Of a DNA stretch of 64,000 bases, positions 1 to 64,000 are shown piece by piece. The position numbers and the translations under genes are program-made. The notes beneath the pieces were generated by a model. It made no database searches, was not told the origin of the DNA, and saw only the letters and a program-made list of their open reading frames with translations. How positions within the stretch are numbered: position 1 is the stretch's first letter; the number at the start of each line of letters is the position of its first letter. Source of the stretch: Prorocentrum cordatum (taxonomy: Eukaryota; Sar; Dinophyceae; Prorocentrales; Prorocentraceae). The DNA lies in the NCBI GenBank assembly GCA_963575745.1, contig CAUYUJ010019077.1, positions 63,560 through 127,559 of the forward strand, read 5' to 3'.

Positions 1-65
1 GAGGCAACTACTGGTGGGCCTGTTTTCCACAACCACCACCACCACAAGCTGGAGGGGGAGGGGAT

Positions 66-235
66 CCTCCTCCTCCTCCTCCTCCTCCTCTCCTCCTCCT
101 CCTCCTCCTCCTCCTCCTCCCTCTTCCTCCTCCTCCTCCTCCTCCTCCCTCCTCCTCCTCCTCCTCCTCCCCTCCTCCTCCTCCCCCTCCTCGTCCTCCC
201 CTCCTCGTCCTCCACCTCCTTCCCCCCTCCAGCCT
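66..235. repeat. (TCC)n microsatellite
   Basis: Nearly pure TCC triplets with a few CCC or TCG interruptions. The long Ser/Leu/Pro or Glu/Gly/Arg frames here come only from the repeat. The strand asymmetry (polypyrimidine on plus) could support triplex DNA. Confidence 0.95.
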
Positions 236-1860
236 ATGGTGGTGGTGGTGGAGGAAGATTAAGCCCCATTGGGAGGCTGCCACGCCAGATTGGGCAGCGG
301 ACTGAGCGGGAGCAAGCCGGATTGATCGGGATTAAGCAGGATTAAGTGGGAATAAACTGGATTAAGCCGGATTTCGGACCAGGGCAAGTCAGAATTTGAC
401 CTCCCAGGAGTTGCATCCGAACATGCTGCTGACCTTGTCTCGTTGTCGCCTTTTTGGGGGCCTCCTGGGGGGCCCTCGTCATCACCGCTGGATTCGCCTC
501 GTAATTCTGGTCAGAGCGCACTCCGGGAGCGGTCTGGAGAGTAGCGCTATCGGTACCTGTAGGTCGGGCATGTCCTCCTACAGGCGAATCTTGGACGGGA
601 AAAATATTCAAAGAATGCCCATAAATGATCCAAAATACTCCAATAATTCGTCCATGGACTCTCTGTTTGCGATTTTTGAACTTTCCTCCTGTAGAGGGAC
701 ATGCCCGACTTAACGGTAACTCTTGGCTTCTCCAGGAGGGGCCAGCGGCGCGGCGTCCGTCTGGGGAGCTGCTCGAGGCTTCTAAAAGTTTCTGGCCCGC
801 TCCTGGACTCCAAGGGCCTCCAGGGGCCCTCTGGGGACCTCGGTAGGCATCAAGGGCTTGTCGGATACCTCCGGAGGCAAGGGCGACGAGGTCGACCGGT
901 TCGCCGCAGGTCAAGGGCTCGTGGGCCGTTTCTGGAGCCTCTCGGCACAACCGCTGGACGCGGCTCGGAAAACCAGCCAGAATGGATCCAAGGAAGGGTC
1001 TGTTGGCGGCGCGCACAAGGGAGTAGGGGGGGGGGGGGTTCTTAGAAGCCTTCCCCACTTCCCCTACAATCGAGATTGAGTAGTAGGTCGACCCTGCCGA
1101 GCCAAATCAAGGGTACCCTTGTGTCCTGTGTCTCGCGACCCATGCCCTCTACATTCCTATGGCAACGTGGCCCTCGAAAGGGTCTTGTGTCCTATCGCGT
1201 CTCCTCTCCAATCAATCCCGACTGTACTTCCCCCCCCAATGTGCGCGTGGCTGCGTCTGGGAACCAGCTCTTAACGGTCTCTGGTCGTGGGGTCGGGCGA
1301 AGGGGTCGGCATCCCAAGAAAGCGGGCGGGAAGGCATCGGAGGCTGCTTCTGAAAGGGCTCAGCAGCAGGCGAGGAGGCTCTGAAAAGCCCCCTGTCATC
1401 CCGGACCCCCTGGGGTCATGAAAAATCCTGACGGAAGGTTCTTCTCTGCTCTCGGCCTCCAGGGTCTCTTACCGGGCCTCGGGACTTTCAAAAAATGACT
1501 CTGAATATAAAAAACCGGTCCCGGGGAAGGATTCCAGACCTCTGGGGGTCCACGTCCTGAAAAAATCTTGACGCCGGGGTGCTGGGGTCGCCGAGCCCCT
1601 CTCGGTCCAGGCCCCCTCCGTCGGAGGCTGCCGGAAGGGATCCTGGCCCGAGGTGCCCCCAGCGGTTCGCTCCATGGTGTCGCCTCCGGGGCCTCGTGGG
1701 CCGCGTAGGCGGGCGCTCTGCTGGCCTGGGCCTCCCCGGAAGGGCTTGGGCCACCCTGGGCGCCCGCTCGCCACGGCGGCCTGTGGACGGGGGCCGCGGC
1801 CGCCCACTTCGGGGCGCGATCGCAAGGTTCTCGCAAGAAACCTCCATCACCGCCGGAACA
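236..1860. other. intergenic stretch without a supported gene
   Basis: Several overlapping frames of 60-240 codons exist on both strands, but none has a recognisable domain, homogeneous codon use or a clear start. The stretch holds the palindromic element at 563-709, a run of ten G near 1026-1035, and GC-rich sequence from about 1560 to the next TCC tract. I see nothing else in it. Confidence 0.6.
563..709. repeat. MITE-like palindromic element
   Basis: Inverted arms of 22 bp at 563-584 and 688-709 match at 20 of 22 positions; the core is GTCGGGCATGTCC. They flank an AT-richer spacer of about 103 bp. The layout of terminal inverted repeats and no ORF is that of a small non-autonomous DNA element. 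No clear target-site duplication is visible. Confidence 0.6.
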
Positions 1861-2127
1861 GCCTCCTCCTCCTCCTCCTCCTCCTCCTCCTCCTCCTCCT
1901 CCTCATCCTCCTCATCATCCTCCTCCTCCTCCTCCTCCTCCTCTTCTCCTCATCCTTCCCCTCCTCATGCCTCCTGCCTCCTCCTTCCCCTCTCCTCCTC
2001 CTCCTCCTCATCCTCCTCTTTTTTCCCTTACTCTCCTCTCTGCTCCTCCTCCCCTCCTCCTCCTCCTCCTCCTCCTCCTCCTCCTCCTCCTCCTCCTCCT
2101 CCTCCTCCTCCTCCTCCTCCTCCTCCA
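1861..2127. repeat. (TCC)n microsatellite, two blocks
   Basis: Long TCC runs at about 1861-1952 and 2048-2127 are separated by a degenerate pyrimidine-rich segment containing CTT, CAT and CCC variants. No coding role is supported. Confidence 0.95.
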
Positions 2128-2227
2128 TTCCTTTTCCTTATAAATAACTTTTCCCTGTCGCACCCCGAGGCCTGTTTTTAGGGCGGGCTGGGCGTTTCGC
2201 CTGAGACTTCTCAATATGTATGACTCT

Positions 2228-2745
2228 GAAGCTTAAAAACGGCAACAGTTTCACGAATTGCGGGCGGGTGGTTATCGCACAGTCGTTTCAAAAAGTTGCA
2301 AGGGTTTCACGGATTGAGGGCGTGTGGTTTCCAAAATGTGGCTCACGCCTTAGCGCCGCGCATATTCTTTTTTTGCTTAAGAACAAAAAATCGCAAGAGC
2401 TTCACATATTAAGGGCGGCTCCGCTTCAAAATGTGGCTGTCGCCTTAGCGCCGCGCACGTTCTTATTGAAATGTTGAACAATCTTACGGATTGAAGGCGG
2501 TTCTTTTTCAAAATGAGATTATCGCCTTAGCGCCGCACACCTTCATTTTCAACAGTTGCAGGAGCTTGACGGATTGAGGGCGAGTGGTTTTCACAATGTG
2601 GCTCTCGCCTTAGCGCCGCGCACACTCGTTTTAAAAAATTGTAAGAGCTTCACGGGTTGGGGGCGATTCCTTCTTCAAAATGTGATTATCGCAGTAGCGC
2701 CGCGCACATGAGTTCTCAAAAAACGCAAAAGTTTCACGGGTTCCC
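2228..2745. repeat. degenerate ~85-bp tandem repeat
   Basis: About five to six diverged copies of an 80-92 bp unit. Each carries an AT-rich part with TTCACGGATTGAGGGCG-like text, then AAAATGTGGCT, then the best conserved block CGCCTTAGCGCCGCGCAC. That block recurs near 2346, 2445, 2524, 2608 and, as CGCAGTAGCG, near 2690. The spacing is irregular and the copies carry indels, so this is an old array. Confidence 0.8.
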
Positions 2746-3060
2746 ATGGTCAACGTACCCGAAATGGTGTTTTGCAACGCTAAAGAATCATAAGGGCGCA
2801 ACAGTTATGTTGATCCGTGGTGCTGAAATACAAGATGGCTTTCTGGCAGTATTCCACATCGTCAGGACGCAGCAGTCAGATTGATCCGTGGCGTGGAAAT
2901 CCGAAGAACAATGTTTTGGCATGCTTCAAGGTCTTCAAACGGTTGTCTTCCAACGAGGCAGTTCCCTCAGTGGAAATAAACCCTTGTAGGGGCATATGAA
3001 GAGGAGCTTGGAGGGAGGGCGAATTCCAACATCATTGATGACTCTTGGGTTTACACTGGT
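2746..3060. other. spacer with a short direct repeat
   Basis: TTGATCCGTGG followed by a TGGAAAT/TGAAAT-like stretch occurs twice, near 2812 and 2881, about 69 bp apart. No gene or other signal is seen before the next TCC tract. Confidence 0.5.
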
Positions 3061-3364
3061 CCTCCTCCTCCTGCTTCTCCTCCTCCTTCTCCTCCTCCTC
3101 CTCCTCCCCCATCCTCCTCCTTCTCCTCGTCCGCCTCCTCCTCCTCATCATCCTCCTCCTCCTACTCCTCCTCCACCTCCTCCTCCTCATCCCCCTCCTC
3201 ATCCCCATCTCCTCCTCCTCTCCTCCTCTCCACTCCTCCTCCCCCTCCTCCTCCTCCTCTCCTCTCCTCCTCCTCCTACTCCTCCTCCTCCTCCTCTCCT
3301 CCTCCTCCTCCCCTCCTCCTCCTCCTCCTCCTCCTCCTCCTCCTCCTCCTCCTCCCCCTCCTCG
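3061..3364. repeat. (TCC)n microsatellite overlapping the PPR 3' end
   Basis: TCC-rich tract with TCA, CCC and TAC interruptions. Read on the minus strand it is GGA-rich and gives the PPR protein an acidic poly-Glu tail before a stop at 3199. It either begins an intron or has expanded into the last exon. Confidence 0.9.
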
Positions 3365-4515
3365 TCCCCTTCCCGCCGCCCGTCACCGCCCGACCAGGCC
3401 CTGCGCGACAGCTCGCGCTCCAGCTCCCTCGTGGCGGCGAGCGCCGCCACGGCCCCCGGCAGGCCGTGCAGGTCCAGCAGCAGGGCGCCGTCCGCCTGGC
3501 GGTCGCCGTGCAGCTCCAGGGCGCCGCCGCCGCCGGCGGCCTCGTCGTACACGGCGTGCAACGCCGCGGCCGCGGCGGGGCCCGCCTCACACAGCGCCAG
3601 CAGCACGGCGAGGTACGACACGCGGTCGGGGGCCGGGGCCGCCGGGCGCCCGCGCGCGGGGCGGCCCATCCCTCGGAACAGCGCCAGGGCGCGCTGCCAC
3701 TGCCCGCCCTTCTCCAGGGCGCTCAGCGCCGCGTTGAACGCCTCGAGGGGGGTCGCACCGCAGCGAGCACGGCACGCGTCGAGCAGCGCGAGTCCCTGCT
3801 CCCAGCAGCCCGCGGTCGCGCAGGCCGAGATCGCCGCCAGGTAGGTCACCGGATCGGGGACGACCCAGCGTGCTTGCATGTCGGCGAGCACGGCCGTGCC
3901 GTACTCCCAGGCAGACGCCGACCCGCAAGCACTGATCACTGAGTTGTAGTTTTCGACGTTCGCCTTCAGCCTCTGCCAAGGCATCTCCGCGAGCACGTCC
4001 ACGGCCCGCTGCCACTGCCGCCCGCGCTCGCAGGCAACGGCCGCGGCCGCGAAAGTGGCGCCCGTCGGGCGCAGGCCCCGCAGCGGCAGTGAGCCCGCCA
4101 GCGAGAGAGCTAGGTCCCAGCGCGACCCCGCGCCGCAGGCACCCACCGCCGAATTGCAGGTCACGACGTTGGGGCGGAGCTCCAGCTGCTCCATCTCCGT
4201 GAGCAGGGCGAGCGCGTCCGTCCACCGGTCCTCCCGCTCGCACGCGCCGATGGCCACGTTGAAGGTCACACGGTCTGGCTGCAGGCCCGACCCCCTCAGA
4301 GCGGCCACGAGCTCTGAGGCGCCCGCCTCGCCGCGCTCAGCAGCCCGGCCGGCAGCGTGGATCGTGCTGTTGAACGTCACGAGGTCGGGGGCGACCTCGC
4401 GCCGGCGCATCTCCCGGAAGAGGCGCAGCGCCTGGCGCCAGGCGCTGCCCTGGGAGCAGGAGGCGATGGCCGCGTTGAAGCTGCTGGCGTCGGGGTGCAG
4501 CCGGACGCCCCCCAT
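3199..4515 (-). CDS. PPR-SMR protein, 3' exon
   Basis: Pentatricopeptide-repeat protein. Such proteins bind single-stranded RNA and mostly act in plastid or mitochondrial RNA processing. The exon encodes about ten tandem ~35-residue repeats with the pattern PD-x-V-T-F-N-x-x-I-x-A-C followed by W-x-x-A-L-x-L-x-x-E-M. The last repeats run into DLHGLPGAVAAL, the opening of an SMR domain. Only about 25 of the usual ~80 SMR residues are present before an acidic GGA-encoded tail, so the SMR is truncated or continues in an unseen exon. I start the exon at 4515 because the text upstream (to a Met at 4629) loses the PPR pattern, while 4515 continues the register of the exon ending at 5157. Alternative: a free-standing gene starting at 4629. 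Confidence 0.8.
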   Translation of the reverse strand: MGGVRLHPDASSFNAAIASCSQGSAWRQALRLFREMRRREVAPDLVTFNSTIHAAGRAAERGEAGASELVAALRGSGLQPDRVTFNVAIGACEREDRWTDALALLTEMEQLELRPNVVTCNSAVGACGAGSRWDLALSLAGSLPLRGLRPTGATFAAAAVACERGRQWQRAVDVLAEMPWQRLKANVENYNSVISACGSASAWEYGTAVLADMQARWVVPDPVTYLAAISACATAGCWEQGLALLDACRARCGATPLEAFNAALSALEKGGQWQRALALFRGMGRPARGRPAAPAPDRVSYLAVLLALCEAGPAAAAALHAVYDEAAGGGGALELHGDRQADGALLLDLHGLPGAVAALAATRELERELSRRAWSGGDGRREGDEEGEEEEEEEEEEEEEEGRRRRRGGGGGVGGGGEERRRRRGRRSGEEERRRRWG

Positions 4516-5156
4516 CTCTCGGCGGCGAGCGCGGGGGGGAGGGGGAGCAGGAGAGAAGGCCTCCTCAGAAAGTTCGGAAAGGTTCCCCGGCCTCCTGAGA
4601 AGCTTTGTGTAAGCCATCACCCCGAACACATAGAAAACTTCTCAAGAGGCCGGCGGGCGGGCTTCTGTGAAGCCCCGCCGCCTTCTGAGAGTAGAAGAAG
4701 AGAAAACGGCATCAACATACACTTCGGGCGCTCCGCGCGGACTTCTTGGATCTGCGCTTGATCCCCCCCTCCCTGGCGCGCGGAGCGCGCCAGGGGCGGC
4801 GCCGGAGGCGCCGCTGGGGGTGCCCAGCGCACTCCTTCATAGTATTATCTTCTTCAAGTTATAGTTGTCATTATTGTTACTATCACTAGTAGTATCAGTA
4901 CTGTCATTGGTAGTCGTATTCTTCTCAGTATGAATATTGTTCTTCTTATTAGTATGATAGCTATTATTATCATGTTCCTTCTTGTTAGTAGTATTAGTAT
5001 TCGTATTGATTGTAATAGTATCATGTGTGACCATATGTTGCATTATTCTTATTATTGCTAGTAGTGTCATTGTCCTTATTACTCTTAATATTAATATTCG
5101 ACTCTGAAAGAGGGCCTTCTCCGTCTCACCCTTCCCCCCCTCCCTCGCCGCCGACT
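4516..5156 (-). other. predicted intron of the PPR-SMR gene
   Basis: Removing this segment joins ...LALLDE to MGGVRLHPDASSF... and restores an uninterrupted PPR register. GAGAG stands at both ends (around 5155-5160 and 4516-4520), so the exact cut is ambiguous and no GT-AG pair is evident. It contains two perfect GC hairpins with GGA loops (4772-4794 and 4797-4815) and an AT-rich, triplet-skewed stretch (4845-5100). Confidence 0.55.
4845..5100. repeat. AT-rich degenerate triplet tract
   Basis: About 255 bp made largely of ATT, AGT, TAT and GTA-like triplets, sharply AT-rich against GC-rich surroundings. In one minus frame it reads as Asn/Thr-rich (NTNTNTTN). It lies inside the predicted intron and looks like a decayed trinucleotide array, not coding sequence. 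Confidence 0.6.
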
Positions 5157-6872
5157 CTCGTCCAGAAGCGCCAGGCCCTGGTGCCAGTGCGTCGCGGCGC
5201 ACGCGGCGATGGCCAGGCCGAAGGTGGTGTGACCACAGGGAAACGAACAGCGGCACAAACACCAAACACCCAGAAGCCCGCGGCGGACTTCTCGGATCGG
5301 CGCTGGACCCCCCTCCCCTGGGCGCGCGGAGCGCACCGGGCGCGGCGCCGGAGGCGCCACAAGGGGAGCTCCGGCACCGCTCCGAGAAACCCGCGCGGAC
5401 CTCCGAGGGTTTGGCGCCTCTGGCACTGCTGGTTTCCCCAGATCGGGCTGTGCGCCCCGCCGGCAGCCCTCTTCGCCGGCGAGGAGCTGCTCCCGCAGGA
5501 GCGCCAGGGCCTCCGCGGGGCGCCGCCCCCGCTGGCACGCCGAGAGGGCGGCGTTGCACGCGGTGACGTCGGCGTGGGCCCCGGAGGCCCGCAGGCGCCA
5601 GAAGAGCGCCAGCGCCACATCCCACAGGCGCCTCCTGTGGAGGGAGAGGAGGGGGAGGAGGAGGAGGAGGAGGAGGAGGAGGAGGAGGAGGAGGAGAAGG
5701 CGGAGGAGAAGCAGGAGGCGGGCGAGCGAGGGCAGAGAGCGGAGCATCCACTCCCAGAATACAGCACCCCGACAAGCGAAGCCGTTCAGTAAGCGCTCCC
5801 AAAGGAGGAATCGAACAGGGCAGGCCTGTTCAGGAAACGCCCAGGGCCCCTTCGTAAACGCCGATTGTCGGGGTCGGGGTGCCTCTCCCCCCTGGATCCT
5901 GGTGAGAGCCGCCACCGACGCCGTGCCGTAGCCCACTGGCCGCGACGCAGGCCGCGGGCGGCCCGAAAGAGTCGAGACGGCCGGCTCGCCTCCGTGGGCC
6001 CTCTCGGAGGCCAGTTTCGGGCCCCCCGACCACAGAAAGAGACCTCCTCGGGGTGGAAAGGGCCGGGGCCGAGAGCTCTGGGAGCCCCGCCCCTCGACAA
6101 AATCGAGCCGCCGGCCACGCCCGGGCTCCGAGAGCCTGCGGGTGGTCTCGGCGACGCCCTCGTGGCACAGGCGCTCCAGGAGCCGCAGGGCGGCCGCCCA
6201 CTCGCGGGTCTGCCGGCAGGCCTCGACCGCCGACGCGAAGGAGATGGCATCTGGGCGCAGGCCGTGCTGCTGCATCTCCTCGAAGAGGTCCACGGCCCTG
6301 AGAGGCTGCTGCCCGTCCACGCACGCACCAACGGCCGCGTTGTAAGTTGCGGCGTCTGGATCCAGGGAGCGGTCCCGCAGCGCCCCGAGGATGTGCATCT
6401 CCCTCAGCAGCGACAGAGCCGTGTCCCACCGGCTGGCCTTCTCGCAGGCGCTCACGGCGGCATTGTCAGAGGGCCAGAGCAAGACATGAGCATGAGCGCC
6501 CGGAGGCCCGCGAACGGCTTCTCCGCCGGCACCCCAGACGCCCTCCCCACGCCCGTCGCTGGCGCGCGAAGCGCGCCTGCAGCGGCGCTGGAGGTGCCGC
6601 CCCCGGGGATGCGGGGAGGGCGCCCCGCGCTGGCGGAGAAGCCGCCCACGGACGCCCGACAGGTCACGCTCGTGCCGTCGTCTGGCTCTCGGATTGTACA
6701 GCACCCTGTCGGGGTCAACGTGAGAACGCCGCGCCCGCTCGAACAGCTCGAGCGCCTCCGCCGCGCGGCCCGCGCGCGTCAGGCCGCTCACCGCCTCTGC
6801 GAAGCCACGAAGCTCCGCCGCGCGCCTGCGGAGGCCGCCCAAGCGGGCTCGGAGCAGATGGGGTCGGAGCAT
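5157..6872 (-). CDS. PPR-SMR protein, 5' exons
   Basis: Upstream part of the same PPR gene. I place a start at 6872 (MLRPHLLRARLGG), at the edge of the PPR-like region and just below a purine/pyrimidine tract. Coding segments fitting the PPR register are about 6693-6872 (ending ...VDPDRVLYN), 6461 to about 6145 (AAVSACEKASRWDTALSLL to HEGVAE), about 5637-5442 (LWDVALALFWRL to GAQPD) and 5231-5157 (HTTFGLAIAAC to ALLDE). The intervening text breaks the pattern although one frame stays open through it. Half a repeat seems to be missing between the second and third segments, so a small exon may be unrecognised or lost. RNA-binding organellar function is inferred from the family. Confidence 0.65.
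5232..5441 (-). other. predicted introner-like intron
   Basis: Excision joins GAQPD to HTTFG and gives a canonical PPR helix (PD-x-x-T-F). The intron holds paired hairpins with GGA loops at 5321-5337 and 5344-5358. Its text ACTTCTCGGATCGGCGCTGG resembles 4741-4761 in the neighbouring intron. Ends are non-canonical. Confidence 0.55.
5637..6145 (-). other. probable intron with GGA tract
   Basis: No PPR motif is visible. A (GGA)n run lies at about 5643-5705 on the plus strand, next to the downstream exon, making a pyrimidine-rich tract in the sense strand. The boundaries are approximate. Confidence 0.4.
6462..6692 (-). other. predicted introner-like intron with ACAAT repeats
   Basis: ACAAT stands at both junctions (around 6462-6466 and 6693-6697). 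Keeping one copy gives VLYN-AAVSACEK in perfect PPR register. Hairpins with GAA and GGA loops lie at 6561-6577 and 6582-6600, as in the two introns downstream. Terminal direct repeats are a known hallmark of introner insertion. Confidence 0.6.
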
Positions 6873-6904
6873 CGGACCGCATCCCGAGGTCCCCAGAGGG
6901 ACGA

Positions 6905-7180
6905 GGAGGAGATGGAGGAGAAGGAGGAGTACACGATGAGGAGGAGGAGGAGGAGGAGGAGGAGGAGGAGGAGGAGGAGGAGGAGGAGGAGGAGGAGGAG
7001 GAGGAGGAGGGGGAGGGGGAGGGAGGGGAGGGGAGGGGGGAGGAGGAGGAGGGGAGAGGAGGAGGAGGAGGAGGAGGAGGGAGGAGGAGGAGGATGAGGA
7101 GGAGGAGGAGGAGGAGGAGGGGGGGGAGGAGGCGGAGGAGGAGGCGAGGAAAAGGAGGAAAGAGGAGGAGACGGTGTGGA
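6905..7180. repeat. (AGG)n microsatellite
   Basis: GGA/AGG tract with G-run interruptions, directly upstream of the PPR start. It is pyrimidine-rich on the gene's sense strand. No promoter motif can be named. Confidence 0.9.
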
Positions 7181-8352
7181 GGCCTCCTGCCGAAGAGAGG
7201 TCCCGTGCGGGGACCTCCAGGGGCCCCATGGCCCCTGCAGGTGCCCAGGGGCCCACCATACAGTGGAGGCCAATCCATGGGGAACCTTCCACAAGAATCC
7301 CACCCCCGAGACCCCAGGACGTCCATTGTTTTTGCTGGTGAGTGTTGCCAGCCTCGTTCTGAGGCTGCGGCCCCCTTTTCCTCCCCCATCTCTGGTTAAT
7401 TCAAGCTTCGCGCGGCCCGCTTAGCTTCGACCGGAAGCGGTGCGCTCTCGACCCGCGAAGCAAAAAAAGTTGTTGCTGGCGTGGGAACGTCACGCTCTCC
7501 ATAGCAAGGCCATCGAAGCCCACGAAGCCCAGGGCACCCCGGAGGCAGGCGGGGTGCCTCTTGGCAGGGGCCCCGCACTGCAATGCCCCCTCTCTGCTCC
7601 TGCCCCCTTTGGGCGGCCTGCAGCCTGGCCACGGGTCGCGGCGGCGTCGGTGCTCTGCTCCTCGGCCAGGCGTTCCCCGTCGCGCACAGGCCTCGCGGCG
7701 CCGCGCCCTGCGGGATCGACAGCTCCGACTCTGGCCCAGGCGCGCGTCTGGAGAGGCGGCCGACCTGCCGGCGCATGCCACCCCGGGGCCCCTGCAGCGC
7801 GACACGCCATCCTGGAGAGCTCGGCCATCCTGAGCCTCCTTCTGCCCTCCGTCGGACCCTCAGAGCCTCGGGGACGGAGGACCGAGGTCATGGACGTTTC
7901 GGCCTTCGGGTCCCTTTCGGACCGCTCCGCAAAAGAGGCACCCTGCAGTCGTCGGTACAAGGGCGTGCGGCGCTGACGGCGAATCGTTCCCCCGAGCTCT
8001 GCACAAGGAGGATCAGCCAGCATCGAGTCGGAAAATCGAATGGACTCTGATCGTGCGTCGAATCGGACCGCATCGGCACGGAGTCGAAATCGAATCGGAT
8101 CGGCTGCACAAGGGTGCACAACAACGCCATGCAAGCTTCGGGTCGCGTCGGATCGGCGGGAAATCGAAGTAAAATCGGATCGGGCCGGCCAGCATCCACA
8201 TCGAATCGGATGGGTCGGACCGACATGGGCCCTGTGGAAGGCCGACCTGTCCGGACGGAATGCAAACCCGACACGCCTCGTTTCAACCTCCACGGGCCTC
8301 TGGGGTCGGCGGGGAGGCACCCCAGCGCCTCAAGAGTCACCCAGCAGCCCCC
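7181..8352. other. spacer with degenerate ATCGG-type repeats
   Basis: No supported gene; the longest frame (minus, up to 276 codons) has no recognisable motif. From about 8028 to 8225 the text is a worn short repeat of AATCGGATCGG-like words, for example at 8057, 8089 and 8200. Confidence 0.5.
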
Positions 8353-8466
8353 TGCTCCTCCTCCTCCTCCTCCTCCTCCTCCTCCTCATCCTCCTCCTCA
8401 TCCTCATCCTAATCCTGATCCTCCTCCTCCTCCTCCTCCTCCTCCTCCTCCTCCTCCTCCTCCTCC
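8353..8466. repeat. (TCC)n microsatellite
   Basis: TCC tract with ATCC interruptions in its middle. It marks the last TCC block before the satellite region. Confidence 0.95.
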
Positions 8467-8699
8467 AGAGGTGTCAAATGTGACGACGTGGACAGTTCTC
8501 GAGGGGTCACCACGCAAAGGGCTTCGCTGGCGCGGTGGCGGACGACGGGAAGCGCCCCCAGCATAGGCCCCATCTTATGGTGCCCAGGCCGCATCAGGCA
8601 ACTCGCTGGCGGATGACGGGAAACGCGCTTAGACTCGAAGAACCGCACGGTGGACATCGATTACGGACCCGGGGGGAAATATAATTTGTCTACATATGT
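8467..8699. other. spacer with a short duplicated word
   Basis: No gene is supported. The word TGGCGGA-GACGGGAA(A/G)CGC occurs twice (about 8535 and 8607). A short TATATATATG run at 8700 opens the satellite region. Confidence 0.4.
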
Positions 8700-11600
8700 G
8701 TATATATATGGGTGCGCGGGCATCCCGAATCCCCGTCGCCCTGAGAAACCCAGCAGAGGGAGCCGATTGTATCCTCCACAGAAGGGTTCATACTGAAATC
8801 CTGCACAGGTGGATGCCGATCGAAATCCTCCACAGCAGGACTCCCGATTAAATCCTCCACAGAAAGATTTCCATTGACGGCCGTCGGTTCCAGCAAGTGT
8901 TTTGATAGTAATATTGCAGCTGCGGACCTGAGAATTTGACTGGCAGACGCGGTATAACCCACTACAGGTGGGAAAAATACCGGCTCCCAAAACGAATTCA
9001 CGAATTTTACACAAAGATTGAAAAACCGACCCCAAGTCATCACATTGTCTCTTAAGATCGAGTCGGCCAACTAGCTCCACGCTGCGCCCGACATGGAACT
9101 GGCGGTAAACCGTCAACCAGGTTACCGCCAGGAACCTCGTAGAGTTCTTTTCTTGCACGGCGATCGTCGGAACACATGAAGAAAGCTTCTGGAGCGAGAA
9201 ACAAAAAACTCGAAAAATCACGTTGTTCTGTTTTTATCCAACGTCGGTTCCTCCAAGTGTTTTGATAGTGATACTGCACCTACAGACCTGAGAATTTGAC
9301 TGGCAAACGCGAAATAACCCCCTACAGGTGCGAAAAATCTGGCTTCCCAAAATAAATGGTCATATATCTTTCAAATCTTAGGAAAACCGATCCCAGGTCA
9401 TCACATTGTCTCTTAACGTCGGGTCGACCAACTAGCTCCACCCCGCGCCGGAATTCGTCTAGCTCATCGATGGCGCCGGCGGTGAACCGTCAACCTAGTC
9501 ACCGCTGGGAACCTCGTAGAGCTCCTTACACTGGTAAGAGTGCTCAGAATCGAAGTAGAGTCATAAATCAAGATTTTCCGAAAATCTTCATTTTCGATTT
9601 TTTCGATGTTCATGTTCGCTCGGTTCCCGGATGTCAACTCATAAGAAAATGCATCGGGAGAGCTGAGCTGCTGTCAGAAGGGGAGTTTATATGCCAATGC
9701 TCGGCGTAAAAATCTGTTATCTCAAAACAAATGGTTCAATATCTTTCAAATTTTAGCAAAACCGATCAAAAGTCACCACTTTGTCCGCCCCGGCCGGGTG
9801 GGCCAACTGGGCGCCGGCGGTAAACCGTCAACCTTTCTTACCGCTGGGAGACTCGTAGAGCTTCCTTTCCATATATTGTGTCCAGAGATGTAGCAGGGGA
9901 CGAAAATTTTTGCAGTCCGAGCGCTGATAGCAGACTGATCCCAGGCGTCTAGATACTATTGCCGCTGATAATCCCCTTCCCATTGTTGTGCTGAAGCGGC
10001 GCATCATATGTGCCAAAGAGCTCTCAAATTAGGTGAAGAAATACACCGTCATTTCGAAGAAAAATCGGTTCAATACGAATAGTTTTGCGACCCAGCGAGA
10101 GTCGCAGACTGAGTTCAGAGTTCTGGATGCTTCAGACGAACGCGCCTGTGACTCTGAATCGATTATGTGTGCGTACAAGCTCTGTAGCTATGCTAAGTTA
10201 AATACAGAACACCGACAGCGCCTGTTTAGAGAACTCGAAGAATACAAATGGTTTCGCAGACCTGGCTCGAGAAGCAGACCTAGTTCAGACCTCTCGATGC
10301 AACAGACAAGCGCGCCTGATGATTCTGAATTGGTTTCTGTGAGTACCAGCTCTGAAGCGCTTCTACAGCCCGAGTTAAGTACAGAAAACCGACAGCACCT
10401 GTCAAGATGACTCGAAGAATACGAATAGTTGCGCGGACCTAGCTCGAGTAGCAGACCGAGTTAAGACCTCTAGATGTAACTAACGAACGCGCCTGATAAT
10501 TCTAAATCGGCTACGTATGCGTATGAGCTTTTAGCGCCTCTACAGCTCAAATTAAACACCGAAAATCGACAGTATCCGCCAACACAATTCGTAGAATACG
10601 AATAGTTTCGCGACCTAGCTCGAGTAGTAGACTGAGCTCAGACCCCTAGATGCTAGAGATAGACGCGTCTGGTTATCATGGATCGGTTTCTGTGAATACC
10701 AGCTCTGTAGCTCTCCTACAGCCCGAGTTAAGTACAGAAAACCGACAGCACCTGTCAACGTGACTCGAATAATCAAATAGTTTCGCGGACCTAGCTCGAG
10801 TAGCAGACCAAGTTCAGACCTCTAGATGCAACTGACGAACGCGCCTGATGATTCTGAATCGGTTTCTGTGAGTATCAGCTCTGTAGCTGCTCTACAGCTC
10901 GAGTTAAGTACAAAAAACTGTCAACGCGTGTCAAGATGACTCGAAACGGCCGATCCCGCCGCAACGCTTTTTGGAAGGTACCCGATGGAGCTGAGATCAA
11001 GATGGCGAGCGGGAATAAGATCGAACATGGTGGGAAAAAATACTAGAGCTCAAACGAATGGTTAAATTCCGAGAACAAAATTTTCAACCGACCAAAAGTC
11101 ACCAAAAGGTCCGTCTAGATTTTTCTTGCCAGCTAGCTCTCCGGCGCCCCGGAACTGCCGCCGGCGTTGAACCGTCAACCTGGTCACCGCCGGGAACCTC
11201 GTAGAGCTCTGTGCACGCGTAAGAGTGCTTAGATTCAAAGCAGACAGCTTATTGGAGCATTTCTAGAAAAACGTCGAATTTTCATTTTTGGTTGTAACTT
11301 CATGTCGGTTGCTCCAAATTTTTCGATAGTAAAACTGGCTCTAGAGAGCTGAGCTGCTCAGGGAACAAAGTTTGTATGCCAATCGGCGTAAAAATCTGCT
11401 TTCTCAAAATGAAATGTCAAATATCTTTCAAATTTTAGCAAAACCCACACGAACTGGGCGCCAGCGGTAAACCATCAATCTTTCTTACCGCCGGGGGACT
11501 CGTAGAGCTTCCTGACCATATCTAATGTCGAATAAAAATTGCAGAGAACGGATAGTTTTCAGCCCAGGCGATTTCAGACCTCTCGATGCAACAGCCGAAC

Positions 11601-13000
11601 GCCTCTGATGCTTCTGGATCGTTTTCTGTGCATACGATCTCTGGAGCTCTCCTACAGCCCGAGAAACGTGCGAGAATCGACAGCACCTCTCAAGATGACT
11701 CGAAGAATACGAAAAATAGTTTCGCGAACCTACCTCGAGTATCAGACCGAGTTCAGATCTCTGAATGCAACAGGCGGACGCGCCTGATGTCTCCGAATCG
11801 ATTCCTGTGATTACCAGCCCTGCAGCCCCCCCTACAGCCCGAGTTAAGTAGAGAAAACCGAAAGCACCTCTCAGATGACTCGAACAATACGAATAGTTTC
11901 GCGAAGTTAGCTCAGACAGCAGACCGAGTTCCGAGCTCTGGATTCGACAGGCAGACGCGTCTGCTGTGTCCAAATGATTCGTCAGAACCAGCCCTGTAGC
12001 CCCCCTACAGCCCGAGTTAAGATCCGAAAACTGACAACACCTCTCAAGATGACTCGAACAAAACGAATAGTTTCGCGAACATACCTCGGGCAGCAGACCA
12101 ACTTCAGGGCTCTCGATTCAACAGACAAACGGGACTCATGATTCTGAATTGGTTGCTGTGGGTATCAACTCTGTAGCTGTCCTATGGCTCGAGTAAATTA
12201 CAAAAAACCGAGAACGCCTGTCGAGATGACTCGAAACGGCCGATCCGCCTGGACGCTTCTTGGCAGTAAAAGGTACCCGATCGAGCTGAGATCAAGATGG
12301 AAAGCGGAAATAAGATCGAATATCACGGGATGAAATACTAGATCTCCAACGAATGGTTGAATTTTGAGAACCAAATTTTCAACGACCAAAAGTCACCAAA
12401 CGGTCCGTCGAGATTTTTCTTGCCGACTAGCTCTCCAGCGCGCCGGAATTACTCGAAAGCTTCCAGCAACTAGCTGAGGGAAGCTCTACGAGTTAGTTAT
12501 CACATTGTCTCTTTTGGTCGTGTCGGCCTACTGGCGCCGGCGGTGAACCGTCAACCTGGGCACCGCCGGGAACCTCGTAGAGCTCGTTTCAAGCACGAAA
12601 GTGCTCAGGATCGAAGCAGACAGCTTCTCGGGGCCTTTCTCAAAAACGTCAACTTTGCATTTTTCGATGTCACTCCGAGGTCGGTTCCCGCTAATTTTCA
12701 GATAGTAACACTCTCTCTAGAGAGCTGAGCTGCTTTGAGAATAAATTTCAGATACTAATGCTACGCGTAAAAATCTGCTTTCTCAAAATGAATTGTCAAA
12801 TATCTTTCATATCTTAGCAAAACCAACCAAAAGTTACCACTTTGTCCTTTCTGGTCGGGTCGATCAACTAGCTCCACCCCGCGCCGGAATTCCTCTGGCT
12901 CATCGATAACGAAGAGCTCTACGAGGTACTAGCTCCAACCCGTGCCGAAATTCCTCTAGCTCATCGATGCCGAGTACTGGGCGCCGGCGGTAAACCGTCC
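8700..13000 (+). repeat. composite satellite block 1
   Basis: Two repeat types are interleaved. One is a ~340-bp unit beginning with a GC hairpin (stem CCGGCGGTAA/TTACCGCCGG or a variant) followed by CTCGTAGAGCTC. Hairpins sit near 9101, 9476, 9811, 11160, 11462, 12536 and 12987. The other is a ~177-bp unit (CTAGCTCGAGTAGCAGACCG-like start) spaced 176-177 bp near 10272, 10449, 10625 and 10801, with more copies at 11700-12200. Short frames here recur only because the repeat recurs. No gene is supported. Confidence 0.85.
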
Positions 13001-13042
13001 ACCTTTCTTCTGGCGCTTCTGGGCGGGTCCTGGCAGGGTTAA

Positions 13043-13055
13043 GCTCCTTAGGAGC
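13043..13055 (-). promoter_or_regulatory. 3' UTR stem-loop of LINE A copy 1
   Basis: Perfect 5-bp stem GCTCC/GGAGC with a TTA spacer, 33 bp from the element's 3' end. The RT-less element at 44185-46506 has a similar palindrome followed by similar sense-strand text (AACC-x-GCC), so this may be the RT recognition site. That role is inference. Confidence 0.5.
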
Positions 13056-13068
13056 CCCAGACCCAGTC

Positions 13069-16000
13069 CTACAGGGGATATCCTGACAAACTCAGGACAT
13101 GCACCACTCCTAAGAGGAGCTCTCGGGCAGCTTCAAGCTCAGCCTCTGTGATAGTGCATTGTGCTGGGAGGAGGAAGCTTTTGAGACCTACATTCTGGCG
13201 CCAGCCAGTCAGATTATAGTAAGAAGAGGAGGGGAGAGCACTATACACATGACAATCCAGATACCAGCCACAGCCTACACCAAGACACGATCTCCCACCA
13301 TCAAAGCCTCCTTTGATCCCCGAGATCACAACTTTACAATCTTTCACGTCCTGAAGAAAACAAGTATCATAGTGTTCGAAACATTCACCTCTCCGCGCGG
13401 CCCACGTTAATTCATCGGCACGAGTATTACCCTCCCTATATACCCATTTCCACACATTCCGTCCTAAATTGGCAGCTCGTAGTCCGCATCTGTCGGCTAG
13501 GTCGTTTGTAGTGTCCTGCGCCCACATCACACAGTTAGCATACTTTCTATTAGTGATACTACTCAAGCCCTCCAACCACCTGATCACACATTGCGAATCC
13601 CCCATCAGTTCCACAGAGATCTTCCCTGGCACGAACTCAAATTCAGTATGGTCCTGGAATATAGCAATGAGACGCTTGGCCAACTTATCTGGGTCCTCCT
13701 GCTTCTTAGTCATCTCCTCCTCCTCCGATTCCTTCCAGGGCACGGGGTCTTTCAATACGCAAAGGTTCAACATCTCAGGAGCGTCCTTCAAGACAGTCCT
13801 CACAAAGAATATCCAGCTAGCCTCATCCCAAGCAATACCGTCAATCCAGTACTTCCCCGCCACCTCTTCGAACACTCTGGCCCACGGACACATTCCCAGA
13901 AGATTAGTAGACTGTCCCCTGGCTCTCGTCACCTCCCGTGCGCTCTGTGTGTCCAGGGTCGCAATAAAGTCATCCCGCCTATTAGTCCATTCAAAGCCTG
14001 CATGCAGCATGAGAAGCCTACTCTGAGCACCTCGGTCAACATGCTCCCCTTCACGAAAACGGAGCTTTCTCCCTGGAAAACGAACCTGCTTCTCCTGGGC
14101 CCCAACCTGCAACCTGGACGTGTTCTGGGACTCCCCTTCACGAGCTCGTTTTACCTCCCTGATGAGAGCACTCTTCCTCTTCCTCCTGTTTGACTCCTCC
14201 ACCTCCATCTCCATCATCTCCTCCTCCATGCTCTTCCCAATCAGCTGAGACCCTCCCGTTGCAGAGATACACAAGTCCTGCAGCGAGCCTGCCATATTCT
14301 CAAAGCACTCCGTGGCAACGTCCTTGGCCCACATGAACTGCCTGTGCAGGTACAGCTGGACCAAGGACGGTTTCCCTTCCTTGTGTAGCATCAAGCGCCC
14401 ACGTCGAAACATACGTGTCATGAAAGTCGCAAAACTCTCTCCATTGCGCTTCTGACGCCAGCACATACGAGAGAGCATCTTACCCTCCTCTTTGTGTAGA
14501 AGTCTCAGTACGCCAATATCAGAAGATGAACCCTCAACTCCATAAAGGATTTGAACTCTCACTCTAGCATCATATCTTTTGAATTTACGTCGCCAAGGAA
14601 TGACCATACTCTGATAATATCGTCGATCTCGCCAAAATGCTGTGATGCCTTTTTGCAGTCTGTATCGAATATCGTGATAATCATCCAGTGTTCTATTCAG
14701 CTTTGTGCCCAAGACGATGATCTCATCAACCTGCTTGAGTTCCACAATGGTCTGGTTGACAGCCTCAGATGGCGACACAACTGAGCTGGAACTTCCCAGT
14801 CTCTCCAATCCTGGTGGTGTCATGGTGACCACCAGCGGGTCGAACACATTTTTCAGCGCCCCAACATCCATATACTCAAGCGAGGTAGGCTTCCATCTGA
14901 GTCCCCATGCATGCAGTGGTACAGTGAGCTGCCAGATCATCTCCCTCAGTGCTGGTCTGGAGTCAGCAATCAAAACAAAGTTATCCGCCCAAATGAAGTG
15001 TGAGATAGTAATAGAAGCAGCCTCATGTGACAGCTTCAGGCCTATACCTTTTCGTTCCCAGTCCAAGAGAACCTTGCCCAGACAAGCAATCGTAACAATA
15101 TTCCAGATATCAGGGCCCTCAAGGGATCCCGTTTTAATACATGAGCTCCACGGTAAGCTCTCTGACTCCACTGGACCAAATCGAAACGTCGCTGTTACAT
15201 CTGCATTCTGCTCCAGGATCGCATACGCCAGCTCTGGGTCAACGTTGATATCATGCATCGCTCTATCTGCCATCGGTAACGTGATGTTGTCGAAGGCACA
15301 CTCAACGTCAAGAACTCCCACACAAGCATTCTCATGCTTGCCCCAGAGCCTGGCATGTCTGACCAAGTTCTTCAATCCTGCTGTTATCTCGATGCATTTT
15401 CGTCCCTCATGAAAGCCATACAAGTTGATTCCAGTCCGAGGCGTATTCTGTTCAACATGGCGGCTGAGTAAGATGCACAAACAAGCCGTATACCATTTTG
15501 AAAGCACGCTATTGAGGGCCAAAGTACGCGTATTGGTGAACTCTGGCTTCTTGGTATCTTTTAGAATGAGCGTGGCTAATAATTTTCTCCAAGACGGCGG
15601 TGACTGCAATCGTCTGGCATACAATTGTTGGAAGCAATCCAAAACCACTCTGAGTGCCTCCCAAGACAGACTACGTAGAAGAGCTGCTGATATGCCATCA
15701 TAGCCAACTGCTTTTCCCACCTTGAGGCGAGCTCTCGCTTTATGTAGGATACCCATCGTGATGGGAGAAGAACCTGCATTGTGTCGAGCGTGCTGGATTG
15801 CTCGCTGCCTAAGTCGAGCCAAGCATTCTACATTTTGTTGATGGAGTGTTTGACTGGAGTATTTCTTCCGGGCTATTTTGGCGATTTCCTTTTTCCAAGA
15901 CTCCCGATTCTCAGTCATGGTACCATCAATTTTCATGTGTGTGACGATCGTGTGTGGTTTACCCTCATCCCGATACTTATATTCCAAGATACGCCTACGA

Positions 16001-17289
16001 AGTTCACGTCGGACCCGATTCCACCTACGCCGAGAATCTTTGAACTCCTTCTCATCCACCTCCCCCTTCTTCCACCCCTTGTGCACCCCATAGTGGTAGT
16101 CCCGAATCTCCTTCTCCTCCTCCGAGAGTTTCAGATCGTTGCCAATCGAGGTCTTCAGCTCGAAGAGCTTTTTGTCCTCAACCGCACCAGCCTTCAAACG
16201 TTCCTCGAAGATATCTAAAGAGATCGTCCTCCACCTAGTCTTGCACACCTGCTGCACCATCAATCCCTCCTGGTCCTCAACCTTCTCCTCCACACTATCC
16301 CTCATCCTTTTCATCGCTCTTCTCCTATCACTGTTCGAAATCCCCAGGACACGCTCAGCAATAGCACGACGCACCTCGACGTCTTTCCCTGGAATGGGTC
16401 TCCATCTCGCCAGGCTGCCAAGAACACGAGGTCCTTTACCAACACGAGCAGGGGGTCCAGGGAGAAAACAACTAACCATCTTATGATCACTCCAACGGTC
16501 AACTCTTTTATCTCCGAGCGGCTTGACAAAATCGCATCTGGGGTCTAGTCCAGTGTGACACCAATCCTTAGGTACAGCTATGTAGTCCAGAACCTTATAT
16601 GTATTCATGCTACTTCGGAAGGTCGTGCATCTCTCGCCGTGCGTGTTTATCAGGGTCAACTGAAGACGTGCCATGGCCATACACAAGCTCCTACTCATGT
16701 AGTCTCTGTACTTCTCACGCATTTTCTCAAACCCTCCCTGACTGCGCTTACCTGTGGACGCCTGCACACCTTTCCCAGTGACCTGAACCCTATCAATGGT
16801 GACATCCTGGTGTACCTCAACATTCGCATCCATCATGATAACAACCTCCTTTATCCGAAACTTTTTCCTAAGTTCCATGATCATTTCAACAAGCTCTAAC
16901 AAGATGTCCTGATAGAAGGTGAACATGCGATCCATTTGGGCAGCAGAGCGCCCATAGAATTCAACATGCGGCAAATACAATGAGGCAACTATAAGAGCAC
17001 CGATTCTGGGACCCCGCAGGGCCACAACAACGAATCTTCTACGCTCTCTAGTCTCAAGAATGCTATCCTGCAACCCATTTGCAATCAAAACCCCTGCATT
17101 CCCCTCAATACATCTGCGATCGCGAGGATCTTCCCCAAGAACATGTTGCGTGGACCACTTGGCTTCATACCCTAATTCGTGCACGAGGTACAACGGTACA
17201 TTCTGGCACTCCTGGAGGCCGATAAGTTCCATCCCCTCATGTTTTAAGAAACCCAAGGCATTCACCGTTTCGACTCCATCACCCTTCAT
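13069..17289 (-). CDS. LINE A ORF2: APE endonuclease, reverse transcriptase, permuted RNase H
   Basis: Polyprotein of 1406 residues from the first ATG. APE endonuclease about 1-280: E27 in LQECQ, D154/N156 in MMDANVEV, D268/H269 in WSDHKMV. RT about 510-800: D661 in LDVECAFD and WADN at 767-770, where most LINEs have F/Y-A-D-D. A conserved WKPTSLEYM follows. The C-terminus (about 1225-1400) has RNase H motifs in the order GDS (D1231), GNTRAD (D1292), FDGG (D1330), TEAELEA (E1382/E1384), a circular permutation. The frame is open upstream to the ORF1 stop at 17332, and the APE motif SWN lies before this ATG, so translation must begin upstream or read through. It should copy the element by target-primed reverse transcription (family knowledge). 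Confidence 0.9.
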   Translation of the reverse strand: MKGDGVETVNALGFLKHEGMELIGLQECQNVPLYLVHELGYEAKWSTQHVLGEDPRDRRCIEGNAGVLIANGLQDSILETRERRRFVVVALRGPRIGALIVASLYLPHVEFYGRSAAQMDRMFTFYQDILLELVEMIMELRKKFRIKEVVIMMDANVEVHQDVTIDRVQVTGKGVQASTGKRSQGGFEKMREKYRDYMSRSLCMAMARLQLTLINTHGERCTTFRSSMNTYKVLDYIAVPKDWCHTGLDPRCDFVKPLGDKRVDRWSDHKMVSCFLPGPPARVGKGPRVLGSLARWRPIPGKDVEVRRAIAERVLGISNSDRRRAMKRMRDSVEEKVEDQEGLMVQQVCKTRWRTISLDIFEERLKAGAVEDKKLFELKTSIGNDLKLSEEEKEIRDYHYGVHKGWKKGEVDEKEFKDSRRRWNRVRRELRRRILEYKYRDEGKPHTIVTHMKIDGTMTENRESWKKEIAKIARKKYSSQTLHQQNVECLARLRQRAIQHARHNAGSSPITMGILHKARARLKVGKAVGYDGISAALLRSLSWEALRVVLDCFQQLYARRLQSPPSWRKLLATLILKDTKKPEFTNTRTLALNSVLSKWYTACLCILLSRHVEQNTPRTGINLYGFHEGRKCIEITAGLKNLVRHARLWGKHENACVGVLDVECAFDNITLPMADRAMHDINVDPELAYAILEQNADVTATFRFGPVESESLPWSSCIKTGSLEGPDIWNIVTIACLGKVLLDWERKGIGLKLSHEAASITISHFIWADNFVLIADSRPALREMIWQLTVPLHAWGLRWKPTSLEYMDVGALKNVFDPLVVTMTPPGLERLGSSSSVVSPSEAVNQTIVELKQVDEIIVLGTKLNRTLDDYHDIRYRLQKGITAFWRDRRYYQSMVIPWRRKFKRYDARVRVQILYGVEGSSSDIGVLRLLHKEEGKMLSRMCWRQKRNGESFATFMTRMFRRGRLMLHKEGKPSLVQLYLHRQFMWAKDVATECFENMAGSLQDLCISATGGSQLIGKSMEEEMMEMEVEESNRRKRKSALIREVKRAREGESQNTSRLQVGAQEKQVRFPGRKLRFREGEHVDRGAQSRLLMLHAGFEWTNRRDDFIATLDTQSAREVTRARGQSTNLLGMCPWARVFEEVAGKYWIDGIAWDEASWIFFVRTVLKDAPEMLNLCVLKDPVPWKESEEEEMTKKQEDPDKLAKRLIAIFQDHTEFEFVPGKISVELMGDSQCVIRWLEGLSSITNRKYANCVMWAQDTTNDLADRCGLRAANLGRNVWKWVYREGNTRADELTWAARRGECFEHYDTCFLQDVKDCKVVISGIKGGFDGGRSCLGVGCGWYLDCHVYSALPSSSYYNLTGWRQNVGLKSFLLPAQCTITEAELEAARELLLGVVHVLSLSGYPL

Positions 17290-17331
17290 TTTGATATTCC
17301 ACGATGCGGTCCGAATCCGCTGTGGCCGTCG

Positions 17332-18552
17332 TCAGAAACGATTTTGTTGGTTGAGCTCGGTCTGCCAGTTCGCAACGTGGATCGACTTGCTGATCTTCTC
17401 AACCTCCGAGGTCTTCAACTTCCATCCCTCATCAGATGACCACGTGCCCAGGCATACCCTGTTGCCCATATCATTCTTATTTGGAAAACCCCAAGCCCAG
17501 GAAATACTGGGTGGTCCATATTCCACCCTCACAGTAGCATTCAGCTCTTGAGGAGTACTGCCCTTACGCTTGTGATACGTGGCGATGAGCTTCGATCCCG
17601 CCTGTATTTGTTGAACCTTCCATGGGGCCGTCTCCACCTTCACACTGATGTAACTCTGACTCGCTGGGCCAAGCTTATCCTCAGCCCAAAGCTCTCCAGT
17701 CCTGGACGTAACTGCTTCATGAATAGCTCGCTGGAGGTCCCAAATCTGATCTTTCGTAATACTACTTTCAAGAATGAACTTGATCCTGAACAAGCCATAT
17801 GGTTTGCGTGTATTCTCTCTGTGAGTCGCCATATCATCAAGAACTTTCACTGGCACCTGCTTCGAGCGATCTTCAAACTTACAAAAGATATTCTCAACCA
17901 TCCACGTAACAATCCTAGTGCCCCTTTCCTCCGACATGATATTGTTCGTCCTCGCCGTCAGGTCCCTCGGGTCTCCTGAAGTCCAGCCTTGCAAACTGAT
18001 CCATCCTGGTTTGAAGTCGGCCCTGGTTTTGTTCCATTCGATACGTGAGGCTGTGAATCTCGTCGAACCTGACGATCCAGCCTCGGACGGTGGCCCTCCA
18101 GGTTCAGCACCAAGATTCAGAGGGGGGCGTCCTTGGATGGCGGCAAAGAGCTGTGCGTTTATTTTCTTCTGCTCCTCCTGACCCTTCTGAAGATCAGATA
18201 TATCTTTTCTCAGAGGTTCCATTTCCCGCTGGACATCTTTTACCATCTCATTCTTAATATCTGTGAAAGTCGTCTTCAACTCATCTTTCATCAAAGAGAA
18301 CTCACCTCTGAGAATGGAAATCGTAACCACCTGCTCCTCACCAACTGCTGCGCCTCTACCATGACCTTTAGCAGCAACATGGGGGGACTCTGGCGGACGA
18401 GCACGTTTTCCAGGAAGAGCCATATCAGCATCCCCATCCCCCTTAAGTTGTTGCCCTGATACTAACGCTGCAGCAGCCGCCAGTTCACCTGCTTCCCCTT
18501 CAGCCTGCTGCTGCTGCCGAAGAAGTGCTGCCTGCTGTTCTTCAGTCGTCAT
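17332..18552 (-). CDS. LINE A ORF1 protein
   Basis: Presumed RNA-binding chaperone (ORF1p) of the LINE, 406 residues from the first in-frame ATG. It has a Gln-rich N-terminus, a basic GKRARPP patch, a heptad-rich region likely to form a coiled coil (from FSLMKDELKTTF to EEQKKINAQL), and a C-terminal domain shared with LINE B ORF1 (ITKDQIWDLQRAI, VETAPWK). The reading frame stays open upstream to a stop at 18796 without another ATG, so a non-AUG start or upstream splicing cannot be excluded. It ends NQQNRF then TGA. The next codons continue in frame into ORF2 (see findings). Confidence 0.8.
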   Translation of the reverse strand: MTTEEQQAALLRQQQQAEGEAGELAAAAALVSGQQLKGDGDADMALPGKRARPPESPHVAAKGHGRGAAVGEEQVVTISILRGEFSLMKDELKTTFTDIKNEMVKDVQREMEPLRKDISDLQKGQEEQKKINAQLFAAIQGRPPLNLGAEPGGPPSEAGSSGSTRFTASRIEWNKTRADFKPGWISLQGWTSGDPRDLTARTNNIMSEERGTRIVTWMVENIFCKFEDRSKQVPVKVLDDMATHRENTRKPYGLFRIKFILESSITKDQIWDLQRAIHEAVTSRTGELWAEDKLGPASQSYISVKVETAPWKVQQIQAGSKLIATYHKRKGSTPQELNATVRVEYGPPSISWAWGFPNKNDMGNRVCLGTWSSDEGWKLKTSEVEKISKSIHVANWQTELNQQNRF

Positions 18553-18876
18553 TTCTGGAATGTCAAGGTGATTGCGACGTATCTGGTGATTGAGTGCCAG
18601 AACGAAATTGTCGATCTGATCGATATCCAAAGAACAACCTTCGTCCACTCCCAAGTCAGAGAACTCGTCACCAACAATGGGGGCCTCCTGGGCCTGCGCC
18701 GTCTTTCTCCTCTTGTAAACTCTGTCAAGTACCCTGAAATCGTACTCCGAAGGGGACCTCTTCCTCTCTCTCTCAGCCGTGACGAGTAATGAAGATCAAT
18801 CCACAACAATGCTCAAGAACGCACAAGCGAGAGACAAAATGGGGTGTGTGGTATACAGTTCAGGTATGGAGAACAA

Positions 18877-18965
18877 AACAGAAACCCCTGACTGCACGAT
18901 GCAGCTCGAGGAGCCCCCCGACGGTCCAAGGCCGGGGGAGAGCGGGAGGTAAACTCCGCTTCCCC
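18877..18965 (-). promoter_or_regulatory. structured 5' leader of LINE A copy 1
   Basis: The first ~90 nt of the element (sense is minus) are about 90% identical to the LINE B leader although the proteins are highly diverged. Predicted elements are a terminal hairpin (GGGGAAGCGGAG pairing with CTCCCGC and TCCCC) and a downstream stem CTGCA-TCG-TGCAG (18892-18904). The terminal stem has a G-C to A-U exchange between families. It probably carries an internal promoter or RNA processing signal. Confidence 0.6.
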
Positions 18966-18975
18966 AACCTTTCTT

Positions 18976-21900
18976 ACCGCCGGGGGACTCGTAGAGCTTC
19001 CTGATCATATATAATGTTGAAAACAATGCAGAGAACAAATAAGTGTTCAGCACGAGCGATTTCAGACCTCTCGATGCAACAGCCGAACGTCCCTGATGCT
19101 TCTGATCGTTTTCTGTGCGCACGAGCTCTGTAGCTCTCCTACAGCCCGAGTGCGTGCGAAAATCGACAGCACCTCTCAAGATGACTCGAACAATTTGAAT
19201 AGTTTTACGAACCTAGCTCGAGTATCAGACCGAGTCCAGACCTCTGAATGCGACAGGCGGACGCAGCTGATGTCTCCAAATCGATTCCTGTGATTACCAG
19301 CCCTGTAGCCCCCCTAGAGCCCGAGTTAAGTGCAGAAAACGGACAGCACCTCTCAAGATGACTCGAACAATACGAAAAGCTTCGCAGAGCTAGCTCGGGC
19401 AGCAGATCGAGTTTGAAGCTCTAGATTCGACAGACGGACGCGCCTGATGTCTCCAAATCGATGCCTGTGATTATCAGCCCTGTAGCCCGCCTACAGCCCG
19501 AGTAAAGTACAGAAGACTGACAGCACCTCTCAAGATGACTTAAACAATACGAATAGCTTCGCGAACCTAGCTCGGGCAGCAGACCGAGTTCAGAGCTCTC
19601 GCTTCAACAGACAAACGCGCCTGATGATGCTGAATCGGTTTCTGTAAGTATCAGCTCTGTAGCTGTCCTAAAGCTCGAGTCAAGTACAAAAAACCGACAA
19701 CGCCTATCGAGATGACTCGAAACGGCCGATCCCGCCTGGACGCTTTTTGGCAGTGAAGGGTACCCGATCGAGCTGAGATCAAGACGGCGAGAGCGGGACT
19801 AAGATCGAATATCACGGGATAAAATACTAGAGCTCTGACGAATGATTCAATTTCGAGAACAAAATTTTCAACCTACCAAAAGTCACCAAAAGTCCGTCGA
19901 GGTTTTTCTTGCCAACTAGCTCTCCAGCGCGCCGGAACTGGGCGCCGGATGTAAACCGTCAACCTTTCTTACCGCCGGGGGACTCGTAGAGCTTCCTGAC
20001 AATATATAATGTCGAAAAAAATGCAGAGAACGAATAGTTTTTCAGCCCAAGCGATTTCAGACCTCTCGATGCAACAGCGGAACGCCCCCGATGCTTCTGG
20101 ATTGTCTACTGTACGAGCTCTGTAGCTCTCCTACAGCGCGAGTTACGTGCGTAAATCGACAGCACCTCTCAAGATGACTCGAAGAAAACGAATAGTTTGG
20201 CAAACCCAGCTCGAGTATCAGACCGAGTTCAGACCTCTGAATGCGACAGGCGGACGCGTCTGATGTCTCCAAACCGATTCCTGTAATTACCAGCCCTGCA
20301 GCCCCCCCTACAGCCCGAGTTAAGTGCAGAAAACCGAGAGCACCTCTCAGGATGATTCGAACAATACGAAATAGTTTCGCGGACCTAGTTCGGGCAGCAG
20401 ACCGAGTTCCGAGCTCTGGATTCGACAGACGGACGCGCCTGATGTCTTCAAATCGATTCCTGTGACCACCTGCACTGAAGCCCCCCTACAGCCCGAGTTA
20501 AGTGCAGAAAACCGACAGCACCTCTTAAGATGACTCGAACAATACGAATAGTTTCGCGATTCTAGATCGGACAGCAGACCGAGTTCAGAGCTCTGGATTG
20601 AACAGACAAACGCGACTGATGATTCTGAATCGGTTTCTGTAAGTATCAGCTCTGTAGCTCTCCTATAGCTCTATTTTAGTACAGAAAACCGGGAGCGCCT
20701 GTCAAGATGACTCGAATAATACGAATAGGTTTGCGGACCTAGCTCGGCTAGCAGACCGAGTTGAGACCTCTAGATGCAAGAGACGGACGCGCCTGATCAT
20801 TCTGAATCGATAAGGTGTGCTTACCAGCTGTGTCGCTCTCCTGTATCTCGAGTTTAAGTCCAATATACTGACAGCGCGTATCAAGATGACTCGAAGCGGC
20901 CGATCCCGCCGCAACGCTTTTTGGCAGTAAAAGGTACCCGATCGAGCTGAGATCAAGATGGCGAGCGGAAATAAGATCGAATATCACGGGGAAAAATATT
21001 AGAGCTCTAACGAATGGTTGAATTTCGAGAATAAAATTTTCAACCGACCAAAAGTCAGCAAAAGGTCCGTCGAGATTATTCTCGCCAACTAGCTCTCCAG
21101 CGCCCCGGAACTGGGCGCCGGCGGTGAACCGTCAACCTTTCTTACCACCGGGGGACTCGTAGAGCTTTCTCACAATATATAATGTCGAAAAAATGCAGAG
21201 AACGAATAGTTTTTAAGCCCAGGTGATTTCAGACCTCTCGATGCAACAAACGCCCCTGATGCTTCTGGATCGCTTTCTCTGCGTACGAGCTCTTTAGCTC
21301 TCTACAGCCCGAATTACGTGCAAAAACCGACAGCACCTCTTAAGATGACTCGATCAATACGAATAGCTTTGCGAACCTCGCTCGAGTACCAGACGAGTTC
21401 AGATCTCTGAATGCGACAGGCGGACGCGCCTGATGTCTCCAAATCGATGCATGTGATTATCAGCTCTGTAGCCCCCCTCTAGCCCGAGTTAAGTACGGAA
21501 AACCGACAGCACCTCTCCAGATGACTCGAACAATACGAATAGTTTCGCAAACCTAGCTCGGGCAGCAGACCGAGTTCAGAGCTCTAGATTCGACAGGGGG
21601 GCGCACCTGATGTCTGCGAATCGATTCCTGTGATCACCATCCCTGTAGCCCCCCTACAACCCGAGTTAAGTACAGAAAACTGATAACACTTTTCAAGATG
21701 CCTCGAAGTATACGAATAGTTTCGCGAACCTAGCTCCAGCAGCAGGCCGGGTTCAGACCTCCAGATGCGACAGGCGAACGCGCCTAATGATTCTGAAATC
21801 GATTTCTGCCCTACAGCTCGAGTTGAATACAAAATACCGACAACGCGTATCAAGATGACTCGAAACAGCCAGTAAAAGGTACCCGATCGAGCTGAGATCA

Positions 21901-23188
21901 AGATGACGAGCGGAAATGAGATCGAATATAATGGGAGAAAATACTAAAACTCTAACGACTGGTTGAATTTCGAAAACAAAATTTTCAACCGACCAAAAGT
22001 GAGCAAAAGGTCCGTCGAGATTTTTCTTGCCAACTAGCTCTCCTGCGCGCCGGAACTGTCGTTGTCCAAAACCCGGATAGCCAAGCGAGAGACGCGCGCG
22101 CACGGGTCTCGTCGCGCAAGCGCCACCCCGGGCCGCGCCTCCGGCGACGCGCGTGATTCGGCGCTCGCAGAAGGGAACCGGCGTAAACCGTCAACCTGGT
22201 AACCGCCGGGAACCTCGTAGAGCTCTTTCCTTGCACGGAGATCCGGAACACATGAAGAAAGCTTCTGGGGCGAGATACAAAAAACTCAAAATTACGTTTT
22301 CCTGTTTTCATCCAACGTCGGTTCATCCAAATGTTTTGATAGTAATACTGCACATATGGACCTGGAAATTTCACTGGCGGACGCGGCATAACCCACTACA
22401 GGTGCGAAAAATCTGCTTTCTGAAAATCAACTGTCAAATATCTTCAAAATCTTTTGAAAACCGATCCAAAGTTACCACATCTTCTTTTCTGGTCGGGTCG
22501 ACCAACTAGCTCCACCCCGCGCCGGAATTCCTCTAGCTCATCGATGACGAAGAGCTATACGAGGTACTGTTCCATTCACACGCTGCGTGCGCATGGGGTG
22601 CGACCAGATGCCTTAGACGTGCGCAAAGGCGCTCGAAATCGTACGAAGCGGAGCTCGACGGTCACGGGGAAACGCCCCTGAAGCGCTTCTAAATTGCTAA
22701 CTGTTGTTGTCCAAAACCCGGATAGCCAAGCGAGAGACGCGCGCGCACGGGTCTCGTCGCGCAAGCGCCACCCGGGCCGTGCCTCCGGCTAGGCGCGTGA
22801 TTTGGCGCTCGCAGAGGGGAACCGGCGGTAAACCGTCAACCTGGTAACCGCCGGGAACCTCGTAGAGCTCTTTCCTCGCACGGAGATCCGGAACACATGA
22901 AGAAAGCTTCTTGGGCGAGATACAGAAAAACTCAAAATTACGTTTTCCTGTTTTCATCCAACGTCGGTTCCTCCAAGTGTTTTGATAGTAATACTGCACA
23001 TATGGACCTGGAAATTTCACTGGCGGACGCGGCATAACCCACTACAGGTGCGAAAAAACTGCTTCCTGAAAAAAATGTCAAATATCTAAATCTTTGGAAA
23101 ACCGACCCAAAGTTACCTCTTCTTTTCTGGTCGGGTCGACCAACTAGCTCCACCCCGCGCCGAAACTGGGCGCCGGCGGTAAACCGTC
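18976..23188 (+). repeat. composite satellite block 2
   Basis: Begins with the 3' half of the hairpin cut by LINE A, then ~177-bp units (for example near 19387, 19565, 20386, 20563 and 20738) and whole ~1.1-kb higher-order units starting with hairpins at 19940 and 21116. Further hairpins lie at 22178 and 22820. A ~115-bp GC-rich direct repeat occurs at about 22062-22180 and 22702-22822. No gene is supported. Confidence 0.85.
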
Positions 23189-23276
23189 AACCTTTCTTCT
23201 TTTTTTTGCGGTTTGCGGTCCGCCACTAGAATCCGAATCCGAATCGGCGGAGCAGTGCAACTGAGCCCCCACCATC

Positions 23277-26200
23277 TTAGGTAGGTCGTAGCAGAGCGCA
23301 CGCCACCTTAGCAGCAGCTCTCGTCAGGGCAGCGCAGGCAGCTAGTTCACAGCAGGTTACCGTGCTACCAGGAGGCAAGCTCATCGCCTCCTCGGCCACA
23401 TCGTGCCAATGGAAGCTGTGCGAGCTGGTGCAGGAGGAAGAGGAGGAGGAGGAGGAGGAGGAGGAGATGGGAAAATCAACCTGCACGCTGGAACCCCTAC
23501 CTACAACGCCAATCTGAAGCCACCACCCACCTCCACATCCTTCATTACTGACACCCCCATCGAATGCACCACGGAGAGCAGTCTTACGAGTACTGAGGAA
23601 CTTATCATATGCAAACCAGCGAGTAATAGTTTGGCCACCTCTGGCCTCCCACGACAATTTATCCGCACGCTCATTACCCTCACGAAAGAAATGCTTATAC
23701 AGATTCTGTCCCGATGCAGGTGAGGTCAGTCCCCATCCAGACAGCATCGATACCGTATTTTGTAGTGTTCCCACCAGTCGTACATACTGCTTGTTGCGAA
23801 TCTGCCACTCACCACACATCCAGTTTACAACAGTCTTACTATCTCCCAAGATCTCCATCCCAAGACGCTCAATATTCTCACACCTCCACTCCGTTTCATT
23901 CTCCTCCTCCTCTGCCTTCACATGTCTCACACCAGGCGGCCTGGGTAGAACAAACAAGTCGAACAAGTGTTGCATACCAATCACAGTCAGCAAATGCTTG
24001 CAGTATTTCTCACGGGACCCAGCGGAACTGTCGAATGAGAGGTACCACTCACAACCAAAGAGATCGCACAAGCACCAGTCCCACGCAGTATGTCCACGGG
24101 GGCGGCCGCCTATGTTCATGCGTGTCAGCTGCTTCCTATCTTTTACAGGCATTGCTAGAATACATGTGTCACGATGTTCCGTCCACTTCCCCCTTCCATG
24201 TAACATGGCCAGCCTAGATATCATCCATTCACGTGACATGTCCGACTCCTCAGGTATGGCAGGCTGATCATCTGGTGTACGCCGGCGACAGCCACTCGAC
24301 ATCTGGGATATCTGAGATACATGATATGTTTGAGAAGTCGCCGCCGCCGCCATCGCCCGAGTTTTCCTCTGACGCCGATTTGGTACCGTCTCTCCCTCCT
24401 CCTCCTCTGTGTGTGTTGTGTATCTCCTCATACGAATACTTGCAGCAACTGAGACATCCTTAGCCCAATCCCAACAACGAAATATCCATATCTGCACCGC
24501 ACTTCGGAATCCAAGTCCAGCAAAACTCTGTCGTCCCGCTTTGTATCGCCTACGTTGAAACTCAGACCAGCCTTCAGTTCTCCGCTTGCGTATACCTGAC
24601 ATTATAGCTAGACATCTGCCTTCAAAATAGTGAACAGCAGCAATGGTAGAATAGTCGGGCGTTCTGCCCTCACAGTTGAATAATAATGCAGCAATCACTT
24701 TAGCTTGATAGCGAGTAAATCTTTCAGCCAAGTCAATCCCAGAACAGCGGTAATACGCGATTTCCCCAAAGAACATCCTCTGGGCTTTCTGGAGCATGGC
24801 CTCTGAGTCCGAGTGGTCCTTCCAGGTCTCCTCCAGAGTGGCTCCCAGGATCTCAAACGCTTGAACACGCGGTAGGACCACTTCTCGGGTCCCAAGAGCG
24901 GCGTCACTAGACGGCACCAGCACACGGATATCCTGCTCAGGGGACGGCGGGATGCCAGGCGGCGCACCAAAGTAAATATACATCAAAGATTTCGGCTTCC
25001 AGGTCATTCCTGCATTCATCAGGGGGATACTCATGTCACGCACCATCAACTCAAGGTCAGTGCGGGTCTTCGCATACAACAAAAGATTATCTGCCCAGAA
25101 ACTGTGGGTCATACGCTCACCATTGAACATGCGCTCATCATTTTCCAATTTGATGCCGTACTGCGTTTCTTGCCTCCATCTGTCGATAACATCTCTCCAG
25201 AGTACAATAGAAACTGCCAGAAAAATCATAGGTCCCTCTACTCCTCCCGTTCGAATAGATTTGTCCCAATAGACCGCTGACGATGCCTCGATGCCCTCGA
25301 AGCTGGCCACGCACTGATTATCCATCATGGGTTCAATCAACGCCACAATGAGATCAGCAGGTATGTCAAGAGCACGAAGACAGCGCATGGCGAGGCACGG
25401 AGTAACATTATCGAAAGCTTGTAAGATATCAAGATTGGCAAGCCACAAACTGTCTCCTTTGCCCCAGACAGCGGAGTGCTGGCTGAGCCTCTTGGCAACG
25501 CTGGTGATTTCCGATGTTTTGCGTCCCGATCTGAATCCGCACAGGCATACATAGTGTCGGTGCTCCTCAATCCTCTTCTCGATCAACATCACAATACATG
25601 TCATGTACCATTTCATAAGACACGACTGTAGACATAGCATACGTGTATCTGTCAAATGTTGTATGTCCATTTCTTTTGGCATGAGTGTGGCAGCTAGTTG
25701 ACGCCAACTGTCGGGACAACATAACCTTCTGGAATACACACCTTGGAAGCTCACCAGAACACGTCGCACAGATGCCCACGAGAGCTGTTTCAACATCGTG
25801 ACAGTCACGTTGTCGGGACCTGGGGCCTTTCCCGTGGACAGCTTCGCCCTCGCCCGCAGCAGGAGCGACATCGAGAACACCTCTGAGGATCCGCTTCCCG
25901 AACATAGACCACGCAGCGACTGAAGCTCACGCAGGGTCACCTCTCTGGCCTCGGGGTCCTCCACCTTAGACTTCATGTGCCCCAATATCTCGTCCCCCCA
26001 CTCCTCGCGGTTCTGAGACTCCATCCCGTTGGCAAGGATCAACGTCTCCGTCTTGGCCCTCCTCCTCCTCCTCGTGTTCATTTCCGTCCTCCACCTCTGT
26101 ACTCTTGCCTCTAGCCTCCTTCTTTCTCTCCTCACAATCTTTGAGCACCGTTTAGCCTCCTCTCTATCCCCCCGACGAAGAGCTTCACGTTTACTTGCCT

Positions 26201-27374
26201 GGGCGGCCCAGTGGATTTCGGATTTCTTTGGCACATTATTCCTGGGATTGATATCTTTCTGGGGGGTCTCCTCGGCGGCCTTTATGAGGTCAGGTCCCAG
26301 CGTATCCAACATCTCCTGTCGATCCTCTGGGTCAGCATTTTCCTGGCACAGAGCACGGTAACGACTGCCCCGATCGTCCATGTTCTTCGCAAACTCCAGC
26401 TGTGACACCGGTTGCAAGTGGATGAATTTTCGAGCAGGCTGGGTCCGTCTCTTCGCAGACGGTGCACAAGACAAGCGAACAACTATGCAGGCGTGGTCAG
26501 ACAGCGCACGCTCGTATCTGCTGCAAGGGTGCTCCGTCCAGGCGTGGCCGACTTCCGAAGGCAGCATCCAGCCAACGGTGAGCTCCTGCCTGTGTAAACG
26601 ACGGCTGACACCAACATAGTCGAGCACCTTCTCCACCCCCGTACCTGATTTGAAAGTAACCCTCCTCTGCCCGAATGTGTTCTCCATCCTGATGCCCCAG
26701 AGCCCGCAGAAGTCCAGTAGGGCCCTCCTCATCGATTGCAACCTAGACGCCCGTCGAATTTCGAAGCCCGAGACAAGCCTATGAGGTCTGGCTTTGCGTG
26801 CACCACGTTTTGTTTGAGTCATATACGGGTTGCCGTCATCCGCTCCCTCCTCCATCCCAGTATCAATCTCCGTAGACTCCCCAGCAATCCCAGACGCCTC
26901 CAGAAGCCCTGATCCAGTAACTCTAAAGCCGTTGACCTCCGAATCTGGCTCGAGTTCGACGTTAGCATCTGTCAAGAAGACCAGGTCCTGCGGCTGCTTC
27001 GGGAACTTAGACCTATGTGTGCGAAGCACTCGGGATATATCAAACAATATCTGTTCATACACATCATGCTCATACTGTTCTTCCGTAAGGGCATTGATAC
27101 TCTCATGTGGCATATATGCAACAATAACCGTAACACTAGAATAACTACAAATGACAAAACCTTTGCCACGATATGTGGCTCTGAGCGAGTCTCTCCAAGA
27201 CTTAGACATAATCACCGCAGCCTTCCGACAAGTACTCCGAAAAATTGTGTAACCTCGCATGCTGAGATCACGAACTGAAAGGAACTGACACTCGCACAAC
27301 CCCGCGAGTCCCACATCTAAACGACGTAGTGAATTAATTATGTCATGGCCGTTCTCTGCACCTGCCCGACGCAC
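23277..27374 (-). CDS. LINE B ORF2: APE endonuclease, reverse transcriptase, permuted RNase H
   Basis: Counted from a GTG at 27374, 1365 residues. APE: E28 in LCECQ, D136/N138 in LTDANVE, D293/H294 in LSDHACIV. RT: D649 in ANLDILQAFD and WADN at 760-763, followed by WKPKSLMYI. RNase H-like end in permuted order: D1178 in ILGDSK, D1238 in EGNERAD, D1272 in AFDGG, E1343 in CCELAACAAL. A poly-Ser run (about 1304-1314), coded by a TCC expansion, lies between the last two motifs. The frame continues upstream as ASWNVRRAGAEN with no ATG back to the ORF1 stop at 27405-27407. The first in-frame ATG is M39, after the catalytic Glu, so normal AUG initiation would give a broken endonuclease. Confidence 0.9.
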   Translation of the reverse strand: MRRAGAENGHDIINSLRRLDVGLAGLCECQFLSVRDLSMRGYTIFRSTCRKAAVIMSKSWRDSLRATYRGKGFVICSYSSVTVIVAYMPHESINALTEEQYEHDVYEQILFDISRVLRTHRSKFPKQPQDLVFLTDANVELEPDSEVNGFRVTGSGLLEASGIAGESTEIDTGMEEGADDGNPYMTQTKRGARKARPHRLVSGFEIRRASRLQSMRRALLDFCGLWGIRMENTFGQRRVTFKSGTGVEKVLDYVGVSRRLHRQELTVGWMLPSEVGHAWTEHPCSRYERALSDHACIVVRLSCAPSAKRRTQPARKFIHLQPVSQLEFAKNMDDRGSRYRALCQENADPEDRQEMLDTLGPDLIKAAEETPQKDINPRNNVPKKSEIHWAAQASKREALRRGDREEAKRCSKIVRRERRRLEARVQRWRTEMNTRRRRRAKTETLILANGMESQNREEWGDEILGHMKSKVEDPEAREVTLRELQSLRGLCSGSGSSEVFSMSLLLRARAKLSTGKAPGPDNVTVTMLKQLSWASVRRVLVSFQGVYSRRLCCPDSWRQLAATLMPKEMDIQHLTDTRMLCLQSCLMKWYMTCIVMLIEKRIEEHRHYVCLCGFRSGRKTSEITSVAKRLSQHSAVWGKGDSLWLANLDILQAFDNVTPCLAMRCLRALDIPADLIVALIEPMMDNQCVASFEGIEASSAVYWDKSIRTGGVEGPMIFLAVSIVLWRDVIDRWRQETQYGIKLENDERMFNGERMTHSFWADNLLLYAKTRTDLELMVRDMSIPLMNAGMTWKPKSLMYIYFGAPPGIPPSPEQDIRVLVPSSDAALGTREVVLPRVQAFEILGATLEETWKDHSDSEAMLQKAQRMFFGEIAYYRCSGIDLAERFTRYQAKVIAALLFNCEGRTPDYSTIAAVHYFEGRCLAIMSGIRKRRTEGWSEFQRRRYKAGRQSFAGLGFRSAVQIWIFRCWDWAKDVSVAASIRMRRYTTHTEEEEGETVPNRRQRKTRAMAAAATSQTYHVSQISQMSSGCRRRTPDDQPAIPEESDMSREWMISRLAMLHGRGKWTEHRDTCILAMPVKDRKQLTRMNIGGRPRGHTAWDWCLCDLFGCEWYLSFDSSAGSREKYCKHLLTVIGMQHLFDLFVLPRPPGVRHVKAEEEENETEWRCENIERLGMEILGDSKTVVNWMCGEWQIRNKQYVRLVGTLQNTVSMLSGWGLTSPASGQNLYKHFFREGNERADKLSWEARGGQTITRWFAYDKFLSTRKTALRGAFDGGVSNEGCGGGWWLQIGVVGRGSSVQVDFPISSSSSSSSSSSCTSSHSFHWHDVAEEAMSLPPGSTVTCCELAACAALTRAAAKVACALLRPT

Positions 27375-27404
27375 ATTCCATGACGCAATGGTGTCGTGGC
27401 ACCT

Positions 27405-28451
27405 CTAGTTCGTACTGGAAATCCTCGCTCGCAACTCATCAATGTTGATCCCTGGCTCAAGCTGATTCATTGCACGAGTGATCTCCCAGCCATTCTGCAG
27501 AGAGAACTTGGCCACAATCTTCCCTGGAGGTGGTAAGTGGTCACTGGAGCCCCACATGAACGTAATCGGTGGTCCCGTCTCAGCCCTGAGATTCGAATGA
27601 TGCTTCTTGAAACTCTTGAACTTGGCCTGAAAGATCCCAGCGGCATCCAGATGGGGCTTCTTCCAGGGGGGGGCCTCCACGTGGACCTTGAGGGCCCTGG
27701 GAGCGTGCTGGAGTTTGTTGTCGGCGATCGCGGCAACGAGTCGACGACGAAGATCCCACAGCTGGTCACTGGTAACCCCATTCTGGAAATAGAGCCGAGC
27801 ACGCGAATACCCCCACGCCTCTCTACCTGTGTTGAACCTCTTGGATTGGTTCAGGTCCAGAAACTCCTTCACACCACTGAACCATTCTCCAGCCAGGACC
27901 TCATTCAGCAGTGAATTCAACGCCTGCTGTGATAACATCTCCTCCTGACGCTTCTCTGCATCCCTCCAGTCCGTCACCCATCCCTTGAGCTCGACGAACG
28001 ATGGGGTGAAATTCTGCACTGACTGCCGAGTTTCCGCCGAGGACGCTGTCGTAGAGGTGCCTGCTCTGGGGGCCCCACCTGCAGGTGCCTGCTGGAGCTG
28101 GATTATCTGGAGCCTCTGATCCTCAACCTTCTTAGTAATAGCATCTATGTCCGTCATCGCCTGCTGTACATTTTTCTCCACCGAATCAACACGAGCATTG
28201 AGCTGGGTGCCGAGATCCGTGATGCTTCGATGTGTTGATTGGAAGCCCTCCGTCATCTTACCTCCCAGAGATGCAACAAGCGTCGTGATCTTGTCCATCC
28301 CCTTTGTCATGGCCTCCTCGAGGCCTTCAACCGTCTGAATTGTGACCCGTTTTCCCTCTGGGACCTCCTCCTCCTTGGCTCCTGGAACGGGCATATCAGT
28401 GGCGTCCATAGCGAAAACCTCGGGGACCGCAGCAGCTGATGAGGCAGCCAT
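27405..28451 (-). CDS. LINE B ORF1 protein
   Basis: About 348 residues from the ATG at 28451; codons upstream of it overlap the 5' leader. An N-terminal region with heptads (GLEEAMTKGMDKITTLVASL through MTDIDAITKKVEDQRLQI) suggests a coiled coil. The C-terminal domain matches LINE A ORF1 (LKGW, TSDQLWDLRRRLVAAI, VEAPPWKK). Likely role: RNA binding and RNP formation. It ends ARISSTN then TAG, and the same frame continues directly into ORF2. Confidence 0.8.
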   Translation of the reverse strand: MAASSAAAVPEVFAMDATDMPVPGAKEEEVPEGKRVTIQTVEGLEEAMTKGMDKITTLVASLGGKMTEGFQSTHRSITDLGTQLNARVDSVEKNVQQAMTDIDAITKKVEDQRLQIIQLQQAPAGGAPRAGTSTTASSAETRQSVQNFTPSFVELKGWVTDWRDAEKRQEEMLSQQALNSLLNEVLAGEWFSGVKEFLDLNQSKRFNTGREAWGYSRARLYFQNGVTSDQLWDLRRRLVAAIADNKLQHAPRALKVHVEAPPWKKPHLDAAGIFQAKFKSFKKHHSNLRAETGPPITFMWGSSDHLPPPGKIVAKFSLQNGWEITRAMNQLEPGINIDELRARISSTN

Positions 28452-28737
28452 CTTGCCGTCTGAGATATTACAAGGGATATTCCACTTCGCACAGAACGAT
28501 CGATCTTCTCGAGTACGTTTGAGATGTGCACTCAACTGATGAAAGTTATATGGGGCAACAGGATGGTGAGGTAAAGTGGGAGAGAGATCAGGTGGCCCAG
28601 ATGGTATGTCGACTAGAGAATCCTTATCGTCGTGTCGAGCTCTACCAACCTGTCTGGCAAGATACTCCCACTCCCAATGTCCGAAGTTGGCTCCCCAGCG
28701 GTCCAAATCGATCGATTGACTCTGGCTCGTCCCGTCC

Positions 28738-28835
28738 AGCTCGACGCGGCAAAATGCCGCAAACAAGTGCAGGCGGCCTGCTCGCAAACAAGTGCAAACA
28801 ATGCCGCAAACAAGTGCAGGCGTCGCCGAAGTGGC
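28738..28835 (-). repeat. short tandem words in the LINE B 5' UTR
   Basis: GCAAACAAGTGCA, in places preceded by GCC, recurs three times with a partial copy (AAATGCCGC) ahead of them, between the leader and ORF1. Small 5' UTR tandem repeats are common in LINE promoters; a promoter role here is inference. Confidence 0.5.
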
Positions 28836-28869
28836 CCGATCGCCACGCGCCCCCCGCGCGGCGGGCCAG

Positions 28870-28959
28870 GGGCAGGCTGCCTGACTGCACGATGCAGCTC
28901 GAGTGAGCCCCCCGACGGGACAAGGCCGAGGGAGAGCGGGAGGTAAACTCCGCTTCCTC
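28870..28959 (-). promoter_or_regulatory. structured 5' leader of LINE B
   Basis: Same leader as family A: GAGGAAGCGGAG at the end, CCCGTCGGGGGGCTC in the middle and stem CTGCA-TCG-TGCAG at 28885-28897. Differences from family A are concentrated where pairing is kept or in loops. Confidence 0.6.
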
Positions 28960-28969
28960 AACCTTTCTT

Positions 28970-31900
28970 ACCGCCGGGGGACTCGTAGAGCTTCCTGACC
29001 ATACATAATGTCGAAAAATAAAATTGCAGAGAACGAATAGTTTTTCAGCCCGAGCGATTTCAGACCTCTCGATGCAACAGCCGAACGCCCCCGATGCTTC
29101 TGGATTGTCTTCTACACGAGCTCTGTAGCTCTCCTACAGCCGGAATTACGTGCGAAAATCGACAGCACCTCTCAAGATGACTCGAACAATATGAATAGTT
29201 TCGCAAACCTAGCTCGAGTATCAGACCGAGCTCAGACCTCTGAATGCGACAGGCGGACGCGTCTGATGCCTCCGAATCGATTCCTGTGATTACCAGCCCT
29301 GCAGCCACCCTACAGCCCGAGTTAAGTAATACGAATAGTTTCGCGGACCTGGTTCGGGCAGCAGATCGAGTTCCGAGCTCTGGATTCGACGGGCGGACGC
29401 GCCTGATTTCTCCGAATCGATTCCTGTGACTAACAGCACTTTAGCCCCCTACAGCCTGAGTTGAATACAGAAAACCGACAGCACCTCTGAGGATGACTCG
29501 AACAATACGAATGGTTTTGCGATTCTAGATCGGGCAGCAGACCGAGTTCAGAGCTCTAGATTCAATAGACGAACGCGACTGATGATTCTGAATCGGTTTC
29601 TGTAGTATCAGCTCTGTAGCTGTCACATAGCTCGAGTTAAGTACAGAAAACCGCGAGCGCCTGTCAAGATGACTCGTATAATACGAATAGGTTTGCGGAC
29701 CTAGCACGGCTAGCAGACCGAGTTCAGACCTCTGGATGCAACAGACGAACGCGCCTGATCATTCTGAATCGATGAGGTGTGCTTACCAGCTCTGTAGCTG
29801 TCCTCAATCTCGAGTTAAGTCCAATATACCAAGAGCGCGTCTCAAGATGACTCGAAACGGCCGATCCCGCCTGGACGCTTTTTGGCCGTAAAAGGTACCC
29901 GATCGAGCTGAGATCAAGATGGCGAGCGGGAATAAGATCGAATATCACGGGGAAATACTAGAGCTCTAACGAATCGTTAAATGTCGAGAACAAAATTTTC
30001 AACCGACCAAAAGTCACCAAAAGGTCCGTCGAGATTTGTCTTGCAAACTAGCTCTCAAGCGCCCCTGAATTACTGGGCGCCGGCGGTAAACCGTCAACCT
30101 TTTGTTACCGCCGGGGAACTCGTAGAGCTTTCTCACAATATATAATGTCGGAAAAAATTGCAGAGAACAAATAGTTGTTCAGCCCGAGCGATTTCAGACC
30201 TCTCGATGCAACAGCCGAACGCCTCTGATGCTTCTGGATCGTTTCCTCTGCGTACGAGCTCTGTAGCTCTCCTACAGCCGGAATTACGTGCGAAAATCGA
30301 CAGCACCTCTCAAGATGACTCGAACAATATGAACAGTTTCGCAAACCTAGCTCGAGTATCAGACCGAGCTCAGACCCTCAATGCGACAGCCGGACGCGCC
30401 GATCTTCAAAATAAGGTCCTGTGACTACCAGCCCTGCACCCGTACAGCCCGAGTTAAGCGCAGAAAACCGACAGCACCTCTCAAGATAACTCGAACAATA
30501 CGAATAGCTTCGCAGAGCTAGCTCGGGCAGGAGACCGAGTTGCAGGCTCTGGCTTAGACAGGGGGGCGCGCCTGGTGTCTTCAAATCGATTCCTGCGATT
30601 ACCAGCCTGTAGCGCCCCTGGAGCCCGAGCTAAGTTCATTAAACTGACAGCAACTCTCAAGATGACTCGAACAATATGAGTAGTTTCGCAAACCTACCTC
30701 GGACAGCAGACCGACTTAAGAGCTCTCGATTCAACAGACGAACGCGCCTGATGATTCTCAATCGATTTATCAGAGTATGAGCTCTGTAGCTGCCCTATCA
30801 CTCGAGTTAAGTACAAAATACCGACAGCGCGTGACAAGATAATTCGAAACGGTCGATCCCGCCCGTATGCTTTTTGGCAGTAAAAGGTACCTGCTCGAGC
30901 TGAGATCAAGACGGCGAGCGGGAATAAGATCGAATATCACGGGAAGAAATACTAGAGCGCCAACGAATGGTTGAATTTCCAGAACAAAATTTCTAACCGA
31001 CCAAAAATCATCGAAAGGTCCGTCGAGATTTTTCTTGCCAACTAGCTCCCCAGTGCGCCGGAACTGGCGCCGGCGGTGAACCGTCAACCTGGTCACCCCC
31101 GGGAACCTCGTAGAGCTCCGTTCACGCGTCAGAGAGCTCAGAGTCGAAAGAGAGAGCTTCTGGAGGCATTTCTCGAAAAATTGAACATTGATTTTTTTCA
31201 TGTCGACATAAAGTTGGTTCCTCCAAATGATTTGGTGGTAAAAATGCGCCTAGAGAGCTCATATTAAGACGCAGAGGCTCTTATAACCTTTAACAGGTGC
31301 GAAAAATCTGCTTTCTCAAAATAAATGGTCAAATATCTTTCAAATATTCGCAAAACCACCCAAAAGTTGTCACTTTGTCCTTTCTGGTCGGGTCGACCAA
31401 CTGGCGCCGGCGGTGAACCGTCAACCTGGTCACCGCCGGGAACCTCGTAGAGTTCCTTTCACGCGTGAGAGTGCTCAGAATCGAAAGAGAGTGCTTCTGG
31501 AGGCATTTCTCGAAAAAGGTTAATTGATTTGTTTCATGTCGACATAAAGATGGTTCCTCCAAGTCTTTTGATAGTAAAAGTGCGCCTGCAGAGCTCATAT
31601 CAAGACGGAGAGGCCCTCATATCCGTTTACAGGTGCGAAAAATCTGCTTTCTCAAAATAAATGGTCAAATATCTTTTTAAATATTCGCAAAACCACCCAA
31701 AAGTTGTCACTTTGTCCTTTCTGGTCGGCTCGACCAACTGGGAGCCGGCGGTAAACCGTCAACCTGGTTACCGCCGGCAACCTCGTAGAGCTCTTTTCTG
31801 GCACGGAGATCGTCGGAACACATGAACAAAGCTTCTGGAGCGAGACAGAAAACTCTCGAAAAATCAAATTTTTCTGTTCTTATCCAACGTCGGTTGCTCC

Positions 31901-32052
31901 AAGTGTTTTGATAGTAATACTGCACCTAGGGACCTGAGAATTTGACTGGCAAACGCGGAATAACCCACTACAGGTGCGAAAAATCTGGTTTCCCAGAAGA
32001 AATGGTCAAATATCTTTGCATTTGCAAAACCACCCAAAAATTGCCACTTTGT
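28970..32052 (+). repeat. composite satellite block 3
   Basis: Higher-order units: half hairpin at 28970, full hairpin at 30077, then three successive ~340-bp units with hairpins near 31070, 31407 and 31744. ~177-bp units fill 29030-29850 and 30150-30850. Between the hairpins at 31407 (GGTGA/TCACC) and 31744 (GGTAA/TTACC) the stem changes by a compensatory pair. No gene is supported. Confidence 0.85.
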
Positions 32053-32121
32053 AACCTTTCTTCTGGCGCTTCTGGGCGGGTCCTGGCAGGGTTAAGCTCC
32101 TTAGGAGCCCCAGACCCAGTC

Positions 32122-35100
32122 CTACAGGGGATATCCTGACAAACTCAGGACATGCACCACTCCTAAGAGGAGCTCTCGGGCAGCTTCAAGCTCAGCCTCT
32201 GTGATAGTGCATTGTGCTGGGAGGAGGAAGCTTTTGAGACCTACATTCTGGCGCCAGCCAGTCAGATTATAGTAAGAAGAGGAGGGGAGAGCACTATACA
32301 CATGACAATCCAGATACCAGCCACAGCCTACACCAAGACACGATCTCCCACCATCAAAGCCTCCTTTGATCCCCGAGATCACAACTTTACAATCTTTCAC
32401 GTCCTGAAGAAAACAAGTATCATAGTGTTCGAAACATTCACCTCTCCGCGCGGCCCACGTTAATTCATCGGCACGAGTATTACCCTCCCTATATACCCAT
32501 TTCCACACATTCCGTCCTAAATTGGCAGCTCGTAGTCCGCATCTGTCGGCTAGGTCGTTTGTAGTGTCCTGCGCCCACATCACACAGTTAGCATACTTTC
32601 TATTAGTGATACTACTCAAGCCCTCCAACCACCTGATCACACATTGCGAATCCCCCATCAGTTCCACAGAGATCTTCCCTGGCACGAACTCAAATTCAGT
32701 ATGGTCCTGGAATATAGCAATGAGACGCTTGGCCAACTTATCTGGGTCCTCCTGCTTCTTAGTCATCTCCTCCTCCTCCGATTCCTTCCAGGGCACGGGG
32801 TCTTTCAATACGCAAAGGTTCAACATCTCAGGAGCGTCCTTCAAGACAGTCCTCACAAAGAATATCCAGCTAGCCTCATCCCAAGCAATACCGTCAATCC
32901 AGTACTTCCCCGCCACCTCTTCGAACACTCTGGCCCACGGACACATTCCCAGAAGATTAGTAGACTGTCCCCTGGCTCTCGTCACCTCCCGTGCGCTCTG
33001 TGTGTCCAGGGTCGCAATAAAGTCATCCCGCCTATTAGTCCATTCAAAGCCTGCATGCAGCATGAGAAGCCTACTCTGAGCACCTCGGTCAACATGCTCC
33101 CCTTCACGAAAACGGAGCTTTCTCCCTGGAAAACGAACCTGCTTCTCCTGGGCCCCAACCTGCAACCTGGACGTGTTCTGGGACTCCCCTTCACGAGCTC
33201 GTTTTACCTCCCTGATGAGAGCACTCTTCCTCTTCCTCCTGTTTGACTCCTCCACCTCCATCTCCATCATCTCCTCCTCCATGCTCTTCCCAATCAGCTG
33301 AGACCCTCCCGTTGCAGAGATACACAAGTCCTGCAGCGAGCCTGCCATATTCTCAAAGCACTCCGTGGCAACGTCCTTGGCCCACATGAACTGCCTGTGC
33401 AGGTACAGCTGGACCAAGGACGGTTTCCCTTCCTTGTGTAGCATCAAGCGCCCACGTCGAAACATACGTGTCATGAAAGTCGCAAAACTCTCTCCATTGC
33501 GCTTCTGACGCCAGCACATACGAGAGAGCATCTTACCCTCCTCTTTGTGTAGAAGTCTCAGTACGCCAATATCAGAAGATGAACCCTCAACTCCATAAAG
33601 GATTTGAACTCTCACTCTAGCATCATATCTTTTGAATTTACGTCGCCAAGGAATGACCATACTCTGATAATATCGTCGATCTCGCCAAAATGCTGTGATG
33701 CCTTTTTGCAGTCTGTATCGAATATCGTGATAATCATCCAGTGTTCTATTCAGCTTTGTGCCCAAGACGATGATCTCATCAACCTGCTTGAGTTCCACAA
33801 TGGTCTGGTTGACAGCCTCAGATGGCGACACAACTGAGCTGGAACTTCCCAGTCTCTCCAATCCTGGTGGTGTCATGGTGACCACCAGCGGGTCGAACAC
33901 ATTTTTCAGCGCCCCAACATCCATATACTCAAGCGAGGTAGGCTTCCATCTGAGTCCCCATGCATGCAGTGGTACAGTGAGCTGCCAGATCATCTCCCTC
34001 AGTGCTGGTCTGGAGTCAGCAATCAAAACAAAGTTATCCGCCCAAATGAAGTGTGAGATAGTAATAGAAGCAGCCTCATGTGACAGCTTCAGGCCTATAC
34101 CTTTTCGTTCCCAGTCCAAGAGAACCTTGCCCAGACAAGCAATCGTAACAATATTCCAGATATCAGGGCCCTCAAGGGATCCCGTTTTAATACATGAGCT
34201 CCACGGTAAGCTCTCTGACTCCACTGGACCAAATCGAAACGTCGCTGTTACATCTGCATTCTGCTCCAGGATCGCATACGCCAGCTCTGGGTCAACGTTG
34301 ATATCATGCATCGCTCTATCTGCCATCGGTAACGTGATGTTGTCGAAGGCACACTCAACGTCAAGAACTCCCACACAAGCATTCTCATGCTTGCCCCAGA
34401 GCCTGGCATGTCTGACCAAGTTCTTCAATCCTGCTGTTATCTCGATGCATTTTCGTCCCTCATGAAAGCCATACAAGTTGATTCCAGTCCGAGGCGTATT
34501 CTGTTCAACATGGCGGCTGAGTAAGATGCACAAACAAGCCGTATACCATTTTGAAAGCACGCTATTGAGGGCCAAAGTACGCGTATTGGTGAACTCTGGC
34601 TTCTTGGTATCTTTTAGAATGAGCGTGGCTAATAATTTTCTCCAAGACGGCGGTGACTGCAATCGTCTGGCATACAATTGTTGGAAGCAATCCAAAACCA
34701 CTCTGAGTGCCTCCCAAGACAGACTACGTAGAAGAGCTGCTGATATGCCATCATAGCCAACTGCTTTTCCCACCTTGAGGCGAGCTCTCGCTTTATGTAG
34801 GATACCCATCGTGATGGGAGAAGAACCTGCATTGTGTCGAGCGTGCTGGATTGCTCGCTGCCTAAGTCGAGCCAAGCATTCTACATTTTGTTGATGGAGT
34901 GTTTGACTGGAGTATTTCTTCCGGGCTATTTTGGCGATTTCCTTTTTCCAAGACTCCCGATTCTCAGTCATGGTACCATCAATTTTCATGTGTGTGACGA
35001 TCGTGTGTGGTTTACCCTCATCCCGATACTTATATTCCAAGATACGCCTACGAAGTTCACGTCGGACCCGATTCCACCTACGCCGAGAATCTTTGAACTC

Positions 35101-36342
35101 CTTCTCATCCACCTCCCCCTTCTTCCACCCCTTGTGCACCCCATAGTGGTAGTCCCGAATCTCCTTCTCCTCCTCCGAGAGTTTCAGATCGCTGCCAATC
35201 GAGGTCTTCAGCTCGAAGAGCTTTTTGTCCTCAACCGCACCAGCCTTCAAACGTTCCTCGAAGATATCTAAAGAGATCGTCCTCCACCTAGTCTTGCACA
35301 CCTGCTGCACCATCAATCCCTCCTGGTCCTCAACCTTCTCCTCCACACTATCCCTCATCCTTTTCATCGCTCTTCTCCTATCACTGTTCGAAATCCCCAG
35401 GACACGCTCAGCAATAGCACGACGCACCTCGACGTCTTTCCCTGGAATGGGTCTCCATCTCGCCAGGCTGCCAAGAACACGAGGTCCTTTACCAACACGA
35501 GCAGGGGGTCCAGGGAGAAAACAACTAACCATCTTATGATCACTCCAACGGTCAACTCTTTTATCTCCGAGCGGCTTGACAAAATCGCATCTGGGGTCTA
35601 GTCCAGTGTGACACCAATCCTTAGGTACAGCTATGTAGTCCAGAACCTTATATGTATTCATGCTACTTCGGAAGGTCGTGCATCTCTCGCCGTGCGTGTT
35701 TATCAGGGTCAACTGAAGACGTGCCATGGCCATACACAAGCTCCTACTCATGTAGTCTCTGTACTTCTCACGCATTTTCTCAAACCCTCCCTGACTGCGC
35801 TTACCTGTGGACGCCTGCACACCTTTCCCAGTGACCTGAACCCTATCAATGGTGACATCCTGGTGTACCTCAACATTCGCATCCATCATGATAACAACCT
35901 CCTTTATCCGAAACTTTTTCCTAAGTTCCATGATCATTTCAACAAGCTCTAACAAGATGTCCTGATAGAAGGTGAACATGCGATCCATTTGGGCAGCAGA
36001 GCGCCCATAGAATTCAACATGCGGCAAATACAATGAGGCAACTATAAGAGCACCGATTCTGGGACCCCGCAGGGCCACAACAACGAATCTTCTACGCTCT
36101 CTAGTCTCAAGAATGCTATCCTGCAACCCATTTGCAATCAAAACCCCTGCATTCCCCTCAATACATCTGCGATCGCGAGGATCTTCCCCAAGAACATGTT
36201 GCGTGGACCACTTGGCTTCATACCCTAATTCGTGCACGAGGTACAACGGTACATTCTGGCACTCCTGGAGGCCGATAAGTTCCATCCCCTCATGTTTTAA
36301 GAAACCCAAGGCATTCACCGTTTCGACTCCATCACCCTTCAT
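32122..36342 (-). CDS. LINE A ORF2, copy 2
   Basis: 1406 residues, identical to copy 1 except residue 384, Asn in copy 1 and Ser here (T at 16139 versus C at 35192). All APE, RT (WADN) and permuted RNase H motifs are kept, so both copies appear intact and recently active. As in copy 1 the frame is open upstream to the ORF1 stop at 36385. Confidence 0.9.
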   Translation of the reverse strand: MKGDGVETVNALGFLKHEGMELIGLQECQNVPLYLVHELGYEAKWSTQHVLGEDPRDRRCIEGNAGVLIANGLQDSILETRERRRFVVVALRGPRIGALIVASLYLPHVEFYGRSAAQMDRMFTFYQDILLELVEMIMELRKKFRIKEVVIMMDANVEVHQDVTIDRVQVTGKGVQASTGKRSQGGFEKMREKYRDYMSRSLCMAMARLQLTLINTHGERCTTFRSSMNTYKVLDYIAVPKDWCHTGLDPRCDFVKPLGDKRVDRWSDHKMVSCFLPGPPARVGKGPRVLGSLARWRPIPGKDVEVRRAIAERVLGISNSDRRRAMKRMRDSVEEKVEDQEGLMVQQVCKTRWRTISLDIFEERLKAGAVEDKKLFELKTSIGSDLKLSEEEKEIRDYHYGVHKGWKKGEVDEKEFKDSRRRWNRVRRELRRRILEYKYRDEGKPHTIVTHMKIDGTMTENRESWKKEIAKIARKKYSSQTLHQQNVECLARLRQRAIQHARHNAGSSPITMGILHKARARLKVGKAVGYDGISAALLRSLSWEALRVVLDCFQQLYARRLQSPPSWRKLLATLILKDTKKPEFTNTRTLALNSVLSKWYTACLCILLSRHVEQNTPRTGINLYGFHEGRKCIEITAGLKNLVRHARLWGKHENACVGVLDVECAFDNITLPMADRAMHDINVDPELAYAILEQNADVTATFRFGPVESESLPWSSCIKTGSLEGPDIWNIVTIACLGKVLLDWERKGIGLKLSHEAASITISHFIWADNFVLIADSRPALREMIWQLTVPLHAWGLRWKPTSLEYMDVGALKNVFDPLVVTMTPPGLERLGSSSSVVSPSEAVNQTIVELKQVDEIIVLGTKLNRTLDDYHDIRYRLQKGITAFWRDRRYYQSMVIPWRRKFKRYDARVRVQILYGVEGSSSDIGVLRLLHKEEGKMLSRMCWRQKRNGESFATFMTRMFRRGRLMLHKEGKPSLVQLYLHRQFMWAKDVATECFENMAGSLQDLCISATGGSQLIGKSMEEEMMEMEVEESNRRKRKSALIREVKRAREGESQNTSRLQVGAQEKQVRFPGRKLRFREGEHVDRGAQSRLLMLHAGFEWTNRRDDFIATLDTQSAREVTRARGQSTNLLGMCPWARVFEEVAGKYWIDGIAWDEASWIFFVRTVLKDAPEMLNLCVLKDPVPWKESEEEEMTKKQEDPDKLAKRLIAIFQDHTEFEFVPGKISVELMGDSQCVIRWLEGLSSITNRKYANCVMWAQDTTNDLADRCGLRAANLGRNVWKWVYREGNTRADELTWAARRGECFEHYDTCFLQDVKDCKVVISGIKGGFDGGRSCLGVGCGWYLDCHVYSALPSSSYYNLTGWRQNVGLKSFLLPAQCTITEAELEAARELLLGVVHVLSLSGYPL

Positions 36343-36384
36343 TTTGATATTCCACGATGCGGTCCGAATCCGCTGTGGCCGTCG

Positions 36385-37605
36385 TCAGAAACGATTTTGT
36401 TGGTTGAGCTCGGTCTGCCAGTTCGCAACGTGGATCGACTTGCTGATCTTCTCAACCTCCGAGGTCTTCAACTTCCATCCCTCATCAGATGACCACGTGC
36501 CCAGGCATACCCTGTTGCCCATATCATTCTTATTTGGAAAACCCCAAGCCCAGGAAATACTGGGTGGTCCATATTCCACCCTCACAGTAGCATTCAGCTC
36601 TTGAGGAGTACTGCCCTTACGCTTGTGATACGTGGCGATGAGCTTCGATCCCGCCTGTATTTGTTGAACCTTCCATGGGGCCGTCTCCACCTTCACACTG
36701 ATGTAACTCTGACTCGCTGGGCCAAGCTTATCCTCAGCCCAAAGCTCTCCAGTCCTGGACGTAACTGCTTCATGAATAGCTCGCTGGAGGTCCCAAATCT
36801 GATCTTTCGTAATACTACTTTCAAGAATGAACTTGATCCTGAACAAGCCATATGGTTTGCGTGTATTCTCTCTGTGAGTCGCCATATCATCAAGAACTTT
36901 CACTGGCACCTGCTTCGAGCGATCTTCAAACTTACAAAAGATATTCTCAACCATCCACGTAACAATCCTAGTGCCCCTTTCCTCCGACATGATATTGTTC
37001 GTCCTCGCCGTCAGGTCCCTCGGGTCTCCTGAAGTCCAGCCTTGCAAACTGATCCATCCTGGTTTGAAGTCGGCCCTGGTTTTGTTCCATTCGATACGTG
37101 AGGCTGTGAATCTCGTCGAACCTGACGATCCAGCCTCGGACGGTGGCCCTCCAGGTTCAGCACCAAGATTCAGAGGGGGGCGTCCTTGGATGGCGGCAAA
37201 GAGCTGTGCGTTTATTTTCTTCTGCTCCTCCTGACCCTTCTGAAGATCAGATATATCTTTTCTCAGAGGTTCCATTTCCCGCTGGACATCTTTTACCATC
37301 TCATTCTTAATATCTGTGAAAGTCGTCTTCAACTCATCTTTCATCAAAGAGAACTCACCTCTGAGAATGGAAATCGTAACCACCTGCTCCTCACCAACTG
37401 CTGCGCCTCTACCATGACCTTTAGCAGCAACATGGGGGGACTCTGGCGGACGAGCACGTTTTCCAGGAAGAGCCATATCAGCATCCCCATCCCCCTTAAG
37501 TTGTTGCCCTGATACTAACGCTGCAGCAGCCGCCAGTTCACCTGCTTCCCCTTCAGCCTGCTGCTGCTGCCGAAGAAGTGCTGCCTGCTGTTCTTCAGTC
37601 GTCAT
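36385..37605 (-). CDS. LINE A ORF1 protein, copy 2
   Basis: Same 406-residue product as copy 1 (coiled coil plus the shared C-terminal domain), with the same TGA and in-frame continuation into ORF2. I see no amino-acid difference. Confidence 0.8.
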   Translation of the reverse strand: MTTEEQQAALLRQQQQAEGEAGELAAAAALVSGQQLKGDGDADMALPGKRARPPESPHVAAKGHGRGAAVGEEQVVTISILRGEFSLMKDELKTTFTDIKNEMVKDVQREMEPLRKDISDLQKGQEEQKKINAQLFAAIQGRPPLNLGAEPGGPPSEAGSSGSTRFTASRIEWNKTRADFKPGWISLQGWTSGDPRDLTARTNNIMSEERGTRIVTWMVENIFCKFEDRSKQVPVKVLDDMATHRENTRKPYGLFRIKFILESSITKDQIWDLQRAIHEAVTSRTGELWAEDKLGPASQSYISVKVETAPWKVQQIQAGSKLIATYHKRKGSTPQELNATVRVEYGPPSISWAWGFPNKNDMGNRVCLGTWSSDEGWKLKTSEVEKISKSIHVANWQTELNQQNRF

Positions 37606-37929
37606 TTCTGGAATGTCAAGGTGATTGCGACGTATCTGGTGATTGAGTGCCAGAACGAAATTGTCGATCTGATCGATATCCAAAGAACAACCTTCGTCCA
37701 CTCCCAAGTCAGAGAACTCGTCACCAACAATGGGGGCCTCCTGGGCCTGCGCCGTCTTTCTCCTCTTGTAAACTCTGTCAAGTACCCTGAAATCGTACTC
37801 CGAAGGGGACCTCTTCCTCTCTCTCTCAGCCGTGACGAGTAATGAAGATCAATCCACAACAATGCTCAAGAACGCACAAGCGAGAGACAAAATGGGGTGT
37901 GTGGTATACAGTTCAGGTATGGAGAACAA

Positions 37930-38018
37930 AACAGAAACCCCTGACTGCACGATGCAGCTCGAGGAGCCCCCCGACGGTCCAAGGCCGGGGGAGAGCGGGA
38001 GGTAAACTCCGCTTCCCC
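37930..38018 (-). promoter_or_regulatory. structured 5' leader of LINE A copy 2
   Basis: Identical to the copy 1 leader, including the CTGCA-TCG-TGCAG stem at 37945-37957. Confidence 0.6.
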
Positions 38019-38028
38019 AACCTTTCTT

Positions 38029-39850
38029 ACCGCCGGGGGACTCGTAGAGCTTCCTGAGAATATATACTGTCTAAAAAAATGCAGAGAACAAATAGTTTTA
38101 GCTCTCATACAGCCCGAGTTACGTGCGTAAATCGACAACACCTCTCAAGATGACTCGAACAAAACGAATAGTTTGGCAAACCGAGCTAGGACCGAGTTCA
38201 AACCTCTGAATGCGACAGGCGGACGCGTCTGATGTCTCCGAATCGATTCCTGTGATTACCAGCACTGTAGCCGACCTATAGCCCGATTGAAGTGCAGAAA
38301 ACCGACAGCACCTCTCAAGATAACCCGAACAATACGAATAGTTCAGAGCTCTGCATTCAACAAACAAACGCGACTGATGATTCTGAATCGGTTTCTGTAA
38401 GTACCAGCTCTGTAGCTGTCCTACAGCTCGAGTTCAGTTCAGAAAACCGAGAGCGCCTGTCAAGATGACTCGAATAATACGAATAGGTTTGCGGACCTAG
38501 CTCGGCTAGCAGACCGAGTTCAGACCTCAGATACGACCGCGCCTGATCATTTTGAATCGATAAGGTGTGCTTACCAGCTGTGTAGCTGACCTGTAGCTCG
38601 AGAAAAATCCAATATGCTGACAGCGCGTATCAACATGACTCGAAACAGCCGATCCCGCCCGTGTGCTTTTTGGCAGTAAAAGCTACCCGATCAAGCTAAG
38701 ATCAAGATGGCGAGCGGGAATAAGATCGAATATCACGGGAAAAAATACTAGAGCTCTAACGAATGGTTGAATTTCGAGAACGAAATTTTCAACCGACCAA
38801 AACTCACCAAAAGGTCCATCGAGATTTTTCTTGCCAACTAGCTCTCCAGCGTACCGGAACTGGGATCCGGCGGTGAACCGTCAACCAGGTAACCGCCGGG
38901 AGCCTCGTAGAGCTCTGTTCTCGAGCGGCGCTGCGCATACGAAGAAAGCTTTCTGGGCCGTGAAGAAAGCTCGGAAAATACGTTTTCTTTTCATTTTGCA
39001 TCTTCGTTTCATGGACCTAACTCGAGTGCCAGGCCAAGATGAGACTCTCGATGCGAAAAAAGAACGCGCCGGTTGATACTGGATCGGTTTATATGCGTAC
39101 GACCTCTGCAGCTCTTCTAAATCTCCAGTTAAGGTAAACCGACAGCAACTCTCAGATCACTTGTATGATAGGATCTAGCTCGAGTAGCAGAGCGAGTTCA
39201 GACCTCTCGATGGAACAGACAAACGCGCCTGATGATTCTGAATCGATTTGTATAAGTAGCAGCTCTGTAGCTCTCCTAAATCTTGAGAGAAGTGCAGAAA
39301 ACCGTCAACGCGTGTCAAGATGCTCGAAACGGCCGACAGTTCCCTCAAGTCTTTTAATAGTAATATTGCAGCTACGGACCTGAGAATTTAATTGGCAGAC
39401 GCGGCATAACCCAGTACACGTGCGAAAAATACCAGTTCTTAGACAAACTTCAAGACTTGCAATCGGCGGTAAACCGTCAACCAGGTTGCCACCGGGACCC
39501 TAGTAGAGCTCTCCCCTTGCACGGCGATCGTCGGAACACATGAAGAAAGCTTCTGGAGCGACAAACGAAAAACTCGAAAAATCACGTTTTCCTGTTATTA
39601 TCCAACGTATGTTCCACCAAGTGTGTTGATAGTAATACTGCACCTACGGACCTAAGAATTTGACTGGTAAACGCGGAATAACCCACTACAGGTGCGAAAA
39701 CTCGAATATCTTTCAAATATTCGCAAAACCACCCAAAAGTTGCCACTTTGTCCTTTCTGGTCGGGTCGACCAACTAGCTGCCCCCGCGCCGGAGTTCCTC
39801 TAGCTCATCGATGCCGAAGAGCTCTTCGAGGTATTTTGCACGAAGATTGC
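38029..39850 (+). repeat. composite satellite block 4
   Basis: Half hairpin after LINE A copy 2, truncated ~177-bp units to about 38640, then ~340-bp units with hairpins near 38869 and 39465. It ends at the inversion point near 39850. Confidence 0.8.
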
Positions 39851-40105
39851 AAAACCGATCCAAAGTACCTCGTAGACCTCTTCGGCATCGATGAGCTGGA
39901 GGAATTCCGGCGCGGGGTGGAGCTAGTTGATCGACCCGGCCAGAAAGGACAATGTGGTAACTTTGGGTCGGTTTTGCTAAGATTTGAAAGATATTTGACA
40001 ATTTATTTTGAGAAAGCAGATTTTTCGCACCTGTAGTGGGTTATGCCGCATCTGCCAGTCAAATTCTCAGGTCCGTAGGCGCAGTATTACTATCAAAACA
40101 CTTGG
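39626..40105. repeat. head-to-head inverted junction of the satellite
   Basis: About 215 bp on the left (39626-39838) reappear reverse-complemented on the right (about 39866-40105), separated by about 28 bp. Shared words include CTCATCGATGCCGAAGAG/CTCTTCGGCATCGATGAG and CACTACAGGTGCGAAAA. The satellite reads in the opposite direction after this point. Confidence 0.8.
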
Positions 40106-43100
40106 AGCAACCGTTTTGGAATAGAAACATAAAATCGTGATTTGTTGAGCTTTTTGGATCTTGCTCCAAACTTTTCCTTCATCTCTACTGAGGAGCGCCG
40201 TGCGAGAAAAGAGCTCTACGAGGGCCCCGGCGGTAACCTGGTTGACGGTTTACCGCCGGTTCCCTGTGGCAAGAAAAATCTCGACGGACCTTTTGGTGAC
40301 TTTTGGTCGGTTGAAAATTTTGTTCTCGAAATTAAACAATTCGTTTGAGCTCTAGTATTTTTTCCCATGATATTCGATCTTATTCCCGCTCGCCATCTTG
40401 ATCTCAACGCGATCGGGTATCTTTTACTGCCAAAAAGCAGGCAGGCGGGATCGGCCGTTTCAAGTCATCTTGACACGCGATGACGGTTTTCTGAACATAA
40501 CTCGAGCTTTAGGACAGCTACAGAGCTTGTAAGCACAGCTAATCGATTCAGAATTATCAGGCGCGTTCGCCGGTTGAATCTAGAGGTCTGAACTCGGTCT
40601 GCTAGCCGAGCTAGGTCCGCAAACCTATTCGTATTATTCGAGTTATCTTGACAGACGCCCTCGGTTTTCTGTACTTAACTCGAGCTATAGGACAGCCACA
40701 TAGCTGATACTTACAGAAACCATTTCAAAATCATCCGTCGCATTTGTGTGTTGAATCCAGAGATCTGAACTCGGTCTGCTGCCCGATCTAGAATCGCGAA
40801 ACTATTCGTATTGTTCGAGTCATCTTGAGAAGTGCTCGGGGTTTTCTGCACTCAACTCGGGCTGGGGGGGGCTACAGTGCTGGTGGTCAGAGGCATCGAT
40901 TTGAAGACATCAGGCGCGTCCGCCTGTCGAATCCAGAGCTCGGAACTCGGTCTGCTGCCCGAACTAGATCCGCGAAACGATTGTATTGTTCGAGTCATCC
41001 TGAGAGGTGCTGTCGGTTTTCTGCACTTAACTCGGGCTGTAGGGGGGCTGCAGGGCTGGTAATCACAGGAGTCGATTCGCAGACATCAGACGCGTCCGCC
41101 TGTCGCATTCAGAGGTCTGAACTCGGTTCGATACTCAAGCTAGGTTGCCAAACTATTCGTTTTGTTAGAGTCATCATGAGAGGTGCTGTCGATTTACGCA
41201 CGTAACTCGGGCTGTAGGAGAGCTACAGAGCTCGTGCAGAAGACAATCCAGAAGCATCGGGGGCGTTCGGCTGTTGCATCGAGAGGTCTGAGATCGCTTG
41301 GGCTGAAAAACCATTCGTTCTTTCTATTTTTCCACATTATATATTGTCAGGAAGCTCTACGAGTCCCCCGGCGGTAAGGAAGGTTGACGGTTTACCGCCG
41401 GCGCCCAGTTGGCCCACCCGGCCGGGGCGGACAATGTGGTAACTTTTGGGTGGTTTTGCGAATATTTGAAAGATATTTGACCATTCATTTTGAGAAAGCA
41501 AATTTTTCGCACCTGTGGACGACTATGAGGGCCTCTGCGTCTTAATATGAGCTCTCTAGGTGCACTTCTAATATCAAAACACTTGGCGAAACCAACTTTA
41601 TGTCGACCTGAAAAAAATCATGTTTTCTCTTTTTCGAGAAATGCTTCCAGAAGCCCTCTCTTTTGATGCTGAGCACTCTTACGCGTGCAAGGAGCTCTAC
41701 GAGGTTCCCGGCGGTAACCAGCTTGACGGTTCACCGCCGGCGCCAGTTCCGGGGCGCTGGAGAGCTAGTATCTCGTAGAGCTCTTCGGCATCGATGAGCT
41801 AGAAGAATTCCGGCGCGGGGTGGAGCTAGTTGGCCGACCCGGCCTTAAGAGACAAAGTGGTGACTTTGGGTCGTTTCCCCTAAGATTTGAAAGATATTTG
41901 ACAATTTATTGAGAAACCAGATTTTTCCCACCTGTACTGGGTCATGCCGCGTCTGCCAATAAAAATTTCAGGTCCGTAACTGCAGTATTACTATCAAAAC
42001 ACTTGGGGGAAACGACGTTGGATAAAAACAGAAAAACGTGTTTTTTCGAGTTTCTCAGGTCTTGCTGTAGACGCTGTCTTCATGCTTACCAAGGAGCGCC
42101 GTGTGAGGAAAGAGCTCTACGAGGGCCCCGGCGGTAACCTGGTTGACGGTTTACCGCCGGTTCCAAGTTGGCAAGAAAAATCTCGACGGACCTTTTGGTG
42201 ACTTTTGGTCGGTTGATAATTTTGTTCTCGAAATTCAACCATTCGTTAGAGCTCTAATTTTTTTGCCCGTGATATTCGGTCTTATTCCCCCTGGCCATCT
42301 TGATCTCAGCTCGATCGGGTACCTTTTACTGCCAAAAAGCACACGGGCGGGATCGGCCGTTTCGAGTCATCTTGATACGCGCTGTCGGTATATCGGGCTT
42401 AACTCGAGATACAGGACAGCTGAAGAGCTGGCAAGCACACCTTATCGATTCAGAATGATCAGGCGCGTTCCTCTGTTGCATCCAGAGGTCTGAACTCGGT
42501 CTGCTAGCCGAGCTAGATCCGCAAATCAATCCGCATTATTCGAATCATCTTGACAGACGCTCTCGATTTTCTGTACTTAACTCGAGCTATAGGACAGCTA
42601 CAGAGCTCATGCTTACAGAAAAGGATTCAGAATCATCATTCGCGTTTGTCTGTTGCATCCAGAGCTTTGAACTCGGTCTGCTGCCCGAACTAGGTCCGCG
42701 AAACTATTCGTATTGTTCGAGTTATTATGAGAGGTGCTGTCGGTTTTCTGCACTTAACTCGGGCTGTGGGGGGCTACAGCGCTGGTGGTCACATGACTCG
42801 ATTTGAAAACATCCGGCGCGTCTGCCTGTCGAATCCAGATCTCGGAACTGGGTCTGCTGCCCGAACTAGGTCCGCGAAACTATTTGTGTTGTTCGAGTTG
42901 TCCTGAGAGGTGCTGTCGGTTTTCTGCGCTTAACTCGGGTTGTAGGGGGGCTGCAGGGCTGGTAATCACAGGAATCGATTCGGAGACATCATACGCGTCC
43001 GCCTGTCGCATTCAGAGCTCTGAAATCGGTCTTATACTCGAGCTGGGTTTGCCAAACTATTCGATTTGTTCGAGTCATCTTGAGCGGTGCTGTCGATTCA

Positions 43101-44178
43101 CGCACGTAACTCGGGCTGTAGGAGAGCTACAGAGCTCGTGCAGAGGACAATCCAGGAGCATCGGGGGCGTTCGGCTGTTGCATCGAGAGGTCTGAGATCG
43201 CTTGGGCTGAAAAACTATTCGTTCTCTGCAATTTTTTCACATTATATATGTCAGGAAGCTCTACGAGTCCCCCGGCGGTAAGAAAGGTTGACGGTTCACC
43301 GCCGGCGCCCAGTTGCTGGAAGCTTACAAGTAATTCCGGGGCACTGGAGAGCTAGTACCTCGTAGAGCTCTTCGGCATTGATGAGCTAGAGGAATTCCGG
43401 CGCGGGGTGGAGCTAGGTCGCCGATCCGACCAGAAAGGACAATGTTCCCGGAGAGCTCGCTGAGAGCCAGAGGGTGAAGCCGGACGGTGGTGGTGCCCGC
43501 CAGGGGCTCCTCCACGGCGGTCCACGGCCCCCGCAGAATCTCCGGCGGCCCGGCAACGGGTCCGGGAGAGCTTCCGGCAAGCTTCCACGCGTGCCTACAC
43601 GCGTGCAGGCACGCATGGCAGCGTTTCTGGCAACGCTTCAGCAGCGCTGCAGGGGAAGCCCCCCCGAGCTCTCCAGGAAAGATTTCCTGTCCCCGAGTTA
43701 CCTCGCAGAGCTCTTCGTCGTCGATGAGCTAGAGGAATTCCGGCGCGGGGTGGAGCTAGTTGGTCGACCCGACCAGAAAGGACAAAGTGATAACGTTTCG
43801 GTGGTTTGCAGATATACCTCGTAGAGCTCTTCGGTATCGATGAGCTAGAGGAATTCCAGCGCGGGCTGGAGCTAGTTGCCCGACCCGACCAGAAAGGACA
43901 ATGTGACAACTTTTGTGGGTTTTGCTAATTTTTGAAAGATATTTGACAATTCATTCTGAGAAAGGAGATTTTTACTCCGAGCATCAGTATCCAAACTCCC
44001 TTCTGCGAGTAGCTCAGCTCTCAGGAGATAGTTTTAATATCGAAACATTTGGAGGAACCGACATCATGTCGACATCGGGAAATTCTGTGTTCTTCTAGCA
44101 ATGCTCCGAGAAGCTGTCGCTTTACATCTGAGCACTCTTACGCGTGCAAGGAGCTCTACGAGGTTCCCGGCGGTGATC
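39866..44178 (-). repeat. composite satellite block 5 (reversed orientation)
   Basis: Reverse-complement copies of both repeat types: hairpins near 40228, 41370, 41710, 42130 and 43272, and ~177-bp units spaced 175-176 bp near 42661, 42837 and 43012. An ~85-bp block (CTCTTCGGCATCGATGAGCT ... GGCGCGGGGTGGAGCTAG) recurs near 39880, 41780, 43365, 43710 and 43820. A GC-rich non-repeat insert of about 240 bp lies at 43445-43690. No gene is supported. Confidence 0.8.
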
Positions 44179-44186
44179 AGGTTGTT

Positions 44187-44254
44187 GCTGTCCCTCCTCG
44201 GGATCTCAGCGGCGACCTGGCCCGTCGGAGGCCTCCTCGAGCGGCATCGTGCCG
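44187..44254 (+). promoter_or_regulatory. structured 5' leader of the RT-less element
   Basis: Hairpin GCTG-TCCC-TCCTC-GGGA-TCT-CAGC at 44187-44210 takes the place of the LINE terminal hairpin. Stem CGGCA-TCG-TGCCG at 44242-44254 differs from the LINE stem CTGCA-TCG-TGCAG by a paired exchange, while the TCG loop is kept. Confidence 0.55.
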
Positions 44255-44487
44255 TGCCTGGCGTTTGGTTCTCTTTACCGTACACGGTGCTTCAGTGTCT
44301 CTTTTGCCTGAGTACCGTACACTCTTATTGATTGTCGAAGGCCTCTTATTGTTTGTCGTCGGAGTGCATATAATTGTTGAGATTGTCGGAGTATCGTTGG
44401 AACAGCATTTTCCTTGGTTATCTCAACTGTCCATCTAGTTATTGCTTGTGATTTGCCTTCTTGTAGAGCGAGTCCACGTTTTTATAT

Positions 44488-45972
44488 ATGGAGTTTGTTT
44501 CATCTGAATTGTCAGGCGCGGATTTTCTTGCTTCAGATTTGACAGATACGGCGTTGTTCACTTCCGAGTCTCTCGCTTGTTTGTCTGCTCGTTTGTCTCC
44601 GGTCGAAGTGTGTGTTAGTGATCTATATTGCCGCGTTCGCCCTTCGTACGGAGGTGAGTCTCGCATGCATGAGCGAGACCAGCTGTATGGGCATGGTGTC
44701 AAAGTTTCTCAATCGAAGTTGCGCCGCCTGCGGGCGAAACGTGTCAGGTATCGTTTGTGGTCCACGGCTCGGGGGCCAGATCCGTCGTGCCTTGTTCGCG
44801 CGGGCATTTTCGCGCCCAGATATCATCGGAATTTATGCTCGGACGATTCTGAGGAAGAGGAGTGGGTTGAGGACACTTGTGGAACACAGACTGATATGGA
44901 TGCTGTTGAATTGGCTGGCAACTCTTTGCGTTCGCAGTGTTCCGATTGTGGGACTCAGACAGATCCCTGTGTTCACATTGAGTGTGGGACTCAGACTGAT
45001 CTTTGTGTTCTCTTTGTTGGTGAGGAGGAGAAGGAGGAGTGTCATCGAGTGCGCGCTGATCAGGGTGATGCTTCTGCAGTTGGGAGTTCCTGTGCAGTCG
45101 GGAGTTCCACTGTTCGGAGTGCAGTAGGAAGTTCCACAGTTCGGAGTTCCGCTGATGCAGTTGTGGATGCAGTTGGGAGTTCAACAGCTGGGAGTTCTGC
45201 AGTTGGGAGTACCGCGGTTTGGAGTTCAGCTGATGCTGTGGCATCGAACCCTGGCTGCAAGGACGAGGAGGAGGAGAATGTTCATAGTGAAGCAGTTGCT
45301 AAGATGGAGCAGGAGGAGGTGGCTGAGGAGGATGTTGTTCATGTTGGTGAGGGGGAGAAGGAGGAGTGTCATCGAGTGCACGTTGATCGGGGTGATGCTT
45401 CTCTCAGAATGAAGAGATATTGTTTCAAACGAACGGAGACTATCGAGAGTACAAAGTTGCACACTTCAGAATTGCATGCGACCAACGGGAATGCGGTGGA
45501 GAGTACCGCAGTTTTGAGTACAGTTGATGCAGTCGGGAGTTCCAGTGCAGTCGGGAGTTCAACACTTGGGAGTGCAGTAGGAAGTTCGACAGTTCGGAGT
45601 TCCGCTGATGCAGTTGAGGATGCAGTTGGGAGTTCAACAGCTGGGAGTTCTGCAGTTGGGAGTTCAGCTGGTGCAGTAGGGAGTTCCATGAATGGGAGTT
45701 CTGCAGATCGACCGAGTGAGACACGCTCTGAGTGCCAAGCTGCCAGGGACTGGGCCCTTGCCGGTGTCGATATGAGGGCTCTTTGGCTTGAGCTACACCG
45801 ACTCCCGACACAGGAGCTTCAGCGTAGGACTGAGGCTCTTAATGCATACAGGCTGCAATTGGGACTTGAAAGCTCCGAGGAGGATGATTCGCAACAAGGG
45901 GGTCCTCAGAGTTCTACTTCCAGGAGTGCACTGACGCGGAGCGGCAAGAAGCATCGGAAACGGCACAGATGA
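44488..45972 (+). CDS. single protein of the RT-less element, TQT motifs and internal repeats
   Basis: 494 residues, not matched to a known family. It starts at the ATG at 44488, with ~300 nt of 5' UTR. Visible features: three CGTQTD motifs at 131-136, 154-159 and 166-171; two copies of a block starting EKEECHRV (about 181 and 291) followed by Ala-Val-Gly-Ser-Ser repeats, coded by a GCAGT(T/C)GGGAGTTC-type minisatellite; an acidic stretch (SDDSEEEEWVED); a possible helix near 416-460; and a basic tail GKKHRKRHR. GTQTD fits the known TQT-type motif bound by dynein light chain LC8, so binding to LC8 is a reasonable guess, not shown. It resembles neither LINE ORF1. Confidence 0.7.
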   Translation: MEFVSSELSGADFLASDLTDTALFTSESLACLSARLSPVEVCVSDLYCRVRPSYGGESRMHERDQLYGHGVKVSQSKLRRLRAKRVRYRLWSTARGPDPSCLVRAGIFAPRYHRNLCSDDSEEEEWVEDTCGTQTDMDAVELAGNSLRSQCSDCGTQTDPCVHIECGTQTDLCVLFVGEEEKEECHRVRADQGDASAVGSSCAVGSSTVRSAVGSSTVRSSADAVVDAVGSSTAGSSAVGSTAVWSSADAVASNPGCKDEEEENVHSEAVAKMEQEEVAEEDVVHVGEGEKEECHRVHVDRGDASLRMKRYCFKRTETIESTKLHTSELHATNGNAVESTAVLSTVDAVGSSSAVGSSTLGSAVGSSTVRSSADAVEDAVGSSTAGSSAVGSSAGAVGSSMNGSSADRPSETRSECQAARDWALAGVDMRALWLELHRLPTQELQRRTEALNAYRLQLGLESSEEDDSQQGGPQSSTSRSALTRSGKKHRKRHR

Positions 45973-46506
45973 TGCACATGCGATTGATCCTGCACGCTTG
46001 ATTTGTCATTGCGTTGCCTTTCTTCATTGATTGAGTGCATTCGTTGCTTCCTTGATTTGAGTGCTCATTGACCTTTGAACGTGACTTTCCGTGATTTGTC
46101 ACGTGGTGCCTCAAAGTAGGCCTTTGATCTGTCGACACTACGGTTGTCTCAAAGAGGACTGGAGTGTACTCGTCATTCTAATTGTTAGTTTTGTGTTTGT
46201 CTCAGTGGTGTTGAGACGGTAATCGCTGTATAAACCAGTGGTTACTGCATGGTCTCTCACTGCTTTTATTTTCAGTGGTGCTGAGACGGTAATCGCTATA
46301 TGTGGTTACTGCATGGTCTCGCACTGCTTTGCTTCCATCAATTTTTGAGTTGCATTCTCGTGCATTGTATACATGTGCATTCCTGTACAGCTTCGCTGTT
46401 TGTGCACTTGTACTTCATCTTTGCAGCTTCGCTGCTTAGGTTCTTTGCGTTTAGGCCTGCTCCCATGGGAGCTCGAACCGGCCTTCGCAAAAGACGCAAA
46501 AAAACA
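45973..46506 (+). other. 3' UTR of the RT-less element
   Basis: About 530 bp without a supported ORF. CAGTGGTG(T/C)TGAGACGGTAA and GTGGTTACTGCATGGTCTC each occur twice (about 46204-46260 and 46274-46322). A GCTCCCATGGGAGC palindrome lies at 46459-46472 before the A-rich end. Confidence 0.6.
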
Positions 46507-46512
46507 AGGTTG

Positions 46513-47214
46513 ACGGTTCACCGCCGGCGCCAGTTACCAAATGGTCGCTTTAGGTCGGGTCGGCCAACTAGCTACACCCTGCGCCCGAATTCCTCTTAGC
46601 TCATCTTGCCAAAGAGGTCTACGAGGTACTTGGTAGCGGCGGTAAACACCCAACAAGCTTACTGTCGGGCACCTCGTAGACCTCTTTCCTTGCGCAGCGC
46701 TCCTCGGAACACATGATGGGAGCTTGTCAAGCGAGAGCCAGAAAACTCGAAAAAAACACGATTTTTCGGTTTTCGTCAAATCAGTTCCTCCAAGTGTGAT
46801 AGTAATACTGCATCTACGGCTGAGGATTCGACTAACAGACGCGGCATAACCCACTCTCCTCCCTCTCTCGTTGCCTGCTCACCAAAATAGCTTAGCAGAT
46901 TACGCAGTCAAACACATGTTTTAATGTTGGTGCAAAGTCGGTTTCTCCAAGTGTTTTAATAGTAAGACTGCACTAGAGCACTAAAAATTTAACCAGCAAG
47001 TGCGCCATAGCAAACTACAGAGAATCAAAATCTCACTTCTGAAAACGAACTTCACAATGTTGCACACAGTGAAATGGGACCCGGCGGTAAACTGTCAACC
47101 AGGTGACCGCAGGGATCCTCGTAGAGCTCTGTTCTCGCGCGGCGCTCGGGGCATACGAAAAAATCTTTCTCGAAGGAAAGAACTCGAACAATGTGTTTTT
47201 TTTTTTTATAAAAA

Positions 47215-47252
<38 letters not shown>

Positions 47253-47810
47253 CATCTTCGCTTCGAGGACCCATCTCGAGTGCCAGACCGAGTTCAGACC
47301 GCTCGATGCGAGGGAAAGAATGCGACGGGTCATACTGGATCGGTTGATATGCGCAAGGGAATCGAGATCACTCGTATAATACAAATAATTTCGCGAAGAT
47401 ATCTCGAGTAGCAGATAGAGTTGAGACCTCTCGATGGGACAGACAAACGCGCCTAATGATTCTCAATCGGTTTCTGCCAGAATCAGCGCCGTAGTTCTCC
47501 TAAATCTCGAGAGAAGTACAGAAAACTGTCAATGCGTGTCAAGATGCTCGAAACAGTCGACACTCCCCTCAAGTCTTTTGATAGTAATATTGAAGTTATG
47601 GCCATAAGAATTAACTGGCAGACGCGGCATGTTCTGAAACCAACTTTCAATTTTTGCAGAAAAATTGAAAAACTAGCTCGGCTAGCAGACCGGGTTCGGG
47701 AATGATCGAATATCACGGCAAACAGTACAAGAGCTCCAACGAATGATTGAATTTCGAGAACAAAATGTTCAACCGACCAAAAACTTGGAAGCGTCCAAAA
47801 CCCGGATAGC
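46513..47810 (+). repeat. composite satellite block 6 (original orientation) with poly(A)
   Basis: After the hairpin half at 46513-46535 the repeat again reads in the plus direction (hairpin relics near 46636 and 47085, ~177-bp unit relics after 47270). T(10) and A(~31) runs at 47197-47250 are separated by ATAAAAAAT. Copies are more decayed than in the other blocks. Confidence 0.7.
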
Positions 47811-48084
47811 AAAGAGGCACTCACACAAACGAGCCCACGCACATGAGCACGCACGCACGGGCTCACACATACAACACGAGGACACAAACGCACGCCAGCA
47901 TGCTCAGCACACACGCACACACACACGCACACACACACACACACACATCCACGCGCAGAGGTCGAAACACACGCGCGAACGCGCACACGCACACACAAAC
48001 GCACAGCATCTCACATACACACCCACGGACACGCACACGCACCCAAATCACACAAGCACACACACCACGCGCCCCCGGCCTCCC

Positions 48085-48172
48085 CGCCGGCGCTCTGGAG
48101 GGGGGAGGCACCGGCCCATTTTGGGGCGGGACCTCCTTGCACTCCAGCCACTCCGCCCTCGCGGAGCGCCAG
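48085..48172. repeat. inverted-repeat insert A in the minisatellite
   Basis: 88 bp bounded by CCGGCGCTCTG and CGGAGCGCCAG, imperfect inverted ends. The interior (GGAGGGGGGAGGC, CCCATTTTGGGGC, CTCCAGCCACTCCGCCCTCG) matches insert B. Confidence 0.65.
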
Positions 48173-49503
48173 AAGGAGGAGAGGAGGGGGAGGGGCACAG
48201 CGCGGGGGTGCCAGCGCCGCGCGCGCACACAGGCAGACACACACCCACACACTCACACGCATACACACGCGCACAGACACAGAGACACACAGACACACAG
48301 ACACACAGAAACACAGACGCACAAACACACACAGACACAGAGACACACACGGACACACTGACACAGTGACACACAGACACCCTCACTCACAGACACAGAG
48401 ACACATAGACATACAGACACACAGGTACACAGACACACAGACACACAGACACACAAACACACAAACACACCGACGCACAGACACACAGACACACAGACAC
48501 ACAGAGACGCAGACACAGACACACAGACACACAGACACACAGACACGCATACACACGGACACACATACACATACACACAGACACAGGGACACACGGTCAC
48601 ACAGACACACAGACACACAGACACACAGACACGCAGACACACTGACACACTGACAAACACTGACACAGTGACACACTGCACTGCCACACTGACACGCTGA
48701 CACACAGACACACAGACACACAGACACACAGCCACACAGACACCGAGACACACAGGCACACGACACAAAGCACACATACTCACAAAACACACACACACAC
48801 AGACACACAGACACATTAACACAAAGGAACACAGACACACGGACACGCAATCCTCGAAGTCGCCCAGCCTCCACCGCCCACCGACGAGGCCGGCGCCGCC
48901 AAGGTCGCGCTGGCCCCCAAGAATCGTCGGCAGCGGCGGCCACCCCCGCACAAAGATGCTGACGCCCACACGCAAACACCCGCACACACACGCACGCAAA
49001 CACTCACGCAGACACAGACACACGCACACGCACACACACACACACGCAAACGCACACCAGCGAACACGCATGCCAGACACAGACACACAGACACGCTGAC
49101 ACACAGACACACAGACCAGACACACAGAAACACGGACACACAGACGCACAGACACACAGAAACACAGACACACAGACACACAGACACAAAGACACACAGG
49201 CACACAAGCACACAGTCACACAGACACACGGACACACGGACACACAAGCGCACGCACACACAGACACATATACACACAGACACACAGACACGCAGACACA
49301 CAGACACACAGACACACAGACGCACCGACACACATACACACAGGCACAAAGACACACAGGCACACTGACACACGGGCACACAGACACACAGACACACAGA
49401 CACACAGACGCACCGACACACATACACACAGGCACACAGAGACCCCTCCCTCCCCCGCGACCCCCATGCGGCCCTCTACGCACCCCGCCCCCCGCCACTC
49501 CCG

Positions 49504-49589
49504 CTGGCGCTCCGGAGGGGGGAGGCGCCGCCCCATTTCGGGGCCAGCCCTCCCTCCACTCCAGCCACTCCGCCCTCGCGGAGCGCCAG
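49504..49589. repeat. inverted-repeat insert B in the minisatellite
   Basis: 86 bp with perfect 11-bp terminal inverted repeats CTGGCGCTCCG/CGGAGCGCCAG and an inner CCCCATTTCGGGG hairpin. A sister of insert A, so a small mobile GC hairpin. Confidence 0.7.
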
Positions 49590-49958
49590 GGGAAGGGAAG
49601 GAGGGGGAGGGGGAGGGGGCGGGGCTCACACAGACGAGGACACGCACACACGGACACACAGACACACAGACAGAGAGACACACGCACACACACGCACAGA
49701 GACAGACGGAAACACAGACACACAAACGCACAGACACACAGACATGCAGAGTCACGGACACGGACACACAGACAAACAGAGACACCTACACACAGACACA
49801 CAGACACACAGGCCACAGACACACAGACACACAGCCACACAGAAACTCAAATACACAGACACACAGACACACAGACACACAGACACACAGACACACAGAC
49901 TCACAGACGCACAGACACACAGGCACACACTCAGAGAGCCGCCGTCGAGGCGCAGCAC

Positions 49959-52900
49959 TCAGAGAGCCTCCTCCGACAGCGCCACAATCGTTGGCTCGCT
50001 CACCACGTCACCTCTTTCCGGGCGCAGGCGGCGCAACGTCTGTCGCAGCTTCTCGTCAGTCCACCTGCCGATGCTGACGGGCACGTCCTCTTGGCGCAAT
50101 CGGAAGGCTCCAGCGACCTGGCCGAGCAACTCCTGCCGCTTGTTGTACTCGGCGATGCCCAAGCGCGTCGGCCGTTCTTCAGGATCCTCCTGCCGCGCGC
50201 GCTCCTCCGCGGCAGCGGCGGCGATTTCCCTCGCGGTCGCGCGCCCGCCACGCCCCCCGCGCTCGCCGCCCGAGGATGGCTCCGAAGCCGCATTGGTTGC
50301 GCTAGCCCCTCCAGCACCCTCGCCGCCCCCTGTCGGCGCCCTCGCGGCGACGCCATCGCTGCCGGGCACTGCGCCAGCATCAGCCGCGGGCGCCGCACGC
50401 GGGGCCTCCCCTGCGTTCTTCTCCTTGAACACCTTCAACTTTCCCTCCGGGATGGGCCCGTCCACGCGCCCATGCCAACCATCTTTGTGCTGCTGCTTGA
50501 AATGCAGCCCGCACAGATCCCCGCATCCCTGCTTTTGCGCGCTCCGGCATTGCCCACCAGCTCCGTTCCCCCACGTCCGAGCCATGCACTTCGCGGGGTC
50601 AATGTTTTCTGGCGTAAAGCGCCGCCATTCGTCCCCCGCGAGCGACGCCCCCGCGCCTGGCTGGACTACAGCAGGCACAGGGTCCGCGGACGGAACGCCA
50701 GCGGCCCTGCCAGCGTCGTCGTCCTCGTCGCCCGCGCGGCCCGGAGCTGGCGGGGACAGCCCGCGCTTCTTGCCCCTGCGCGATGGCGGCTGCGGCTGCC
50801 CCGAAGCGCTGGGGTCCCCGTCGCCAGCGCCAGGATCCCCGCCACCCGCCCGACGCCGCTTGCCCGGTGGCTCACCGCCCGACGCTTGCTGCCCGGCGGG
50901 CGCACTCGGCGGCGCAGACGGCGCGGCAGCGGAGCTGGAAGCAGCGACGCCGCCGCCGCTGCCGCTCCCCGCAGACCCCGCCGCGCGCCCGCCTGCATGC
51001 CCGAGAGGCGCAGTCGGCGGAGCCGGCGGCGCACCAGACGGTCCCGCACCAGCGCTGCCGCTGGCGCCCCCCGCAGACCCCGCCGCCGCGCGCCCGCCGC
51101 CTCCGCCCCGCGGACCCGCCCTGCGCACATACGCAAACACATAGGCGCCAATGTGCACCTGGTGGTTTCCGGCGATCTGCGCCCAAGTCTGGAGCTGGAC
51201 AGCACTGTCGTCGAATTTGGCGTATTCGTTCACGCCCACGGATGCATACGCATAATAGTGTCCGCTTGTCGCGCTTTCGCCCTGGTGCACCACGACCCCC
51301 GAGAAATCGTACTCGCACTGGGAATCCAGAGGCCGCAGAATCTGAGGAAAGCGCACAGGGCGTCTGTCGTACCACTGGCCTATCACCCGCTCCACGATCA
51401 CGAAGAGCACCGGCGGCGACCGCTCCCAGCGATTGCCTGTATATACCCTGATGCCTTGACAGACCCCGGCCGCCGCCCTCTGAGCATCATCGAGGTGAGC
51501 GTGCGCCGGACATCCTGGCCCTGGCTCACCGACATGCCTTAATCCCAGCCGGATCAAGTCCTCCAGATCGCACGGCCCCCGGTGGTCGGGGCCGAGCAAT
51601 TCGGAAGGCACCACCTTCAGAAACGTCCTAATTTCCCCCTTGTCCGAACTTGCTGTGCACGCGGCGCATCGCCTCCGCTGCCGAAACGCAATGCCGCAGA
51701 CGTGCTGCTGGAGCACACTGCGCTGCCCGTGAGCCCCCCTTGCGGTACAAACGGGGTGTTCGGTCTCGGTAACGGCATGGAGGGCGGCCAAGAAGAACTC
51801 TGACGCGTCGCATTGCTTCGGTCTCCCTTGCTGATCGAATTCTGTGAATTCTCGCTCACCAAAAAGCCCCGCGCGCGCGGCGGCAGCCAGCGGCGCGTCG
51901 GTGTCGACCCCCCCGCCCTGGACAGAGAGAGCCGTGGCCTGAGCTCCGAGCGCGCACGCCGCGCAAGATGCCGCACCCAGAGGGCACCGCTGGTCGTGAA
52001 CGTAGAGAAGCCGACGGAAGGGAGCCAGGCGTAGCAGCACCTGCGCGACTGCGCTCACGAAGCAAGTATTGCCGAGGTTTGCGATGCCCACGCCAGAGCC
52101 GCGGCCGCAGTGCCACTGCAGCTCCCTGGTCACCTGCTCCTGGGACACGCCGTAAGCTGCCATGCACAGATCCCGGTCCAGCGGGCGCAGCTCTGGCGGC
52201 TCTGCACCATCGCCAACAGTCGCCGCCGTGCGAAAAATGTCCCCCCAAAGATCCCTCGGCACTACGGTGCCCCTACCGGCACCGCGGCCGCCGCCCGCGC
52301 GCCGTCGCCCCCGCGAAACAACGCTCCCCGTCGACGATGCCGCCGCCGCATCTCCGGTCCCCGTCGCGTCACCGCCGCGGCCGCGGCCCCTGCCCCGCCC
52401 CGCAAGCCCTGCGTCCGGCGCAATGTATGCCGGCGGCACCGTCAGAGCCTGACCCGGGCGCAGCGCGTGCGAGGGCAGAGGCGCATGCACAGACGCCGCA
52501 GGGGCCGCCTCCCCGTCCGAAGGAACTGATCCGGCTGCTTCGTCGTCGTCGTCGTCCGCCTCACCGACGCCCGCTGAGGTCCCCGCGACCCGAGACGGGC
52601 CCAGCGGCGACGCCCGTGGCACCACCGGCGGCGCGGGCGCCGAGCTCGACTCCGGGGCCCTCCGCGCGGCGGGCCCATCCCCCACGTCCCAGCCGTGCTC
52701 CTGCGAGTTCTGCTTGGCGATTTCGAAACTCTCGAGCATCTTTTTTTCAAAGCGTTGGACACCGTCGCGGACGTACTGGGGCGGGCCCCGCTCCAGAATG
52801 TCCCAGGGCGGCAGGTTGTAGACGAGCACGCGGTGGGCCACGCGAACGCGACTGAGCATGACGTACAGGTGCAGCCACCAGTCATCGGCGCCCATGTTCA

Positions 52901-54580
52901 TGGGCTTCTGGAGCACCATGGTGGCCGCATCCATGCCCATGCCCTGCGCGGTCTGCACGGTACGAACTTTCTCTGGCAGCAACGGGATCTGGTACCTCGT
53001 AACCTTCACCTTCCGAAGCTTCCGCTCGCCCTCGCCTTCGTAGTGATGGTTCCACTCCCAGGACGCCCTGCGCGGCGCGATCTGCACAACCCCTTTTCCG
53101 AACCCAAAGTCCTTCTCGAGGCCATCAAACCTGACGAGGACACCGCGCGGCAAACATTTGCATCGATAATAACCGATCTGGTGGGCGTCGTGAAGCTTCT
53201 TTTCGCGCCAATCCGCGTCTGGCGTCTCGAACTCTCGCGGGTGGAACCTCACGTCCACGACTTCCCCCACGGCGTCCTGGACGATCTGGTGCTTCGCCGA
53301 CAACTTCACGTTCAACCGCACACGCATGCCGATGTACAGCGGGCACATGCCGATGAGGTGACCAGTGTTGTTCACGTTCGGCACCTGAAGCATGGCCTTG
53401 TGATGCTCCGCACCGAATGGCCTTGGAGGCAGGTCCACGGCCTGCACGTACAGCAGCATCTGCCCTCTATCCCTGGCCTCTCGCACGGCCCGATACTGCA
53501 TCTGCCTGTGCACGGCCTCCCAGGCGATGCCCATCTCGAACCCGTCCTTGACATGGGGGTCCTGCAACCGCTTGTCGTTCTTACCAGGTCGGACCACCCA
53601 CTTTTGCACCATCCTTTTCTGCTCGGCCGTGAACTTTTTGCCCTGCCCCATGGTCTTCAAGAAGCCGGGCATGAAAGGGCAGGGCGCGTGCGGAGTAAGG
53701 AGACGGTCCTTGAAGCGGTGCGTCTCGTACAGAAACATCGCGTGGGTGAGCCCGTCCAGGAACATGGACTGCCCATTGCGGACGTGATCCGGCGCCTCGG
53801 GCGACTCGGGCTGCAGCAAGGAAGACCTTCTGCCCTTGCCGCTCACCGGCCCCAACTGATAAAAATCCCCCAGGAACATGACAATCGGAACCTTCCCGAA
53901 CGTGTGGCCCCGCGCCATGTACAGGTTCACATCGCAATTATACTGAGCCTTACGGGCTTTGCACATGCGAAACGATGCAGCGCCGAGAAGCTGGGGCGGC
54001 ACCATGGACACCTCCTCCACGATGACGGCCTTGAGGTCGTTCATGCGGTCCACGATGTCATCGACCTTCTGTCTAGACAGCGTTCTGATGTCCATGGCCT
54101 GTTGGCCGCTCAGCCCGAAGCCGCTGTGGATCGTCTCCCCCCCGATGACGCGCGCAGCGCTGTTCGACGAGGCCACGGCGATCTCCGATCCCGCGCCGAA
54201 CACCTCGTTGAGCAGACGTCGCAGCAGTTTTACCACCTCCGTCTTCCCCGTCCCGCCCTCCCCGTGCAACAGGAGAGCCATCTGCTCCACCGGCTTAGGG
54301 CTTTTTCCGCTGTCCAGATCTCGATGGTATGCCACGATGGCCTCCACCCGGCCCACGAGCAGGGCGACCACCGCCTTCTGCTCCTGATTGAACGTCACGG
54401 GGTTCTCCGCCCTGTTCGCCCACTCGTCAAACAGCCTCTCCGCGATGTTGCGCGCCCGCGGCGGCCGCTTCTCGTCGCCGGCAACCGCGGGCGCCGGCGG
54501 CCGACCAGGCACGAGCACGGCAGGCGCCGAACCCGCGAGGCCGCTCCGCCCGTCGCCATCCCCAGGCAAGCCCTCTGCTC
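49959..54580 (-). CDS. Helitron helicase fused to ubiquitin-specific protease
   Basis: About 1536 residues. PIF1/RecD-type helicase about 45-620: Walker A GEGGTGKT (103-110), Walker B VIVEEVSM (E185/E186, where DE is usual), GDFYQLGPV (234-242), and late motifs TVQTAQGMGMDAATMVL and LYVMLSRVR. After a low-complexity linker comes a C19 ubiquitin-specific protease about 824-1150: Cys box ANLGNTCFVSA (C836), KQCDASEFFL, His box SGHYYAYAS (H1104) and KFDDSAV (D1120/D1121). All catalytic residues are present. A Cys/His module follows (1328-1375: CMARTW, GGQC, GCGDLCGLH). The helicase should unwind the element during rolling-circle transposition. The USP probably removes ubiquitin from the transposase or host factors (inference). 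The first residues come from the preceding frame via a shift near 54575. Confidence 0.85.
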
Positions 54581-57262
54581 CCTTTTCCTGTATCGGAACG
54601 CCTCCTTCTGCTGTGCTTTGCCCTCCTCGAACTGGGAGTCGTCCAACTCGAGACCGCGGAAGCCGGTCTGCATTCCAGTACTCGCGACAGCAGGCTGCGG
54701 CTCATGGTCTTTCGCATAGCCGTCAAGGAAGATATTCTTATAGACCAAGCTTTGTGCCGACCCACGAATAAGCTCCAACTGGGCCACCGCGGGCACCTCG
54801 CTATCCTTCAAGGCGTGCGCGGGCATCTGTCGGTGCGCCGCCCACGCTTCGTCCGCCTCGCCCTCGTCCACCTCCTGAACAAAACCGTCCAGCGCTCCGC
54901 CGCCGGCGCCCGCCCCCTCCTCGTCTGCCTCCCCGGCAGGCCGATTCCCCACTGCCTCCAGCTCAGCAGACAGCTCGAAGTCCTTGGCCTCCGGACGGAC
55001 TTTGGTTCGCGGCCGCCCCTTCGCCTCCGCCTCCACGTCGAGGTTCGTCGCGACCTGGACGGTCCAGCGTGCCATGAACTCGGCGGCGCTGGGGCGCTGT
55101 GCAAAATGGCCCGGGCCATCCTCTGAGCCCCGGTTCAAATCGATGTCCTCGATCGTGAACCACTTTCCAGCTCGCCGCTCGCACTCCTCGCACTGCCTGG
55201 ACAACGCCAACTGATTGGCCCACCACTCCTCCCAGGCAGGCTTATGCTTCCCAGACGCGTCGACACCGGCCCTGTAGGGCGCCCAGGCCGCAGCCCCCTT
55301 CTCAGCAGGCTGCAACGGACGAAAGATCACAGACTTGAACAGCGCGTTCACCTCTGCCTCTTTCTCCTTCGAAGGCATCGTGAAGCCGAAGAACTTGGGC
55401 ACCCTGAACGGCGCGCCGACGCGGAGCCTCTGCACTCGGAAGGCGGCAGTTGGGTGCGTGTCCGCGAACGCGAACGTCTCGAAGTCCTGCGGGTCGAAGT
55501 GGAGCGGGTTGGCCTGCGCCGTGTACACGTACATGGCGTAATGGTACATGCCCATGGACTTCAGGGGCTCCCTGTCGCCGCGATGCAGCCAGTCCATCTT
55601 CATGTCGTGGTCCAGCCGCGCCTTGTATGCCACCGCCTGCTGCTGCTCCTGCTCGGGCTTCCCCTCCCCAGCAGTACCGGCGGCCGCGCCCTCCCCGACA
55701 ACGCCGTCGACGACCTCGGCGTGCAGCGCTGCGCGCCCGTCGCCCAGCGCATCCATGATACCGCCCCCCCCCTCGCCGTCCTCTTCTCCCGCGGCCGGCT
55801 GGTCCACCTCGATGTGGTCTGCGCGCGGGTCGGTCCAGAAGTCGTCCATTTTCTGATGAACGGCGGAGCTTGCCTGGAACGCCAGCGCCACGATCCCCTT
55901 GCAATACAGAGTCCAGGTGTCATGAGAGCAATAGCACTCGTGGCCATACTGCATCTGAAACATCATCTCGGGCAGCTTCTTCAGGAGCGACCGGTGCGAG
56001 CTGGTCGTGAGCTCGATGACAGTTCGCCTGGCAGAGTCGAGCACTCCGCCGCAGCCGCTGCGACGAGCGGCAGCAGCGGCCCGGGCCCCATCGACGTCCT
56101 CCTCGCCTTCCGCCTCCGCCGCCTCATCCGCCTCCCGTTCGGCCTTCTGCTGGAGTCGAAGCCACTCCAACCCGGTGCTCTGCGCGTGCAGCACTCCAAG
56201 GTCCCCCGCGATCGGCCCCGCCTTGGTCGTGTAGTCCGTCTGGTAGTGGGCCACATTGATGGCATCCATGAAAACGGCCTCCAGCGAGCGCAGCACGTGC
56301 TCTTGCAGGCTGCCGGGCGGACCGCTGCCGCTCGCGCCAGCAGCTGCGGCGGCGGCTGGCGACGAGGGCGCGCTCGATGCAGGCCTGCCAGACGCCGCCG
56401 CGTTCGACGCGGCGCGGCCTGGCGCCCGCGACTTCGGCTCTCTCTGGACGGCTGCCTCCGACAACTCGCGCTCCGCGCGCCGGTCGCTGTAGTAGCCCAG
56501 GCCCTGCTCCCCCTTCTTGAACACGAACCCGGGCCGGCTGCCTTCGTAACACGCAGCCGCGCAGAACCTCGCGGTGTCCTCGCCATGTGGCTCTGCTAGC
56601 CCGACTGCCTGCTCGACGCCGCGCTGTTCCGGCGTCGGCGGAGGCGGCGGACGCAGGTCATACGCATCGGCCAGATCGCACTCGCACGGATCTTCATCGC
56701 CCCCACCCATGTCCCAGATCTCCGCGTCGGGATCGTCCATCGTGGTCGGCGCCCCGCCGAGCAAGCCTCCTCCCCTGGGCAGGCCGAGGCGGCGGGCCAC
56801 GGGCAGGCGCGCCCCCCCCGCCGCAGCCGCGCGCGCCGCCCTCTGGCCCGCCCCGCCCCCGCCCTGCGTTGCGGCCGACACCCCCGAACCCGTGGAACCT
56901 CCGCTCTGCCCGGTGCCCTCGTCGCCACCGGCGCCGCCAGTCTCGACGCCAGCCAGCGCTTCCGACGCGTCGGCGACCAGCTCGGCGAACGCAACCAGCT
57001 CCGGAGGCGGCGGCACGACCGGGTCGCCGTCGCGCGAACCCCCGACGCTGGCGTCGCCAGGCAGGTCGAGCACCACGCGGTCCAGACACTGGACGTCCAG
57101 GTTGCTCCGCAGACACACCTGGTCCACAGGGTTCGTGCTCCCATGGTACGGGTGGTACGGCACCACGTCGACGCGACCAGCTCTGCCGTACCGGTTGCAG
57201 CGGTGCGGCCACGGGCCGTACGTGCACTGTTCGTCGAGGACCAGGCGTTCGCCCGGCGGGTT
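54580..57262 (-). CDS. Helitron Rep, C-terminal part with Y2 motif
   Basis: The meaningful part begins at ERLVLDEQCTYGPWPHRCN; a few codons upstream are a shadow frame. Contains the Helitron-type stretch VVPYHPYHGSTNPVDQVCLR and the tyrosine motif HYQTDYTTKAG (Y396/Y400/K403 counting from 57430), which fits Y-x3-Y-x2-K of two-tyrosine Rep proteins that nick and rejoin DNA. Acidic and Ala/Gly-rich linkers separate the conserved blocks, and a C-terminal region (RVPKFFGFTMPS, FMARWTVQVATNLD) follows. Separated from the HUH half by a frameshift near 57255 and from the helicase by another near 54575. Confidence 0.75.
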
Positions 57263-59690
57263 CCGCGCTGGTCCTCCTGCGGTGGGCCGTACTCGATCCG
57301 CGCCCCATCGGGCAAGACCAAGTCCTTTCCTTTGCGCAAGCGCCGCCAGACGAAGGAGGCGGCCGGAAGCTTCCTGGACGGGTGGCTGTAGACCGCAGTC
57401 TCGTACTCGTGGTAGAAGCCGAGCCGGCACACCTTGCAGTGCTGAGGCACGTCGTCATTCGTCTTGTGCTTCCAGCAAGTGGGACCGCACCTGTGAAGGT
57501 GGCTCCGGATGATACACTGGCGCGCGTCCCGCGCAAAGCAGCGCGCCCAGGTGTGCGCCTCCTCCCTCGTGCCCTCCGCAAAGTGCATCGCCGCGGTGCC
57601 GTCCGCGCGCACGCGGTACGCAGGCTTGCGGCGGTACTGCGGCTGCAGCGTCGCGTGCGCACCCGTGAGAGGCTCGCCAAATACCGCTGGGTACTGTGCC
57701 CGCTGCTCATGGGGATCGGGCTCTGGATCTGCCAGCGGCGCGAACGGGCGCTGCCGGAGCGGACCCTCTATTGCGGGCTGTTGCTGCTGCAGCGTCGCCC
57801 GCTCCTCCACGAGATCGACGTTCATCATGGCCGCAACCTGATTCCGCAGCTCTTCTGTGGACAATTTGTTGTCAGCACGGACGGAGCGACGGCCCTCTTC
57901 GTACGCCGTCTTGCAAAACTTCCCGAGCTGACGACGCGAGGCGCCAGCGATGGCATTGTGCTTCAATTGGAGGTCGCTCTCCTCTCGCTTCCCGTCCGCG
58001 AACGCGAGTCGTCGATCCCGCGGGCCGAGCGGAAGCGGCGGCAGCCGGTCCGGCCCGTCCAAGCCCAGCTGCCGGCCCACCTCCTCCGCCGCGTCGAACT
58101 GCACGCTGCCGACCGTGGCGAGCACGGCCTCCCTCCACTTCCTCAAACGCTCCTCGAGGCCTTCGACGTCCCCCGCGCGCAGCCTCGCGAGGAACGCGCC
58201 AGTCATCGGGTGCAGGCGCCACAGGTGGATGTGCGGATGGATGCCGCCGCGCCCCTGCGACTCCACGGGTCCGAAGAACGCGCGGACGAGCCCGAACGCT
58301 CCACACGCCCCCGTGGCGGCCACGCCGTCGGAGACGCCCGTGGCCCCGCGCTGCGGCGTGACGCCGACGACATGCTCCAGGAACAGTTCCAGCATGAGGT
58401 TCGTGACCATGGCCTGCGACACCGGGTCAGCGGCCACCCGCCGCAGCATGTCCCGCGTCGAAGGCATCACGGGAGCAGTCTCCTCCAGCAGCCGCCATTG
58501 CTGCACGGAGGCGCCCTCGTACATCAGGGACACCATCAGGTTCCGAGTGTCCGCGATGTTCGGCGTCGTGAACACCAGGGGCGGACCGAAGAGCCGGGTG
58601 TAGCTGGTACTGATGTGCCGCAGCGTGGTCCGGTGCGCGTCGGAGCCGACAACATCACGGTTGCTGAGCAGCATGCTGCGCAGCGCGCTCTCGACGTTCC
58701 GGGGCACGCCCTCGTGGCCCAGGGCCTCCTTGATGCCCGCCCCCCTGCCGAGCACGGCCACGACCTGCGCCAGCTCCTCTGGCGTCAGTGCGGCGAGGTC
58801 CGCGATGTACTCCCCCAGGCACTGCTTGCGCACGAATAACCTGGCCGACTGAATGATAGCCTTCCTGCGCCAGAGGCAATACTGGGCCGTGAGCAGGTCA
58901 GCGTGGCGACGCCAGCGCGGCACGGGCGAGTCAGACGCGGCGGGCGCCCACGCGGCGTCGGGCCCGGGCGCCCGCGCAGCGTCGGGTGCCGAGACGTCGT
59001 CGGCGACCTCGTACTCGAGCTCCTCGCGAGCCATGAGGCACCTGCACCACTCGTCGCACGTCAACTTCGCCTCCCTCTCGAGTCCGAAGACGCCGTCGCC
59101 GCACGGAAACGCGACGGGGTCGAAAGCACTCCAGAAACCGGGGGAGAACATGCTGACAGGCTCGGTTCCAGTGGGCACGACGACCCGGACCGCACGCCTC
59201 GCCCCCCCGCCCTCAGCGCCCCCGTCCGGCGCGCCGCCGCCGCCGCCGCCACCGGCCGCGCTCTTCCCTGCAACTCCCGGAGGAGGCCGCGTGGCCTGAA
59301 TCTTCTGCTCCGTCTGCTCCAGCTTCTTCGTGAGTGCCTCCTTCTTGCAGTTGGTGAGCAACTTCGCAGCCTTGTGGGCCTCTTTCGCAGCCTCCGCCAA
59401 GCGCCGGTCGGAATCTCGGTCCTGGAAATTCCCCATGCCGTCGCACTGCCGCGTTAGTGCCTCCGCACGCTGCTTCTCGCGCACAATCACCTCCGCCCTC
59501 TGGAGGCTGAGGTGCACGTTCTGCCACTGCTTGTCCAGATCGGCCAGCATGTCGGAGTCCGCGACTGCGGCGCAGTACTCGCCCTCTTCGACACCCTCGC
59601 CGCCCCCTCCCTCACCAGCCTTGCCCTCGTCGCCCTCTGAGTCCTCCCCGCCAGCGCCCGCAGCGTCCTCACGGTGGGGTCCCCGCCCCA
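57255..59690 (-). CDS. Helitron Rep, N-terminal HUH part
   Basis: Frame of the 984-residue ORF from 59550, but open in the same frame up to about 59690 as an acidic linker (EDSEGDEGKAGEG). Contains FGPPLVFTTPNIAD (about 321-334), typical of Helitron_like_N, and the metal-binding HUH motif in GRGGIHPHIHLW (H440/H442). The HUH endonuclease binds the divalent metal for single-strand cleavage at the transposon end. The stretch after GARIEYGPPQEDQRG is out of frame and continues in the next CDS. Confidence 0.75.
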
Positions 59691-61440
59691 GCCCCCTGCC
59701 TCGCCCCCGCCGTCAGCCGCCGCGTTCGCTTCGCCCTCCGCGCTCGCAGCGCCTGCACTCGTCCGCTTCGGCGGGGCCGAGCCCGCGCCGGGCTGCACGG
59801 CATCGGCCGGGCCCTCCTGGCGAGCGTTGCCGCCCTTACCCCCCACGGCCACGCACGCCGCGAGACAGCGAGGCAGGCCCAGGAGCGAGGAGCCGTCGCC
59901 ACCGCCGTCGCCCCCGGGGTCCGCAAAGTTTCGCGCGGCCTCTTCGTCCCACCGCACCGCGGCGCACTGCTCGTTCGTGTCGCGGAGGTACTCGTAAGCG
60001 CGCCTGAAATCGGCGAGGGGCACGCCGAGCTCCTCCAATAGCGCCTTCTGCAGGGTGGCGGGGTCGGACCCCGCGAAGACAATCTGCACGAACTCGACGA
60101 GGTCGCTCTCCCGCGGCGGCAGCGACAGCACCTGCCGACCGCCGTCCGCCTGCGGGAACGCCACGAAGTTCCCCACGTACGCCTTGATCTTCTGGTCGAT
60201 TGGAGCCCACTCGCCAGAATCGGCCTTGCAGTTGAACCGCCGCACGATGCCCCGCGCGATGGGCAGCAGAAGCTTCGCGCCCAGCGTGAGATTCCGCAGC
60301 GGCAGTGGCAGCCGCCCGATCCAGAGGTCGTTGGCCAGCGCGCAGGTCGGCATCGTGGGCAACCTCTTGGTGAGCGCGCCGTGACACCCTGCACAGATGG
60401 GCACCTTCTGCTTCGCGTCGGCCACGAGCACTCCGTCTGACTGGCGCCTGTCAATCGTGAAGCACTTCTTGTGCAAGAGCCACAGCTTCCCGTCTGGGCC
60501 AGGGTCGCGCACTGCGGACGCCTCCAGCTCCTCGAGGGGGATGCCGCCCGGGCGCTCGACGCCGTCGGGGCCCTCGCGCACGAAGCGCCACCGGGCGTGG
60601 TACCGTGCCGGGTCCAGCAGCGCGTGGGCGCGCTGCCGCTGCGTCAGGCGCATGGCCTGAGCCTGCGCGCCTGCGGCCTCGGATGCCTCTCCCCTCGCCG
60701 CCTCGAGCTCGGCGCGCGCGGGCCGCTTCGGCACCTCGTCGCAGAGCAGCGAACGCTGCCCGGCGCCGTCCGGCTGCTGCCAGAAGTGCACGCGCTGCAG
60801 CTCGTCCGCCCAGTGGAGACGAGCGCAGACGCAGCAGGCGACCCTCGAGCGCACGGCGCGGCGACTCTGCCCAGGCTCGGGCCCCTCGGCGTCCGACGCC
60901 GCTGGAGCAGCGCCCAGCGCGTCCAAGTCCACGGGCGGCATGTCCACGCCCGCGGGCGGCACGGCCCCGTCCGCGCCTGGCGGCTTCCACCAGGCGCGCG
61001 GCGCGTCCGGCGCGGCAGCGGCGGCGGCGGCGCCCCCCGAGACGTCGGCGGGCGCTGCGCAGGCCGGCCAGTCGTGAGACCCCGTGACGAGGTGCTCAGA
61101 GAAGGCCTCCACGCACTGCCGCCACTCCTGGGGCCTCACGGGCCGCACGTCTCCGTCCTTCTCCGGCCACTGCTCGGCCAGGTAGAACAGGCGCTTCCTG
61201 TACTCCGGCCACCCGTGGTGCTTTTTTCGCACGTGCGTCATGAAGCCGGCATGCGTGGCGAAGTTCTGCTCGCAAAGGCGGCACGGGAACGGCGGGAGAG
61301 CCTCCGGGGCCTCGTTGAAAGCCCGCAGAGGGTGGCGCTCGTCACGCGGCAGAGGCACATACTTCGGCTGGAGCCTGGGCACGCGCGCCTTGCGAGCGGC
61401 AGCGATGGCCGGGGTAGGCACCGCCGGCCTGCGTCTCGCG
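59690..61440 (-). CDS. Helitron zinc-finger and DUF6570-like region
   Basis: Begins near RRRPAVPTPAIAAARKARVP at a frame change. A C2H2 finger (C47, C50, H63, H68 counting from 61421) is followed by a Cys-rich CCVCARLHWADEL block and by ICAGCHGAL, LPTMPTCALANDLWIGRLP and LPLRNLTLGAKLLLPIARG. That last text corresponds to the region found upstream of Rep in many Helitrons (DUF6570-type). Likely role: DNA recognition and Rep folding (inference). The frame slips at a G-rich run (GGGGCGGGG) near 59685 into the Rep frame. Confidence 0.7.
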
Positions 61441-62487
61441 CAACCGCGCCTCCTTCACGGCCAAGCCGTACCGTTCCGGACACTCGCGCGTCAGGGGGCT
61501 GTGGCGCTTGTCCGGGTCCCACAGCCCGAAGGGTCGCTGCTCGGGACTGCCGTGGCTCCCACAGAACACTCCCTGACCCTTGCACGGGTTCCTGCTGCAC
61601 TGCCAGAGAACGCATCCGCCCTTGTACGGGCGCCAGACGCGCGCGACGCACCTGCCCGCGGCGAGCGGCGCAAGGTCCAGGAGCCAGGCCGGCAAGGTGC
61701 CCTCCTCGCTCACGTGAGGGTCATCCAGAGCCACGTTCACCTCCACGTCCCCTGCCCTCACTGTCTTCCCTGCGAGGCGCTCCTCCTCTTCCTTCCGCAG
61801 CCGCTCCTGCTGCAACCGCTCCTGGTCCCTTCTCGCCGTCCCGCGAGTCCGCGGCCCTGGCCCCTCGGGAGCTGGCCTCTTGGGTCCGCCGCCGAGCAGC
61901 CGACCCGCACCCCCGCCCGCGCCCCCCTCGCCGTCGCCGCCCGCGCCACCGTCGCCCAGCCCCTGCGCACCAGAGCCCGACCCCGACGCTGGTCCACCGG
62001 CCGCACCGCTGCCCGAAGAGGACCCGCCGCCGCCGCCGCCGCCGCCCCCGGAAGAGTCGTCGCCGCCGGCCCCTCCTCCCACCACCTCATCCCCGCACCC
62101 CGCCAGCCGCAGCCATTCGCGGCATGTCCGGTCCAACCAGATGCGCACGAATTCCTGCGAATACTTCTTCGCCACCCTTGCAACACCCCGCGCGAGTTCC
62201 GCTTCCTTGAAATCGGGCTGCCCGCGCCGATCGGCGAACGCGTCCGGCCAGACACCGCCGTGACGGGCACGGAACTGGTTGAGGGCAATCAGAACGCCCT
62301 TGTCCGTCGCTGCAGCCGCGGCGCCCTTCTCCACCGCGGCGAGCAACGCGGGATCCCTCTCGAGCGCGGCGAGCAGGCGCTGCTGGTCCCGGTCCCAGTG
62401 CCCCGCGGCGAGGTTCCACGTGAAGCCCACGCCCGCCCGCTCCTGGCGCACGAAAGTCGCCACCTGCCGCGCCGCCTGAGGCTTCAT
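61435..62487 (-). CDS. Helitron N-terminal region with Cys/His module
   Basis: About 350 meaningful residues. First part alpha-helical and basic (RQVATFVRQERAG, VRIWLDRTCREWLRL), then a Gly/Ser-rich linker, then a Cys/His module (C280 in CVARVW, C292, C297, C302, C309, H312) that resembles the module in the helicase-USP protein at 1328-1356. Function unknown; the module is probably zinc-binding. Entered by a frameshift at about 62485. Confidence 0.6.
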
Positions 62488-63181
62488 TCAGCTTGAGGAG
62501 CTGCTGCCACACGGGCCACTCGGGGATCGCCTGCGGCTTCAGGTCCGCCAAATACACGGGCGGGACAGCACAGGAGATCTGCCGCGCGCACTCGGCGGCC
62601 TCCACCCTGTACATGATGTCGCGGTCGCCCTCGAGCTGCTGCAAGCGCGCGGCCGGGGCGCCACCCATGCGAGCGACGCCGCCGCGCGCGCGGCACCAGG
62701 CCCGCAACAGCCAGAGCTCCGCGGACACGTCGCCCGGCTCGCCCGTATAGTAGCCGCGCCGCCCCCGGGGGAACGCGTCGGCGGCGAAGCCCGACTCCAC
62801 GGCCTCAGAGAAGAACGCGCCGCCATGGCCAGCCCACGATTTCGGGATACCGAAGACGCGCGGCCACGGCGACAGCCTGCTCCCGTCGCGCCCCGCGCGC
62901 TGGTACCAGGGCTCCAGGGCGCGTCGCTGGTCGAGCTGCACGCTCGCTTCGCAAGTGTCCTGGCGGAAGCACTCGTCCTCCAGCAGGAGGCGACGGAACA
63001 CAGCGAATCCGTTCTCCCCCCTCGCCGCGCACTGGGCCGCCCGCGCGCGCTTCCTGGCGCGGGCGCGCTCCGCCTCCACCGCCTCGCGATTCACCGCCTG
63101 GCTAGGCAGCTTCTTCGGCGCGAAATGCAACCTCTTACACCAACCATCAACCTCTCCGTCGGTCAGCCCAAACTCACCAGC
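62485..63181 (-). CDS. Helitron most upstream frame, unrecognised
   Basis: Open from just after a stop at 63182-63184 (LTDGEVDGWCKRLHFAPKKL) to about 62485 (WQQLLKLNEA). No ATG is visible at its start, so the beginning may be spliced, truncated or damaged. The sequence is basic then mixed (AERARARKRARAAQ, RVFGIPKSWAGHGGAFF). No domain is recognised. It belongs with the Helitron by strand, composition and direct continuation into the next frame. Confidence 0.5.
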
Positions 63182-63184
63182 TTA

Positions 63185-63270
63185 CTCCTGTGGGTCCCTC
63201 CCCTGCAGCAGGTTCACTGACAGACCTCCAAACGGTCTTACACTGCTACACGGGGAAAAGGGGCACCCCT
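63185..63270. other. short spacer
   Basis: About 85 bp between the Helitron frames and the next gene. It contains AACGGTCTTACACTGC and a GGGGAAAAGGGG run; I see nothing else. Confidence 0.4.
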
Positions 63271-64000
63271 TCACTCTTGCAGAACGCTATGCGGGTTCTG
63301 CCCTCGAGCTTTCGCTGCTGCCAGTCTACGGATGACGTCCATGGGCTTCGCGTCTCGGTCGAAATTCACAATGCCCATGCTGTTGAGTTCAGTCGACACG
63401 TGATCTTCCAGCTCTCTCACAACTTGTGGCGATATGGTGTCGGCGAACCCCTCTGCCGATGAAACAGATGGGAGTGCTGGCTCCGCTGGGGCGAGTTCTA
63501 TCGCCCTCGGCTGAATTAGAGCCGCGCGCGCCAGCAAGCGACGCGTGGCAGCTCTCAACACCGGTGAATCTATCACGCCGTCGAGCTCCTCGGCCGTTAA
63601 ACCGCCCAGGTGGCTGATGTGGTCGAAGCCGCACAACGTGAGAATCAGACCCAGGCGCTGCCGGAGACGACAAAGCATCGGCGGCGAATCCATCTCTTCC
63701 AGAACATCTGCCCAAACATTCACTGTGCAGAGGAAAGACTCGTTCTTGAAACCTTTCAACTCTCCGCGCACATCAGCGCCTAAGATGTCCAATGAATCAG
63801 TTCCCCTGACGTCCAGAAGCCACTTTTGTTTCAGAACCCTTGAGAATATCACAGCCCGGGGGTGCGGCGACCGTCTCCACAAGGACGCGTCCGCTACCAA
63901 ATGGCCAATGCCAGTGACAACCAGTACTTGTCTGGTCACACGGAGTTGGCCCAATGATCTGAGCAAAGGAAAGAGGCGAAGATTGTCACCTCTGACGAGC
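63271..64000 (-). CDS. TFIIS-N-like domain protein, partial at window edge
   Basis: Open from the window edge to a stop at 63271, so the start is missing. The visible N-terminal part (LGQLRVTRQVLVVTGIGHLV ... AVIFSRVLKQKWLLD) resembles the TFIIS N-terminal (LW) four-helix domain, whose pattern is L-x-VT-x-x-LL-x-x-TGIG ... A-x-x-L-x-x-x-W. That domain mediates protein contacts in transcription elongation. A second helical region (LCRLRQRLGLILTLCGFDHI) and a charged tail ending GQNPHSVLQE follow. It is moderately GC-rich, unlike the Helitron, which suggests a separate gene. The domain call rests on pattern only. Confidence 0.5.
   Translation of the reverse strand, partial: LVRGDNLRLFPLLRSLGQLRVTRQVLVVTGIGHLVADASLWRRSPHPRAVIFSRVLKQKWLLDVRGTDSLDILGADVRGELKGFKNESFLCTVNVWADVLEEMDSPPMLCRLRQRLGLILTLCGFDHISHLGGLTAEELDGVIDSPVLRAATRRLLARAALIQPRAIELAPAEPALPSVSSAEGFADTISPQVVRELEDHVSTELNSMGIVNFDRDAKPMDVIRRLAAAKARGQNPHSVLQE

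Follow-up and report, generated by a model that had tools for sequence, protein, structure and literature searches.

The question raised by this stretch of the genome of the dinoflagellate Prorocentrum cordatum, a window of 64,000 nt, is whether the LINE ORF2 proteins encoded in it end in an RNase H whose two halves have changed places. An earlier note had read the acidic motifs at the C-terminus of one ORF2 in the order GDS, GNTRAD, FDGG, EAELEA and had taken this for a functional, inherited circular permutation. The span that it gave, 13069..17289, is correct; the ORF lies on the minus strand and its frame extends to 17331. Residues were then numbered from the Met at 17289, and the numbers used here are higher by 14 for LINE A and by 10 for LINE B.

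The LINEs and their setting

Three LINEs, designated A, B and C, are found in the window, and their features are collected in Table 1. The LINE A ORF2 frame comprises 1420 codons and begins after an in-frame stop. LINE C is a copy of LINE A, with 99.88% identity over 6,041 bp and one residue differing in ORF2, and from this near-identity the A/C family moved or was duplicated recently. Protein identity between LINE B and LINE A is about 30% over 918 aligned columns. Three further elements located elsewhere on the contig (loci L009-L021), here called D, E and F, all have the permuted order; the frames of E and F are broken.

Table 1. Features of the LINEs in the window and of element D on the same contig
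Feature	Position	Strand	Description and basis
LINE A ORF2 with stop	13069..17331	-	Endonuclease-like start, RT, predicted permuted RNase H; reading frame
LINE A ORF1	17332..18795	-	Same frame as ORF2, TGA directly before ORF2; 487 codons
LINE A predicted permuted RNase H domain	13072..13626	-	ORF2 residues 1236-1420; motifs, AlphaFold2 model, first-half profile match to archaeal RNase HI
LINE A D1245	13597..13599	-	Asp of GDS, domain start (strand 4); motif and alignment
LINE A D1306	13414..13416	-	Asp of REGNTRAD (helix E); motif and alignment
LINE A D1344	13300..13302	-	Asp of FDGG (strand 1, here after helix E); motif and alignment
LINE A E1398	13138..13140	-	Conserved Glu of EAELEA (helix A, here C-terminal helix); motif and alignment
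LINE A RT motif C	14980..14991	-	WADN replacing F/YADD; motif, alignment to LINE-1 ORF2
LINE B ORF2 with stop	23277..27404	-	Reading frame, Pfam RVT_1
LINE B ORF1	27405..28967	-	Same frame as ORF2, ends in TAG
LINE B predicted permuted RNase H domain	23280..23870	-	ORF2 residues 1179-1375, with D1188, D1248, D1282, E1353; motifs, model, structural alignment
LINE C ORF2 and ORF1	32122..37848	-	Copy of A; ORF2 36384-32122; whole copy ~6,041 bp
LINE C predicted permuted RNase H domain	32125..32679	-	Copy of A
In-frame stop between ORF1 and ORF2	A 17332-17334 (TGA); B 27405-27407 (TAG); C likewise	-	One frame, single stop
Element D, intact ORF2	contig 144179-148513		Permuted order

In the Pfam scan of LINE A and B ORF2 the RT was matched (RVT_1, above cut-off; residues 594-815 of LINE A ORF2 with E 1.4e-8, and LINE B with E 2.2e-11), whereas RNase H was not. 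The closest solved relatives of the RT are LINE-1 ORF2 proteins, and it is with their FADD that the WADN of motif C aligns, the second catalytic-site Asp being replaced by Asn. The same WADN stands in each of the six lineages compared: A, B (at ORF2 residues 770-773), D, E, F and the database protein P0001. It looks like a mark of the clade and may alter metal use. The motifs ASWN, DAN and SDH in A and B suggest a putative apurinic-type endonuclease at the start of ORF2; Pfam gave no match to an endonuclease up to an E of 1. These endonuclease-like motifs begin at codon 9 (A) or 7 (B) past the stop, and since there is no ATG in between, ORF2 may be translated by stop readthrough or reinitiation.

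At their 3' ends, LINE A (near 13001), LINE B (near 23190) and element D (near 144125 on the contig) enter one common satellite, AGGT(T/G)GACGGTTTACCGCCGGCGCC. Copies of its core number 13 in the window and 15 in the 60 kb to the right of the window. Because all three ends run into the same satellite, insertion into the repeat is likely to be site-specific. The flank of LINE C differs, yet C also ends before AGGT; the AGGT satellite junction was not seen at E or F.

The window has further contents. Satellite arrays of 174–177 bp and 337 bp lie around the LINEs between 10072 and 43140. At 49962-54701 and 59490-61454, both on the minus strand, a PIF1-like helicase and a ubiquitin hydrolase (UCH) share one frame and a neighbouring frame carries DUF6570; we take these to be possibly part of a Helitron-like element. 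Two PPR-repeat frames adjoin long trinucleotide repeats at 3202-7400 (minus strand), and no match to a spliced-leader remnant was obtained within the 64,000 nt.

Motif order and conservation of the domain

The swapped order in LINE A involves D1245, D1306, D1344 and E1396/E1398 (D1231, D1292, D1330 and E1382/E1384 in the earlier numbering), and it recurs, as had been noted, in the diverged LINE B at D1188, D1248, D1282 and E1353 (formerly D1178, D1238, D1272 and E1343). One detail is to be narrowed: both Glu residues of EAELEA had been listed, and the second (E1398, formerly E1384) is indeed conserved, whereas the position of E1396 varies among E, C, Q, D, S and N. The permuted domain is small, about 190 residues, and the chain ends 22 residues past the helix A Glu in both LINE A and LINE B.

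A conventional FDGG-AE pair before GDS, which the earlier note had named as evidence against its own proposal, is absent by pattern and in the LINE A model. Upstream of GDS, neither FDG-type nor AE-x-x-A-type patterns occur in A, B, D and P0001 or in the parts of E and F covered, the sole loose matches being VEGS (A 932, P0001 360) and IEGL (D 639), and the model of A has only low-confidence helices in the 130 preceding residues. A hidden conventional RNase H copy in that position was rejected on these grounds.

Three database searches yielded a set of 29 related proteins from JGI and ENA sequence sets, five EukProt records labelled Pyramimonas sp. and one MMETSP transcript. By motif scan, all four motifs are complete in 14 of the 29 proteins, and 14 of these 14 have them in the permuted order; this shared order, together with the similar spacing of the motifs, indicates that the order is not due to chance. 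Ten of the 14 have their chain end 20–25 residues past the helix A Glu, and in the remaining four the distance is 33–39 residues. Two or three motifs are present in another 13 proteins: in eight of them the helix E motif precedes FDGG, which is the swapped order, and five (P0018, P0019, P0022, P0026 and P0028) have motifs from one half only and are hence silent on order. P0030 has a single motif; P0009, which is a piece from the middle of LINE A, has none. Two pattern searches of viral contigs gave 24 and 29 pattern matches and one search of prokaryote contigs gave one, none of which was confirmed.

The Pyramimonas label on the EukProt records may reflect contamination, since P0023, P0025 and P0030 are 82–88% identical to LINE B or E over 43–119 residues. 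The MMETSP transcript, P0028, matches the C-terminal end of LINE B at 89% identity across 140 residues, which suggests transcription of a LINE B relative; by eye, a LINE F-like stretch precedes this part.

For conservation, the complete domains of A, B, D, E and F were aligned with those of 12 database proteins, 17 domains in all. C was excluded as a copy of A, as were P0001 (near-identical to P0002), P0004 (the same as B across 201 residues) and every fragment. The 136 pairs are between 25 and 94% identical, with a median of 34%. The GDS Asp, the NxxAD Asp and the AEL Glu are each kept in 17 of 17 domains and the FDGG Asp in 16, the one miss being the broken copy F. Six acidic columns are conserved in at least 15 of the 17 domains: those of the four RNase H acids and two further Glu columns, one in VELxGDS and one in REGN. 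All 17 domains have Arg at the position of the conserved His of RNases HI, a replacement described in section 9 of PMC4640811 as a mark of archaeal-type RNase H.

An arrangement common to 17 domains at such low median identity is inherited, as originally proposed, and conservation in this alignment rules out decay or chance as the cause of the motif order. For the further proposal that the domain is functional, the evidence is the conservation of the acids, from which we infer that it would be catalytically active. It is also conceivable that the permuted fold is genuine and that RNA cutting has been lost, the domain only binding the hybrid or shaping ORF2. The likewise unusual RT motif C would fit this reading, as the chemistry of the element may have shifted; yet the four acids are retained despite the low overall identity of the 17 domains, and the near-identical A and C point to a family that moved or was duplicated recently, and we consider a loss of cutting rather unlikely.

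Comparison with archaeal-type RNase HI

The reference consisted of 63 prokaryote archaeal-type RNase HI loci, a set biased toward the C-terminal half by the query with which it was found. We used 33 of the 63; the others were shorter than 130 residues as read, many of them from Gracilibacteria, possibly owing to the standard code. In native order, the alignment to the 33 sequences matches over 67 columns from strand 4 to helix E (E 5.2e-12, score 78). When the LINE domain alignment is rotated between helix E and strand 1, the match extends over 129 columns (E 8.8e-13, score 82), with FDGG falling on FDG and AEL on AEY.

The two halves contribute very differently. The first half (strand 4 to helix E) alone matches the 33 sequences with an hhalign E of 3.6e-13 and a probability of 97.9%, compared with a score of 17.1 over 14 columns around FDGG for the second half alone, a score equalled by 4 of 400 shuffles. 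Shuffling the entire second half reproduced the real score in 2 of 300 runs and at least 125 aligned columns in 1 of 300, and when strands 1-3 alone were shuffled the score was reached in 56 of 200 runs and the column count in 3 of 200. The gain from rotation was traced to helix A ahead of strand 4. Joined to the first half, helix A gives a score of 80.6 and strands 1-3 one of 77.9; cut points anywhere between columns 90 and 210 yield 81.7–83.2. Sequence alone backs helix A fairly well and strands 1-3 weakly, because the former raises the rotated score and the latter do not.

The NCBIfam model NF041175 (archaeal RNase HI) matched 8 of 8 rotated members at E up to 1, the best at 1.4e-6, which is below its cut-off; the alignment of A covers the GDS-REGN half. 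RVT_3 matched 7 of 8 members in either order, with a best E of 0.0019 rotated and 0.016 native, A being below the cut-off. In a comparison of rotated and native Pfam matches (five proteins each), RVT_3 gained 1.2–3.9 bits in four, and P0008 was unmatched in both orders. The E value of the match to PDB 2ehg went from 0.0095 native to 0.0028 rotated, and that to PDB 3u3g from 0.063 to 0.0085; a PDB sequence search with LINE A alone gave no matches at E up to 10.

AlphaFold2 models of A and B both have the order strand 4, helix B, helix D, strand 5, helix E, strand 1, strand 2, strand 3, helix A, with strand 5 not called as such in every detail. The strand and helix complement of RNase HI is present in both, and helix E is separated from strand 1 by about 20 residues. 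For model A, structural alignment places the first half on the C-terminal halves of RNases H; for model B, it places the second half on the N-terminal halves of RNase H and RNase H1 at 20–26% identity. Z is low in both cases. The modelled order and these half-by-half matches support the circular permutation that had been proposed.

The models also bear on a reading that limits the RNase H remnant to the GDS-REGN half and makes the FDGG-AEL segment an unrelated domain at the C-terminus whose motifs are look-alikes. The weak backing of the second half by sequence, to which strands 1-3 contribute no score, speaks for this; yet the segment is where the models place exactly the missing strand 1-strand 2-strand 3-helix A unit, it resembles the N-terminal parts of RNase H1, and it keeps its Asp in 16 and its Glu in all of the 17 domains, and such a chance likeness seems quite improbable to us. 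Scarcely credible is an order-preserved fold other than RNase H, although PelC, CinA or TolB N-domain-like folds lead the Foldseek and VIA lists.

A probable permuted RNase HI in a LINE family

We conclude that the C-terminal domain of these ORF2 proteins is very probably a circularly permuted archaeal-type (DEDRD) RNase HI, most simply explained by one event in the ancestor of the family. The chain would start at strand 4 and end past helix A, the loop from helix A to strand 4 being the likely permutation point, and the old termini (helix E and strand 1) would be joined by the modelled linker of ~20 residues. The four metal-binding acids, D1245, D1306, D1344 and E1398, would be brought together in space, presumably in a closed active site. 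A common route to a circular permutant starts with a tandem duplication, after which one copy loses its first half and the other its second half; such a duplication with loss of the outer halves may perhaps have been the single ancestral event. In other LINEs, RNase H is thought to remove the hybrid RNA resulting from target-primed reverse transcription. By its position and by analogy with those LINEs, the permuted domain would likewise be expected to degrade the RNA of the RNA:DNA hybrid after target-primed reverse transcription.

The domain resembles archaeal-type RNase HI (Sulfolobus tokodaii 2ehg/3aly; Halobacterium 4e19; Pfam RVT_3) in its GDS-REGN profile, its D-E-D-R-D residues and its modelled set of strands and helices. 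It differs in the rotation of the chain, with strand 4 first and helix A last, in all elements from A to F, of which C is a copy of A, and in each of the 14 database proteins with four motifs, and the spacing from GDS to RExN is 55 residues in LINE A versus 43 in the Sulfolobus piece. It also differs from conventional RNase H (PF00075) frames of the same genome (4.13 Gb, 21,875 contigs searched), where the loci L004 and L007 have WTDG, AEL, TDS and GNAAAD in one open frame and in conventional order; the best 8 of 150 scored PF00075 matches (2607 candidates) span position 4–7 to 139–140 of the 141-position model. Plant L1 LINEs, which are said to have been described with an archaea-like RNase H by Smyshlyaev in 2013, reportedly have it in conventional order. 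They likewise combine a LINE with a DEDRD-type RNase H; the RT here has WADN instead of F/YADD.

According to section 9 of PMC4640811, RNase H occurs in many LINE clades and the archaeal type in oomycete Utopia and plant L1; the Utopia elements have also captured an archaeal-type RNase H, but it is located upstream of the RT. Permutation is not mentioned in the available portions of that paper, of PMC5718144 or of PMC5890265 on dinoflagellate LINEs. The main text of a survey of the RNase H superfamily (PMC3985635) contains neither "permut" nor "circular" by word search, and PMC2628886, in the passage covered, treats circular permutation in general terms only. The statement that the arrangement was not known from LINEs agrees with the accessible part of the open-licence literature, in which no report of a permuted RNase H in a retroelement was found.

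These observations lead us to lean, if slightly, toward a LINE clade, recognizable by a WADN RT, an in-frame stop linking ORF1 and ORF2 and satellite targeting, that carries an active permuted archaeal-type RNase HI, to our knowledge the first natural RNase H permutation in a retroelement. RNase H is a textbook fold, common to integrases, Argonautes and resolvases, and the swapped halves would mean that this ancient, well-studied fold has been rearranged in nature. The permutation would explain why Pfam, NCBIfam and Foldseek miss or half-see the domain, and a permuted RNase H would serve as a marker of the LINE clade. A natural permutant spread among many diverged mobile elements would show a catalytic domain that has been re-cut with its site kept.
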